Origin: Isoetes taiwanensis
Lineage: Eukaryota; Streptophyta; Lycopodiopsida; Isoetales; Isoetaceae
Assembly: GCA_021234155.1 (NCBI GenBank)
Contig: JAJEKV010000062.1
Span: forward strand, 5,086,497 to 5,150,496
DNA: 64,000 nt
Direction: 5' to 3'
This document shows positions 1 to 64,000 of this stretch, piece after piece; position 1 is the stretch's first letter; each line of letters begins with the position of its first letter. Position numbers and translations under genes: made by a program. Below the pieces are notes generated by a model. It was not told the origin of the DNA, ran no database searches, and saw only the letters and a list, made by a program, of their open reading frames with translations.

Positions 1-682
1 CTGAGGAGCAGGCCAGTAGCAGAACTGCAAAAGTCTGCACATATAGATCAAACATGTCTTAAATTACACAACTTAATAAACTTAGACTAGATCGCTATCA
101 AGGATCAAGTAAGAAGTTTCAATTAGAGACCGAATCACATCGACCTTACCGCATCGACGATGACACAAAGATATTCCAGCAAGGGTGAAGGGATCATGCT
201 AGCTCTAGATAGGCGCATGCAACCTGCAATTGCCTGGACAAGGGAGTATACCATAGCAATTGCATTCATAGCAGCTAGAAATCTGTGAAAGACATAGGAC
301 AACTATTAGATAATCCAAAGCATAAAACAAACATGTATTATTATGCATAAAATATTTTACACATAGAAAGGAATGCATCTTACACCATGTTTGCCTCTGG
401 ATAGGCGCCGGTATAGTTAATAGCAGACACCATAACTGCAAAGGCCATAAGACTGAACAGAAAGCCAAAGATTCTTAGCATTAGATTTAACACACTTGTG
501 TTGTTTCCTATAGGAACCCCATATGTAGGGGTTGGACTTGGCAATTTCTGTGCCCCTTCTTGGTATGGATATGAAGGATGCATGTATGGAGTTGCTTCTT
601 GAACATATGAGGGAGGCATAAAGACTCCATTTCCTGGCGGAGGCTGGGTTCCAAGTTCTTCATCCTTCACTATCCTTCCCAT
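1..682 (-). CDS. CASPL: CASP-like membrane protein, copy 1 (partial, 3' end outside window)
   Basis: Likely a four-helix CASP-like protein (MARVEL-related family; plasma-membrane scaffolds, some of which organise wall-modifying enzymes). Exons on the minus strand read 682-384, 282-150 and 34-1, each bounded by GT/AG. The ATG at 682 gives an N-terminus MGRIVKDEELG, then a Pro/Tyr-rich cytosolic tail, then TM1 (LNLMLRIFGFLFSLMAFAVM). Exon 2 encodes TM2 (FLAAMNAIAMVYSLVQAIAG) and exon 3 begins TM3 (TFAVLLLACSS). Exon phases match the copy at 2471-3448 exactly, including the 133-bp middle exon, so the two are tandem duplicates. TM4 and the stop lie beyond base 1. No frameshift or stop is seen, so it may be functional. 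The subfamily cannot be assigned by eye. Confidence 0.8.
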
Positions 683-1362
683 TACTTTGAATAAGAATGG
701 GAATGACCACTCGCCCTTTTATTCCCTCACCACTTTGAATTTCTCAAAATAATACCGTCATGGACTTTCCACATTCATCACGAACTCATCCTACCCAATA
801 TTATAAGAGGATGGGAATGTGCCTAAGGGGTAGACACCAAGATATTACTTGAATATTACTTATATACATCTTTCCAATGCATGATTGGCACAAATTGCGG
901 ACTCCCCAACTCCAATCTAGCACGTCTTTTAAAAACATTCCCATTTGCAATTTCTTCATTTTGGTGTAGGAACCTATGTACCTATTTATTTAGTCCTCAT
1001 TTACAAAGATGTTTAACTTGAGTGTTTCCACAAACATCCCTGGTATGGTCAATCAATGTAAAACACAAACAACAAGGTTGGTGTTTTGTGTGTCGCCATA
1101 ATGTCTAATCGATGCTCTCATTGAAGCTCTAAAACAAGGCCCTCTAGGTAGTTCTCCTTGTCAAGGAATCCCAAGGAATTTATGAAGTAGGTCTATTTTC
1201 TTTATGAACAGAGAAGCCAATACATGCATATCTTTAGGTTTCCATATACTGTACCAATAAATACCTGAATCGATTGTGTAATACTCGTGAATGCATCAGC
1301 GCATAGCACTGAAAAAAGAGGTAGCTAGATTCTTTAAAGGGTAAAAAGCACATAGATGCACA
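683..1362. other. Intergenic spacer upstream of CASP-like copy 1
   Basis: AT-rich sequence with no coding region I can support. It would contain the promoter and 5' leader of the minus-strand CASP-like copy 1. No element could be placed with confidence. Confidence 0.4.
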
Positions 1363-1575
1363 ATGCACAATCACTTTGTGAAAGGACGTGTCCAAAATGA
1401 AGAAATTAAAGTTGTTAATGTCGATGGAAAGATGATGGAAAGATTAGTCTGTGGTATGTTGGTGTGTTTTTGGAAAATAAGGATGGCTTTTATAACGTCA
1501 ATGAAGATGATCCTGACTACCATGTTTACAATGCCTAACTATTCTTACCTCTTTGTTATCTTTTGTCTACATTAG
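1363..1575 (+). pseudogene. Short decayed coding remnant, unidentified
   Basis: A 70-codon frame opens with HNHFVKGRVQNEEIKVVNVD. After about 35 codons the plausible coding continues in another frame, ending NKDGFYNVNEDDPDYHVYNA before a stop. The acidic, low-bias peptide in two adjoining frames suggests a frameshifted gene or transposon fragment. I do not recognise the family. It lies just left of a foldback element. Confidence 0.3.
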
Positions 1576-1586
1576 GAGCTTATGTA

Positions 1587-1709
1587 TTGGGGAATGCCAT
1601 AGGGGACCCCCTTTCCAATTTGGAAGGGGGGGCCCCGACTGGCGTTAAGCCCCCAACCGGCGTTAGCCGGGAGGGAGTCCCTTCCAAACCGGAATATGGC
1701 ATTCCCCAA
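1587..1709. repeat. GC-rich foldback with 14-bp perfect inverted termini
   Basis: TTGGGGAATGCCAT at 1587-1600 is the exact reverse complement of 1696-1709. The interior is a G/C block unlike the AT-rich surroundings. It holds nested smaller inverted repeats (runs of GGGG/CCCC and the motif GGCGTTA twice). A long hairpin could form. It may be a MITE-like element or part of a larger foldback that continues into the next repeat. Confidence 0.6.
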
Positions 1710-1710
1710 C

Positions 1711-1885
1711 AAAATGGAAGTTGGGTCGTTTAACTTTTTGTCCTTTTTTTACTTTTGTTGGGTCATCTATTTTAAATTTTGTTCATTTTTAACCCCAACT
1801 TCCATTCGGGATTAGAAAGATTGCCACATGGCATCACCAAATTAAACTTCAAACAAAAACAAAAATGAGACCCAACTTCCATTTT
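1711..1885. repeat. 175-bp foldback element (17-bp inverted termini)
   Basis: AAAATGGAAGTTGGGTC at 1711-1727 is the exact reverse complement of 1869-1885. A partial third copy of the arm (AACTTCCATT) occurs near 1797-1806. The interior is AT-rich. It directly abuts the GC-rich hairpin at 1587-1709, so the two may be one compound non-autonomous DNA transposon. No target duplication was identified. Confidence 0.55.
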
Positions 1886-2470
1886 GATTTTGGGCACATT
1901 ATTGGTTTCCTCATGATGTGCAGTTAGCTTTACGTTGGCCTTCTTTTATGAATCCATTCTCTACAATTTTTCTTATTATTTTTTAAAATAGATAAATAGA
2001 TAGATACAATTTTCAATGTATGGGAGAAGCCAAAATTTATGGGACACACACCTATAAAATAACTGATAAAACTCTGACAGTGGTAATAGAAAGTCTTATA
2101 ACTGCTAATAAATTTCAAGGTTAATACGTGGAAATCAAGCCCAAAATTGCATTGCCATGTTCCGCACTACTTTTAGGTTACTAAAGTATGATCACTGGAA
2201 TATGGAAATCCAGATACTTGTGTTTCTACTCTCTGAAGCTGCTGTAAGACATGTTCAAATTAAATAATTTGGCAGGGGAATGTTTGCCATTAAGTATTGT
2301 AGGGATGCACATGAAATCAAACGTATTCTAATACTTGTTGAATTTCGTGAGATAATAAAGCCGAAGACTTTCTAGATTAAGGTATCAACTGGCAACGATA
2401 TGTGCAGCAGAGAATGCACAAAGTCAAAACTTATGATATAAGGCTAAAATAGAACGTTCCCATTTGCAAG

Positions 2471-3448
2471 TCAACTAGCACAGCAAGCCGAGACTCTGGC
2501 AAGCACAAATCCGGATCTGACAGCGGAACAGAGCATAAAAATGAAGGCCAGAAAACTCATGCCTATGGAGGCTTTGAGTTGCTGGCAGAAGGCTGCTACG
2601 CATACATAATCATATGAATGAATATAGTCAAGCCAGTTTTGGTAAGCATTAGCAGCAGCTGCAGAGCAGGCCAGTAGCAGAACTCCAAAAATCTGCACAT
2701 ATAAAACTAATTCATCAGATATCATATACACAACTTAACTCTACGTGTAAAAGCTGTCTAGAATCAATCAGAACAGCAAATTGAATTTCCATAGAGATTG
2801 GATCTAACTTACCACATCAAATATCAAGGAAAGATATTCTGCCACCGGCGAAGGGATGCAGCTAGCACCACATAGGCTCATGAAACCTGCAATTGCCTGG
2901 ATCATGGAGTATCCCATAGCAATTCCATTCACAACAGCTAGAAACCTGTGTAAAAAGATATCACACCTTTAGTTTTTTATATACTCACATCTTTTGTGCT
3001 TCTATAATGCCCCTATAATGCTATAACAAATATATTATGCATAGACAATAGACAGACAGATAGTATTTTTACGTCAAAACGGGATATCAAGCAAGAATGC
3101 CTCTTACACCATAGATCCTGAAGTGAACACGGTACCATCATAGTTGTTGTTGTCATCCACTATCAGTGCTAAGGCCACCACACTCAACAAAACGCCGAAA
3201 ATTCTCAACACTAGGTTTAGCACACTTGTGTTGCTTTTTGTAGGAACTCCATAGATAGGAGTTGGGCTTGCTACTGGGGTTGGATTTGGCATCTGTTGTA
3301 CCCCTACTTGGCCTGGATTTGAAGGATGCATATATGGAGTTGCTCCTTCAACATATGTAGGATATGTGTTGGGAGGCTTAGAAACTGGACCTCCATTCCA
3401 TTGTTGAGGTTGAGCTCCAAGTTCTTCATCTTTCATTGCCCTCCCCAT
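2471..3448 (-). CDS. CASPL: CASP-like membrane protein, copy 2 (complete, three exons)
   Basis: Likely a CASP-like four-helix plasma-membrane protein. Exons 3448-3108, 2945-2813 and 2692-2471 (stop TGA at 2473-2471) have GT/AG borders and join in phase to about 231 residues, the usual size for the family. The N-terminal ~95 residues are Pro/Thr/Tyr-rich and cytosolic. TM1 is LNLVLRIFGVLLSVVALALI, TM2 is FLAVVNGIAMGYSMIQAIAG, TM3 is IFGVLLLACSAAAANAY, and TM4 is IGMSFLAFIFMLCSAVRSGF. The ATG at 3448 (MGRAMKDEELG) is chosen because copy 1 starts at the same place. A frame extension to 3460 would use TTG. It is a tandem duplicate of the gene at 1-682, about 2.8 kb apart, same strand. Nothing is broken. 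Confidence 0.82.
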
Positions 3449-3799
3449 CTCTTTGGACAAAGAATGGGATTGCTCACTTTGCCATTTTATGCATTCATCA
3501 CTTTGACTTTTACCAAATTATATCAATCATGGAACGTTCATCGTAACCCCCAACCCACAAAAAAAACAACAACTCATTCCGGCTGGCATCCTAATCTATA
3601 TTGTAAATTGAAAGGAAATGTGTCTAAAAGGAGGAATGCACGTTGCGGCTTCAAATATCTTTTTATTTATGTTCATTGACCTTTCTAATGCCAATTGGCC
3701 ATCTTCAAATATCTAGTGCAACTTCAAACCTACCAAGGTCAAAGTGCATTAATTGTGAGGCCAGCACTTGCCATATACTCATTTTCAATATTTTCACAT

Positions 3800-3965
3800 T
3801 TATGTTTAGATACCTACTCACTAGTTGTGCCAAGGATGTCCATTGTCCCTTATGCTACATAGACTATATATTGATCAACTGGACGAATGGCTTGCTGATA
3901 TGGTGGTGCTCGGGAGGCGGCTACAGGAAGGGAAAAGTATGATGTTGGGGTGCAGAAAAATGCCA
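3800..3965 (+). mobile_element. LINE reverse-transcriptase scrap
   Basis: The frame from 3825 reads CQGCPLSLMLHRLYIDQLDE, matching the conserved block of plant non-LTR reverse transcriptases just before the catalytic motif (QGxPLSPxLFxLYID). Flanking LINE sequence is not recognisable, so this is a short, old fragment with no other ORF. Confidence 0.55.
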
Positions 3966-4254
3966 TCCCTTTGCCTATTATCTCGCCCGTCACTTCATTG
4001 GAGCTATTACATGTTTCTAATGACGACCTGGTTACTGCTTACCAGCACCATCAGCACCCTAAACAAGCAAAATCAGGGGTGTTATGTGTGCCTGTGAGAA
4101 AGAAAGATAAAATATTTATCCCACAAACTATCTAGTAAAACATCTATAAGTCTAATAGTAAATAACCTTAAATGAAAGGGACAGCTAAAAAATGCCAATG
4201 GCTTCTATATAGCAATAAATAGACGATGGTATTAATAAGAGAATAGAATAGTAG

Positions 4255-4450
4255 TTTTTTTTTTAAGGATGATAAACTTTATTGAAAATCCATACTCAAA
4301 GACACATACAAATGCACAAGCAAGATTAGAATCTCAAAGGATAATCATGATCCACTAAGTAGAACCACCATCCTATGCATAAGACAACACATTCAAATAA
4401 ATCTCAAATATCAATTGCCGCTTGGTAGGAGCAAGAGAAGCGCAATGGTA
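4255..4450 (-). mobile_element. LINE 3' end, reverse orientation
   Basis: A T-run at 4255-4264 is the A-tail read from the other strand. The minus-strand frame ends LAPTKRQLIFEIYLNVLSYA. This is nearly the same C-terminus as the LINE at 7270-8911 (LAPEKKHLIFEEYLGILSYA), so the two belong to one family. Only the last few dozen codons and the 3' UTR remain. Confidence 0.7.
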
Positions 4451-4675
4451 TCTGAGAGATGCTAAGCAGGACTGCTGAATATATATATAACTATTGGAAC
4501 ATGTTTGAATCGTTTGAAATGCTCGTTCAAATGCTTGTTTTCTTGTTGAGCATATTTCAACATCGAGAAACTCTCTCCATTGAAAGATTCCGAGCAAGAA
4601 AGCAAGCAATTGAAGACTTTAGAACAATTATTTTTCTTCTTGACTTGCTAGTTGAGAATGGGCCTTCCCAACTGG

Positions 4676-5200
4676 GTTAGACTGGGTTGAGGCACTTTCT
4701 GTCTCGCAGTTGAGAATGCATTCACGAGTCGTAAATTGCAGATGCCTTCACCTAGACTAGGGCCCTCCCCTCTGAAGATTTAGAAGAGAGGGGTCTAGTC
4801 TGGTTAGAGGCACCGACTTTCGAGTCAAGAATATACCTTCTCGACTAGTCAGCCGAGAAGCATGGACTGAAACCAAGGGGTCTAGTATGGGTTTGTACTC
4901 TCGACTCGCGAATCGAGAATATGCTGAGGGAGTCTAGTCTAGGTTGAGGTTTTGGGTGAGAGCATATTCTCGACTCATGAGACAAGAATATGCCAAGGGG
5001 CTTAGTCTAGACTGAGGTTTAGGTGAGGGCATATTTGTTGAGAATATGCCAAGGGGGGGTAGTCTAGACTAAGGTTTGGGTGAGGGTGTATTGTCGACTC
5101 AAGAGTCGAATATACGCCAAGGAGGTTAGTCTAGGTTGAGGTTCGGGTGAGTGCGTGCTCTTGACCTGCAAGTCGAGATTCTCGACTTGCGAGTCGGGAA
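4676..5200. repeat. Degenerate tandem array built on a CTCGACTC/GAGTCGAG palindrome
   Basis: A unit of roughly 70 bp recurs from about 4890 to 5190: GTCTAGTCTAGGTTGAGG, a short G-rich stretch, then GCATATTCTCGACTC followed by its near reverse complement. Earlier, more diverged units start near 4676. Each unit carries an imperfect palindrome centred on CTCGACTC-GAGTCGAG. The same palindrome core reappears in a separate array at 26305-26640 with different spacers. No coding potential is evident. Confidence 0.65.
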
Positions 5201-6769
5201 AGCATGGAGTGAAGCGAATGTTGCAACATCCTTATACCTAGAAGGAGTGCTTGAAAGAAGTAAATACAATTCTAGAGGCCATAGGAGGTCGACCTCTTTC
5301 TCAACCATATTCAGCAGGTTATGGAAAGCTCACTTCTCAGATGTATATGTTTTGCAACAAATGCCTTTTTCGAACTGCAACACTTGTATTTAACTGAAGG
5401 GTACACTTCCATCAACTGCAATTAAGAAGGAAAGGATGGCAATCCGAGAGCAGTTTGCAAATCACTAGCCGAATGGAATATCATGTGGGCAGTTGTACTG
5501 GCAATGAAGAACCTTTTCTACACATGGATGATCCGAAATTCCATGTGAGTTTAATTTTGTCAGGTGCTTGAGAACACTGGAGAGAGGAACTATCAATGGC
5601 CCGCCATAAACTACAAACTCACACCTACCGCTCTCACCACGGATCCTAGACCCCCCACGATGTGACACACAATCTTAGATTGCTTGATTCCAAACTAAGT
5701 TGTGCACCATTTGAAGCCCCTCAAGCACTTACCATGTCCCGCACAATATCACAACACCCCAATTGGGGCCCATGCATCTACCGTCCACGCACATTGAGTC
5801 CTGGACTCCACAAAGTGCATAGTGATGAACCTCCCAGGTTCACCTAGCAGTCCTACTACTGTAGATTGATCATAAACAAGATTGATGAATTCCAAATTGA
5901 GCCTAACTAGCACCCATAAGCCAAGGAACTCCAAAACCTATAGCTTATGATTCCACGTATGGGATTGTGCCTATGCTAGTGCCTAGAGCAGATGTATGAC
6001 ATCCTTATGTCATATGGACTGACCTCAACATAGTAACCCCTTGATTGCATGTTCTTGGATCCTAGCTTGATCCATATAGCCACATCATATCTTCCTTGAT
6101 CTCTTGCTTATGCCTTCCATAGAGATCCTTGATCTCTTATATATATCCTAACTCTAGTGGCACTATCACTTCACTCTACCTCTATCAGTAGTGAACTCGG
6201 CGTACTTGTGTTATTAACACTTAACCAAATGTATTTTCTCTTCACAACTACTTAGATTCTTGGCACTTCTTTTATGCATTGATGCCATGTGTCCCTTAAA
6301 CCTATACAATAAGCCTATTTAGTCCTATATGACCTAGGGCCCAATATTTGTATGTAACAACTTGCCACTGCCTCTATTAAATATGGTGCAACTTGCTCGA
6401 TTTCAAGACCTAGTTCACATACTAAGCCTGTAGATATAAAATTGTGAGAACTCCCAGATTTTATCCACACAATTACCAGGTTATCAAAAAAATTTCCTAG
6501 AAATAATTATTACTTGGCCTTCAAACCTTTGGTTGCATACCATAGGAGTCTGCTCCTCTTGGGCAATAATGGATACACCCTGCACTTCCTTAGCCCCCAA
6601 AATTGAAACAATACGATTTTATTTTAGTAATTTCTTGGTGAAAATCAAGCTCGTAAATCAATACGGGTTTGTGGATTCAAAAGTTTACAAACTATATCTA
6701 ATTGTCTAGTATGGTTCATGAATAAGATTTTTCTAAGGTAATAAACCAACATTGTTTTCTGGCATGGTA
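5201..6769. other. Unassigned intergenic sequence
   Basis: Short frames on both strands lack recognisable domains, splice structure or codon bias. Some microrepetition occurs (GATCTCTTG and variants near 6090-6140). I see no gene, RNA or complete transposon. Confidence 0.4.
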
Positions 6770-7215
6770 TTGAAACATGTTAATTCTAATTGCTTATTGT
6801 AAAAGCTTAAGATATATGGTATGCACTAAGGTTTAGTATGTCAAGTTTAGTGGACTGGTATTTCATGACATTTATCCTCCTTAGTATATTGGCATGGTGA
6901 ATTTAAATGCATAATTATCATAATGCTTTATAGTGATTAATCATCAATAGACGTCGTGGTAAATGTACATGGTTCAAATATGCTAATATAGCTTTTTATC
7001 ATATTTCTTTGTGTGGTACTATAACATGACCATCCTAATTGGTTTCTTTAATAGCTTAAAATGCATGTTATCTACTAATGTTTATCGAGCATATTTGATC
7101 ACATTTATCTTCTTTGGTATATTAACTTGATAGATTATATGATTATTTTGTAGTAATTAATCATCAACATACAGCATGGCAAATGAGCATGGTTTAAATT
7201 TGCTAATATGATTCA
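6770..7215. repeat. Diverged tandem duplication, period about 240 bp
   Basis: 6770-7003 and 7011-7215 align along their length with many substitutions and small indels. Shared landmarks include TGGTATTGAAACATG / TGGTACTATAACATG, TTAATCATCAA near the end, and ATGGTT.AAAT.TGCTAATAT. The sequence is AT-rich and non-coding, and its origin is unknown. Confidence 0.55.
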
Positions 7216-7269
7216 TTTTGACAATTTCCTAGTCTCCCAAATGCCTATGCTTATCAGTCACATGGTGAG

Positions 7270-8911
7270 AATCCATAACCATAGTGCGCCCTGTGTTTAC
7301 GAGTATCCGTGGAAAGTGCTTCCTCAAGGGAAGGCCACTAAACTCTTGGGCATTCCTGTAGGTATACATATGCATGGGATGTTATAGTGGAAGGCCTGCG
7401 TAAGCATCTTTTTTGGTGGAATATAGCTAAGCTTTCTCTGACAGGGCGGATAGTAGTTGCTAAGCAGGTTCTCAGCAACACTTATGTATATATGGCATCT
7501 GCTGTGCTTGCCTCACAAACAAAGTTTCAAGAGGTTGTCGCAATTGTCCGTAACTTCATTTGGGCAGGTACTGAGACAGGTGTAGTTGTGAAGGTCGCTT
7601 GGTCCACATGTATCAAACCAGAATTTGCTGGAGGTGATTGACTTTCATTTATAGAGTAAAATTATGATATCTAAGTTCATTTGTCGCTACTTGGTGGGTA
7701 TGGTACATTCACCTGGAATGAGATTGGTTGTGCAAGCACTTGGGCAATGTATTCCTTTTGGGAAACCGGCACTTAGGGCAGTTCTTCCTTGGTGTCTCTT
7801 TTATCAGCCTCGTCCATATCCGAATGCTTCCCCCTTCTTGAAGGGACTGCTTGATTCTTAGGAGACAGTTCGTGTGCTATTTAAGATTAATCCAGGTGTA
7901 TGTCCACATGCAGGTTCTCTGTGTTGGTGGATTCCTCTAGATAATCACATGCCTCTGTGTGCTACTGTACATCCATTGACTCAGCGGCGTTGGAGGCCTG
8001 CTGGTATTCTCACAGTTGGTGCTTGGTATGAGGCAGGACACTTGTTGACTTGGGATGCTTTTCAAACTAAATTTATGCTATCTCGATGGGACAGAGCTCT
8101 GTGACAAAAGCTGGCTGGCATTCTGCCAGACGCTCCTTCACAATCAGTTGATGTGCCTATTTGGACTGGTCCCCAAATTGTTAATGCACAATGTCTTGTG
8201 CATTCATTATATCAAAAGCTGGTTGATGTTGACATTGTCCCCGCTCGGGCTGGTTGGCAGCTCCGCATCCCCCCTCCTCAGTGGAAGCGTATGTGGTCCT
8301 GGGTCTGGAATAAATTGTTGCATCCCAAAGTTTCTACCTTATGGTGGCAACTCCTTCACATATGTCTGCGGGTTAATATGCTGGTTCATAAGTTTTATCC
8401 CCGCATTTCAGAACTCTGTCCACTGTGTAGGCGACAAGTTGAGAGTATCGAGCACTGCTTTGTTCCATGTGACCAAGTTCATCCAGTTTGGTCATGGTTA
8501 CTATCTCTCTTCCATGTGGTCTTGACTAGCCAGCAGGTGCTTCTCGCCATTTATCCTTCCACTTGAAACAGCTTGAAGCAACAGGCTTTCCACTTAGCTT
8601 CAGGCTGGTTGTTGTGGTCTATTTTAAAAAGAAGGCGAATGTGTATCTTCAAAGGCTTATCAATTAGTGTCAACCAACTTCTTCACGAGGCGCAAGACAG
8701 ATTCGTGAAGGCATACCTATGTTCTCAGCTTGCTCCTGAGAAAAAACATTTGATTTTTGAGGAATATTTGGGTATCTTATCTTATGCATAGACAGGTGGC
8801 TACACTCAGTGGATTATCTTTGTCTGCTGAGATTGTATTCCTGTCTCTGCATCTATGTGTGTAATTCTTCTGGAATATTGAATAACAGTTTGTCGTCCTT
8901 CAAAAAAAAAA
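7270..8911 (+). mobile_element. 5'-truncated L1-type LINE (RT C-terminus, zf-RVT, A-tail)
   Basis: The coding remnant begins near 7285 (YPWKVLPQGKATKLLGIPVG). It continues with the conserved post-RT block (LSLTGRIVVAKQVL, then NFIWAG) at about 7400-7570. The reverse-transcriptase zinc-binding domain lies at 8153-8520, with cysteines and histidine in ELCPLCRRQVESIEHCF and VPCDQ. The C-terminus is LAPEKKHLIFEEYLGILSYA with a stop at 8789-8791. A 3' UTR and an A10 run at 8902-8911 follow. Several frameshifts and stops break the frame, and catalytic RT and endonuclease are absent. It is a dead copy. Confidence 0.85.
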
Positions 8912-9527
8912 GATAGTTATCATTTTAATAGAAAACATAAAGGATGCAATATTAATTACTTTCAAGATTTTGAAATTCTAAATGACTTCAAAATAGCTCA
9001 ACGTTGTTGTACATCTTACTTCTGTTCATTAGAACCTTAAACATGTGGCTTCCATACAACTAAAGTGGTACAAAAAAAAAGATGCATTAATACTATAAAC
9101 CATCTAACTGCATCTTTCTTTGACTGCATTACAACATGGAATAAACGAAAAACATCTCTCTTTTCTGTGGCCTCAAAGTAAAGCTCCATTTTGCTTAACC
9201 AGAACATTGCCATCTCACATCCTGCTCCATTCCTTCAAACTCTGACAGAATCTTATGTTTAATTTCTTAACATTGTTATGAGATTGTTCATGACTAGACT
9301 GCTTCTCATTTTCTCGTGTTCCCTAAACTCGGGCAGTCACCATAGATTGAGTTTGAACTTGTATAGAGGCTTCCAAAACCTCGGCATTTGGAACATTAGA
9401 ATGAGGTATGATCAGATTCCCTTAAGCATTACCCAAGAAGGGCACTCCTTTTTCAAAGACAGATACTAATCGCATATTTTGGGCCAAACCATCTCCTTGT
9501 GATAGCTGCAACTAATCTTTGCAAATT
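8912..9527. other. Unassigned spacer between LINE tail and LTR
   Basis: AT-rich sequence. A possible target duplication of the LINE was searched for after the A-tail and not found. No coding region is supported. Confidence 0.35.
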
Positions 9528-10081
9528 TGTTAGTCTGTGCCACCCGGCCTTTGGACTATTCTGAAACACAACCGCGAGCCGCCAAAGGCAGGGTCAAGTT
9601 CAAGCGTCAGGTAGTAGACCCACGCCCCCACCAAAACCTATGTAGAAACCCACGCCCTCATCAAAGAAGAGGACCAGGTAGGACAAGTGACCACCTTCGG
9701 GGAATACGGCCTTAACTTAGCGGGATTCCAGGCACTAATGACGGCACTACAAAGCTTCCCTCAAATCAAGCATATGAACTAGGATTTGGTAACCGAGATC
9801 ACAATGGCTCTGCCATATGTCTATTTTGGGCTCAAGGCTGTTGTACTATATATATCAGTAGAGTTAGACCTCAAGTTTTTAGATGAGACTTCGAATCGTC
9901 TTGTTTTAGTTTTGTGCCGCAGCTTCTTGCGTGACCTCAAGTACACTTTATAATATCCAAAGGATTCTTGTCTTGGCATACAACTTCCTTGGTATTTTCT
10001 TCTTTTTGTTCTTATCTCTTGCAAAATACTGTGTGACACTCTATACTAAGGATTTGTCTATTTGATCCAAGGTGTCTTGCA
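9528..10081 (+). mobile_element. LTR of a Ty3-type element (family shared with 32892-33434)
   Basis: It begins TGTTAGTC and is colinear with the LTR at 32892. Shared blocks include GGACTATTC, AGGTAGTAG/AGGAAGTAG, CTATTTTGGGC, a TATA-like GTTGTACTATATATAT at about 9840, AGTAGAGTTAGA, and CTATTTGATCCAAGG near the end. The right border is placed by comparison, ending near CTTGCA at 10081. The TATATATA box and the downstream leader fit a promoter in the R/U5 part. A matching 3' LTR is absent because the element is cut off inside its protease region. Confidence 0.7.
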
Positions 10082-12653
10082 GACAATAACGAACCCAGGC
10101 TGCTAGGTCTTAGTCCTTTTTTTCCAGACCTCAAGGTGTCTGTTCGTGCTTTCACTCAAGGAGAGCTTCTCGGCCAAACTGTAGCTAGATTGGACCACCA
10201 TCAACATAGGGAAGCTGTTCACGATATGTATGATGCTGAGTATGACATTGAAGGAGGCCGTTTATGCTTACATGCTTATTCTGCGCCTCCCATCCCTCGT
10301 ATTTTTTCCAGGCCGGGCTCCCCTCCCAATTGCAAATATTGTTCTCAACCCCAGTCACCGCATCACAATCCTGTGCATCACACTCCTCATTACTTCCAAA
10401 TGCCCGAGAGTACTTATATTTATATTTCCTCTGGGTAGACGCCATTGCCTTCGCAACCGTCTTTCCATACCATTGTATGGGCTACACTCAGGTTTCTTTT
10501 GGTTCCAACCATGTCCAAGAATTTCAGTCTTCCCCATCTTTTCAACATCCTGTCAATGTCTACAATATTGGCAATCCTAAATTGAATGAGGATGGCACAC
10601 AAGAGATCTTGCCCACTGATCCCTATCCTCCTGGACCTCCTGGGTTTACTGTTCCAATGCATGTGCCTTGCTCGCAGCCCTCAGCTGTGCCCCAAGGACC
10701 ATCTTATTCTTATGCCGCACCGCTTCCTACCCAGGTTCCCATGATACCATCCACTGCTCACAATCACACTTACATATCCGACTTTTGGGAATCACGAAGG
10801 AAACATTAGAATGCTCATGCGCACATGGAAGAATTTAAAGCTCTTGCTGTTTTAAATGGACACTCTCAGTCCCAGATCAAGTTTTACATTTTCTCTACCA
10901 CACTGCGAGGAGCACCACATCAGTGGCTCATGGCCAATAAAAGTCATTAGAAAGAAAACTGGCAAGAAATGAAAACAACCTTTTTGTCCCATTATGGTAC
11001 CACATATGACGATCAACAATTTCTCAAGGAATTCAATGATCTTCAACAATAAGCCACAAAATCTGCCCATGATTTCTTGGTTAGCAAGCTCAAAGAATAT
11101 CCTACGCAGAGTCAGATCTTGTTTTGGTTTCTGCAAGGACTACCTCCTGCTGTTCGTCTTATGCCTGAATACTTGCCAAGACGCTGGACCACGCTAACGA
11201 ACTGGTCGGTCATTCCATCAATGTGTAGTGTCCTCCCGTGGTGTTCCCCTCACAGATCTCCCTTTCATTCCTCCTGTCGTGGTTCCACAAAACACGGTCC
11301 AACCTCATCAATCTGCTCCATAATAAAGAAGTCAAATCTGGTGCAACATTTATAAGTATCAAGTCCATCTGGCCAATGAATGCAATTCCACGAATGGTCC
11401 TCCTCACTGCAAGCATTGCAACATGTGCAACCACACTACTGAAGAATGCACGCACTCACATCCCATGCCTTTTCAATAAAAATGGTCTTTCAAGTTCAAA
11501 AGACGCCTCAGCAATATCCACAACCTCGGCAATATCCACAATCGCAGCAATATCCACAAACTCAGCAATCTCAACAATCACGAGGGCAAAACTCATGCAC
11601 TCCTTTTAATCCAGCGAAAGCTAATGTTATCACTGTCAGGAGTTGGGCCACACCACCACGGCATGCCCACAACTTCCCCAAGTTCAAGTCCAACTTCTAG
11701 GCACCAACCAAACTGCCTCGGTGCGTGTCACCACCTATCAACTCTGGGTCACTAATGGAAAACAAAACCCATGCCCCACGTTAAAAAAACCGCCTGGTGC
11801 GCCTCAACAGCAACAGAATCCACAAGCTCCATAGCCTGCTGTCTTGGACTAACAAGCCCAAGAAGAGATATATCAAGCCATGAACCCTCCTGTGCAACAA
11901 TCCAACTGGGTTGGTCTGGTCTCATGCCAGCACCTCGGCACTCGCCCTTTGAGGCTTACACTACAAGACATGCAGCCTGCTTTTGCAGTGGACATTGTTC
12001 CTCTTGAACAACTCAAGACGATGCATTTTGCCCCTGATCTGGAAAAACTCATGCCTCATGTTATGCCCAAGGTATATCAAAGTATTCTTAAGCTCATGCA
12101 AGCTGCAGAAAGACGCACTGCTGGCCAATGTTCATGCTAATCTCGAGCTCAACAACGTAAGGAGGCGCCCTCCACATCTACGCCTACTTCACGCGCTCAG
12201 CCATATCCTAACATTGTTGCCGAAGTAGAGCTCCTCAAGGAAGTATCGGCCTCCATGCCTAAGGAACCAGCCCCGTTGGACTCTGTTGATTCTTTAGCCT
12301 ATGTTCCCTTGGAGCCGCCAAGATCAAAATTCCTCTTAGTCTTCCCACAATTTTGAAGTTATGTGCTGCCCTCTGGGAACAGTCGCCTCTACCCACTGTT
12401 CTTATTGGCACAGTCGCTACTTCCATGCCCATGGTTCACGCAACTGTTGGGAATCAGCAGATTAATCAAGTACAGATTGATGGGGGCAGTGCTGTCAACC
12501 TCATCACGGACAGAAAAAAACTTAGCATCACTCAATTATATCGTGCTCCTTATGGCATCAAATTAGCCAATGGTCACATCAAGCGCCCTCAAGGCGTCAC
12601 CCCTATTCTCCAAATCAGCATTGGTGACCTCAGGATTCTCGTAAAGTTTTAGC
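10082..12653 (+). pseudogene. Ty3/gypsy-like gag and protease remnant
   Basis: Downstream of the LTR lies a long decayed frame. The gag core at about 10808-11200 has the retro-gag pattern (FYIFSTTLRGAPHQWLM, then NWQEM...FLSHY, then FLQGLPPAVRLMPEY). A CCHC zinc knuckle (C-X2-C-X4-H-X4-C, CKHCNMCNHTTEEC) is at 11408-11449, followed by a Gln-rich stretch. A retropepsin block with the active-site motif IDGGSAVNLI lies at 12470-12510. In-frame stops are mostly TAG or TAA where Gln would be expected. The frame ends at a TAG at 12651-12653, beyond which the sequence is unrelated, so reverse transcriptase, RNase H and integrase are missing. It is non-functional. Confidence 0.75.
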
Positions 12654-15313
12654 ATGAGATCTAGATAGATGAATCTCTTAGCAAAAATGCAGGAAAATAT
12701 GAAACTACCAGAACAAATTATTAGAATCAAAGCAAATTTGAGAGATCGGATTTGTACGCCTGGTTGGTTACCTATACTTCATTGCAAATAATCAGGCCGA
12801 TTCAAGCGTGATAGGCTTACAGAGCTAAGCCTGAATGCGGTACTGACAACTAGCACAGAGGACCGGGTAAGCAAGAACATCTGAACTTTAGCTGTTAGTT
12901 TAGTATATGGATACTTTTACTGACCAGAGGCCCAGTGCAAGACTTCCCCAAAACTAAGAAGCAAAGAAAAATAGATGTAAGCCCTCTCTGTGCCTGCATC
13001 CTGGATCAGCATAACAATCCCGCCAGTAAGATAAACTAGTCAGAAATTCGCAAGTTCGATAAAGTAGCCAGAGATTTGCCACTCTTATATTAGAGCTTTT
13101 GAGGAGAAAAATTGATCAAAGAGACGCCCTAGCATGCTGGATGGGCTTCTACATGGCACGCCGATTGCATAAAGCACCTTTGTTTTAGAACCAAAACACA
13201 ATGTCACTGCACAAGTCCCAGATCTCACCAAAACATGGCTGCACTTTGTACTCTTGGATGATCTATATGAGGGGACTCCAAGCCCTCTCGAACAAGCCCT
13301 GGAGCAAAAGGCATGAAAACCAAGAGCATCAAATTCGAGGATCACTAAGAAAAACACATACGAAACCAACATGCATGCATAGACAGATAAGAATAAAGCT
13401 TCCATGGTACCTGCTGGTACAAGATGCTTGCTAAAACGTTCTCTGGCACCTGCTACAACGCGCCCGCTAACAACCAAGTATATATAATTTTATTGTGAGA
13501 ATCCAAGAGTAGAATCATGTAAGGAAGTGGAAGAGTGAGAAGAAAGACTAAAGAGGGACAGGGAAAAGAAGAGAAAAGCAATGGGCAATGAGAGAAGTGT
13601 TGCTGTGAGAAGACGTCGATAACCGGCCTCGAATATAGACTTAAATAATGGCTCGTCCCTGCCCAGAATGGCGATCCAAGGGCTGATCGATGCTATTATT
13701 ATGATTGCAATAAAGGGAAGACGACTTTGATTTCACAATTGCCTGCAATGAATCGTAATAATTTCATTTAATGACATAATTTTCACAAGTTTTGGCGAGA
13801 GATTTATGTACTTGTTCGATGAAACTGAGTTTTGTCTCAAATTTTAAGATAACTTTGATGACTATATTGAAAATAAAAATGAGTTTGTATTTCGAGTATT
13901 TGCCAAAATACCAGAATTGTCCCCTTACTTTTGAACCAACAGAACAACATGGCCAACTGTTATAACCCCCAGGTGGCTTGGTCAACTTCTCATCCTGCTT
14001 GAAATTGCCATACTAGCACATTTGAATTCTGCATATGTTGCTACACATGTAAAAATGACAGGCGCTTTTCCTCTGTACAAAAGATTACTCCAATTTATAC
14101 AATCCAGCATACTTGCAAGATAAAATGAATAAAACACTATAAATATACCATGTAGTATGTGGGATATAAGTGCCATATAACATATGCCTTCTTGAATATT
14201 GTGGTAGTGCATTTGACAGTATATCTGCAAGTTAAATCACTTTACAATCAACTACAGCATGATTTGAAATTGTAACTGTCCTAGCCACTTGATAGACCGG
14301 CATACGTATTCATGTATGTATGGATATGCTTGACATGCATGCAGGATGGAACTAAAAAATAAGCAAAGATTTAGATAATAAAGAGGCATTGGGGAAAAGG
14401 AAATTTAAAAGATTTTTTTGCAAAAGGAGATCACCTGGAGCATGACGCAGAGCAGGAGATTGTACCAGGAGGATTAGCAGGAGACGCCAGATCCTAGTAT
14501 TGTATCGGATCTTTATCTTCTTCAGGTGGGGATTTGGATTTCCATTGATTCAATAGAGATTTGTATATGTTGTCATGATTAGATCCATGCATGCTTTCAT
14601 AAAGGCTTCAGGGCTATGTATAATCTTGAGAAGCAGTGGCTTAAACTAGATAGCTTGCAATCACATAGGCTGCAATCAGATTGTAGGATGTCGGATTAGA
14701 GTTGCACAAGGACAAAAGACCAGTGCTCTGGAATCAATCTTGGGGTTTTCATGCCTTGTGAGATAACTTCAGTATCACCTTACGTGAACCTGTGAAAGGG
14801 TATTTGTTAGTATTGCGTATGGATTGGATTGAATAGTACTGGCTAAAAATTTGAATATGATATGCACTGGTTAACTCGAAGAGCAGCAAGAGCAGGAGTA
14901 AAATCATGTGGATCATGTTAAAATTGCTACTAAAGTGCCATTTTTGATGAATCAAAGGCCGTTTTTATACAATCAATGGTTGTTGTTGTTCTTTGGTATA
15001 AATTGAAGAGCTCAAAGAGAAACTCCAGACTTCGAAGGTGATGAGATCAAGTTGGAAAACCAGCCAAAATTGCTTAGAAAGGGCCAAATTCAAGGTAAAA
15101 AGGGTCGATTTGCCCTGGGAAGGACCGGATCAGAGAAATTGAAGTCTTTCAGGAGCTGCTACAATTGTGCCAGAATGAGTCGTTCAATGTTTTTTTTTGT
15201 TGATGCTTATCTTTGTTTTGTTATGCGTTGTTATATTTTATGCTTTGTGAGATTTCTAATAATTAGTGGAAGCTATGACTATAGCATTAATAACATACAT
15301 AGGGGCTAGCAAA
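12654..15313. other. Unassigned interior of duplication B
   Basis: No recognised domain. A minus-strand frame at 13477-13085 (start GRVVAGARERFSKHLVPAG) and its shorter equivalent in copy 2 might be an exon or leader of an unknown gene. Pyrimidine-rich sequence follows on the minus strand at 13620-13530. The same frames are broken differently in the two copies, which argues against selection. Confidence 0.35.
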
Positions 15314-15327
15314 TTAGTTGCGGGAAG

Positions 15328-16397
15328 TGTGATGAAATCACGATGCTCCACACCTCTCCTTTTCTATGGGTTCCTCTGCCTCCCGACATATTTGCCTTTG
15401 GTGCCCGGCTTACCTTTCGGACCTTGGGCTGTTGGACTCGGGCTGCAGTGTCCACCTTAGAGGATTGGTATTGGTATTGTCATGGCCAACTGGCTCCTTG
15501 GGAGTTTTTCGGGGCCGCTTTTAAGAGAGCGTTGATCGAGCTATCTGGCGACAAGTGGCCTCCTCAGATTCCACTTGCATATTCTGTTCTCCCTCGGGGA
15601 AGGGTGGTCTCTCAGATTGGAAGGTTCATTCGGAGGTCGATGAGTCATGTTTTGTTCGTTCTTGTTACCAGACGTTGGTTATTCATGATACTTTACCTCC
15701 TTCTGACAAGTGGGCACTGAAGCTTCAGGATTCCTGTTGGCGCTCCGTCTGGACATGGACTTAGAAACTCTCTCCCCCCACCAAAGGTTAGGGTTCTCTT
15801 GTGACAAGTAGTGCACCGCTGCATTAGGGTAAATGTTCTTGTCCATAGATTTAAGCCAGCTGTGAGTTTTCTTTGCCCTTGCTGTGGCTCTCATCGAGAG
15901 TCCATTGAACATTGCCCACATTTGCAAGCTACATGGGATTGGGTCAGAGCATTGTTCCGGATCAGGATGTGTAGCCAGAAGATACTTCTTCATGTGTTTC
16001 CAGCTTCATGGTCCTCTCCTAAGAAGCAGGCTTTCCATCTGTGTAAGGCATGGCTGGTTTGGTTGATTTGGAAACAACGTCGTTTATAGATTTTTCAAGG
16101 TATTCAACAACCTTCTCTAGTTCCACGACTCAGACATAAGCTATTCCAGAGTTTTCTTGTGTTTACTGGCCTAGAGGAGACAAAGTTTTGCATCTGGCGG
16201 GATATTTTGCACATTGTAAATGCGAATGGGGAGTTTGCACAGTGATTACTAGAGGTGATTGGAAGTTTACGCACTAGTTTTTTAGTATGGAGTGTTGAGG
16301 TGTCTTTGTCCCTTAGGGGCATTCTTTTTCCTCACTACTCGTCTTGTATCATTGCCATTCTTTTAATATAAGTGTCTCAGTTCTTCAAAAAAAAAAA
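15328..16397 (+). mobile_element. 5'-truncated LINE with target-site duplication (in B copy 1)
   Basis: The remnant encodes the C-terminal part of LINE ORF2. A pre-zinc-finger stretch (EDWYWYCHGQLAPWEFF) precedes a zf-RVT domain (FLCPCCGSHRESIEHC, with part of the next Cys block deleted relative to copy 2), then SPKKQAFHLCKAWLVWLIWK. The A-run is at 16387-16397. TTAGTTGCGGGAAG at 15314-15327 and TTAGTTGCAGGAAG at 16399-16412 flank the insert as a 14-bp target duplication with one mismatch, so the 5' truncation point is at about 15328. Several frameshifts are present. Confidence 0.88.
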
Positions 16398-16954
16398 TTT
16401 AGTTGCAGGAAGCACAACTATCAGTGACAAGAGGTCAGTATGGAACCCCGTCGTAATTCATGTATTAAATTTCGTAACTAAGGAATGGTAACACATAAGC
16501 TTAATACAAACCATTACATCCAACACTTTAAAATTAAAGTCCCCCTGAAACCCCCTTCGGATTGGGTGCATATTCACACGGGGGTGCCTCCGAGCATCGA
16601 GAGCTATCAGATGGGCATATTTACTCAATATTCCTTGATCTAGACCGTAGATAGCGATTCTTATTTGTAGGTTTTTCTTGTACAAATTTTGATATACTGT
16701 ATAACGAAGTTTGTGAAATACTATAAGATTTGAGGCAATGTACTAAATGGTGTTGATTTTATACGTATTATATGATTTTAGGGGCTCTCGCTGCCCTACG
16801 TCACCTCCATTTGAATATGCACTCAAACGAAAGGGGGTTGGGGAGGGGGAGGAGGGATTTAATTTTAAAGTTTGGATGTAACGGTTTGTATTAATTCAAA
16901 AAAAAAAAAAATTGGCCCCTTCGGGGCCTAGGAAAAGATGGTGCACAAATTAGA

Positions 16955-18801
16955 AGGAAGGAAGAAATTTTAACGTCCACGGAACCCAATCGGGTTATGG
17001 GACCAGAACAAACAAAAGGGGGCATAAGCCCTAACAGAACAGAGGGCCGAAGCCCAAGAAACAGAACATGGGGTCTAAGCCCGCTACAACACACAAATAA
17101 AGGAAACCGAACCAACCCAAAAAAAAGAGCCCGTGGCTATGCCAAAATCGTCCCGGGGATCGGTAGGCCACCGATCCCTATGATAGCCCGGCCTCCCTAT
17201 ACACCGCCCATTTCCGTTGTAGGCAGCCTCGGCGCGCTCGACATAGCTCTTCTTTCGCTGCAAAGGCGTCTTTGAGGTCAAATCTTCTGAGCGAGAGAAG
17301 GTGGTTCCCTTCAAATGATTGCCATCTTGGTAAGATGTGCGCGGCTGGAAAGAGCATCCCAGCGGACCAAGAGATGACGGGGCGGTCGGGCCGTCTTTGC
17401 TCCAACCGGGCCGGGCGAAAGGATGCCGTCGGCGGTATGTGCATCACGGACCGAAAAAAGAGGCAGCCTCATCCATGCTTGGTAGCGCTTACCCGTCTCC
17501 TTTAGACCTACAATACGCAAGGTCAGGGTCGATGCATGTTCTGTGGCCCTACCAAACTCGTAATGACGGGACCTCGGCATGGGCAAGGCAACAAATCCTC
17601 AAGCGGGAGGTGTGGGCATTGAGACCGGGTTCATCACCCTGTGCATAGCATCGGCCGCAGGCATAGCACTCCACAGTGGTCGCCCGAGGGCCCCTGTGCT
17701 GTTAATCGTGAAACATTATTGTGACTGGCTGAGGTGTGCCCCGCAGACTGTAGCAATAACTCAAGAAGTTGTACCCAGCCTTCTAGTGGCAACTGAGCAG
17801 ATGTCTCTGTGAGAGTAACGGTAGAGCGGACCGTGTGGATCCTGGCAAGTATCCCTGAAGGCAAACACTGGAGCTGAGCATCAATCCTGTCCAAGGCCGC
17901 AGCTAAAGATGCACCGGAAAGATGGGTCAGGATGGGACGCTGGGGCCCAAAGAAGGGGCTGCCTGAAGGTATGGCTCAATTGTGGGGTCATAGGGTTTGT
18001 CAAAGCCTGACGCAGGTGTCTGAATCAGGTTCTTTGATTTGCGGGTCTCCCTAGCCATGCGCTTAATCTTTCGGGTCATGCTAACGCTTTACTAGGCCGT
18101 AACTGAGGAAGGACAAACACTTGGGGAGCACAGACCAAGGTAAATCAAAGAACACCAGAAACCAACAAAGATGAGCAAGAACGACAATTGGCGGACTAGA
18201 CACAGAATGTGTTGGCAAGAAATGAAATGTGTAATGGAAAGAGAAACAAGACACAGAATAGATGGGAAAAGACCCAACAAATCACACCTGTGGACACTGG
18301 CAGAAAGGGATTCGGTGGTTGTCTGTGCCGTGGGAAACCCCAGAAGCCTTGAATACTGGACGGGACCCGCTGGAAGCAGAGACGTTTTACTGGGTGACAG
18401 GAGTGTTGGGCGCGACCAGGGTGTGGCGGGGCTGAATCCGGCCCAAGCTAATTTGAACTGGGAAAAATCGATGTGCGGGCGTGGGATAAACAGAGAGGAA
18501 CAAATCCGCTCCGGAGGAAAACTTGATTGTGCACCTGATTATGTGGCATGTGCTTGGATACTTGGCCCAAGCCAAATTGAGGGCAGACTAGGTTAATCGG
18601 CCAGCCATGGTGATGCAGAACCAATCACGCATGCCATATCATAGCCCCCTCTCTCGTGTCTGAACCAACCGAGTCAAGCTGTGTTTCGTTGTGCTGCTGT
18701 GTGAGATCTGGTTGCTGGTGCCGATGTGCCTACATCAGGCTGCCGTGATTGGTGCCAGCTCCGGATCGCCTATGTGACGCTGAAGGGGGATAACCCAGAG
18801 C
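16955..18801. other. GC-richer unassigned block between the B copies
   Basis: The base composition is visibly richer in G+C than either flank. On the minus strand an ATG at about 18079 opens MTRKIKRMARETRKSKNLIQ, a basic N-terminus. Decayed frames continue leftward to about 17180 (for example PVISWSAGMLFPAAHILPRW). This could be the 5' end and first ORF of a LINE or another retroelement in reverse, but no diagnostic motif is present. The block ends abruptly at both B copy 1 and repeat A. Confidence 0.35.
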
Positions 18802-19072
18802 TACAAAAAATAGACATGAAAATACTAGAATAAGCAAAGAAACAATATAACTTATAAACAATATAACTTATATAACTTATGAAATACAAGAAAGAAACAA
18901 TAAGAGAGATATCTCGAGCAATAAGAAATAGTTTTGCAAGTTTGACATTGAAGTTTTACACAGCCCGTATTTAAGAGTTAAATCCCAATAGGTTCACACG
19001 TGGTTTCCAAATTCAAAAATATAACATTTGAATGTCAATGTCAAAATATAACATTTAAGAGAACCATTGGCA
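18802..19072 (+). repeat. Direct repeat A, left copy (flanks B copy 2)
   Basis: Starts TACAAAAAATAGACATG and ends GAACCATTGGCA. It is nearly identical to 23637-23934. The two copies bracket the second B segment like a very long flanking duplication. The sequence is AT-rich and non-coding. Confidence 0.88.
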
Positions 19073-22000
19073 CAGTCGCTACTTCCATGCCAATGGTTCA
19101 CGCAACTGTTGGGAATCAGCAGATTAGTCATGTACAGATTGATAGGGGCAGTGCTGTCAACCTCACAGAAAAAAACTTAGCATCACTCAATTATATCGTG
19201 CTCCTTATGGCATCAAATTAGCCAATGGTCACATCAAGCGCCCTCAAGGCGTCACCCCTATTCTCCAAATCAGCATTGGTGACCTCAGGATTCTCGTAAA
19301 GTTTTAGCATGAGATCTAGATAGATGAATCTCTTAGCAAAAATGCAGGAAAATATGAAAGTACCAGAACAAATTATTAGAATCAAAGCAAATTTGAGAGA
19401 TCGGATCATGCATGCCTTGGTTGGTTACCTATACTTCATTGCAAATAATCGGGCCGATTCAAGCGTGATAGGCTTATAGAGCTAAGCTTTGAATCGGTCT
19501 CGACAACCAGCACGAGGGGACCGGTTAAGCAAGAACATCTGAACTTTAGCTGCTTTTACTGACCAGAGGCCCAGTGCAAGACTTCCCCAAAACTAAGAAG
19601 CAAAGAAAAATAGATGTAAGACCTCTCTGTGCCTGCATCCTGGATCAGCATAACAATCCCGCCAGTAAGATAAACTAGTCAGAAATTCGCAAGTTCGATA
19701 GAGTAGCCAGAGATTTGCCACTCTTATATTAGAGCTTTTGAGGAGAAAAATTGATCAAAGAGACGCCCTAGCATGCTGGATGGGCTTCTACATGGCACGC
19801 CCGATTGCATAAAAGCATCTTTATTTTAGAACCAAAAGCGCAATATCCTTTGCACAAGTCCCGGATCTCTCAAAACATGGCTGCACTCTGTACTCTTGGA
19901 TGATCTATATGAGGGGACTCCAAGCCCCCTCGAACAAGCCCTGGAGCAAAAGGCATGAAAACCAAGAGCATCAACTCACAAATGCATCTCACATTCATTC
20001 AATCGACAATCATCTTAAAACTCAAAACACCAATATGCATTCTTAGCACGTAGAACACTCTACTCCAAATTCGAGGATCACTAAGAAAAACACACACGAA
20101 ACCAACATGCATGCATAGACAGATAAGAATAAAGCTTCCATGGTACCTGCTGGTACAAGATGCTTGCTAAAAAGTTCTCTGGCACCTGCTACAACGCGCC
20201 CGCTAACAACCAAGTATATAATTTTATTGTGAGAATCCAAGAGTAGAATCATGTAAGGAAGTGGAAGAGAGAAGAAAGACTAAAGAGGGACAGGGAAAAG
20301 AAGAGAAAAGCAATGGGCAATGAGAGAAGTGTTGCTGTGAGAAGACGTCGATAACCGGCCTCGAATATAGACTTAAATAATGGCTCGTCCACTTGGAGAA
20401 TGGCGATCCGAGGGCTCGGTCGATGCTATTATTATGATTGCAATGAAGGGAAGACGACTTTGATTTCACAATTGCCCGGCAATGAATCGTAATAATTTCA
20501 TTTAATGACATAATTTTCACAAGTTTTGGCGAGAGATTTATGTACTTGTTCGATGAAACCGAGTTTTGTCTCAAATTTTAAGATAACTTTGATGACTATA
20601 TTGAAAATAAAAATGAGTTTGTATTTTGGTATTTGCCAAAATACCGAGAATTGTCCCCTACTTTTGAACCAACAGAACAACATGGCCAACTGTTATAACC
20701 CCCAGGTGGCTTGGTCAACTTCTCATCCTGCTTGAAATTGCCATATTAGCACATTTGAATTCTGCATATGTTGCTACACATGTAAAAATGATAGGTGCTT
20801 TTCCTCTGTCCAAAAAATTACTCCAATTTATACAATCCAGCATACTTGCAAGATAAAATGAATAAAACACTATAAATATACCATGTAGTATGTGGGATAT
20901 AAGTGCCATATAACATATGCCTTCTTGAATATTGTGATAGTGCATTTGGCGGTATATCTGCAAGTTAAATTACTTTACAATCAACTACAGCATGATTTGA
21001 AATTGTAACTGTCCTAGCCACTTGATAGACTAGCATACGTATTCATGTATGTATGGATATGCTTGACATGCATGCAGGATGGAACTAAAAAATAAGCAAA
21101 GACTTAGATAATAAAGAGGCATTGGGGAAAAGGAAATTTAAAAGAATTTTTTGCAAAAGGAGATCACCTGGAGCATGACACAGAGCAGGAGATTGTACCA
21201 GGAGGATTAGCAGGAGACGCCAGATCCTAGTATTGTATCGGATCTTTATCTTCTTCAGGTGGGGATTTGGATTTCCATTGATTCAATAGAGATTTGTATA
21301 TGTTGTCATGATTAGATCCATGCATGCTTTCATAAAGGCTTCAGGGCTATGTATAATCTTGAGAAGCAGTGGCTTAAACTAGATAGCTTGCAATCACATA
21401 GGCTGCAATCAGATTGTAGGATGTTGGATTAGAGTTGCACAAGGACAAAAGACCAGTGCTCTGGAATCAATCTTGGGGTTTTCATGCCTTGTGAGATAAC
21501 TTTAGTATCACCTTACGTGAATCTGTGAAAGGGTATTTGTTAGTATTGCGTATGGATTGGATTGAATAGTACTGGCTAAAAATTTGAATATGATATGCAC
21601 TGGTTAACTCGAAGAGCAGCAAGAGCAGGAGTAAAATCATGTGAGTCATGTTAAAATTGCTATTAAAGTGCCATTTTTGATGAATCAAAGGCCGTTTTTA
21701 TACAATCAATGGTTGTTGCTGTTCTTTGGTATAAATTGAAGAGCTAAAAGAGAAACTCCAGACTGTTGAAGGTGATGAGATCAAGTTGGAAAACTAGCCA
21801 AAATTGCTCAGAAAGGGCCAAATTCAAGGTAAAAAGGGTCGATTTGCCCTGGGAAGGACCGGATCAGAGAAATTGAAGTCTTTACGAGCTGCTGATTGTG
21901 CGGAATGAGTCGTTCAATGTTTTTTTTTGTTGATGCTTATCTTTGTTTTGTTATACGTTGTTATATTTTATGCTTTGTGAGATTTCTAATAATTAGTGGA

Positions 22001-23616
22001 AGGCTATGACTATAGCATTAATAACATACGTAGGGGCTAGCAAATTAGTTGTAGGAAGTGTGATGAAATACTGATGCTCCACACCTCTCCTTTTCTGTGG
22101 GTTCCTCTTGCCTCAGACATATTTGCCTTTGGTCGCCCGGCTTTGCCTTTCGGGCGTAGGCCCGTTGGACTCGGGCTGCAGTGTCCATAGAGGATTGGTA
22201 TTGGTATTGGCATGGCCAACTGGCTCCTTGGGAGTTTTTTCAGGCCCGCTTTCGGCTTAAGAGCAGTGATCGAGCTATCTGGCAGCAAGTGGCCTCCTGT
22301 ATTCCACTGCATATTCCTGTTCTCCTCCAGGGAAGGGTGGTCTCTCAGATTTGGAAGGTTCATTCGGAGGTCGATGAGTCATGTTTTGTTCGTTCTTGTT
22401 ACCAGACGTTGGTTATTCATGATACTTTACCTCCTTCTGACAAGTGGGCACTGAAGCTTCAGGATTCCTGTTGGCGCTCCGTCTGGACATGGACTTAGAA
22501 ACTCTCTCCCCCCACCAAAGGTTAAGGTTCTCTTGTGGCAAGTGGTGCACCGCTGCATTAGGGTAAATGTTCTTGTGCATAGATTTAAGCCAGCTGTGAG
22601 TTTTCTTTGCCCTTGCTGTGGCCCTCATCGAGAGTCCATTGAACATTGTCTAGTCTTGTGCCCAAATTTGCAAGCTACATGGGATTGGGTCAGAGCATTG
22701 TTCCGGATCAGGATATGTAGCCAGAAGATACTTCTTCATGTGTTTCCAGCTTCATGGTCCTCTCCTAAGAAGCAGGCTTTCCATCTGTGTAAGGCATGGT
22801 TGGTTATTCCAGAGTTTTCTTGTGTTTACTGGCCTAGAGGAGACAAAGTTTTGCATCTGGCGGGATATTTTGCACATTGTAAATGCGAATGGGGAGTTTG
22901 CACAGTGATTACTAGAGGTGATTGGAAGTTTACGCACTAGTTTTTTAGTATGGAGTGTTGAGGTGTCTTTGTCCCTTAGGGGCATTCTTTTTCCTCACTA
23001 CTCGTCTTGTATCATTGCCATTCTTTTAATATAAGTGTCTCAGTTCTTCAAAAAAAAAAATTAGTTGCAGGAAGCACAGCTATCAGTGACAAGAGGTCAG
23101 TATGGAACCCCGTCGTAATTCATGTATTAAATTTCGTAACTAAGGAATGGTAACACATAAGCTTAATACAAACCATTACATCCAACACTTTAAAATTAAA
23201 GTCCCCCTGAAACCCCCTTCGGATTGGGTGCGTATTCACACGGGGGTGCCTCCGAGCATCGAGAGCTATCAGATGGGCATATTTACTCAATATTCCTTGA
23301 TCTAGACCGTAGATAGCGGTTCTCTTTTGTAGGTTTTTCTTGTACAAATTTTGATATACTATATAACGAAGTTTGTGAAATACTATAAGATTTGAGGCAA
23401 TGTACTAAATGGTGTTGATTTTATACGTATTATATGATTTTAGGGGCTCTCGCTGCCCTACGTCACCTCCATCTGAATATGCACTCAAACCAAAGGGGGT
23501 TGAGGGAGGGGAGGGGAGGGGGTTTAATTTTAAAGTTTGGATGTAACGGTTTGTATTAATTCAAAAAAAAAAATTGGCCCCTTCGGGGCCTAGGAAAAGA
23601 TGGTGCACAAATTAGA
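19066..23616 (+). repeat. Segmental duplication B, copy 2
   Basis: It is colinear with 12404-16954. Differences seen: loss of 8 bp near 19165, loss of about 20 bp near 19552, an extra ~94 bp at about 19974-20067, loss of ~75 bp near 22803 inside the LINE, and many substitutions. The left border cuts into the Ty3 protease block without the upstream gag, so this copy is derived. It is joined to A through the shared heptamer ATTGGCA. Confidence 0.9.
22059..23060 (+). mobile_element. 5'-truncated LINE (in B copy 2)
   Basis: This is the same insertion as 15328-16397, duplicated with segment B. It is flanked by TTAGTTGTAGGAAG at 22045-22058 and TTAGTTGCAGGAAG at 23061-23074. The zf-RVT domain is better preserved here: FLCPCCGPHRESIEHCLVLC. 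A deletion after KQAFHLCKAWLV removes the stretch encoding LIWKQRR in the other copy. The A-run is at 23050-23060. Confidence 0.87.
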
Positions 23617-23636
23617 GAAAAGGGTATATATAGATA

Positions 23637-23934
23637 TACAAAAAATAGACATGAAAATACTAGAATAGAATAGAATAGAATAGAATAGAATAGAAACAAA
23701 GAAACAATATAACTTATAAACAATATAACTTATATAACTTATGAAATACAAGAAAGAAACAATAAGAAAGATATCTCGAGCAATAAAAAATAGTTTTGCA
23801 AGTTTGACATTGAAGTTTTACACAACCCGTATTTAAGAGTTAAATCCCAATAGGTTCACACGTGGTTTCCAAATTCAAAAATATAACATTTGAATGTCAA
23901 TATCAAAATATAACATTTAAGAGAACCATTGGCA
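23637..23934 (+). repeat. Direct repeat A, right copy, with (AGAAT)n expansion
   Basis: It matches 18802-19072 but is about 27 bp longer because a pentamer (AGAAT) is expanded to roughly six units at about 23663-23692. It is separated from the end of B copy 2 by about 20 bp of filler. It ends ATTGGCA and then continues into unique sequence (TTAAAAACC). Confidence 0.88.
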
Positions 23935-24497
23935 TTAAAAACCACCATAGTTTACAAGCTTGATACAAGAGACATCATTGATCAATTAAGCTTCCCATTG
24001 CAAAAATCTCCTTTGTATACCAAGCCCTTGCAAACTGCAAGGATGGAAAAGAGTACCATGTGTCATTGAAATTTTAACAAAGCAAACAAACAGTTTTGAA
24101 CCAACAAGCTTTATTCAGCACTGCACATCTGAACCTGATCACTTCAAAGACTGCACATGCCAAACCTGATCACTCTGAGATATTTGAATGCGACAAGCAT
24201 CTTAGATGGACTTACAAAATCTGTAAAGATTATAATAAAAGGGTGAGAATTGAAGGCTGCTTCAGATATCATGCCACGGACCTGTATATATTTTATAATC
24301 CTTCATTCTTGATTAGAAACTACAAAGCACTGAGATGTAAACAAAGCATCTAATAAAATAAATACTGTAATAATAACAGTTCGCTACAAACCCATGGAAG
24401 CAGGGGCATGAGCAAAAAAATTGAGATGGCAATTAAGTGGCAGTGCTGAAGAGGCCATAGAAGCAGGAAACTAAGAGCAAGATTGCATGTCGGCGGT
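23935..24497. other. Unassigned spacer
   Basis: AT-rich single-copy-looking sequence with only short frames. No gene or element recognised. Confidence 0.35.
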
Positions 24498-24851
24498 GGT
24501 AACCATGGAAGCCGAAATGCATGATCCTAATTACGGGATTGAATTACAAAGAAAACCACTTAATGCCATACACTTCAAAAAGCTTACTGCAAACGCTTTC
24601 CAACGCACCAAAAATTGCTCAAAACGGACACCTGAGGTGGAAGATATCTGAGATTGAAGCAACGCCAAAACTGACGGTAACCATGGAGGCCGAAATAGAT
24701 GATCCCAATTCCGGGACTGAAATAGAGAGAAACTTACCTGATGCCATACACCTTTCAAAAGCTCACTGCAAGGGCTTTCCAAGGCACTAAAAATTGCTCG
24801 AAACGGACATCAGAGGAGAGAGATATCTGAGATTGAATCAGTGCCAAAACC
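24498..24851 (+). repeat. Two-unit tandem repeat, period 178 bp
   Basis: Units at 24498-24675 and 24676-24851 both start GGTAACCATGGA and contain AGATATCTGAGATTGAA near the end. They differ by scattered substitutions. A further two-unit repeat of 47 bp (CCTTTATCTAATATTCACAT) lies at about 24891-24985. Function unknown. Confidence 0.7.
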
Positions 24852-26304
24852 CTAGCCCCACTTAGCTGCGCCATCACCAAATCAGTCAAGCCTTTATCTA
24901 ATATTCACATACAACCACACAATCTCTCTTTTTTTAGCCTTTATCTAATATTCACATACAACCACATAATCTCTCTTTTTCTTTTGAAAATCAACGGCCA
25001 ATAAAAAGTGCACTCTAGAAATACTATTTGATACAGGCAAACCCTGGATCCTTCTTCAGCAGTTCCTTGCATAGCCATGGAGCAGCAGGAAAGCCGAGTC
25101 TGAGGGATCTAAAGCTCTGAAACGGCAGCACTGCAAGGGGTATCAGCTATGTCTGACGAAGAGGGAATCAACAAGGCAATAGGAAGTGATAAATACAGAG
25201 GAGGGAGAATTAGAGTCGGGCGCCATGGTCCCAAAATATAAAGCACATAGCGACACAGGATTTAAAACCGTTGCAAGCAAGGCCCGGAGAGGTGTTCAGT
25301 GACGGCTTGTGCTCTTCTTGTGTGGAGGGAGATGCGCTATCGCCATCTATAGCACTGCATACTCTGTTTTTAATTCCGGCTCTTGGCAGCGGAAGATAAA
25401 GCATGACGATTAGCAAAAGAAATGAGGGTCATATCTTCTAAAAAGCTCTGCCATAGCCTTCTTCTCACGACTCTTTCCGATTGATTCTTTTTTTCATGTA
25501 TGCCCGATTCTTGCTGCCAACTCTTTCTGATTTTTTTTCGCATCTTTCCATGGTACTTTCTGCTGGGTGAGAACTACGTCTTACCAGCCATAGCCAGGAG
25601 CTTCGATGCTGTAGCCAAGATTTTGGGCGTTCTCCATAGCCATGGCATAAGTGTACCAAATCTCAGCAGTGACACATGGCCTAAATCTCTCTTGTTTTTC
25701 AAAGGTATGTACCAAATCCCCTCCCCCCCTTTTTTAAATTTCAAATTTCGAATTTAAGCATAAGCGGGATATAGATTGTACGTAACAAAGAAAGGCGGGG
25801 TATAGCGTGGCCAATGGGATATTTATCTAAGGCCAATAGGTATGGATTAAAATCTTATATATAAATTCTAATGAAATAAATTCTAATGCCATATGTTATT
25901 ATATATTATTTTAGCTCATATTATATTATTTTAGATCATCTTATTATTAAAATCCCATTTTTTTCAAGCAGAAAAAAAGTGGGACATCAATGGGATATTT
26001 ATCTAATGCCAATGGGATATCATAAAGTCTATATTATTTTAGGTCATATTATATTGTCTAGCTCATCCTAATATTAAAGTCCCATTTTTTTCGAGCATGC
26101 ATTCATTTTGTTTATGTATACATAGAAAATGCATAGGATATGGTGTGCATTAGAAAATGCATAGAAAATACATAGAATATGGTCCAATTAGTTATGTTTT
26201 TTGCTCCATAATATTGGAGATAGAAACTATGTTTGTAGGCAAGTAGATTTGTTTGATCATGTTGCATATTTGATCGCATATATGAGTCTAGAAAGATCCT
26301 CAAG
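24852..26304. other. Unassigned AT-rich spacer with short internal repeats
   Basis: No gene is supported. Around 25800-26100 phrases such as AATGGGATATTTATCTAA, TATATTATTTTAG and CCCATTTTTTTC recur two to three times, a local diverged duplication. Confidence 0.4.
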
Positions 26305-26640
26305 TTTTTCACTCTAAGCTGCCTTTTCTACAGAATTGGCCCACAGACCTGCGTTTTTCACTCTGAGCTACCTTTCTCGACTCGAGTCGAGAAAGACCCT
26401 CAGACTTAAGTTTTTCACTCTAAGCTGCCTTTCTCGACTCGCGAGTCGAGAAAGTTCCTCAGACCTGCCTTTCCCACAGAATTGGCCCATAGACCTGCAT
26501 TTTCCACTCTGAGCCCCCTTTCTCGACTCACGTCGAGAAAGGCCATCAGAGGGCTCTTGAGGGTCGAGAAAAGCCCTCAAAAAACTTTTTTTTCCTACTT
26601 AAAAAAATGGCCTCAGACCTACTTTCTTCAGAAATGGCCA
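26305..26640. repeat. Tandem array with perfect 24-26-bp palindromes
   Basis: A unit of about 68 bp repeats four to five times: TTTTTCACTCTAAGCTGCC, then a palindrome, then CCTCAGACCTGC. The palindrome at 26372-26395 has perfect 12-nt arms (CTTTCTCGACTC). At 26429-26454 the same arms flank a central GC. At 26518-26541 it is imperfect, and in other units it is replaced by TTCTACAGAATTGGCCC. The core is shared with 4676-5200, and a degraded version lies at about 26968-27055. Confidence 0.75.
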
Positions 26641-27010
26641 TGGAAAGACCCGTTCATTGATGAAAGAGGACGAGAAGAGGTTGGTGACATGCATTGGTCA
26701 GAGGCTAGCGTATTCAGATTTCTATTATCTTCAAGTTGCTCTCGTGGCTTGGAACACCTCGGACCTTGCTCTGCATGCTGTAATATTTGTGTCAGCCCGA
26801 CCGTCATGGTATCTTCAACCATTGTAAAATACAATGTAATGAAATTATTTATGAATAAAAATTCAAGGCAGATCAACTAATTTATTAATAAAAAATCTTT
26901 TTCAACTAGAACTTTGGTTTCAATCTGTAATGAATTTCCTTTGTTTGAGTTGTATTGTTCTTGTTCTCGACTCGCTATCCGAGAAAACTGGGAGAAAGCT
27001 CGGACCCACA

Positions 27011-27664
27011 CTAAGAGACAAATATTTGAATTAAGGGCAGTTTTCGAGTCGGAGCTCTCCTTTTTGTGTAAAATAACAGGGTTTCGAAAAAAAGTGGGAA
27101 TGGAATGAGACCCACTTTAATTAAATAGTGCTTATATACATTTCCATCATGTTTGAGTGCCTCAAATCCCTGTTCTTTCAGATAACTATCTATCCATTGT
27201 CTGGGAGATTGCTTTAGACCATAAACTGCTTTCTTTAGTCTCCAGCACTTATTCTTTCCTTCCTCATACCCAGGTGCTTGTTTCATAAAAATTTCCTCCT
27301 CAAGCTCAGCATTTAAAAATGTTGTGCTAACATCCATATGATGTAGCTCCAAGTCACAAGCATTTGCCATGGCAATGAGCATTCTAATGCTTGTCAACTT
27401 AACCACTGGAGAGTAAGTCTCTTCATAATCAACCCCTTGCTTTTGAGAATATCCTTGGGCTACAAGTCTCGCCTTATATTTAGTACTCCCATCTGCATTA
27501 ATTTTTAGCTTATAGACCCACTTGTTCCCAACAATATTCTTATTTTTTGGTATATCCACCAGCTCATATGTTGAGGTTCTGTCAAATGCATTAATTTCCT
27601 CTTCCATTGCTTCTCTCCATTTGCTTGCATTTAAGCTGTTCATGGCATCTTCAAATGTCTCCAT
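27011..27664 (-). pseudogene. Ty1-copia reverse transcriptase, truncated
   Basis: This is the N-terminal half of the RVT_2 domain. WREAMEEEINAF, NKWVYKLKINADGS, YKARLVAQGYSQKQGVDY, ETYSPVVKLTSIRMLIAMAN, HHMDVSTTFLNAELEEEIFM and CWRLKKAVYGLKQSPRQW are all typical of plant copia elements. Similarity stops at about 27120 (HDGNVYKH), before the YVDD catalytic motif, and the remaining ~35 codons are unrelated. RNase H and the 3' LTR are therefore missing. The frame is offset from the integrase frame, requiring a frameshift at about 27660-27690. Confidence 0.9.
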
Positions 27665-29192
27665 TTTCTAAAACCATTAGAGCTTCAGTTATGTCCCCTT
27701 TATTCAACCTGCTACTTCTCCCATTCCTTTGTCTTCCACAATCTTCAATGTTTATGTTTAAATCATCCTTTAATTTTTCACTTTCTGTTTTCCTTTTCTT
27801 GTGCCCATCATTTTCATGAAAACTTTCTTGATTATTTTCCACATTTTGATGGTGTTCACTCTCATCTCTTTCCTCTTCTTCTTCACTATCATTTTCAAAA
27901 TCCTCAAATTTTGATGAATCTGAAGGTTCACTTAATGTATCCGACTTCTTATCTTCCTCTTCTGTCATGTATTTTGTTAACTCCTTTTGTTCATATTCTC
28001 CACTCGTTCCCCTTGGCTTATATAATTCCTTTTCTACAAATTCAACATCCCTGCTAACTACAATCCTCCTTGCTGCAGTGTCATATACCCTATACCCTTT
28101 CGAATGTTCATCATAACCTACCAAATAGGTTATTAGTGATCTATCATCAAGTTTCAGCCTTTTCTCTTCTGGTATATGTGTATAGGCTAGACATCCAAAT
28201 GCCCTAAATTTTTCATAGTTTGATGGCTTTCCTGTCCACAATTCTTCTGGACTTTTTCCATCCAATACCCTTGTTGGTAAAACATTTTGAATTACAACTG
28301 CAGTCTTAACTGCCTCTTCCCAAAGAAAATTAGGAAGTCCAGAGTGTTTTAGCATGGCTCTGACTACATTTAATATGCTTTTATTTTTTCTCTCAGCTAT
28401 GGCATTCTGCTGGGGAGTATAACTGCAAGTATATTGTCTCTTTATCCCTTTCTTTATGCAATAGGTTATGAATTTGCCTGACATATATTCTCCTCCCCTG
28501 TCTGATCTGACACATTTGATCTTTTTCCCTGTAGAACATTCTACCTCTGCTGCAAATAGCTTAAAAGCCTCAAAAGCCAAATTCTTGCTTCTCAAGCAAT
28601 AAACTCTTGTTTTTCTACTATAATCATCAATGAAAGTTATAAAATATTTCTTACCTGAAATTCCTGTTATGTTCAGTGGTCCACAGAGGTCTGTATGCAC
28701 GAGTTCCAAGACATCTTTTGCTCTTTCCTTGGATCTTGAAAAAGGCAACCTGCATTGTTTCCCTAACATGCATCCTTTGCATACATGATTGACAATTTTG
28801 CTATTAGAACTTTGTATCAGTCCTTGATTTATTAGATACTCAATATTTTTAAAGTGTGTGTGATCAAGTCTTTCATGCCAGCACAACATATCAGGAATGG
28901 TAGCAACATTAATGCTGTTCAAGCAGTGAGGATCAATTCCAAACAAATTTCCAACACGCTTTCCTAAAAATTTCAATTTATTTCCTTCATAAACTTTACA
29001 TTCAAGTTGTTCAAATACAACTTTGAACCCCATATCAACCAGTTGACAAACTGAAATTAAGTTCCTGACTAAGCTTGGAACACCTACCTCTTCCCCTTGC
29101 ACTCGTGTTTCTTCCTCCCCTTCCTCTTCCTCTTCCTCTAGAGCTGTCTTTTGGTGTGGAGCAAGTAGAAGCATAATGACCTCTGCCTCCAC
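27651..29192 (-). pseudogene. Ty1-copia integrase region
   Basis: The frame carries a pre-integrase zinc motif (H106 in CWHERLDH, later C138 and C141) and an integrase core. Catalytic residues are D167 (LVHTDLCGP), D231 (RSDRGGEY) and E267 (NAIAERKN), with the classic 35-residue D-E spacing. The C-terminal GKxPEELWTGKPSNYEKFRAFGC-like block and an acidic linker lead to RT. Upstream, the frame jumps from the Arg/Gly tail of gag to NLISVCQL, so the protease active-site region (normally DSGA) is missing. The core itself is intact, but the element is dead. Confidence 0.93.
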
Positions 29193-30010
29193 AATTGTAA
29201 CAGTTTATTTCCTTTGTCAAGTTTAGGCAATTTATCTTTATATGCCCATGCTGGTTACAATGGTAACAAGGTCCAATTCTGCCTCGATTTTCTCCTCTAT
29301 TCTTTCCCTTTGTAAATAGTATCTGACTTGTTTCTTCTTCATCAGTAACTTTATTCTGTTCTATTTCTGTTTTCAACATCCTTTCAGCTTCTTCTCTGGT
29401 CCTTGCTATTGTCCTTATGAATACTGCTATATTTCCTAAACTTGTCACACTTCTGGAGATTGCAAGAACTTGTTGTTGTTGATAATAGGTTACCCCTGCA
29501 CCCTCAAGATCTGCAATAATATTATCAAAGCTTTGTAAGAACTCATTCACATTACTCTTGTCAACAAGTTTCAACCTCCGTAATTCATTTTCCAAGACAT
29601 CAATCTGTGAAGAAGTCTTCTCCTCATATGTCATCAGCAAATATTTCCACATGTCTCTGGGATGTTTTCCTCTTAGTTTCAGTACAATTCCAGAACTCAC
29701 TTTACTTATTATGATGCCTTGAGCTTCTCTTAACTTGGTCTGACTTTCACTGCCTTCACTTGCACCAGAGGTTACACTCACCTCTCTGCCCTCTTCTCCA
29801 GCCATACTCTCTGCTTCTGCTGTGGAACTTCCTTCTTCAGCAACATTTGAAGGCTTTTACTTAACTTCTTTCACAACTGTATTAGTTGGCTCAACAATTT
29901 CCCATAAATCCTCTACTTGCAACACATGCTTAATCTTCTCTTTCCAAACTTGAAACCCTGAGTCTCCCTTGAATACTTCAATAGCATTCAATAAGCCTGC
30001 ACCAAACGGT
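29035..30010 (-). pseudogene. Ty1-copia gag
   Basis: The N-terminal part (FKGDSGFQVWKEKIKHVLQ, VEDLWEIVEP) lies at about 29990-29870 and is followed by an in-frame TAA. The rest of gag runs from an internal ATG at 29805. The UBN2-type gag core includes MWKYLLMTYEEKTSSQIDVL. Two CCHC knuckles follow, CYHCNQHGHIKINC and CYNCGGRGHYASTC, then an RG-rich tail. It overlaps the integrase frame by about 150 bp in another frame, a sign of the deletion that removed protease. Confidence 0.9.
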
Positions 30011-30020
30011 TAGACATTTT

Positions 30021-30036
30021 CTAGCTCTGATACTAA
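30021..30036 (-). other. Copia primer-binding site (initiator tRNA-Met type)
   Basis: The minus strand reads TTAGTATCAGAGC just before gag. This matches the standard plant copia PBS TGGTATCAGAGC except near its start. The preceding TTCACA would be the end of the 5' LTR. The LTR should extend to higher coordinates, but its outer end could not be fixed because the 3' LTR is missing. Confidence 0.7.
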
Positions 30037-30623
30037 TGTGAACAAATTAATTGGTCTAGCATTTTCTCTAATTGGTCAAGACAAAATGTCTAGCTTACTC
30101 AACATTAACATCTTTAAAATATCAAGTTCAAGATGCAAACATTTGCATTTAACTACTGCATAACTTAGCAAATAAATCTCATCGCATAAGCACTACAACC
30201 ATGTTAATCACAAGGTATGCTTCAACACTAACCATTGTCATTCTTTCAAGCAATAACCATTGAAGATAAAATCAATGGTCATATAGAGCCATATACCTTA
30301 TTCTCAAATTACCTTCACAAAAACAGACCTGTTATTCTACAATGGCTGTCGCATAGAATAGTCACGAAACCCTGTGCATAAATCTAAATCAATCTAGCTT
30401 CTTAGTTTTATAATGGACAGTTCCGGCAGTGCTGGAACCACCCAAGTCTTCCGGATCCATCTTCGATCTTATCCTTTCAGAAGTTTAGATCAGAAGAAAG
30501 TTTCTACTTTCGAAAATGGTGTTTGCCTCCAATTTCTTTGATGCCAAAAAATACCATCAATAATATATGTTCACATTTTCAACCATAGGTCGAAATATAT
30601 GAATATCCCATATTCTTCACACC

Positions 30624-30990
30624 ATGAAATATCACACCCACTCGGATGTGGATAGGCTGGACCCCTATGTCGATCTATATGATGACATACAGCAGCATAA
30701 GCAGTTGGGCAGTGGCATACTCCTTGGAGACTTCAATGCGCGCACCGGGGTAGAACAACCCATGAGATTTGATCCACTGATGATATATTGCAGTTGCGTC
30801 CTGCAGAAGGAGCTTGGCCACGGACATCAGATGACAATCAGGTCACGCGCTATGGTCGACAGTTGCTTCTGCTCTGCAGTATCTTTGACCTGGTAATCTG
30901 CAATGGACTGGCACAGTGGCCTTCCACCCGCATGAACACTGGTAGATTGTCTAATGGTGGACCACGTTGCCATGTTACTTTAAAATAGAC
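30624..30990 (+). mobile_element. LINE apurinic-like endonuclease fragment
   Basis: The frame from 30624 includes DPYVDLYDDIQQHKQLGSG and ILLGDFNARTG, a conserved block of the LINE endonuclease (GDFNA). A frameshift near 30790 continues as YGRQLLLLCSIFDLVICNGL, the next conserved block. No reverse transcriptase follows, so this is an isolated fragment. Confidence 0.75.
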
Positions 30991-32891
30991 CGTGTGAAAG
31001 GTGTGTAAGTGCCAAGGAGAATCAAGTAGGTCGTCTTCATCTTAGATAATCAAGTTGTTTCACTTGAACTCCATCATATCAGGTGAACTCTTCTGTCTCC
31101 ATTTGTCTGTTAACTTCAACTTCTGATCATTCAGTTAAATTTCAACCTGACAAATGTTTATGAATAATAAGTTGTGAGCTGAACAATACTCTCACAACGT
31201 CAACATGGTAAGGTTGTATGGGCAACCTCGGGAAGAGAAAAGTCTAGGCACATGTTTAGTAATTGTCTAATGAACACACATGTCATGGTCTTTACATTGT
31301 CTCATTGTTGTTTTGTTATGTATTTGGATCCTCCGGGGTCGGACTTCCAAGTTCGGTGGTCTGGGTTATTCCGGCATGACTCCTGTTCTATGTTCTCTGT
31401 ATTGTGCTCAGTGACACTGGGCGTTAGTTCTCCTGGCCAGAATTGCTACGTCAGTAAACTCTTGTGAACTCCCATGGTAAGAGGTCCTTCAGTGCCAGAC
31501 GTGGGCTGGGAAGGCTATCTTTATCTGAGGTTCACCCTCCCCACCACCACCTCTGGGGGCTTGGAATGTAAGTTGGCTGGGCAACATGCTACTAACGAGA
31601 CCTATGTGTCTGGCTGAGCTACTCATTGTCCCCGAGTTTGTTTATGATAGTTCGGTACTCTGGTTATGTTCTTTGCTCCTGATGTTTATGTTATTTTTTG
31701 TTGTCATTGTTTAGCGTTGCACCATAGGTTCTTGTGTCTTTGAGTTGTTATATTTGTCATCCAATATTGCAAGATGTTCTATGCATGCAAAAGCAGCTAT
31801 GGGATCCCCACTTAGTCATGAGGATTAACCCCCTTGAGTGCATTGTGCAGTGAATTAGCAAGCAATGGTCAAGCTAGCGGCAACAATGTAGCCGGGGATC
31901 GTGATTGGGTTCTAGAGGAGAAGCTCTTCGTTAAATTGCTCAGCTAGATCTTGTGAATGTGATGATGATAGTGTTAACTCTTAATATTATTGTATTTGAT
32001 AATGGATATACTATGGTTGATCTCTGATTATTATGAGTAAGAAGATTCAATTCTTCACCAATACTATCAGCCTAGAATTAGTGCAAGTTTAGACAAGATC
32101 CCGAGTTGCCAGGAGGGTCAACTCCGCAGGCTCGTCACAGAAATGAGCATCCAAGTGGTAAAACATGCATCATGTTAGATAAACATCAATTAACGACGAC
32201 GAATAGAACAGAACGAATCAATAACTTGCAAAAACATCATACCTAATTCGTGCAAAAGATATACCTTATTTTTGAAGGATGCATAAACTAAAAATCAACT
32301 TGAGCATCTCCTCCAAAACATCTATACCACTATCAAATAGCATGAATTTCAGAACAAATGTCTAGCAAATAACTATCTAACTTATAAGATTGGATTATTT
32401 GCAAAAATCAAGAAGCTTACATACTATTTCATCACCATTTTTATCTGTTTTATTTGGTTGCAACATGGCTTGCTCACTAGCCAAAGCACCAAGGCAATAA
32501 AGAGCAAGCATTTAGAAAATGCGAACACAAGATTCAGCACATCAAATCCACGCACCTGATACCAAACTTCTTTGTTGTGCTGGTTCCAATGAGATGTTTT
32601 GTTAAAGAAGAGACCAGCTTGAGATGATGGTCAAACCCTCCAGCTCATATGAAAGGAAGCAAGGCAGGTATGGAAGGAAGCAAGGCAGGAGCAGACCTAC
32701 ATTTTGGCGAAGGAAAACCTGATCAAATCATCGTACATCAAATCATTATACACAAAACCCAAATAAAACCTAACTGCAAGGCAAAAATAGCTTGAAAGAA
32801 AAAAAAAGCACCGGAGGTTGAGGACCGCACAGAAGGGAATTTTGTCCATGCAGTTGTGCCAAATCTGGCAAAGCTCTAGTTGTGATTTTTC
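30991..32891. other. Unassigned spacer
   Basis: Mixed composition. A GC-richer patch at 31320-31640 contains no convincing RNA gene or domain. A short direct repeat (GGAAGGAAGCAAGGCAGG-like) lies at 32649-32690. Nothing else is supportable. Confidence 0.35.
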
Positions 32892-33434
32892 TGTTAGTCC
32901 TCTACGTCCTGCTACAGGACTATTCATGCACACCACGGATCAGGGCAGGAATAAGACACCAGGTCAAGGTCAACCATCAGGAAGTAGCCCTCCTCTGAAG
33001 ACCACGACAAAGACCACGCCGAAGAAGAGACAGAGAACAGATAAATGAAGGCCCTGCAGAAGTACAGTCATCACAGCGCGTGATTCCATGCACATAAAGA
33101 AGGTACTGCAAGATTTCTGGGAAATCAGGCTTTGATTCAGGAGTTGGTAGCGAGATCTGCTAAACATCTATTTTGGGCCCAAGGCCGTTGTACTATATAT
33201 ATGAGTAGAGTTAGAACTCAGGTTTTTAGATGAGTTTCAGTCCTTGTCTCTAGTCTTTCTCTCGATTTTCGAGAGCTCGTGTACACTTAGTGATATCAAG
33301 GAAGCATCATTATCTTCACTGTTTGTTGTTCGATCTTCCTGTTTCATTCTTTCTGTTCCTTTGCAAATCCCGCATAACACTCAGCCAGGATTCTCCTATT
33401 TGATCCAAGGGTCCTCACAGAGGGCTGTCTTACA
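32892..33434 (+). mobile_element. 5' LTR of the non-autonomous element
   Basis: Begins TGTTAG. It contains GGCCGTTGTACTATATATAT at about 33182-33201 (likely TATA box) and ends near CTTACA at 33434 by comparison with the LTR at 9528. The 3' border is approximate and no standard tRNA-Met primer site follows. A GAACCCAG motif is shared just downstream in both family members. Confidence 0.7.
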
Positions 33435-33823
33435 GGAGATCCCGAACCCAGACCCTAAACAATCTGCCATCCACTTTTATGATGTCCAACTCTCGAGTTG
33501 CCTGCATTAATTGTTATTCCTTCATCCTATGCCCGTCTGCCATTATTACTCGTACCTTCACCAAGCTGTCACATCCTACCGTTCATCCTTGTTCATCTCC
33601 ATGTTCCTTTGCTTTTCCTTTGCTGCTTGGGGACTTAGCCAAATTTTTGCCTCCCAATCGTCTCTTTCAGATCTGCTGCCATCTGGCACTATCAACGGCT
33701 CAGCTTCTCCTCCTCAAACACCTTTCTGCAACACCCGCGCACCCTAAACCTTTTCGCATCTCTTTCGTCCTCCGTCTTCCGCTCTCCGTCCTCCAGCTTC
33801 TTTCCTTCTCTTTGCTCATCGTT

Positions 33824-36767
33824 ATGGCTGCCTCGTCTAAGTTCCCCACTCTTCAAGTTACAGTCCCCAGGGATCCAGCTCTTTTTGAGTCGGTGGTTTT
33901 CTCCACTCCCACTCTCCGAGATCCTTTGGAAGGTCCAAGTCGCGAAGTTGCAGAACGCACAGGATTATTTGAGTTCTCTCGGCAGGAGCTCCCGGCGCCC
34001 AATCCACTTCAACTCAGACAGTTTGTTGCTCATCTGGTCAAGACCAATGCCGGCTATCTCAAAGAGGTTAATCAAACTCGTATCCTCCTCACTCTGACTC
34101 TTCTGGCAGAGGTGTTTCAATTGCCCATCCGCACCCCTTCCTTAAATTGGGCTGCTTTGGAGGATTAGGATGTCACCAAGTATGGCCAAACTCCTTATGC
34201 GGCCACCATTCATAAGCTCACCAACATTGCCAAACCTCATGAAGGCTTTGTGCAGTTTTTGTGGCGCAAGTTCTTTGGGTACTCCATCAAGAACACCCAT
34301 ATCAACAAGCAGTTCTTTCATACTGCTATCATGGCCATTCATTCTCCGCATCCTATTGATTAGCCTCAGATTTTGTTCCATCGGTTGTGTTACGAAATTG
34401 ATAGAATCCGTCATTCTCCTGCCTCTGGCTTAGAATCTGCCATGGGTGCTCACATGCAAGCACTCATCGACCATTGTCTTCCTGTTCCAAGTCAGGGTTC
34501 TTCTAGTAATCTGGATACAACTTCTCAAGCCTCCACTCATCAACCAGCCAACATCATTTCTACTGTCAAAAACCTCCAGGAAGAAATTTCCCGTCCCCAA
34601 CCATCTTCATCTCCTCACCGTCAGCAACAACGCGAACCCATCATCAATGTTCCATCCTCTCAGTCCACAATAATCTAAAATTCCCGTTCTCAGCAAGTCT
34701 CTTAGAATACCCCTTCCATCCGGCCACACCAGTCCTTACCAGTTCAACCCCTGCAACCTCCACTGTCCCGATGCGCCCTCTATCAGTATCAGCAGGATGT
34801 CCAAGAATGTATGCTCAAACTCCAAGACTCTCAAGAAAATCTTATGAATGGGATCCAACATTACATGGATTCCACGGATGCTCTTCAATGTGATCTTCAG
34901 GCTGCCGCAACACAAGTTCAGTCTCTTGAAGAAAGTCTCCAAAATAAGCACGCTGCCCTGTTACAGACCCGTGAGGCTCTCCAAGCTGAACAAGAAAGGA
35001 CCACCACGCTTGCAGATTAGCAGATTCAGTTGCAGACCACCATTCAGGAACTTCTGGCCCAGCTCAAGGATAAGGATAAGCTCCTTACTGATCTTCAAAC
35101 CATGTATACAGATCTCTCCAAAAATTACAACAGTCAGTTACAACAGGTTGCTCTCCGTGATGATCGCATATCTCTTCTAGAAGGACAAGTCTCAGACTTC
35201 CGGACTTCGAGTCACGCCCTTACAAGCTCAGGTTGTTGAAGCCCAAAAACAGAAGTTGATTGATGACATTGAAATTACCAGTCTTCAACTTCAACTCTCT
35301 ACTCAGGCTCCTTCCTCTTCACATGCCACGCACTCACACCGTCCATTCCGTGATCAGTCCCGTCTCCTCACGGACAAAGATAACAAAATCCGTGACCTCG
35401 AACATCAGATCACCCAAGCTCTCCAGTCTGCTGAAGAAGCGCAGAGTCAACACGAGACCTACCTACAGCTTGCTATGACAATTCCACGGGATTACTCCAC
35501 TCCCTCAAGTTAATTAGATTATTTTATCTCACGCGTCATCTTTTCCTTCTCGAGTGGTATTCTGCAAACGGCAAAATTCATGAGCCCCTCAGCAGCACCG
35601 ATCTTCTCACTATATGGCCAGATCTCTTCATTGAGGATAAAGGACTCTTCTATGGTCTCTTGGTATATGGCCTCCTCACCTGCGACGATCCTGAATTTTT
35701 TATCTTCCGCCTGGTACAGCCGATGCCTTATGTCCTTCATGAGTTCTATCTGGCCGATACCATCGACAAGTTCGATGATAAACCCAACCGGATATTCTGT
35801 AGCAATGAACAGGCTCAATGGTTGTTGTTACCAGAGAACACATATTTGCAGGATCCAACTCAAGTCACAGCTTTCAAATTGGAGTATATGCCAGAGCTTG
35901 CTAATCATCTTCCTCTCTGGATTGCAGAGACTCTGCAACAAGTCCGTAAGAACTTGTCCGAGGACATGGGTATTCAATTTGCCCAAATTTATTTGCAACA
36001 TCTTGGTGGATATAACACTCTGCGTGTATATCTGGACAACCACACTATCCTTGTATACTTCCTTGTTCTGATTGGGAACAATGGTGTCAAATCTTGGATG
36101 CTGATCTCGTTCGAAAATTCAGAGAGCAGGCTCAGAAGCCCACGATGCAGCCCCAACCAGATACTCATCCGTATGCATCTCTGGGAGCGCCACTACGCCG
36201 TCGCTATCTCACCTCTGACTGGTATCTCCCCTTTTGGACCAAGGTTCTGGACGGGCACGCTGACTGGACTCCCACTCAGATATCCACTGATCTCAGGTGG
36301 GATCCACGCTTTGTTTGCCGCTCTGTCTGGCAAGAAGGGGATACCTTGGAACGCACCAGCAATTGGATCTATATCCCCAATGAAAGAGGTTGGCAGACGC
36401 CTACTCACGTTGTCTGGGTCTCACTCAATTCTTGGAGCGTGCTGCCACCTCCCCAAATCCTTCTGTTCACCGTCAAGCCGGTTTTTGTGCTTCTTTGAAG
36501 TGCCTTATGTTGTGTTCTCTTGCACAGAAGCGCCCTATTTATTATTGCAACCCTAATGCAAGTGCCAGTGCCTTTGGCCTTCAGACATATCTTCTGATGG
36601 AGTGCCAATATGTCCCTGCGGAGGCTCAACGTGCCCTTGAAGACATGGTGCTATCTGGCTTTCTCATCGATGCCTCTCAGGCAATTGGCCTCAATACCCT
36701 TGAGGCTCTCAAGGAACGGCAGGAGCTTATCACGACCTACCACTCAGGCAACCGCCCCCATACCTGA
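33824..36767 (+). pseudogene. Long unknown ORF of the LTR element (coiled-coil middle)
   Basis: The coding region starts at ATG 33824 (MAASSKFPTLQVTV). One main frame runs about 1.4 kb, interrupted only by point stops (TAG at 34166, about 34361, about 34703 and 35018, TAA at 34676). Frame changes then occur near 35225, 35515, 36085 and 36390, before the final TGA at 36765-36767. The first part is a globular domain (FVQFLWRKFFGYSIKN). A Gln/Ser/Pro-rich linker follows, then a heptad-rich coiled coil at about 34811-35500 (LQAAATQVQSLEESLQNKHA, LLAQLKDKDKLLTDLQ), then a second globular part rich in aromatics (YLPFWTKVLDGHADWTPTQI). I do not recognise the family. It could be a diverged gag-like or captured host protein. 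Confidence 0.6.
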
Positions 36768-36841
36768 CAAGATGATTTTTCTGTTGCTGGGTTCCCGCCT
36801 CCTGAATCTGTTCCACCTTTTCTCTCCCTTGAGTGTCATTT

Positions 36842-36854
36842 GGTGGGGGGGGAG
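36842..36854 (+). other. Polypurine tract
   Basis: GGTGGGGGGGGAG sits directly against the TGTTAG start of the 3' LTR. It is the expected primer for plus-strand synthesis and supports the orientation and LTR border. Confidence 0.8.
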
Positions 36855-36963
36855 TGTTAGTCCTGTACGTCCTGCTACAGGACTATTCATGCACACCATG
36901 GATCAGGGCAGGAATAAGACACCAGGTCAAGGTCAACCATCAGGAAGTAGACCTCCTCCGAAG
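36855..36963 (+). mobile_element. 3' LTR, truncated after about 109 bp
   Basis: It matches the first ~109 bp of the 5' LTR and then breaks into unrelated sequence at about 36964, so most of the LTR is lost. Confidence 0.8.
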
Positions 36964-39296
36964 AAATTGTCATGAAAAGCTTGAGATTTGCAGAAGCAGA
37001 CACTTTTATGTCCTTCCTCATATGCTCCATATTGAGATGCACCATGTGTGACAAAGTATTTTTGGGATGTGCAAGGGCACAAAATTTTTGATAAAAGAAG
37101 GGAAACAGAAAAGGACGAAATGATCAACACATAAATTTTTTTAATAGATATTCAGCAGATAGAAGATGAAAAAAGGGATCCAAACAAAAATGGAAAAAGG
37201 GGTCAAACAGTGGATTTTCTGATAATCTTGCAAAGAGGAGTGTTGTCACCACTCCAGCAATCCTTAACTGTGAACTGGGCTTGCTGCATTAAGAACGGGG
37301 TCTTGAGAACAGATTTACGAGAGTAAATTGATCAGCTAGCAGAATCATCAGCTGTTTTGGAAAAACAATAGCCTCCAAGCGAATACATGAATGCACTTGG
37401 TTGGGCAAACTAAGGAAATTTAAGAGGGAAGAATAGTATACAAAAAGTTTTCAAAATGGAGAAGCATGAGAGCTGCAAGACAACAGCAGAAAGTAAGGCT
37501 AAAGAAAATGATCACGAGTGAACCCGGCATAACTGCGCCACTGTTAATTGTGAGTTCTTGGCATACAGCCTGCAGCAGCAGTCTATGACTGTTGGATGCT
37601 ACAAAGCTGCCATGCTCATGATCATAAAACAAGAACACGACAAACAAATATGTACAAAGAGTGAAGGGAACATGGCCAAATGAGGCTCTCCAAATTTGAG
37701 ATAAAACCTGAGTACATCTGAAGAGGCTCTGGTCTAATATAGTGTAGACCGCAAATCTGAGCCCTACATCTAACTAAATCTAAGCCATACACTTAAGTTA
37801 ACCTAAACATGCCAAGTGTCAGTCTGCCACCACTGACACCTAACATGTGCACAATGTTAACCACCATCTAGGTGGTTAACATTTTCTTTTTTCCTTCAAC
37901 CAAGATAATGCTAGCCATAATAACACCTTGTATTGTAATTTGATAAGAGGACAGAAAAAATCTTAACGCAAATTACAACTAATAGAAAAGGAAAGGAGGA
38001 GAAGAAAAGCGAGATATGGTTTTGCACCTCAAACTGCTACTTATCAAATTCATGTATCAACGAGACAATCAGGACTCAAGATGGAGTTCTTTTTAGCCAC
38101 CCCAAAAGTGGCTTGAATCATTCGATCTGTAACAGAACAGATCAAAAAATAAGTTATGGGGAAGGGGCCAGATATGGCCAGAACTGACGGAATATTACCT
38201 GGTGACGAAATGTTACCTGCTGCTATCTAGAATACTCGCCCCTGGCCCATCTTCTGGCAGGAGGTTTAGATGCAACCACATCTCTTCATCTGCACTCTAA
38301 TTCTTATATAGAAATCGAAATATCAACTGCCCAAAGAAGAGAAAAATCGGCAATTTTGTAGCCACATTTCGCCCTGCTTGCCTTCCACATTCTGCCATGC
38401 GTTGCCATGGTCTTGACCACATAGCTGTCGAACGTGCCATATAGCTAGAAAAGTTTTGCCCTTTTTTAATGCGACATGTCAAAACAAGGTGTTGCGCACG
38501 AGGGGTTGCCCTCCAATGCCGCGAAAGTGTGTTTTCATGGTTTCTGTTTCATCATTTTGTGTTGGGTCCTTTTTGTTTGTCATAGGGTGTCATTTTCTTA
38601 GGGCAAGAGTTTTGTTTATGAAGCTATGAAGGTCAATTTATAGAACTGCAGGAGGAAAGAATAATATTTCAAACTAATTTACATAATCAATACTGTGCAA
38701 CGAATAACTCTATGATTTACGGGTACTTGAGATATAGAACGGGCCGCGATGAATAAAGGGTTGCATTATGATTTAAGATACATAAAAGCAAGTTAAGATA
38801 AATTTGGGCGTTGACATTGTTATTAGTTTTTACGCGACATTCTTGCATTTCACCTCACATTCTTGAATTTTACCTCACAATGACAACCTTATTGGCTATT
38901 TAGTTGATCTTGTTAGCATATGTCGAATTATCTTCCTTAAATTTATCAAACAAACCTGGCACAAAGTGCACAAAGTGCATGACTCTCAAGTTTTGGCGAG
39001 TCTAGAACAAGAACAGTGGCATACAGATAAGTATATGTTTCAGCTTCATAAAGATAATGTTGGCAAAAAGGACTTTCATTTAAAGGCAAAAAAAAAGCAT
39101 CTACTAGGCATGACCATATCAACCTTTTTAATTTGGAAATTTCCGGCATGGCCTAAAAGTTTTTGGTTTTTTTTTTTAACCGATTTTACTAAGATTGTTA
39201 GGTATTTCTTTGCCGGAAAATTTTTCCGTTATTCTAGAAATCGACTAAAAATCGACTATTGGGAAGTGTTGAGGGGTTTTTGGCGTTCGTCCATGC
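36964..39296. other. Unassigned spacer
   Basis: No gene is recognised. The region contains the 13-mer GTGTTGCGCACGA at 38489-38501, found again at 62777-62789. Short frames lack domains and splice structure. Confidence 0.35.
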
Positions 39297-39386
39297 ATGT
39301 TGGACGACGATTTGGTCCACAAATCCAAGTCCTTGGACTATGCACGTTGGACGATTTGCTCCACAAATCCAAGGAGTGGCGAGTTT
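39297..39386 (+). repeat. Two-copy 49-bp repeat upstream of the RPA ORF
   Basis: GTTGGACGA...GATTTG.TCCACAAATCCAAG occurs twice in succession (about 39299-39332 and 39347-39379), separated by TCCTTGGACTATGCAC. It lies about 140-220 bp upstream of the RPA ATG, so it could be part of its promoter or leader. Confidence 0.6.
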
Positions 39387-39520
39387 CAGGTATCGAAGGC
39401 CTGCCATCCGAAATTGATGCCGATTGTATAAGAGTGAGTGAGAAACGAAAATGATCAGCAGTAGAGCAGTAGAATTTGAGATTGGAGGTGAGTATAATTT
39501 GAAAGTTTTTGATTTTTAGA

Positions 39521-41032
39521 ATGGCTGGCAGTTCTGATGTGCGATGTTTTGATAATGTTCCTTGCTCTTCTTTTCGGTCTTCTGGTGCGCCCTCTTCTAT
39601 TGATTCTGATGCTCCATGTTCTCATGTGCCCTCTTCTTCTGATGTGCCCTCTTCTATTGGATCTGATGCCCCATGTTCTGATCCTCCTTCCTCTGTTCCA
39701 TGTTCCTTTTCAAGTAGCAGAGAGACTAGGATCATTCCTATTCGTAGTTTAAGTCCTTATATCCTTAATTGGAAGATTAAGTGTAGAGTGACCGCAAGGG
39801 TAGCATTAAAAAAATTTGCGTCCTCCAGAGTTACTGGCATTCTTTTCCATTTTGATGTCATGGATTTGGAATCATCTGAGATACGAGTGGTATGTTTTAA
39901 TGCCTTGGCTACAAAATTTGATAGGCATATCCGAATTGGCAAGGTTTTGACTATATCAAAAGGGATGTTTAAGCCCGCAAATAAGATTTTCAATCAGTTA
40001 AGTCATTCGTGGGAATTGTATTTACAAGAGAGTTCTATGGTTGAAGAGTGTGAAGATGATAAAACTATTCTGCATCACATGTATAAGTTTGTGTCCATTG
40101 CAGACTTAGAATTTAAAGATAGGGATTCCGTGGTTGACGTTATTGGTGTTATTACTGAAGTAGAGGAGGCATCACGTGTGCATCGTAAGAATGGAAGCCC
40201 TGTTGATCGTAGAATTATTCATATGAAGGATGAATCTGGTAAGCAGATTGAGATCACTATGTGGGTGCAGGTGTCATTGCGAGAGGGCATGCAAATCGAG
40301 GAGGCTATGAGTGCGAATAGGGAGCCAATTGTCGCGATAAGAGGGGCGAAGGTGAGCGATTATGCAACTAAATCGTTGGTTACTCTTCAATCCAGCCAGG
40401 TGCAAGTAAACCCCTTCATTCCTGAAGCTAGGGCATTAAGGGCGTGGTTTGTTAAAGAGGGCAAGAAGAGTGTTTCTGTTTCTCTCACAATGACTGCACA
40501 GCCATTGGCTGTTGATGATTCTTTAAAATTTGTCTCCGAGCTATCTGAGGTGGCTCTTAGGGAAATTGAGAAACCAATGTTAGTAGAGTTAAGAGGCACA
40601 ATAACAAATATGAAGCATGATCTATTGTACTATGCAGCATGCCCATTGAAATGTGGCAACCGCCAATGTCTGAAAAAGGTGAGGGCTACTGAAGATGGTC
40701 TATGGCATTGCATTAGCTGCAATGTTTGTGTGAAAGAGTGCTCATACAGGTATGTAATCTCGCTGCAGTTATCAGACCACACAGGAAGTTTATGGGTCAC
40801 TGCTTTCCAAGATATAGGTGAGCAGATATTTGGTTGTACAGCAAAGCAATTAGATCTCTGGAAACTTACAGACATTGGAAGGTTTAATGCGATTGTGCAA
40901 AGAACATTCTTTAAAACCTTCCAGTTCAGAATTAGAATAAAGGAGGAGATATATAATGATGTGGAAAGGAACAAGTATATTGTGGAAAAAGTTGATGAGG
41001 TAAATTATTCGATGGGATGTCTTGCAATTTGA
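39521..41032 (+). CDS. RPA70-like single-strand DNA-binding protein, intronless
   Basis: 503 residues from ATG 39521 (MAGSSDVRCFD). The frame could extend to TTG 39509, but the ATG is preferred. After a Ser/Pro/Cys-rich N-terminus of ~65 residues come three OB folds of the RPA large subunit. DBD-A is ~72-170 (IIPIRSLSPYILNWKIKCRV ... GMFKPANKIFN), DBD-B ~187-295 (DVIGVITEVEEASRV), and DBD-C ~350-500 with its zinc site (C374, C378/C383, C397, C400 in CPLKCGNRQC and WHCISC). The protein-interaction domain RPA70N is absent. It would bind ssDNA in replication or in rolling-circle transposition. An uninterrupted ORF without RPA70N is typical of the RPA genes carried by plant Helitrons, and a Rep/helicase lies 6 kb downstream on the same strand. 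A host RPA1 paralogue is the alternative. Confidence 0.85.
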   Translation: MAGSSDVRCFDNVPCSSFRSSGAPSSIDSDAPCSHVPSSSDVPSSIGSDAPCSDPPSSVPCSFSSSRETRIIPIRSLSPYILNWKIKCRVTARVALKKFASSRVTGILFHFDVMDLESSEIRVVCFNALATKFDRHIRIGKVLTISKGMFKPANKIFNQLSHSWELYLQESSMVEECEDDKTILHHMYKFVSIADLEFKDRDSVVDVIGVITEVEEASRVHRKNGSPVDRRIIHMKDESGKQIEITMWVQVSLREGMQIEEAMSANREPIVAIRGAKVSDYATKSLVTLQSSQVQVNPFIPEARALRAWFVKEGKKSVSVSLTMTAQPLAVDDSLKFVSELSEVALREIEKPMLVELRGTITNMKHDLLYYAACPLKCGNRQCLKKVRATEDGLWHCISCNVCVKECSYRYVISLQLSDHTGSLWVTAFQDIGEQIFGCTAKQLDLWKLTDIGRFNAIVQRTFFKTFQFRIRIKEEIYNDVERNKYIVEKVDEVNYSMGCLAI

Positions 41033-41744
41033 TCGAAACAATCACGAGAAATTGTGTTAGGGTCAATTGTACTTATTCCGTATTGTGTTTAATGTGGATT
41101 TGTGAGTAGTGTAGAATATCCTTTCTTCTCACTTCCTTATGGGAATTTTGCCTATAAATTTAGTTGTGCACAATGTCACAACAGCTTATGTATTGAATAA
41201 TTAAAAATTAAAACAGATGTATTTTTTGGATCGTCTAGATTGCACAAAATTGCAATATGAATCAGTTGTTACATTTTTTACCTCCATCTTTCCTCATTTT
41301 ATTCATAATTTCAGTAGCAATCTAGGCTAGGTAGAGTCTTTTGCTTTCTAATGAAGGGGTTTTTACGATCTGTAATGATTTTCAGTGGAAACGATTCAAA
41401 CTTCAATGTCATCTATGAGAGCTTGAACAAATCATTATTTGCCAACTTGAGGTAGCCGATCTCTTTTTTTTACTTATTCATTATTCTCATGCATGCATAA
41501 TTCTTTGATTTTGGGAAGAACAATTAGTATACAACGTCCTCAGTAGGCTGCATTTGAGGTGCTTTCGAGGTATCAAATCTGTGCAGGCCCCTATTGTTCT
41601 TCTTCACAGGCTTTAGGATTTTAATGATGCAATGCTCATTCTTGCATAGGATCATCTAATTGTTGCGGTGGAAGATAGTCATAAATCATATCCATAAAGA
41701 GGCTTGAGATTCTTCCAAAATATGCACGAAAAAGAAATGTATCA

Positions 41745-41965
41745 TGGACAACCATGCTTCTTTGCTTTTGCCAATCATGGTCACCGGAAGATGCCCTTAG
41801 TCTTTTCCAAAAATGCCTAAGAAGCATGTAATGTCATGGAACACTATGATAATGGCTTATGTTCAACGGGGAAGCTCAAGGAAGGCTGTTCAACTCTTTG
41901 AGCAAATGCCATTCGAGAGACACGATTTCATGGAATACACTAATATCGCATATTGTTTTCCATGT
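41745..41965 (+). pseudogene. PPR protein fragment
   Basis: The frame at 41813 reads MPKKHVMSWNTMIMAYVQRG, then AVQLFEQMPFERHDF. This is the PLS-type pentatricopeptide repeat signature (MPxxxVxSWNxMIxxYxQxGxxxxAxxLFxxMP). Only one to one and a half repeats remain and the frame then degenerates. PPR proteins act in organelle RNA processing, and this scrap cannot. It has the same orientation as the RPA and Helitron ORFs. Confidence 0.7.
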
Positions 41966-42759
41966 CCTTGTTTTCCATGTCCTAGAATCACATCCTTCTG
42001 TGATGACTCAAGTGCCTTATAGCTGCCCTGGCTAACTATGGCAATATCTGCCAACATAGGAGGCTGGCTTGCCATATTTAAATTAGCAAAGCAGTTCTTT
42101 CTCATCCATTAGGGAGTAAATATTCTTATGATCCACAAGACAGTGCATCAATTATAATAACTAATTCTCCTCTTTAATACAGATTATTCAAAGTGTAGGC
42201 TTTCTTGGGCCAGCCTTTTTCCTAACACAGCTCAGTGGTAGTTCCATGCACCATCTGCATGACCTACATGTGATCTACAATTCTGGCATCTATAAATGGG
42301 TCACATGATGCAATGAGAAGAGAAATCAGTCAGGAGGAACTTCAGAGAATTGAATGAACAAATGACATAAATTTAATGGTTGTAGACTTCAAAGAATCAG
42401 ATGGCAACTAGAAACTTTAAGCATCAGTTATGTTATAGATCATGCGCATACAGATCGTGCACATACCTAGAAGATTAGGTTCTAGAGAATAGATAGGTCA
42501 GTTTGATGTAAAAAAGCATGTCTTAAACATTTCATAGAAGATATAACATGCGAATAGTACTGAAGGTTAAAAGAAACAAAAGCCTTGGTTGTAAAAATGA
42601 TGGAAAATGATATAAGCATCTGTTTGGGATCGTTTGCAGAATCATGCCCCTTCTATTGCTCCTTTTGTCTGGGTACATGCATGCCTCAAAATTTTGCCAT
42701 GCCAATAAATCAGAGTTTTTTCAAAATAAAGAGTTTAGTAGCACTGTTGGTGAGTTCAG

Positions 42760-42934
42760 CTCATGAAAGGTCTTGAAGAGGGCAAGCTCGGTACAAAGTC
42801 ACCGCGTGAGAAAACTCTAGATTTTGACCCTGTCACACCATTGCCAAGGAACGAAACAGGTCCAAGTTCTCCAAAGCTCCATTCGCTGCAAGAAAAACTG
42901 CATAAGCTTGAAGATAGAATTGCAGAGAAATTAG
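42760..42934 (+). pseudogene. Orphan exon of an unidentified host gene
   Basis: A 175-bp open stretch is framed by a pyrimidine/CAG acceptor at 42757-42759 and a GTAAAA donor after 42934. It encodes an acidic/basic linker (LDFDPVTPLPRNETGPSSPK) followed by a short helix likely to form a coiled coil (LQEKLHKLEDRIAEKL). The clean splice borders with no neighbouring exons suggest a captured gene piece. Family not recognised. Confidence 0.45.
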
Positions 42935-45900
42935 GTAAAATGTCCAAGATCAGGGCTTGCATACAGGCTTTTGGGTTTTTTGATTGTTCATAAATGCCTA
43001 CTATATAGATATACATAAAAACTGCTATAAAAGAGAGTAAAAAGCTTTGAAAGAGAGGTCGGCCGGAATAAAAGCCATAGCCAGATCTCCATACTTATAT
43101 CTGCAGGTACTCTTAAGCTTTTTTACTTTAGTTTTCTTCTAGCAAAGTTCGAGGGAAGAAATAGAAGACTATAATTTTCGATTCTATCTATTTGTTGGTT
43201 CAAAGTACAACTACGAGTCTCATTTTCTTCACCATTTCGTTTCATTTGCTATCGAGAAACATTGACTCTAAGCTTATTTGTATAATCCACAGAGAATTTG
43301 TGCATGTTGCTTAAGTGATGTTAACTCTTTTAGCTATTACCATCTTTTTAGACTATTTGGACTCTCAGCCACTTCATGCAGACTTGCAGGACTATGAAGA
43401 AACATGACCAAAACATCACGCAACTATGATGCAGCACAAAGAATGAGTTGTTTTGCATTTCCTTAAATCTATAGACAGAGTCAGCCAACATCCGCATTTC
43501 CCATGTTCCGTACGTTTTCTTTATCTGTCAGTACTAACATTGGCAGATCCCTTAGTTGGTTTGAATGCAAATAGTTCATTGAGGTTAGGTAAGCTTCCAC
43601 CATTTCCAGATCCTTAGATACTCTGAAAGTTCTAAGCGTTAATTGCACCTACAATTTATGAGCCACAAGACTATAATCATCTTTGCTTTGCCTATAAGCA
43701 TCTTTGATTTGCTTCCAATGAAATGTTGGAAAGACATATCTGGATTCCTCCTTTTATATATGATAGTTCCCGTGAGGAAATCAGGTACAAGCCTCTTTCT
43801 TTGTTTGGATAAAGCTCGGGACCGGGATAAAGGCGCACTATGTAGTAGCTATTCCATAGTGTCTATTGAGCCTTAGATGCGTAGAAACTTAAATAAATGG
43901 CAAGGACCTCGGGTTTTGGAAATACTGGTGAGGCGGATGTTTGTGTCTTCATGTCCTCGCACGGATGAAGAAAAACCAGCTCGCCCTCTAATGAGGAGCA
44001 CTAAAGTGCTTAGATTGCTCTTCTTGGCCAATCCAATTTTAAAGTGGGAATTTGAACTTGATGTTAGAAGACAATTTGGAAATTAGTTACCAAGATGGCA
44101 TTATGGCAAGTTCCAAACTTAACATTATATTGTTTCATTGACCATGATAACATGGACCACTATTTGGAGCCAATAATAGCCCATATCTATCGATGCAATG
44201 GTAAAGAAACTGATCCTTAAAGTGTATGATTGCATGAAGGAGCTGGCTTGACATTCCGATTATAGCGGTGTTCTTTAAGGATATTACAATTGCATCGGGA
44301 TAATTAGAAGTGTCGGTCAAAAATTGATGTATGAGACACTACCCTAGCTTATATTGTCTAGGGGTCTTTGAGCATCCCCTCACCAATTGGTTCTGATGAA
44401 CCACTGTCATTCTCTGTTTATATAATCATCTTATTTTACCTTGAGGAAACCTTGAAAATTGTCTCAGTCTTTATAAAGAAATAGAATCAATTGTCCTTGC
44501 TTAATGATCTGCAACGCACTAGCGCATTTTGCAAGTGCAAGGCAAGAAAATCCTGTAGGTAGTGAAAACGCAATTGCGGATGTGGAGAAAAGAGGGGAAA
44601 ATAAAGCAAGACATCATGATAGGAAAGCTCATTGGTGAATCACCGCCTAGGATGTCTAAGCTTTGTAGGCGCATTACAACTATTCACCTAGGACATTTCA
44701 TAATTATTTTTATTTTATAGTGATCCTACCTGCGTAGTAATGCGTCTGTTTCTAGCAAGTTTGTGATTGGTTTTATGGTTTGGATATGCGGTGTACACAA
44801 TAGCTTCGGCTTATGGCGGTCGAGAAAACTTATGAAGGCGAACTCTCTGCGATTGCGGTATGTTGCAATTACCAATTTAAGAACTTAACTAGAACATTTG
44901 TGTGTAAATGTATGTTCAGGGAAAAGTGCTCTCGAGAGATTTTGCTTCTCACTTTCTTGAGTAACAAGTAACCAACATCTGAGACATCAAAATCTTTCGG
45001 ATGTATTGTAATCCTTCCACGGTGCGACAATTTCTAAATGTGTGGATTTAGTACCTCTAGCAAGATTCCAATACTACGGTGTAGTTTGTCGAAAACAGTC
45101 TATAGGTTGGCTTGAACGAATTTGACTAGGCAAAAGCAGTTATTTGCACTAGCACAAGATCTTAGTTGGAAACAAATTTAAACAATGACAATGTAATAGA
45201 GATGCTTAGTTTTAACTATTGCAACCATTAGAAATATCACGAACAATGTCATTGAAATTCAAAGGCTAATATTCTTTGTAGCAATGAAATATCCCGCTCA
45301 ACCCGATAGCCCAAGCATCGGTATACACCGAAATTTGCAACAATGATTTTTCTGCCGATCTGCTAAACCAAATAACATACTCATTGTTTTATTTGTTGAT
45401 CCGGCCGATTAGCCGGACCGAGCTCACCTGCTGTAGCCGGAATGGAAACTTTGAAGCTCCTGCGTTTTTCATGCCACTAGGGCATTGGACCGAGAATAAC
45501 AATTCTAATTTTAACCCCATATAGATAAGACCACCTTAAAAATAAAAGGCCCGTATCTAGGACCATTGCATGCCCACCATTCGGATCATAACAATCCCAC
45601 CTAATAATATTTTTGCATCAATCTTTTTCGTCCCTTTCAAACAGATGTGGATTCAAATTATAGCCCCTTCAGATAGTATGCTCATGATCACACAACCATG
45701 ATTATGGTCAAGTACACTGCTCTGCAACTTTAACTTATAGCAATGTTACAGTTCTGAACTTCTATCTTCAAAATTGATGGCAGTAGAATAAACTGCTATA
45801 ACATGACCTTAAATTCTTCATGGCTTTAGAGATAGATCCCAGTTTCTGCGCCCATTGGACTTGGTAATAATTCCATAGATAGAATCTACCACTGTCCATG

Positions 45901-47017
45901 TTCTCTGTCCCTGTACAATGCTGCATTAGAGTTATATAGTTCAATAACGTGAGATAAGCTTACGTACTTGCAAGGCAATAGACAAGTGGCCTCATATTGC
46001 AAGCCTTACAATTGCAAAAATGTAGCAAATGGCCACTTTTCATTCAATAACAAAGACACTATAATGTGCCGTAGTCTGAGCTATTCCCAATATCCTATAT
46101 TGTCTCTAATCATATAACAAGCTTTTACTATTCTGAAAGTTCTAAGCCTTTATTGCAGCTACAACTTTTGAGCCACGAAACTATACGCATCTTTGATTTC
46201 CCATGACAAGTACTCCTAGCCACTAAGAGGATCGTACATATCAAGCTCTAATGCCACATAGTGCCTTTCAATATCTAGCCTCCTAACAAGATTCGAATAT
46301 GATAGGTGTAGTTTGTAGAAATAGGTCTTGAAGCACCATGGGATCACTTCCCTAAAATTTATTCTCATACCTTGCCAATTTGCGCAAACTACTAGATGTT
46401 GCTTATATTGTCATAATCTCGAAAATCTATATGGATACCACATCCTTCCTTTCACCACAATGACATCCATTTGCTAAAATTCTTTTAATGATACTAGAAT
46501 CCCCGATGTAAATTTGTCGTCTTCATGAGTAATAAAGTTTTTTAGCCATTGCACATCATGTCCACTTGCAAATCTTAGGAATTTAGTTTTTATTGTCTAC
46601 GATCTTAAAACTACAATGTGATCACAGGAACAATCTAATTTCTGACAAGATTGAAACCATGAACAATCAACTGCAACAAACTAATTCAGGGGTCACACTC
46701 TATACTTCACTCCAATAACTTCGAAAAGGTACTTGAATTTCTATTTATTGCACTTCTTTAGCAATCTCTATACTTCGTCTAACTAATTAAGTAGTTTCTC
46801 TAATTTAGCTTCCTTTCATTTCAATTACTGCATATTATATTTAGTTTAGCTTAAGATCTTGAAGCAAGAATCCATTACCATTTCACAAATCTTATATCGT
46901 CTTTAATAGTTAATATCCACTTTCCCATACTCATTATCATTCTTATAACACTCACCAGTCTGTTGTCTTCCAGAGCTCCTCCAAAACCATCACTACAAAA
47001 GACACAAAGCTACCTTA
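42935..47017. other. Long spacer without a recognisable gene
   Basis: Only short, featureless frames. A roughly 70-bp phrase (CTGAAAGTTCTAAGC ... GAGCCAC ... CATCTTTGATTT) occurs at about 43621-43710 and again at about 46133-46200. A weaker pair (AACAAGATTCGAATA-like and GTGTAGTTTGT) links about 45055-45110 with 46285-46330, so parts of this spacer are an old duplication. If the RPA ORF belongs to the Helitron, this is element interior. Otherwise the Helitron 5' end should lie here. I could not find a convincing TC terminus. Confidence 0.4.
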
Positions 47018-48851
47018 ATGCAAAGCCAACGAGAGACTGATGGAACTCCATCTAGCCCTAAGAGAATATGCCTCGACCAATTTGCACCATCCTCCTCGCG
47101 ATCGCCACCCATACGATACAAAGATAGTCGAACCTCAAGCTACTACCCAAGCACCCTTACCAAGACCATCAGCAAACGAACCACAAATTTCCCATCACGA
47201 CACAATCTCTTGCAGAGAGGCAAGACGAAATGCTCGAAACCCACTAAGTATTCGCACTATACAACTCCTTCCACCAGTTGACAGGCAAGCACCTATTGCC
47301 AACAACACGGCAAACCCAATTACACCAACACTCATTGACCAATTCGCTCCATCATCCTCCCAACAACAACCACCTATAGAAATTCATCACAATGACCAAC
47401 AACAAGCACACAACAACTCTTGCGGACACGCATGAAGGCGAGATGCTCGAAACCCATCAAATATCGCAGACGCAACACACTCCATCGCCCACAAGACAAG
47501 CAATTGACTCCAACGCAATACCACATACAGAGCAGACAAATACACCGAATGATCGACCAATACCTGAAACCCACGGATAGAATCGAACGTCATCTTTTCG
47601 AAAAATAGCATGGACCACAAACATTCCCCATCTACACGACCTTGGCACCATGCAGAACACATGCTCCCATTGTGATGCTCTTCTATGGCCAATGGAACAA
47701 TCATCCAAATGTTGCTACAATGGTAAAATCAGCCTCCCACTAATGCCACCACCACCACCTCTGCTAATGCAACTGTACACATCTGAAGGCCCAAGAACTA
47801 CAGACTTTCGCCAAAACATCAGAAAGTACAACAACGCCTTGGCTTTTGGATCTCTTGCGATCAGAATAGATCGCCAAATCACCAACACACCAGGGCGGCC
47901 ATACACATTGAGAGTCAATGGTAGAATGTCGCATCTCATGGGCCCACTACAACCGCAACCCAACAACCAACCAATGTATGCCCAAATATATATCTTAGAC
48001 AATGACGAACAACAACTAGATATTAGACAGGATTATGTACATGACCTCCGAAGAGACACACTTCGAGAGCTCCAAGACATAATCAGCCACAACAACCCAT
48101 TTGCACGTGCTATACATACTGCAGCAGAACTGATTCGCACAAACCCAGCTATAGATATCAGACTGCGCATCCTATCTCCAACTAGCCCAGATGCAAGAAA
48201 TAGACAATACAATGCACCTACATCCAATGAGATCGCACTACTCATGCCAAACGAACCAGACCCAGTAGAGGGCCATCAAAACATCATTCTACACTCGAGG
48301 AATGGCACACTCCAATCGATAAATGAATGCCATGCATCGTATGACCCATTACACTTCGTCCTAATATTTCCATACGGAACAGATGGTTGGCATATCAACA
48401 TTCCACAGACAGCACCTCAACAAAACCGCAGGCAAAGAAATGTCACAGCGCTTCAATTTTATAGCTACCACATACACTTGCGTCCAAACCATATTTCTCC
48501 TATCCATTATGCTGGACGACTATTCCAAGAATACATATGCACTGCCTTTGCAAAAATAGAGCAAGCGCGTCTCAACAACTACGTCAGAATGAATCAGCAA
48601 ATCTTTCGAATAGAAATACGCCAAGGCATAGAGGATGCAATTGGGCAACTGGCAACAACAGCATCAGGAATAGGAAGACGCGTCATTCTACCGTCAAATC
48701 ATATCGGTTCACCTAGAAATACAAACCAACTATACCACGATGTACGAGCATTAGGCAAACCAGATTACTTCATTACCATCACTGCCAACCCAAACTGGCT
48801 AGAAATAACAAGAGAACTACTCCAAAGACAAACCGCATCCGATAGACCAGA
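47018..48851 (+). pseudogene. Helitron Rep/helicase, N-terminal part
   Basis: The N-terminal 600 bp is Pro/Gln/Ser-rich, in shifting frames, and contains a duplicated module (DQFAPSSS ... PPI, then RCSKP.KY) about 260 bp apart. From 47650 the frame is clean: a zinc-finger start (CSHCDALLW ... SKCCYNGKI), then the Helitron N-terminal domain with LHFVLIFPYGTDGWHI, YSYHIHLRPN, AGRLFQEYICTAFAKIEQAR, RRVILPSNHIGSPRN and GKPDYFITITANPNW. Coding continues to DRPD, where the CACTA element is inserted after 48851. These parts belong to the HUH-endonuclease Rep that nicks and rejoins DNA. Confidence 0.93.
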
Positions 48852-50593
48852 CACAAGGAGCCCAAAAATGAACTATTGTATTTAACTAGTGCCATATTAT
48901 CTAAAAACCACCATATACATGGTTTTTTATGCATAAATTTTTTTGACAGAAGAAAACCACATGCAATAGTGGTTTTTCAATACTCATAGTGGTTTTTGAT
49001 ACGAAAATTAATGATAATTATCAGCGATATAGTGGTTTATTAGACTAGTAGTGGTTCTCGTGCATACTATAGTGGTTCATTAAAAGTAGTGATGGTCACT
49101 CCATAAATTTTGAGAAGCCAAAAGATCTAATTTCTTTTTATTGCCTAAATTACAATTCCTTGAACATAAACTCAAAATTCATCTTGTATTGGATAAAGAA
49201 CCAAGGTTACATAATGGCAATTTAGTTTGGATAGGCAACCGACATAATTCTTGGCAACTGTAAGGAACTTCAAATAAAATGGGATTGCTAGGTATGTACA
49301 AGTCCAGATGTGTGTGCATGTGGTTAGATCGTATGATTTCTCTACTACAAGAAAATGGTTGTTGAGTGATATATGTTAGAAGAGGAATTTATAGTTGATG
49401 GCAATATTGATAAAATATAATATCTAGTCAGGCATTTCCTGGCCAACTATTATCTCCCGTTCAAGGCATGGTTAATGCGAAAGGAAGTGACTATGTGGAA
49501 TAGGCATACTAATGAAATGGAGAACTATAGTATTTCGTTGCATCGTCCTACCCTATAGATATACATCTCAAATGTCTTTTATACCCACTAATGCTATTTA
49601 GAAAATTTGTAGAGATGGGATGGATCCAACTTCCACCGCTAAGTTGGGGTGCATCAAGTTGGGGTGCATGTTATCCAACCGATATTTCATTCTCGCCTGC
49701 TTTTTATAGTGCTTGTTAATGGCTCTAGTTTTCTAGTTCAAATCTAAAGCCGTAACATGCAAAACAAAATGGGATCACTACGGACTAAAAACAAACATGC
49801 TAGCTATAATTATCTGAAAAATTATCACAATTTAAAAACTTCCCTTCTAGTATTCGACTTAAGAAAGGAGGACGACTTGTTCAGTGTTTTTTTTTCCCTA
49901 ACCCTAATTTTTTTACCTAAAGTATATGACGGCCATTCCTCTCCTGCATTCGGCCGTTTGTTGTTTCTGCTATTCTATGCGCATATGGATTGGTAAAGGA
50001 GCAGAAGATTCAGGCATAGTGGCACATTGATTTTACCGGTAAGCAGCATTCAATCTCTATCGGTCTCAATTTTTAAGAGGATGATTAGTGCAAAAGTTTT
50101 AAGCAAGAATTCGGCCTCAAAAGCCTGCCTACGAAATGCCAAGAATGGCAGATAGCTCTGTTGAATCTGTTTCTCAAAAATGTTTTGAAAGAAAGAAAGA
50201 AACGGGAATTAGGTCCTATTCAAATTCATTTCCGGTATTGTCTACTTTCCGGTATCTTGGTTTGCCCACTTCAAATTTGAAGTTCTTTTCTCATTTCTTT
50301 CTGGTCGCCCATGCTCTTAGCTCTACATGACGTGCTGTAAGAATTGTTGTCATATACCCAAACGATCTGGAATGAAAGAAAGAGTTTATTAATTTCTATG
50401 GAGACCCATAGGGTTTATGAGACCAAATAAATAGAGCGTGTTATAGCAATCATGCACAGTCAGCCTTACATGTCAGCATGCATATCTTCATGGTTGGTTG
50501 GCAGCTGTCATGCCTGCACCTAACCATGCTAGGATGTACAATTTGCTTATGGGTCAGTGGTCATCACATGGACTCAGCATTCCTTTTTTGCAG

Positions 50594-51150
50594 GTATATG
50601 TTAACCAGGGCTGGTGTTCCCAAGCACGGAATAATAAAAAAGTTTGCTGGGAAAGAGATAGCAAAACTCGATGATTTTATTGCTGTTTTACCAAGGTTAT
50701 CCAGGGGGGCACGTGTACCACTAGAGTTCATTACATACAATGATCGCCATAGGAGTAAGGTATATGAGATTTAGATATATTGCATTACACATTGTTTTAC
50801 TAATTGCTGCTGGTCTGTGGTTACAGTCTGTGCTGGTAACCATTGACAGGCATGAGTGGTATGCTGCACCGCAAATATACAAGCGGGATGATGCAACAGG
50901 CCTTTGGAACACCAGGCATGCCATATCTGTTGTCTCATCTAGTATTGGCCCCTCTATCATCTTTAATGGACAGGAAATAGAACCCCCAAAGGTGGCGAGG
51001 CAGAACAGATTGTATGAGGAAGTTGGTGCGGTTGTCTGTTGCATTGAAACATCAGAGAGCCTTGCACATACGAGTTATGCCTCGAGTAGTGAAGTGAGTC
51101 AAGGTAGTGAGGTTCAGTCCGACCAGAATGAAAACAACAAGAGGAGACAG
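50594..51150 (+). pseudogene. DEG7: Captured Deg7 protease gene fragment (two exons)
   Basis: Exon 50594-50759 encodes YMLTRAGVPKHGIIKKFAG and LSRGARVPLEFITYNDRHRS. It is joined in phase, across a 66-bp GT/AG intron (50760-50826), to exon 50827-51150, which starts SVLVTIDRHEWYAAPQIYKR and continues DDATGLWNT. This matches the internal region of plant Deg7, a large nuclear/chloroplast-associated serine protease of the DegP family, from my memory of the family. The protease catalytic triad is not included. It ends at a GTAAAA donor. Both exons still read cleanly, so the capture may be recent or the fragment transcribed. It lies inside the CACTA element, same strand as the Helitron. Confidence 0.72.
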
Positions 51151-51169
51151 GTAAAATGAACTTGGGGCA

Positions 51170-51839
51170 GGTGCAGGAGTTGTGTCTAGTCAGCAAGAGA
51201 TTGGAGAAGAAATTTCTCAATCAGCCGTAAATATGGAAGCGAATATTTTGACTTTGAGAAGCAGTTCCTCATCAGCAGAACATGTTATTGAACCAACCCT
51301 AGTTATGATGGAGGTATGAGCTGTATTATTTTATAAATAATTTCACAAGGTTACTTGAATGGTTAGAGTTAAGTCACTGTATATATTGCTTGGATAACCA
51401 TAGGATGCATGAGGGGTATCCGTTAGCAATAGATTCCTGCCAGAGGATTGACGACATGTCTGTGCTGATATCATGATCAAATATTGTTCCTTAATTTCTG
51501 TCGAAACTCTATGAAGTCTGAACAGCTAAATATTATTTTATCTTGCTATGCTATAATGTTATCTTGCTATGCTGTTTTTGTCAGAATTAAATGATCTAGG
51601 CAGCAAGAAACAGAGAAGCAAAGCAATAAGCAAGACCGAACTCATGGAACAAGCAAATGTAATGGCTGAGTTCATTTAAGAAAGGATTACATATCTTTAT
51701 AGAACAAGCATAAAAATCAATGCCTCGTCTATCTATCGTTTTAATAAAAAGATCCCCTCTTCATAAATGCAGGTTGTTGATCTTGGGAAACTTGATACTT
51801 CCAGCTTGAGAAAGTACCGGAGACATTTCAAATGGATAG
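51170..51839 (+). pseudogene. Captured SAP30-like exon(s)
   Basis: Exon 51773-51839 (acceptor TGCAG, donor GTAACC) encodes VVDLGKLDTSSLRKYRRHFK. This resembles the start of the Sin3-binding domain of plant SAP30-like proteins (vDL.kL...aL.rY.rhF), which act in histone deacetylase complexes. An upstream open stretch at about 51170-51313, ending in MME before a GTATGA donor, may be the preceding exon. It is separated from the Deg7 exons by a short sequence and is a different gene, so the CACTA element would hold a chimaera. The identification rests on one short exon. Confidence 0.4.
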
Positions 51840-52549
51840 GTAACCTGCTTTTGCTTATTTAATCTATTTCTGTTTGTGCTTGTGAAGTTTGAGGTAGATC
51901 CAGAAACAACTCTTGCGTGCTGTTGGAAGGCATTTCATATCTGCTGTAATGTACCCTGTGTGATGCATACTATCCAACTGAATATTAAGTGCTATATGTG
52001 TGGGATGCATATTACCTTCATAACCTCTTCTTTGTGATGCAGAGCAATCACCATCCTAGAAGGATCAACCATCCTAGAAGCATCAAGAGTTTTAGCTGGA
52101 TGGATTAGCTTTTTTTGCCTCAACCCAAAGCTTTGCCTCATTTTTTCTTTCGTTTTCCTCATGAACCATGCCTTTCTGTGATACCAGCATGAGCTCAGAC
52201 AGCTCAGGTCCACCGACTTGGCCCCAAAATTGATAATTTTTGCTCAAATTATAATATTTTCTTCTCTTCCATTGCCATTCATTAGTTAGATCTATTGGAC
52301 GATTTATAAAATGCATCATGCATTGCCGTGTTGAGTTATGTGTCAGGTGGAAAGCAGCTCCTATTAGTTGTCTTCTTACAGTTTTTTCAAAGACTCTTGT
52401 TATATTTGCATGGAATATGCATATGGCCAGCACCAGTAGGATCTACTTCTAGACCACATTGTTGAAAATGTGAGCTTTGTTTCTCATAGTTTCTACGTTG
52501 TTTCTTTTCATAAATCTGTGACTTTATACGTTATTCCTAGGTAACTTAA

Positions 52550-52759
52550 ATGATTGTGCTGATAAAAGATTGTTTATGGTCAGGGGGCGGATGGGAGGCT
52601 TTGTTAGATGCTTATATACCTAGAGACGAGGAGTCAAAGTGCCAGAATTGTACGGATTTTTGTTACAAGATTAGGGAGAGTGCAAACTATGTATTGAGTC
52701 TTTTTACTGATCTAGTCACTCTGGACAATCGCTCTGGACAATCGCTCTGTTCATTTTAA
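52550..52759 (+). other. Unidentified open frame inside the CACTA element
   Basis: A 69-codon frame with GGGWEALLDAYIPRDEESKC and CTDFCYKIRESANYVLSLFT. It has an acceptor-like GTCAG before GGGGCGG. It could be a further captured exon, but I do not recognise a family. Confidence 0.3.
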
Positions 52760-53895
52760 GGTAGGTTCTTTCCTTCAACATTTTTTTATACTAATAGGTG
52801 CCAGACTCATCAGATCTGCCTTTAGGGTCATAGAAAGGGGCTTCCCCCCTTCACTTAAAGGATGGTACTGGCCAAAAGAGCAGAATGGCCAAAAGAAAAG
52901 AAATAAGCTTCCTTTTCTGGTAACTCTTGCTTCACAAACTTAAATGGTTTGGCTTATAAGGAAACTCACCGTGAGAGAATATTGCAAGACTAAATTGTGA
53001 TATCTTTGTAAGGGAGGCAAGTTAATGGGTTGTTATTTCTAATCCTTTGAAACCTTTGCAATCTCTTCTAATGTCTGACTGATTTTGTTTAAGGATAGTA
53101 GGAACGCTAGTCATAGATTATATTGTTTGTGACAAGTACTTTCATTTGTGGGAAACATGGAAATACCAGGGTTCAAATCCCTCGGTTCGTAAACCGATCA
53201 TCAATGCTTTCGTAAACTCTCATCAATGTTTTAACACAAAAACTTGCATCAATTTGCTTGATAGACTTGCATATAGATATTACGTTTTCCTACTATACAA
53301 CAACAATGGGATGTTCAATGAACCTTTCTTAATTTGTTTCAGAAACCAATAACGTTTGAGACAGCAAAACATTGATTAAGTAATGGAGAAACTCATGATA
53401 CATACTTATTCATAGTGGCATTGATTTTCAAGTTGGATATGCCTTAATTATGTCACTAAACTAACACTAATTGCATTGTCCAAAGCACTATTGATTTGAT
53501 ATGCAAATCTTTACTATCATAATGGCAAACCATCATAATAAATAGATACATTTTCTTGTAGGCAAGGACATTGATTCCTATGAAAAAATGTAAATAATTT
53601 CATGTTGAAACCACTTTAGATTCTACAAATATTTAAAAACAAATCCATTAATGGTTTCTGGTCTACAACATGAACTTTTCCACATACTTAAAATGCAAAC
53701 AAACTACCATAAGGAACCACGAAGATGAAATGTGGTAATAAACTAGAGTAATAAACCATAAATAAGAACTATACTATGTAACTAGTAATGGTTATTCAAC
53801 ACATTAACCCACTTAGTAATATCGGTTTATTATACTAGTTTTATGTAAGAACTGTTGTGAACAACTGGTAATGGTTCTTTTTTGGGGGCCTTGTG

Positions 53896-56825
53896 AGACC
53901 TGATAGCACGCGTGTTCCAAATGAAACTCAGGCAACTGCTGGACTTATTAATAAAAAAAGAAATCTTGGGCAAAATAATAGGCAAAGTCTATGTCATAGA
54001 GTTTAAAAAACGAGGCCTTCCACATGCCCACCTGTTACTCATTGTCTGCCACAATGACAAACCACAAACTGCTGCAGATTATGACAAAGTCATATCAGCA
54101 GAAATCCCAGACCCAGAAACAAACCCGGAGCTATACAACATCGTCACAACCAGTATGATACACGGACCATGCGGAGCCCTCAATCCATTATCGCCGTGCA
54201 TGAAAGACGGAAGGTGTACAAAGCATTACCCGAAGGATTTCCAAAACGAGACTACTATACACGGCGAAGGCGGGTCAAATACAGACGTCGCGACAATGGA
54301 CGACACATTATACGCAACGGACATCGTATTGACAATAGATGGGTCGTACCACACAATACATGGCTATCAACGTACTTCAATTGCCACATCAATGTCGAAA
54401 TATGTGCCCATATCAGGTCCATCAAGTACCTATACAAATACATATACAAAGGCCCAGACATGATCTTAGCAACATTAGAATACCAAAATCTCCCAATAAA
54501 TAGAACTCCCTCCGGCACAACCCAAGATGAAATCGCACACTACTTGAATGCCAGATACTTCTCCGCAATAGAAGCTCCATGGAGAGTGCTAGCCTATGAT
54601 TTACAAGAACAGGAACCACACGTTGTGAGGCTTGCCATACATCTACCTAACCAAAATGTATTACACTTTAGAGATACCGATGACCTCAACAACACATTCG
54701 AACGAGGCACACACACAACACTGACAAGATACTTTGAAAAAAATGCAGAGACTTCGAACACACGTCACCTTCTATATCAAGATTTCCCCTCATCTTACAC
54801 CTGGCAAAAAGCCAGCAAAACCTGGACACAAAGAGAGAACAACCAACGCATGCCAACGATTGGACGCATGTACTTCGCCAATCCAAATGAAGGAGAGAGA
54901 TTCTACTTACGCCTCCTCCTCGCTAACATTCCAGGCGCTACAAGCTTCGAACACCTATGCACAGTACACAATACAATCCATCCAACATTCAAAGACGCAT
55001 GCAATGCATTACTCTTACTAAATGATGATATAGACATATTGCAATCCCTTCAAGAAGCTTGCACATGGCATATGCCACCTGAACTTCGCCAATTATTTGC
55101 CGCTATACTCATTCTCAATCACCCAACTAATCCAATAGAACTTTGGAACACATTCGAACACCACCTTACAGAAGACTACCAACGACAACACAACATCACA
55201 TCAGCAAATGCATCCAACCAAACCACACCTTACGCAAGACGATGCGCACTACACGACGTAGAGCAGCACATGCAAGCAGCAGGTCAAACATTGGAGAGCT
55301 TTAGATTCACAAACATAAACGCACAGCCAACAACAAACACACTCATCCTAGAAGAAATCTACCAACCCACTCCACAGAACGTCGAAACATCAGTAGACCT
55401 CGTCAACACTGAGCAACGACTAGCATTCACTGAAATCATCTCAGACATGCAACAAAGAACAACCCGTCAACACTTCGTCTACGGAGCAGGAGGAACAGGC
55501 AAAACATACCTCTACAACACACTCCTCGACCATGTACGAAACCAAGGACAAATCGCTCTAGCAGTAGCATCATCAGGAATAGCATCTGTCCTATTAAAAG
55601 GAGGAAGAACAGCACGCTCCGGATTCAAGATACCATTAGAAATCCACGAGGATTCAACATGCATTATACCAAAACAATCAGAACTAGCCACACTCTTACG
55701 ATCTACCCGCTCATTGTATGGGACGAGGCTCCAATGGCACACAAGCATGCATTTGAAGCGCTCATAGAACATTACGAGACATCACAGAAAGAAACGCTAT
55801 TTGGAGGAATAACAGTAGTTCTTGGAGGAGACTTCAAACAACTACTACCGGTTGTCCCAAGACGAACTAGACCAACCATAGTAGATGCGACCATAAACAA
55901 GTCATACATCCGGAACCATATCAAAGTCCATTACTTGAAGCTCAACATGCGAGCCCATCAAACAGAACAAACCCAACCAAGCGAACAAATCAACGACTTT
56001 TCCAACCGGTTACAAAGGATTGGCGAGGGCCAAGAACAAACATACCCAGAAAGAGGAGAAAACATCATCAAGTTGCCAAGCAATATTTGCATACGAACAC
56101 AAAACCTCAGTGACCTCATTGAAGCCACATTTCCAGGAATCAGAGAAAATGCAAGTGACCCCAAATTCTGGACAGACCGGGCCATACTCACTCCCCTAAA
56201 TGAGCACGTCGATGAAATCAACGACATCATCACAAGCATATTTCCAGGAGAACCAAAGACATACCTCAGCGCTGACAGAATACCTGACCAAGAAAATCAG
56301 CAACTCTATCCAACTGAGTTCCTCAACAACCAGGTACCAAGCGGCATGCCACCACATAAACTTACCCTGAAGATCGGAATGATTATCATGCTACTAAGAA
56401 CAACTTCTACCAAGCTAGGACTATACAACGGAACTAGACTAATCATAAAAAGGATGGGAGAAAGACTACTAGACACAGAAATAGTTACTGGAAAGAATAT
56501 AGGAAAAAAAGTCTTCATACAAAGGATACCCCTCACTCCAGGCACTACACAACTACCATTCCAATTCGAAAGAACTCAGTTTCCCATATGCCCAGCATTT
56601 GCAATGACAATAAACAAAGCACAAGGACAAACACTACAACAACTAGGACTTTACTTACCAAGGCCTGTCTTCGCCCATGGACAACTATATGTAGCACTTT
56701 CAAGAGCACGGCGACAACAAGACATAAAAGTATTTATCATCGACCAGCAGGAACAATCAATGAATCGGCCAGGGGCCAATTGCAAAACATACACGACAAG
56801 CGTGGTATATAGAGAGGCCCTATAA
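53896..56825 (+). pseudogene. Helitron Rep catalytic motifs and PIF1-type helicase
   Basis: Coding resumes as LIARVFQMKLRQLL. Rep motifs follow: the HUH motif in GLPHAHLLLIV (about 54015-54047) and the two-tyrosine motif KYLYKYIYKG (about 54424-54453). The helicase has Walker A GAGGTGKT at 55483-55506, Walker B VWDEAPM (about 55720), GGDFKQLLPVVP, INKAQGQT and YVALSRAR near the end, with a stop at 56823-56825. Two frameshifts are visible, near 54250-54290 (between YPKDFQNE and RRRDNGR) and near 55707 (just before IVWDEAPM). The protein would unwind DNA 5' to 3' during rolling-circle transposition, but this copy is dead. Confidence 0.95.
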
Positions 56826-58332
56826 ACTCTGCCACCACTCATCACATTTCAACACAACAAAGCTTCAGGTAAGAAATGCAACACTGTTATATCTTCAACC
56901 AAAACATTCCTTTACGGCAAGCATGCAACACCTAATTTCATACTGTCATTGACGAACTACCACATACTTCTGATTTTGTATATTTGCAGATCTGCCATAA
57001 ACTTTAACAAACAGTCAATCATCTAAGCACTCCAACAGCTTGCAAATACATCAGGTAAATCCCAAACATATTTCTTTCACTCTATTATTTTATGTTCTTT
57101 TGTTCTGTCCAATATCTATGCATTTACCTCTGTTAGTGCAGCTATGCGTCTTACATGTGACCCCAATATTTTTCTCCCTTCTTTGCTCCTCAAGAATCCT
57201 AATTCACTCTTCTCCAAAACTAGGTTACATTCTCAAATTTACTGATGCAACGTTCGATAATGCACCGTTGCTCAAACTTCTAACACCAGGCATGACAAGG
57301 AAGCGACGTCAATCAACCAACATATATATGTGAGTACCAAAATTGACATAATGTATTTTCTAATCTGTGTCTTATTCCTCTCTTCAAATCCAAAGCTAAT
57401 ATTCTTTGCACACACATACAGGTTTTATATGAAATTATGTACAGTCGACAATGCACTATACAATTACCTTTGCAGGTTATATTCTAAACCAGCAACAAAA
57501 ATAGACGGCCAACAACAAGTTACTGGCCATTAACATGGTACCTCTACACATGTATATAAAGGATGCATCTATGATTTAAGATGCTAACAATTAAATCTAC
57601 ATGCTCAAGGCTGGAGCATACTGATTAGGTTTACATACAACATGACCTTCCTCACACTGCTTTTAATCCATTTCTTATTTCTGCATTTCATATTCCAGAA
57701 TGAATCCTCCATTCATTTCAGTTGTTTCATTGTTACTTTTTGTACAGTATACTTCATCATCTCCAACACCCATATGATCGTCTACTATGGCCATTATAAC
57801 ACTACTCTATTTCAAGCCCTCACAAGCACATTCAACTAGAGGATTTTATTTCTTCGTTAGAGGCAACCACATATTAAAATTATCCTCCATACAGTAAAAC
57901 TTTGCTCATGAACCAATCCCACCTTCAATTTGCAACATTCAATTTGCTATCAACAAAACTGTGGCATTGCAACACGATGAAGGTCGGCGACCATACTATC
58001 CTTAAACGGATTCATCCACACTACACCAAATGGCAAGCAGAATATGGTAACCTTTCTTCCTCATTTTAGTTCATACGCTATTCCATAACTCTTTCTTTCG
58101 CTTCTATTTAGACCGCTACCCTTTTTCTTCTATGTGCCTGTGTTCCTTCATCATGGCCTTTATCGGAATTATGGTTATGTGAATGGTTGTGTCATCACAT
58201 ACTTCCTTATGCAGGGGCAAAGCCATTCTTACATAAGGGTCTTAGCCTATTATTATTATTTAACCTTCAGTATATCGAATTTTATGGTTGGTTCTCTTGC
58301 AAGTAATAAGCAATTTTTCCGCATTAGTGCAG
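56826..58332. other. Helitron interior without recognised coding
   Basis: AT-rich sequence with several splice-like sites. A frame at 57190-57330 ends TPGMTRKRRQSTNIYM, and one at 57420-57533 ends KIDGQQQVTGH. These could be terminal exons of a Helitron accessory gene, but no domain is identifiable. Upstream exons of the phosphatase fragment may lie at about 57960-58050 (uncertain). Confidence 0.35.
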
Positions 58333-59270
58333 CCCTTCTTTCATGTTGAAGCTTGGTCTCATTATCCAGCAGAACGGCAACGCCTTTTCAATCTCATTTC
58401 ACGTACAAATGTAATCTTTGATTCAGTTTGTAGTCATAAATTCAATGTGTTTATTCGACATTGTTGAAGCTATTCATAGAACATTATTCTTGACAGGCCA
58501 ATGGGGTCTTCTTTTTAAGTGGAGATGTGCATTTTGGTGAAATTAGCAGCGATGATTGTGCGGTAAATTATCCATTGTATGATATCACTTCAAGTGGTCT
58601 CACACAAGCAGTGGAGAAGTCGGCATTTGGTATCTTTGCAAACATGGCAGCATGGCTGATGCCAACAACTATGAGGGTGTATAATTCTCAGTGTCATTAT
58701 AGCTCCTATGTTTACGGTAAATATTTTCCTATTTTCTAACAATGTTGCCTTTCCAAATTTTTGAAACCCGAACTACGCCACTTTGCGGGGAAAACGAAAT
58801 TTTAGAATTATCCATATAGAGTGGGATAAAGACCCTATGGTGATTCATCTAGAAGTTAGAGGCGTGTGGGGAATCCTATCTTTGCGAGAAGTTATCTCAT
58901 TGTTAGATTTACAAGCAACTAAGAATGGTTTCAAACCAAAAGAATTTCGGAGGCACTGCACTTTGGAGATAGATCATCCGTGCTATTTAAGGTACAAGCT
59001 TGCACTTAGTTTTTACGCCATTGTTTTTGGTAAGTGGTTTAATTTATAACTGATTACATGATAACAAGATCACATGATAACATGATCTTTGCAAGTTCCT
59101 TGAGCATCTCATTCTCATTCAGGTCGGTTTCATTTTCCTTTTTATTCATTACAGAAATACAGGCTTTTATTGATGGAGGTAGACCTCTAATAGTAAATCC
59201 ACATTTACATCATAGATCACTCAGCACACATCTTGCTTTAAGAAAGCTTGCCTCTTCAAATTGTAAATAA
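58333..59270 (+). pseudogene. Captured PhoD-like phosphatase gene tail
   Basis: Exons 58333-58410 (PFFHVEAWSHYPAERQRLFN), 58497-58716 (NGVFFLSGDVHFGEISSDDC, YPLYDITSSGLTQ), about 58784-59029 (IIHIEWDKDPMVIHLEVRG) and 59155-59270 (ending SSNCK then TAA). The SGDVHFGEI and YPLYDITSSGLTQ blocks are diagnostic of plant PhoD/metallophosphoesterase proteins. Most junctions keep GT/AG and phase, but the acceptor before the third exon is not evident. The N-terminal catalytic half is missing. The TAA lies one base before the Helitron terminal hairpin, so the captured 3' end was fused to the transposon terminus. Confidence 0.78.
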
Positions 59271-59271
59271 A

Positions 59272-59299
59272 GCCCGGCAACGCCGGGCACCATAACTAG
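59272..59299 (+). other. Helitron 3' terminus: hairpin plus CTAG
   Basis: The 7-bp stem GCCCGGC / GCCGGGC (59272-59278 and 59282-59288) has loop AAC, then seven bases, then CTAG at 59296-59299 followed by host T. This is the standard Helitron termination signal (hairpin about 10 nt before CTRR, insertion before T). Confidence 0.92.
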
Positions 59300-60283
59300 T
59301 TAACATGAAAAGCAATCTTAATCCCTTTCATGCCTAAATGTCTGCACTGCTATTCTAACTCCTGTTGTATATGAAATCATTTAGTATTTCAAAAAGGCCA
59401 TCTATCCGTGAAAGTATTTCTATACAAACATCTGATAAAGGCAGGTTTGGACTGCACGGGAATGTAAGATGCCCACTTTCATCAAATGCTTTGGATTTGT
59501 CATATTTGCATCATTACAATGTTTTGGGTTTATCATGTCTTCTGTTTAATGTCTAATGACATATCATTTAAATACTCCTATTAGGCTTCTACTCAGAGGT
59601 CCTCCCATGCAGGTCTGTTATTGCTGGTTGTTTAGCAGTTATACAATAATGCATGTCTTCTAACTGCCCAGAAGTCCCATGAAGCTACAAGAAAGAACTC
59701 TCTGAAATAAATAGCCTATTTATGGGCCTTCAACATTAGAAAATCATAAGATTAGGCTCCAGTTCTTTGAACCAAAGAGTATTTCTGTCTGTACCAACTT
59801 TGTTAAAGTACAAAAACATCAGTAGAAAAGCTCAAGTGGCTTGCAATATTTTCTTTCGTGTACCTAAATCTTGGCAATTTTCCTTAAAAGCATAATTTCT
59901 TCATATACAGAACTTCTAGTTTAGTTTCTAGTACTTGTTGATGTCCTTAAGGTATCCATTTTTCAAAATTCTTTTTGGAAAAGCTGTTACTTCCATCCAA
60001 ACTGGGCAGAAGGCTGTATTGTTCTAACCCCCAAAATGCTATGAATATCAGGTCTCTACTGAGGTTAAGCGGGACAGGATCCATGGGTTCCACTATCAAT
60101 ACAACCTATCTTGAACACCAAGTAGCAGCTATGAATCCAGTAGTACAGAGCCTATCTCCTCCATGCATAAGTCGAATAATGATGAAAACAGACAACAATA
60201 GAATATCTGGGAACCAGTGCAAAACAAACAATCCAAGTAGAGTTTCTTAAAGAAAACACCTACTATAGTTTGAAAAGCCCAAT
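59300..60283. other. Unassigned spacer right of the Helitron
   Basis: AT-rich. No domain, RNA or repeat recognised. Confidence 0.35.
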
Positions 60284-60515
60284 TCAGGCCGGATTGGTTG
60301 AGCACAAAGAAAACAACAATTCTGCCCAATATAAACAATGATTTAGATAAAACAATGTCTTCTTCAATGGACATACATGTATGTATGCAGTTGTTTTACC
60401 TACAGTTTCATATACACTTTGGAATCCACTATTTCTATAAGAATGACCACAAGGAAAAATAGTTGCATCATCCATCAGCATGCCCCTGACATAAAGAAGC
60501 CCCTGAGCATATAAA
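60284..60515 (-). pseudogene. U-box-like domain fragment
   Basis: On the minus strand, after an AG acceptor-like site (GCTCAG), the frame reads GLLYVRGMLMDDATIFPCGHSYRN across two lines of sequence: MLMDDATIFPCGHSYRNSGF and then VYETVGKTTAYIHVCPLKK. The PCGHS core and spacing resemble the U-box of PUB62-type plant E3 ligases, but a second structural Cys pair is degenerate (YIHVC). Only one exon is visible. It may be a captured or decayed gene piece. Confidence 0.45.
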
Positions 60516-60766
60516 TGATTAGAGGGCACCAAGAACGTTGCCTTCCTTTAGAAATATATAGCAGAAGAAGACTAGAGGACTTGCGTTTTCCACATAGTTC
60601 ATCATTTGTCAAGAGATTTTCAATCTAGCTTACAACACAAGTACATTGATGGCCTTGTGCAAATCTAGCTGCATAACGAAAGGTAAAAAGTTGCAAGCTT
60701 ATATAAATGACATATGAGCTCACTATTCTTTGGCTTCATGTTTATAAAAAGATTTAAAGGTGGTAC

Positions 60767-62142
60767 CTGAAAGATCCAATATAATTTCAATCCCTGCAAT
60801 ATTAGTGTGCAGCATGCATATCAACTAATGACTCCAGCTCCCCAGCAAGATTAAAAGGTGACATCTCTATTTCCATTTTACCTCCTTCCACTTGAATGCG
60901 GCATTTAGTGATCTATTTCGTGAACAAGCTTGTAATTTACTTCAGGCTCTTATGTTCCTTGCTTATGTCAAGAATATTGTCAAGTAGTGTAAGAAGTTCG
61001 GTTGCACATAATCGTATCTGACTAAAAGAATATTCTTTTTCAGTTGTTAAGGTGTCACAAGACAGAAGATCCAGCAGTCCAATAATGCCAGCCATAGGAG
61101 TCCTCAATTCATGACTGCATGAAAAGGATATTAGCAGACCAGCTTCGCCAAACGACGGCAAGTTAAAGAGCATTTTATTTGCTCACCTCATATTGGCCAG
61201 AAATTGACTTTTGTAGTTACTCGATTGTTCTGCATGATGTTTGGCTACTAATAACCGAATTACTTCTTGTTTAAGCTACATTTCAATGCTCATTTTGCTT
61301 GTGAGCCCACAAATTACGATGCACCCAACAATTGAAAAGCCTATTGCAATACCCACAGAAACTCCAACAACAGTTCGTTGTTGAGATTCAACCTTTCCCA
61401 TTACACTGGCTCTTGGTACAATAAGAACCGCAGTCTGTTAACCAAGTCCAAAATTTCAGGAACAGTATTTGGCCTAATATTAGTAAGACCAAGTGCAAAA
61501 CCTACCAATTGCAGATTCCCAACAATACTGTTACCAATGGGAAGGGTATCGATGTAAAATTTCCTAACCATCGGGATGACATTTTCATTGTGGGTTTCTC
61601 TATGGCAAGGGTATCATGGCCATAGTTGGATCCAAGAAATTGTGCAGCTGCAACAATAAAATGGTTAGAAGCATTGCAGGCATCTTGCATCGCATCAATT
61701 GAATTGTTGTAAGATCCAGTAATCATTGTTCCATTCTTCCTGCAGAGAGTTATAGTTACATTTGTTCTCAAACATGTGTGTACTGATGAAAGCTGGAAGG
61801 ACAGAGTATACCATGTCACATAAAGAAATCCGCCAAGGAGATCCACACTAGATAGATATCTTGTCAATGAACCAACAACCCAAAGATTTTTTTGTGCCTG
61901 ATGTTCTCACTGGCACTGCATATGAGACAAATGGATCCCCGGATATACCAGGTTCAATGTTCCATATTACCTTTCATCACAGAAGATCAAGCTAAAGTTA
62001 ACAAAAGAAATGAATGCTCCTGGGATGAGAATCAATGCTGGGCATCAGCAAATGAAAAAATAAACATAGTATTATACCTCTTGTTTTTCTTTATTGCTAA
62101 GGGAATGGCCTTTCCTAATCCATTGAATGGTCCTGTTATATT
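60767..62142 (-). pseudogene. AHK1-like hybrid histidine kinase pseudogene (sensor to dimerisation domain)
   Basis: Exons on the minus strand: 62142-62078 (NITGPFNGLGKAIPLAIKKN), about 61950-61506 (extracellular sensor: GDPFVSYAVPVRTSG, VGSLTRYLSSVDLL), 61434-61187 and 61114-60941. The 61434-61187 exon has a transmembrane helix, VVGVSVGIAIGFSIVGCIVI, then SSNYKSQFLANM. The 61114-60941 exon is the HisKA domain with the phospho-histidine in SHELRTPMAGIIGLLDLL. A further decayed exon reaches about 60767 (VEGGKMEIEMSPFNLAGELE). Broken by an in-frame TAG at 61278-61276, a frameshift in the poly-T run near 61888, and another near 60795. No ATPase or receiver domain follows. Family members sense osmotic stress at the plasma membrane. 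Confidence 0.68.
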
Positions 62143-62262
62143 CTGCATTAGAAGAGAATGTTGAGTTTTTTGAGAAGCAAGCGAAGGGGACGAAAATGAG
62201 GTCCAGCCCTGCAAATAACCGAGGAAAGAACCATTGTATACTGGCGGATTTATTGTGAGCGG

Positions 62263-62734
62263 CTATTCAAGTCTACCAATGCGTGAGTATTCAGTCATGT
62301 AGCCCTTATGACTTCTAAACCTCGCGGCACTCAGCTGTTGCTGACTTTGGAAAAATGCCCAGCAGAAACAAAGAAGAATGGATCCACCCCCATTGCACCT
62401 ATAGCAGAGTCGGCAGAATCGGCTATGGTGGGTGCTACCGGAAGCATAATGGCTCTTCAGCACTAGAGCGGCAAAGCAGCGCCCCTTTTGTGGCAACGAA
62501 GAAATATGGCCTCTGTTTCGGGTACATTCTAGTAGGCTCAAGATGAACAGAAGTGCCAGAGTCGGATCTGTAACTGCCATCGCCATGGCTGCGGCTGTCC
62601 AAGAATCTATTCCTGAACAACCGGTTAGCCGGTTTCCAAAGTGGCTGCCCAACAACAGCGGCCACCGCCAGTAAGTTTGGAGCAGTCATTGGCATATTCT
62701 TGGCATATGCTAGCATATACTTAGAATATGCCAT
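62263..62734 (-). other. Overlapping open frames of unknown meaning
   Basis: Two long minus-strand frames overlap here (62734-62435 and 62655-62263). The first starts with an in-frame run ending APNLLAVAAVVGQPLWKPA. Neither has a recognisable domain. The GC-richer composition suggests an exon or leader, possibly the first exon of the histidine kinase pseudogene, but this is unproven. Confidence 0.3.
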
Positions 62735-62813
62735 AAACTCACATCGATGGCTTGCCCCCCAAAAAATTTTATAGAAGTGTTGCGCACGAAAATAAGTGAC
62801 GGTGTCACAATTA

Positions 62814-62837
62814 TAGAAGAAGAAGAAGAAGAAGAGA
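62814..62837. repeat. (GAA)n microsatellite
   Basis: Roughly seven GAA triplets in a row, between the unassigned frames and the invertase gene. Confidence 0.85.
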
Positions 62838-63191
62838 TTTTAACGTCACGCCAGAAGGCAGGCTACAATAGTTACATAAGTAAATACATAGGTTAAGAAA
62901 ATGGCATGATTCTATTGAGTCGTACCGTCAATATTTTTTCTGAAATCGACAAGTTTCAATTTCCGACACGCGTATGAATTTGACTTACAAAGTTGTATTA
63001 CAACGCCTTAAACACCAAAGCATTCAAAAGATTTGGCATGTAGCTGTTGGAATAGTGAACAACTTGTGGTTCAAGAGTAATCATCGATCAATGAACATAT
63101 ATATACAACTTCCATATGGTGGAACACTATACAACGAATCAGGGATGGTGATTACAATGTGCCTGCTCTAATTAGTGGTATAAATCTCAAT

Positions 63192-64000
63192 TTACACTTG
63201 TATGGTTGCGCCCTTTCTTCTATTTCTTCGAGGGCTTTCTTCAAGATTGCAGAAGAGGCCCTCCAAGAGGTTAGAATTGTCTTCACATGTAAAAAAATTT
63301 ATAGCTTCTGGGTTTCTTAGTAGTTGCTTTGCAACAAGATACCCAGCAATTGACCATGTCTGGTATAACTTTGCTTGTTTCCCTATAAATCTTGCCTTCC
63401 GAGTGTCATAATACTCAGGCCATCGGTCCTTCGAAATTCTTGATTCTAAGATGCTCACTGCCCTTGCAGCCAAATCAGACCTTCCCATTTTAATACAAGC
63501 TGCTGTAAACTGCACCAAAAAATTGCACATTTTAGTTTACCACTGATACATACCATAAGTTGAACCTTTAGATGCAAGAGGCAAAATTACCTGCCAGATA
63601 AGGGTAGGCCAGGAACCTCCATTGTGATAAGACCAAGGCCTGAAAATCACATAACAGGTTAAAGAAGCTGTTCCCAGGTGAAGCAATGTGTAACAAGATA
63701 AAGTTGCTCACGTGTTCTTTGGATCACTTCCTGTGATGATGCGCCACTCTTCTCCCTCAAGGGCTGGATAACAAATCTTGAGTGGCATGCTTGCAATTAA
63801 ATCATCCCATCGGGACTCAATGAGAGCTAATATAGCTTCAGCCTGTTTCTGAGTAGTCAAAGATGTAACTATAGACCATAGATTTCCAAGTGAAAAAAAT
63901 CGAAAATCCATATGAGCTGGTTGTAAATTGCCAATAAAGTATCCACCATGTTGAGGCATCCAGTCAACAAGCCAAGAGGGTATCTGATCAGGGTATATGT
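63192..64000 (-). CDS. Alkaline/neutral invertase, GH100 (C-terminal part; 5' end outside window)
   Basis: Hydrolyses sucrose to glucose and fructose at neutral pH. Exons on the minus strand: from beyond 64000 to 63712, 63639-63591, and 63509-63192, all with GT/AG borders and joined in phase. The first carries [40 protein letters not shown] and [20 protein letters not shown]. The 49-bp middle exon gives [16 protein letters not shown]. The last has [20 protein letters not shown] and [17 protein letters not shown], ending [11 protein letters not shown]. These are hallmark GH100 blocks with no stop or frameshift, so the gene is probably functional. The basic tail recalls the C-terminus of the alpha clade (organelle-targeted isoforms), but the N-terminal transit peptide is outside the window, so location is unproven. 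Confidence 0.93.

What the first reader, a model, noticed from the sequence alone, without database searches (positions are those of the whole stretch)
32892..36963. LTR element encoding only a novel ~950-residue coiled-coil protein
LTRs and polypurine tract are clear, but there is no pol. The internal ORF has two globular parts joined by a long heptad-rich coiled coil and matches no family I know. A relative with the same LTR type (9528-12653) carries gag and protease, so this looks like a non-autonomous lineage with its own protein, perhaps a structural or packaging factor.
Basis: partly seen in the sequence, partly recalled or inferred. Interest (0 to 1): 0.75.

Follow-up and report, generated by a model that had tools for sequence, protein, structure and literature searches.

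The report
Gutted plant retrotransposon keeping third gene
This stretch is a decayed jumping gene that lost its copying machinery in one private deletion; what is left is an unusual coiled-coil protein gene that full members of its family carry behind the normal copying genes and appear to keep under selection.

Summary
The features are real: a 570-bp LTR (32892-33461), a polypurine tract, a 110-bp 3' LTR remnant, no pol, and a decayed ORF for an N-terminal domain, coiled coil and C-terminal domain without a Pfam family. The 'non-autonomous lineage' is not supported. Relatives in the same genome are Ty3/gypsy elements in which this ORF lies behind integrase in sense direction (an eORF-3'F / aORF-3S). 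The LTR-to-ORF junction of the window copy occurs in 2 of 40 scored matches: the window and a copy inside a 94%-identical duplication of at least 15.4 kb. So one element lost gag and pol in one deletion (about 5 bp of microhomology) and was later duplicated with its flanks. The protein is a real, widespread gene: about 150 scored copies per domain (capped), frames open for up to 972 codons, median dN/dS about 0.2 in frame and above 1 in shifted frames. No consistent transmembrane segment was found, so an envelope role is unlikely; I favour an oligomeric accessory protein of particle or RNP (inferred). Assembly size points to Isoetes taiwanensis. New member of a known kind; interest moderate.

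The parts
32892..33461 (+). 5' LTR, 570 bp, TGTTA...AACA
   Evidence: matches LTRs of near relatives at 84-90%; ends read
33459..33463 (+). deletion junction: LTR end joined to the leader of the extra ORF; primer-binding site, gag and pol are absent; about 5 bp (ACAAT) shared by both sides
   Evidence: only 2 of 40 scored matches span it; letters on both sides in L008, L009, L010, L007
33464..33823 (+). leader of the extra ORF (lies behind integrase in longer elements)
33824..34465 (+). N-terminal domain of ORF3, two in-frame stops
34466..34780 (+). Ser/Thr/Pro/Gln-rich linker of ORF3, two in-frame stops
34781..35510 (+). coiled-coil part of ORF3, one stop and a change of frame
35511..36767 (+). 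C-terminal domain of ORF3, broken by changes of frame and a stop
36842..36854 (+). polypurine tract
   Evidence: same motif in L009, L010, L012
36855..36964 (+). 3' LTR remnant (first 110 bp only)

Best explanation
The window copy is a dead, internally deleted Ty3/gypsy element: one private deletion joined the end of the 5' LTR to the leader of the third gene, removing primer-binding site, gag and pol; it decayed by stops and frame changes and exists a second time through segmental duplication of its flanks. The protein belongs to the longer, pol-bearing elements: a sense-strand extra ORF between integrase and the 3' LTR (eORF-3'F / aORF-3S). Shown: position, conservation, frame-specific purifying selection, coiled coil, no consistent transmembrane segment. 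Inferred (odds about 0.45): it forms an oligomer through the coiled coil and serves as an accessory protein of the particle or ribonucleoprotein (assembly, RNA packaging or nuclear delivery) rather than as an envelope. The confidence given is for the shown part.
For: Private junction: of 40 scored matches 2 span it, 33 match only the ORF leader and 5 only the LTR. Duplicate: 15.4 kb around the element, 94% identical, flanks included. Integrase upstream of ORF3 in 6 of 9 loci with enough upstream sequence: L002, L003, L004, L005, L008/L009, L010, about 0.9-1.5 kb before its start; not in L001, L007, L013. Pfam: RT 2.7e-23, RNase H 1.7e-33 and integrase domains in L008; RNase H and integrase in L010; integrase in L005. 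29 linked integrase/ORF3 pairs. Median dN/dS 0.22, 0.20, 0.17 for N-domain, coil, C-domain; 1.07-2.11 in shifted frames. Coiled coil; the best weak Pfam and PDB matches lie in it.
Against: The molecular role is untested. A junction so close to the LTR end is a coincidence that I explain only by short microhomology. Three of nine loci have no integrase upstream of ORF3, and one neighbouring pair (C1035) has integrase downstream instead. Fold models were useless (mean pLDDT 34.4 and 35.5). Of six proteins checked, four of them incomplete, two have a 19-residue window above 1.6 (L026 2.07; L023 1.86, in the stretch read through the polypurine tract), so membrane contact is not excluded. The searches score only the best candidates, so a pol-less family could be missed.
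Confidence: 0.9

Rival explanations
1. One reading: a non-autonomous LTR lineage that spreads with only its own coiled-coil protein, mobilised by relatives.
For: LTR, polypurine tract and protein gene without pol in the window; a second copy with the same layout (L006).
Against: The second copy shares flanking DNA over 15.4 kb; no other of 40 scored matches has the junction; the 5' LTR runs straight into the ORF3 leader, without the primer-binding stretch seen in L008, L012 and L014; a further pol-less copy, L013, has a different private junction.
Confidence: 0.04
2. The protein is an envelope-like membrane protein, as proposed for some Athila-type and SIRE elements.
For: Position and sense orientation behind integrase; a coiled coil is also a feature of envelope proteins (PMC1142308, passages).
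Against: No 19-residue window reaches a hydropathy of 1.6 in 4 of 6 proteins checked, and the N-terminus does not look like a signal peptide by inspection.
Confidence: 0.12
3. The deletion arose when a spliced subgenomic RNA for ORF3 was reverse transcribed.
For: The junction lies between LTR end and the leader of ORF3, where a spliced message could join.
Against: The letters at the junction show neither GT on the donor side nor AG on the acceptor side, but a 5-bp shared word.
Confidence: 0.06
4. ORF3 is a captured host gene that adds nothing to transposition.
For: Captured genes are known in plant LTR elements (PMC7264820).
Against: Some 3300-4100 first-look candidates per domain, 150 scored, and frame-specific purifying selection between copies 55-73% identical.
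Confidence: 0.1

Closest known systems
eORF-3'F / aORF-3S of plant LTR retrotransposons (Neumann et al. 2019, PMC6317226; Vicient and Casacuberta 2020, PMC7264820)
   Same: Sense orientation, between integrase and 3' LTR, longer than 250 codons, no known domain.
   Different: Here one protein family is conserved between diverged copies with dN/dS near 0.2; PMC6317226 (passages) describes the proteins of such ORFs as highly heterogeneous. Long coiled coil, no consistent transmembrane segment.
Athila/Calypso env-like ORFs
   Same: Ty3/gypsy, third ORF behind pol.
   Different: Some such ORFs are described with transmembrane domains (PMC7264820); no PF03078 (Athila ORF-1) match here; lineage tree not made.
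Ogre/Retand extra ORFs (plant mobile domain PF10536, Transposase_28 PF04195)
   Same: Long Ty3/gypsy elements with extra ORFs.
   Different: The Retand ORFs are antisense (PMC11963269, abstract and opening part); no PF10536 or PF04195 match here; no second RNase H recognised.
Orchid Ty3/gypsy elements with an RNA-demethylase ORF (PMC9289625, abstract)
   Same: An extra ORF kept in a Ty3/gypsy lineage, with a function shown for that protein in vitro.
   Different: That ORF has a known enzyme domain; this one has none.
Non-autonomous LTR elements (TRIM, LARD, BARE-2-like; recalled)
   Same: LTRs and polypurine tract without pol.
   Different: Those keep the primer-binding site and form families; this copy has lost it and its deletion is private.

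Membership tests
Ty3/gypsy LTR element (relatives L008/L009, L010) | RT-RNase H-integrase in this order between LTRs | tested here: met
   RT, RNase H, integrase zinc and core domains in this order in L008; RNase H before integrase in L010; LTR pairs
Ty3/gypsy LTR element (relatives L008/L009, L010) | gag and protease upstream of RT | tested here: inconclusive
   Pfam sees them only weakly in L010 (Ty3_capsid 0.006, Asp_protease_2 5.5e-4, both below cut-off) and not in five L008 pieces at E up to 10; DNA of this side matches window 9715-12632
Ty3/gypsy LTR element (window copy) | primer-binding site after the 5' LTR, and gag-pol | tested here: not met
   LTR end runs straight into the ORF3 leader
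eORF-3'F / aORF-3S | sense ORF of at least 250 codons between integrase and 3' LTR | tested here: met
   stop-to-stop frames of 924, 972 and 814 codons behind integrase in L002, L003, L005; in L004 and L010 the gene is split by frame changes
Envelope-like protein | signal peptide and transmembrane segment | tested here: inconclusive
   4 of 6 proteins have no 19-residue window of 1.6 or more; hydropathy only
Non-autonomous LTR family | several independent insertions sharing the same internal structure | tested here: not met
   (2 of 40, the two being one duplication); L013 1 of 40
Athila lineage | RT-RH-INT tree placement | not testable with these tools
   no reference RT sequences at hand; resemblance of the integrase end is recalled only
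Athila lineage | no second RNase H, no chromodomain | tested here: inconclusive
   none recognised in the open pieces scanned of L008 and L010 or in the integrase ends of L004, L005; frames are broken and Pfam also missed the protease of L008
Athila lineage | primer-binding site for tRNA-Asp (recalled) | tested here: inconclusive
   one search shows a TGTCG..GCCGGG-like word behind the LTR; the one recalled tRNA-Asp pattern found nothing in the genome
Tat lineage | additional RNase H domain | tested here: inconclusive
   none recognised, same limits; in club-moss TatI it is expected between protease and RT (PMC6317226, passages)

The most novel reading that the evidence does not exclude
A lycophyte Ty3/gypsy lineage depends on a third, non-membrane protein of unknown fold (N-domain, 248-residue coiled coil, C-domain) kept under purifying selection; in most readable copies its frame has no stop before the polypurine tract and ends inside the LTR, so gene and replication signal overlap.
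Probability: 0.4. Interest if true: 0.55.

Novelty: new member of a known kind. Interest (0 to 1): 0.38.

Why it matters
Extra ORFs behind pol in plant retrotransposons are common but described as diverse and of unclear function (PMC6317226, PMC7264820). This family offers very many copies and a frame-specific selection signal, so the question whether such a protein serves the element, and how without a clear membrane anchor, becomes testable. For the window it corrects a tempting misreading: a pol-less element with its own protein is here one gutted copy, not a lineage.

Tried and rejected
Non-autonomous lineage: rejected by the junction test and the segmental duplication. Spliced-RNA origin of the deletion: no splice signals at the junction. 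Known family: Pfam on 9 window pieces and 4 long relatives gave nothing above a cut-off; the weak matches include several coiled-coil families (best: Crescentin rod, E 1.3e-6, score 28 against a cut-off of 100). A profile of 7 relatives against PDB gave 7 weak hits, all within the coil (profile 351-470), best E 0.008. Folding single window pieces gave mean pLDDT 34.4 and 35.5, so no structure search was run. ORF3 tail in the LTR: 9 tails of one frame end in a basic, NLS-like word, but dN/dS is 0.77 in frame and 0.85 / 0.69 in shifted frames, so no sign of coding selection. Primer tRNA: one pattern, no match.

Rows dropped: for the selection test I used only frames without stops in the stretch compared, and pairs with dS between 0.05 and 1.5: usable 47 of 66, 76 of 91 and 40 of 66 pairs; most pairs with the window pieces fell out as saturated. 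Frame control without window pieces: 45, 76 and 38 usable pairs in frame, 52-53, 88-89 and 55 in shifted frames. The closest coil pairs reach 0.34-0.49. Tail test: 9 of 22 printed tails, those ending in the basic word at a stop. Loci were chosen for long open frames or LTR pairs, not at random.

Full report
What is in the window. A direct repeat of 110 bp (96%) lies at 32892-33001 and 36855-36964. Aligned to relatives, the 5' LTR is 570 bp (32892-33461), and the 3' LTR is only its first 110 bp. A polypurine tract precedes the 3' LTR. Between them lies one gene in pieces: five in-frame stops up to 35020, at least four changes of frame and a stop at 36765-36767. Nine pieces gave no Pfam family above its cut-off. 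LTR divergence is 0.037 over 110 bp, against 0.049-0.057 for four other LTR pairs; I give no date because I have no rate for this plant.

The genome. The window lies in an assembly of 1,658,258,908 bases in 1110 contigs. The Isoetes taiwanensis paper (PMC8566536, passages seen) reports 1658.30 Mb in 204 scaffolds plus 909 contigs. I take the host to be this quillwort; that is inference from size and counts. Its assembly used nanopore reads, so some frame changes and homopolymer lengths may be sequencing errors.

The protein is common and conserved. The N-terminal and C-terminal parts gave 151 and 150 matches, the scoring cap, from 3322 and 4115 first-look candidates. Many have no stop within the match; the longest open frames around them are 946 codons (N-terminal list) and 972 (C-terminal list). 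Six relatives are 55-73% identical to the first of an alignment of seven (979 columns). An alignment of 18 rows (16 loci, two window pieces) shows an N-terminal domain of about 215 residues, a Ser/Pro/Gln-rich linker, a coiled coil and a C-terminal domain of nearly 400. The coil measures about 248 residues and its heptad periodicity exceeds all 300 shuffles in each of 5 proteins. Median dN/dS is 0.22, 0.20 and 0.17 for N-domain, coil and C-domain, and 1.07 to 2.11 when the same alignments are read in shifted frames. So the protein was under purifying selection in the copies that spread.

Where the protein belongs. Five distant copies with long frames were fetched with flanks. In four of the five (L002-L005) integrase lies upstream, in L003 in decayed form (37-40% identity to that of L005); in L001 it was not found. 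Among near relatives of the window copy, L008/L009 (LTRs 13.9 kb apart) and L010 (9.6 kb, lacking part of the gag side) have RNase H and integrase (L008 also RT by Pfam), then this gene, then the 3' LTR. Gag and protease are recognised by Pfam only weakly and only in L010. Of nine loci with enough upstream sequence, six have integrase before ORF3; L001, L007 and L013 do not. Reading the capped lists against each other gave 29 integrase/ORF3 pairs on one strand with gaps of 750-3620 bp, against about 0.07 expected by chance; one further neighbouring pair, on C1035, has the reverse order. It is therefore a sense extra ORF behind pol, the eORF-3'F of Neumann et al. (PMC6317226, passages seen) or aORF-3S of Vicient and Casacuberta (PMC7264820, two of three parts read).

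How the window copy arose. A 341-bp query across the LTR/ORF3-leader junction gave 40 scored matches. Two span it: the window and C1070:5440064. Of the other 38, 33 match only the leader and 5 only the LTR. The second full match lies 320 kb away in a copy of at least 15.4 kb around the element, 94% identical, flanks included. One deletion and one duplication explain both. Both sides of the junction share about five bases, and I see no splice signal there. Other shortened copies differ: L012 keeps the gag side and lacks ORF3, L014 keeps the start of the gag side and the end of ORF3, and L013 joins ORF3 to an internal stretch of other origin by a junction seen in 1 of 40 matches. So internal deletions of several kinds occur in this family, and no pol-less form with ORF3 was seen to spread. 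The search scores only the best candidates, so a rare family could be missed.

What the protein may do. Hydropathy shows no 19-residue window of 1.6 or more in four of six proteins checked (L001 and L003 nearly complete, the rest partial); L026 reaches 2.07 in a conserved stretch of the C-terminal domain and L023 1.86 in the stretch read through the polypurine tract. A membrane envelope is thus unlikely but not excluded. A long coiled coil between two conserved domains suggests an oligomer; the likeliest role is an accessory protein of the particle or RNP. This is inference. Of 22 polypurine tracts found, 16 have the ORF3 frame open up to the tract; behind it the frame depends on the length of the G run. 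One frame of U3 encodes a basic tail in several copies, but substitution patterns show no coding selection on that tail (0.77 in frame, 0.85 and 0.69 shifted).

Lineage. Neither a chromodomain nor a second RNase H was recognised in the pieces scanned, which by the criteria of PMC6317226 would fit Athila better than Tat; with broken frames and no tree this stays open. Literature searches (listings, apart from the papers named) showed no paper that I recognised as describing this protein, in a library that lacks most subscription journals.

Verdict.

Noticed in passing
window 9715-12632: Distant relative of the same family: end of an LTR and the gag-protease side, about 69% identical to L008, L010 and L012.
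   Followed up: partly
window 19075-19287: Further fragment of this family's protease region, 71-73% identical to L008/L010.
   Followed up: no
window 27237-42647: Duplicated about 320 kb away on the same contig (C1070:5434000-5449500), 94% identical; true ends not reached.
   Followed up: partly
window 32893-33045; also L004, L005, L009, L012, L013, L015, L022, L023: One frame of U3 encodes a tail that ends in a basic NLS-like word in several diverged copies; no frame-specific selection.
   Followed up: yes
L013 (C335:323000-329000): Chimeric element: LTR and a different 1.4-kb internal stretch joined to ORF3, with another LTR end just upstream.
   Followed up: partly
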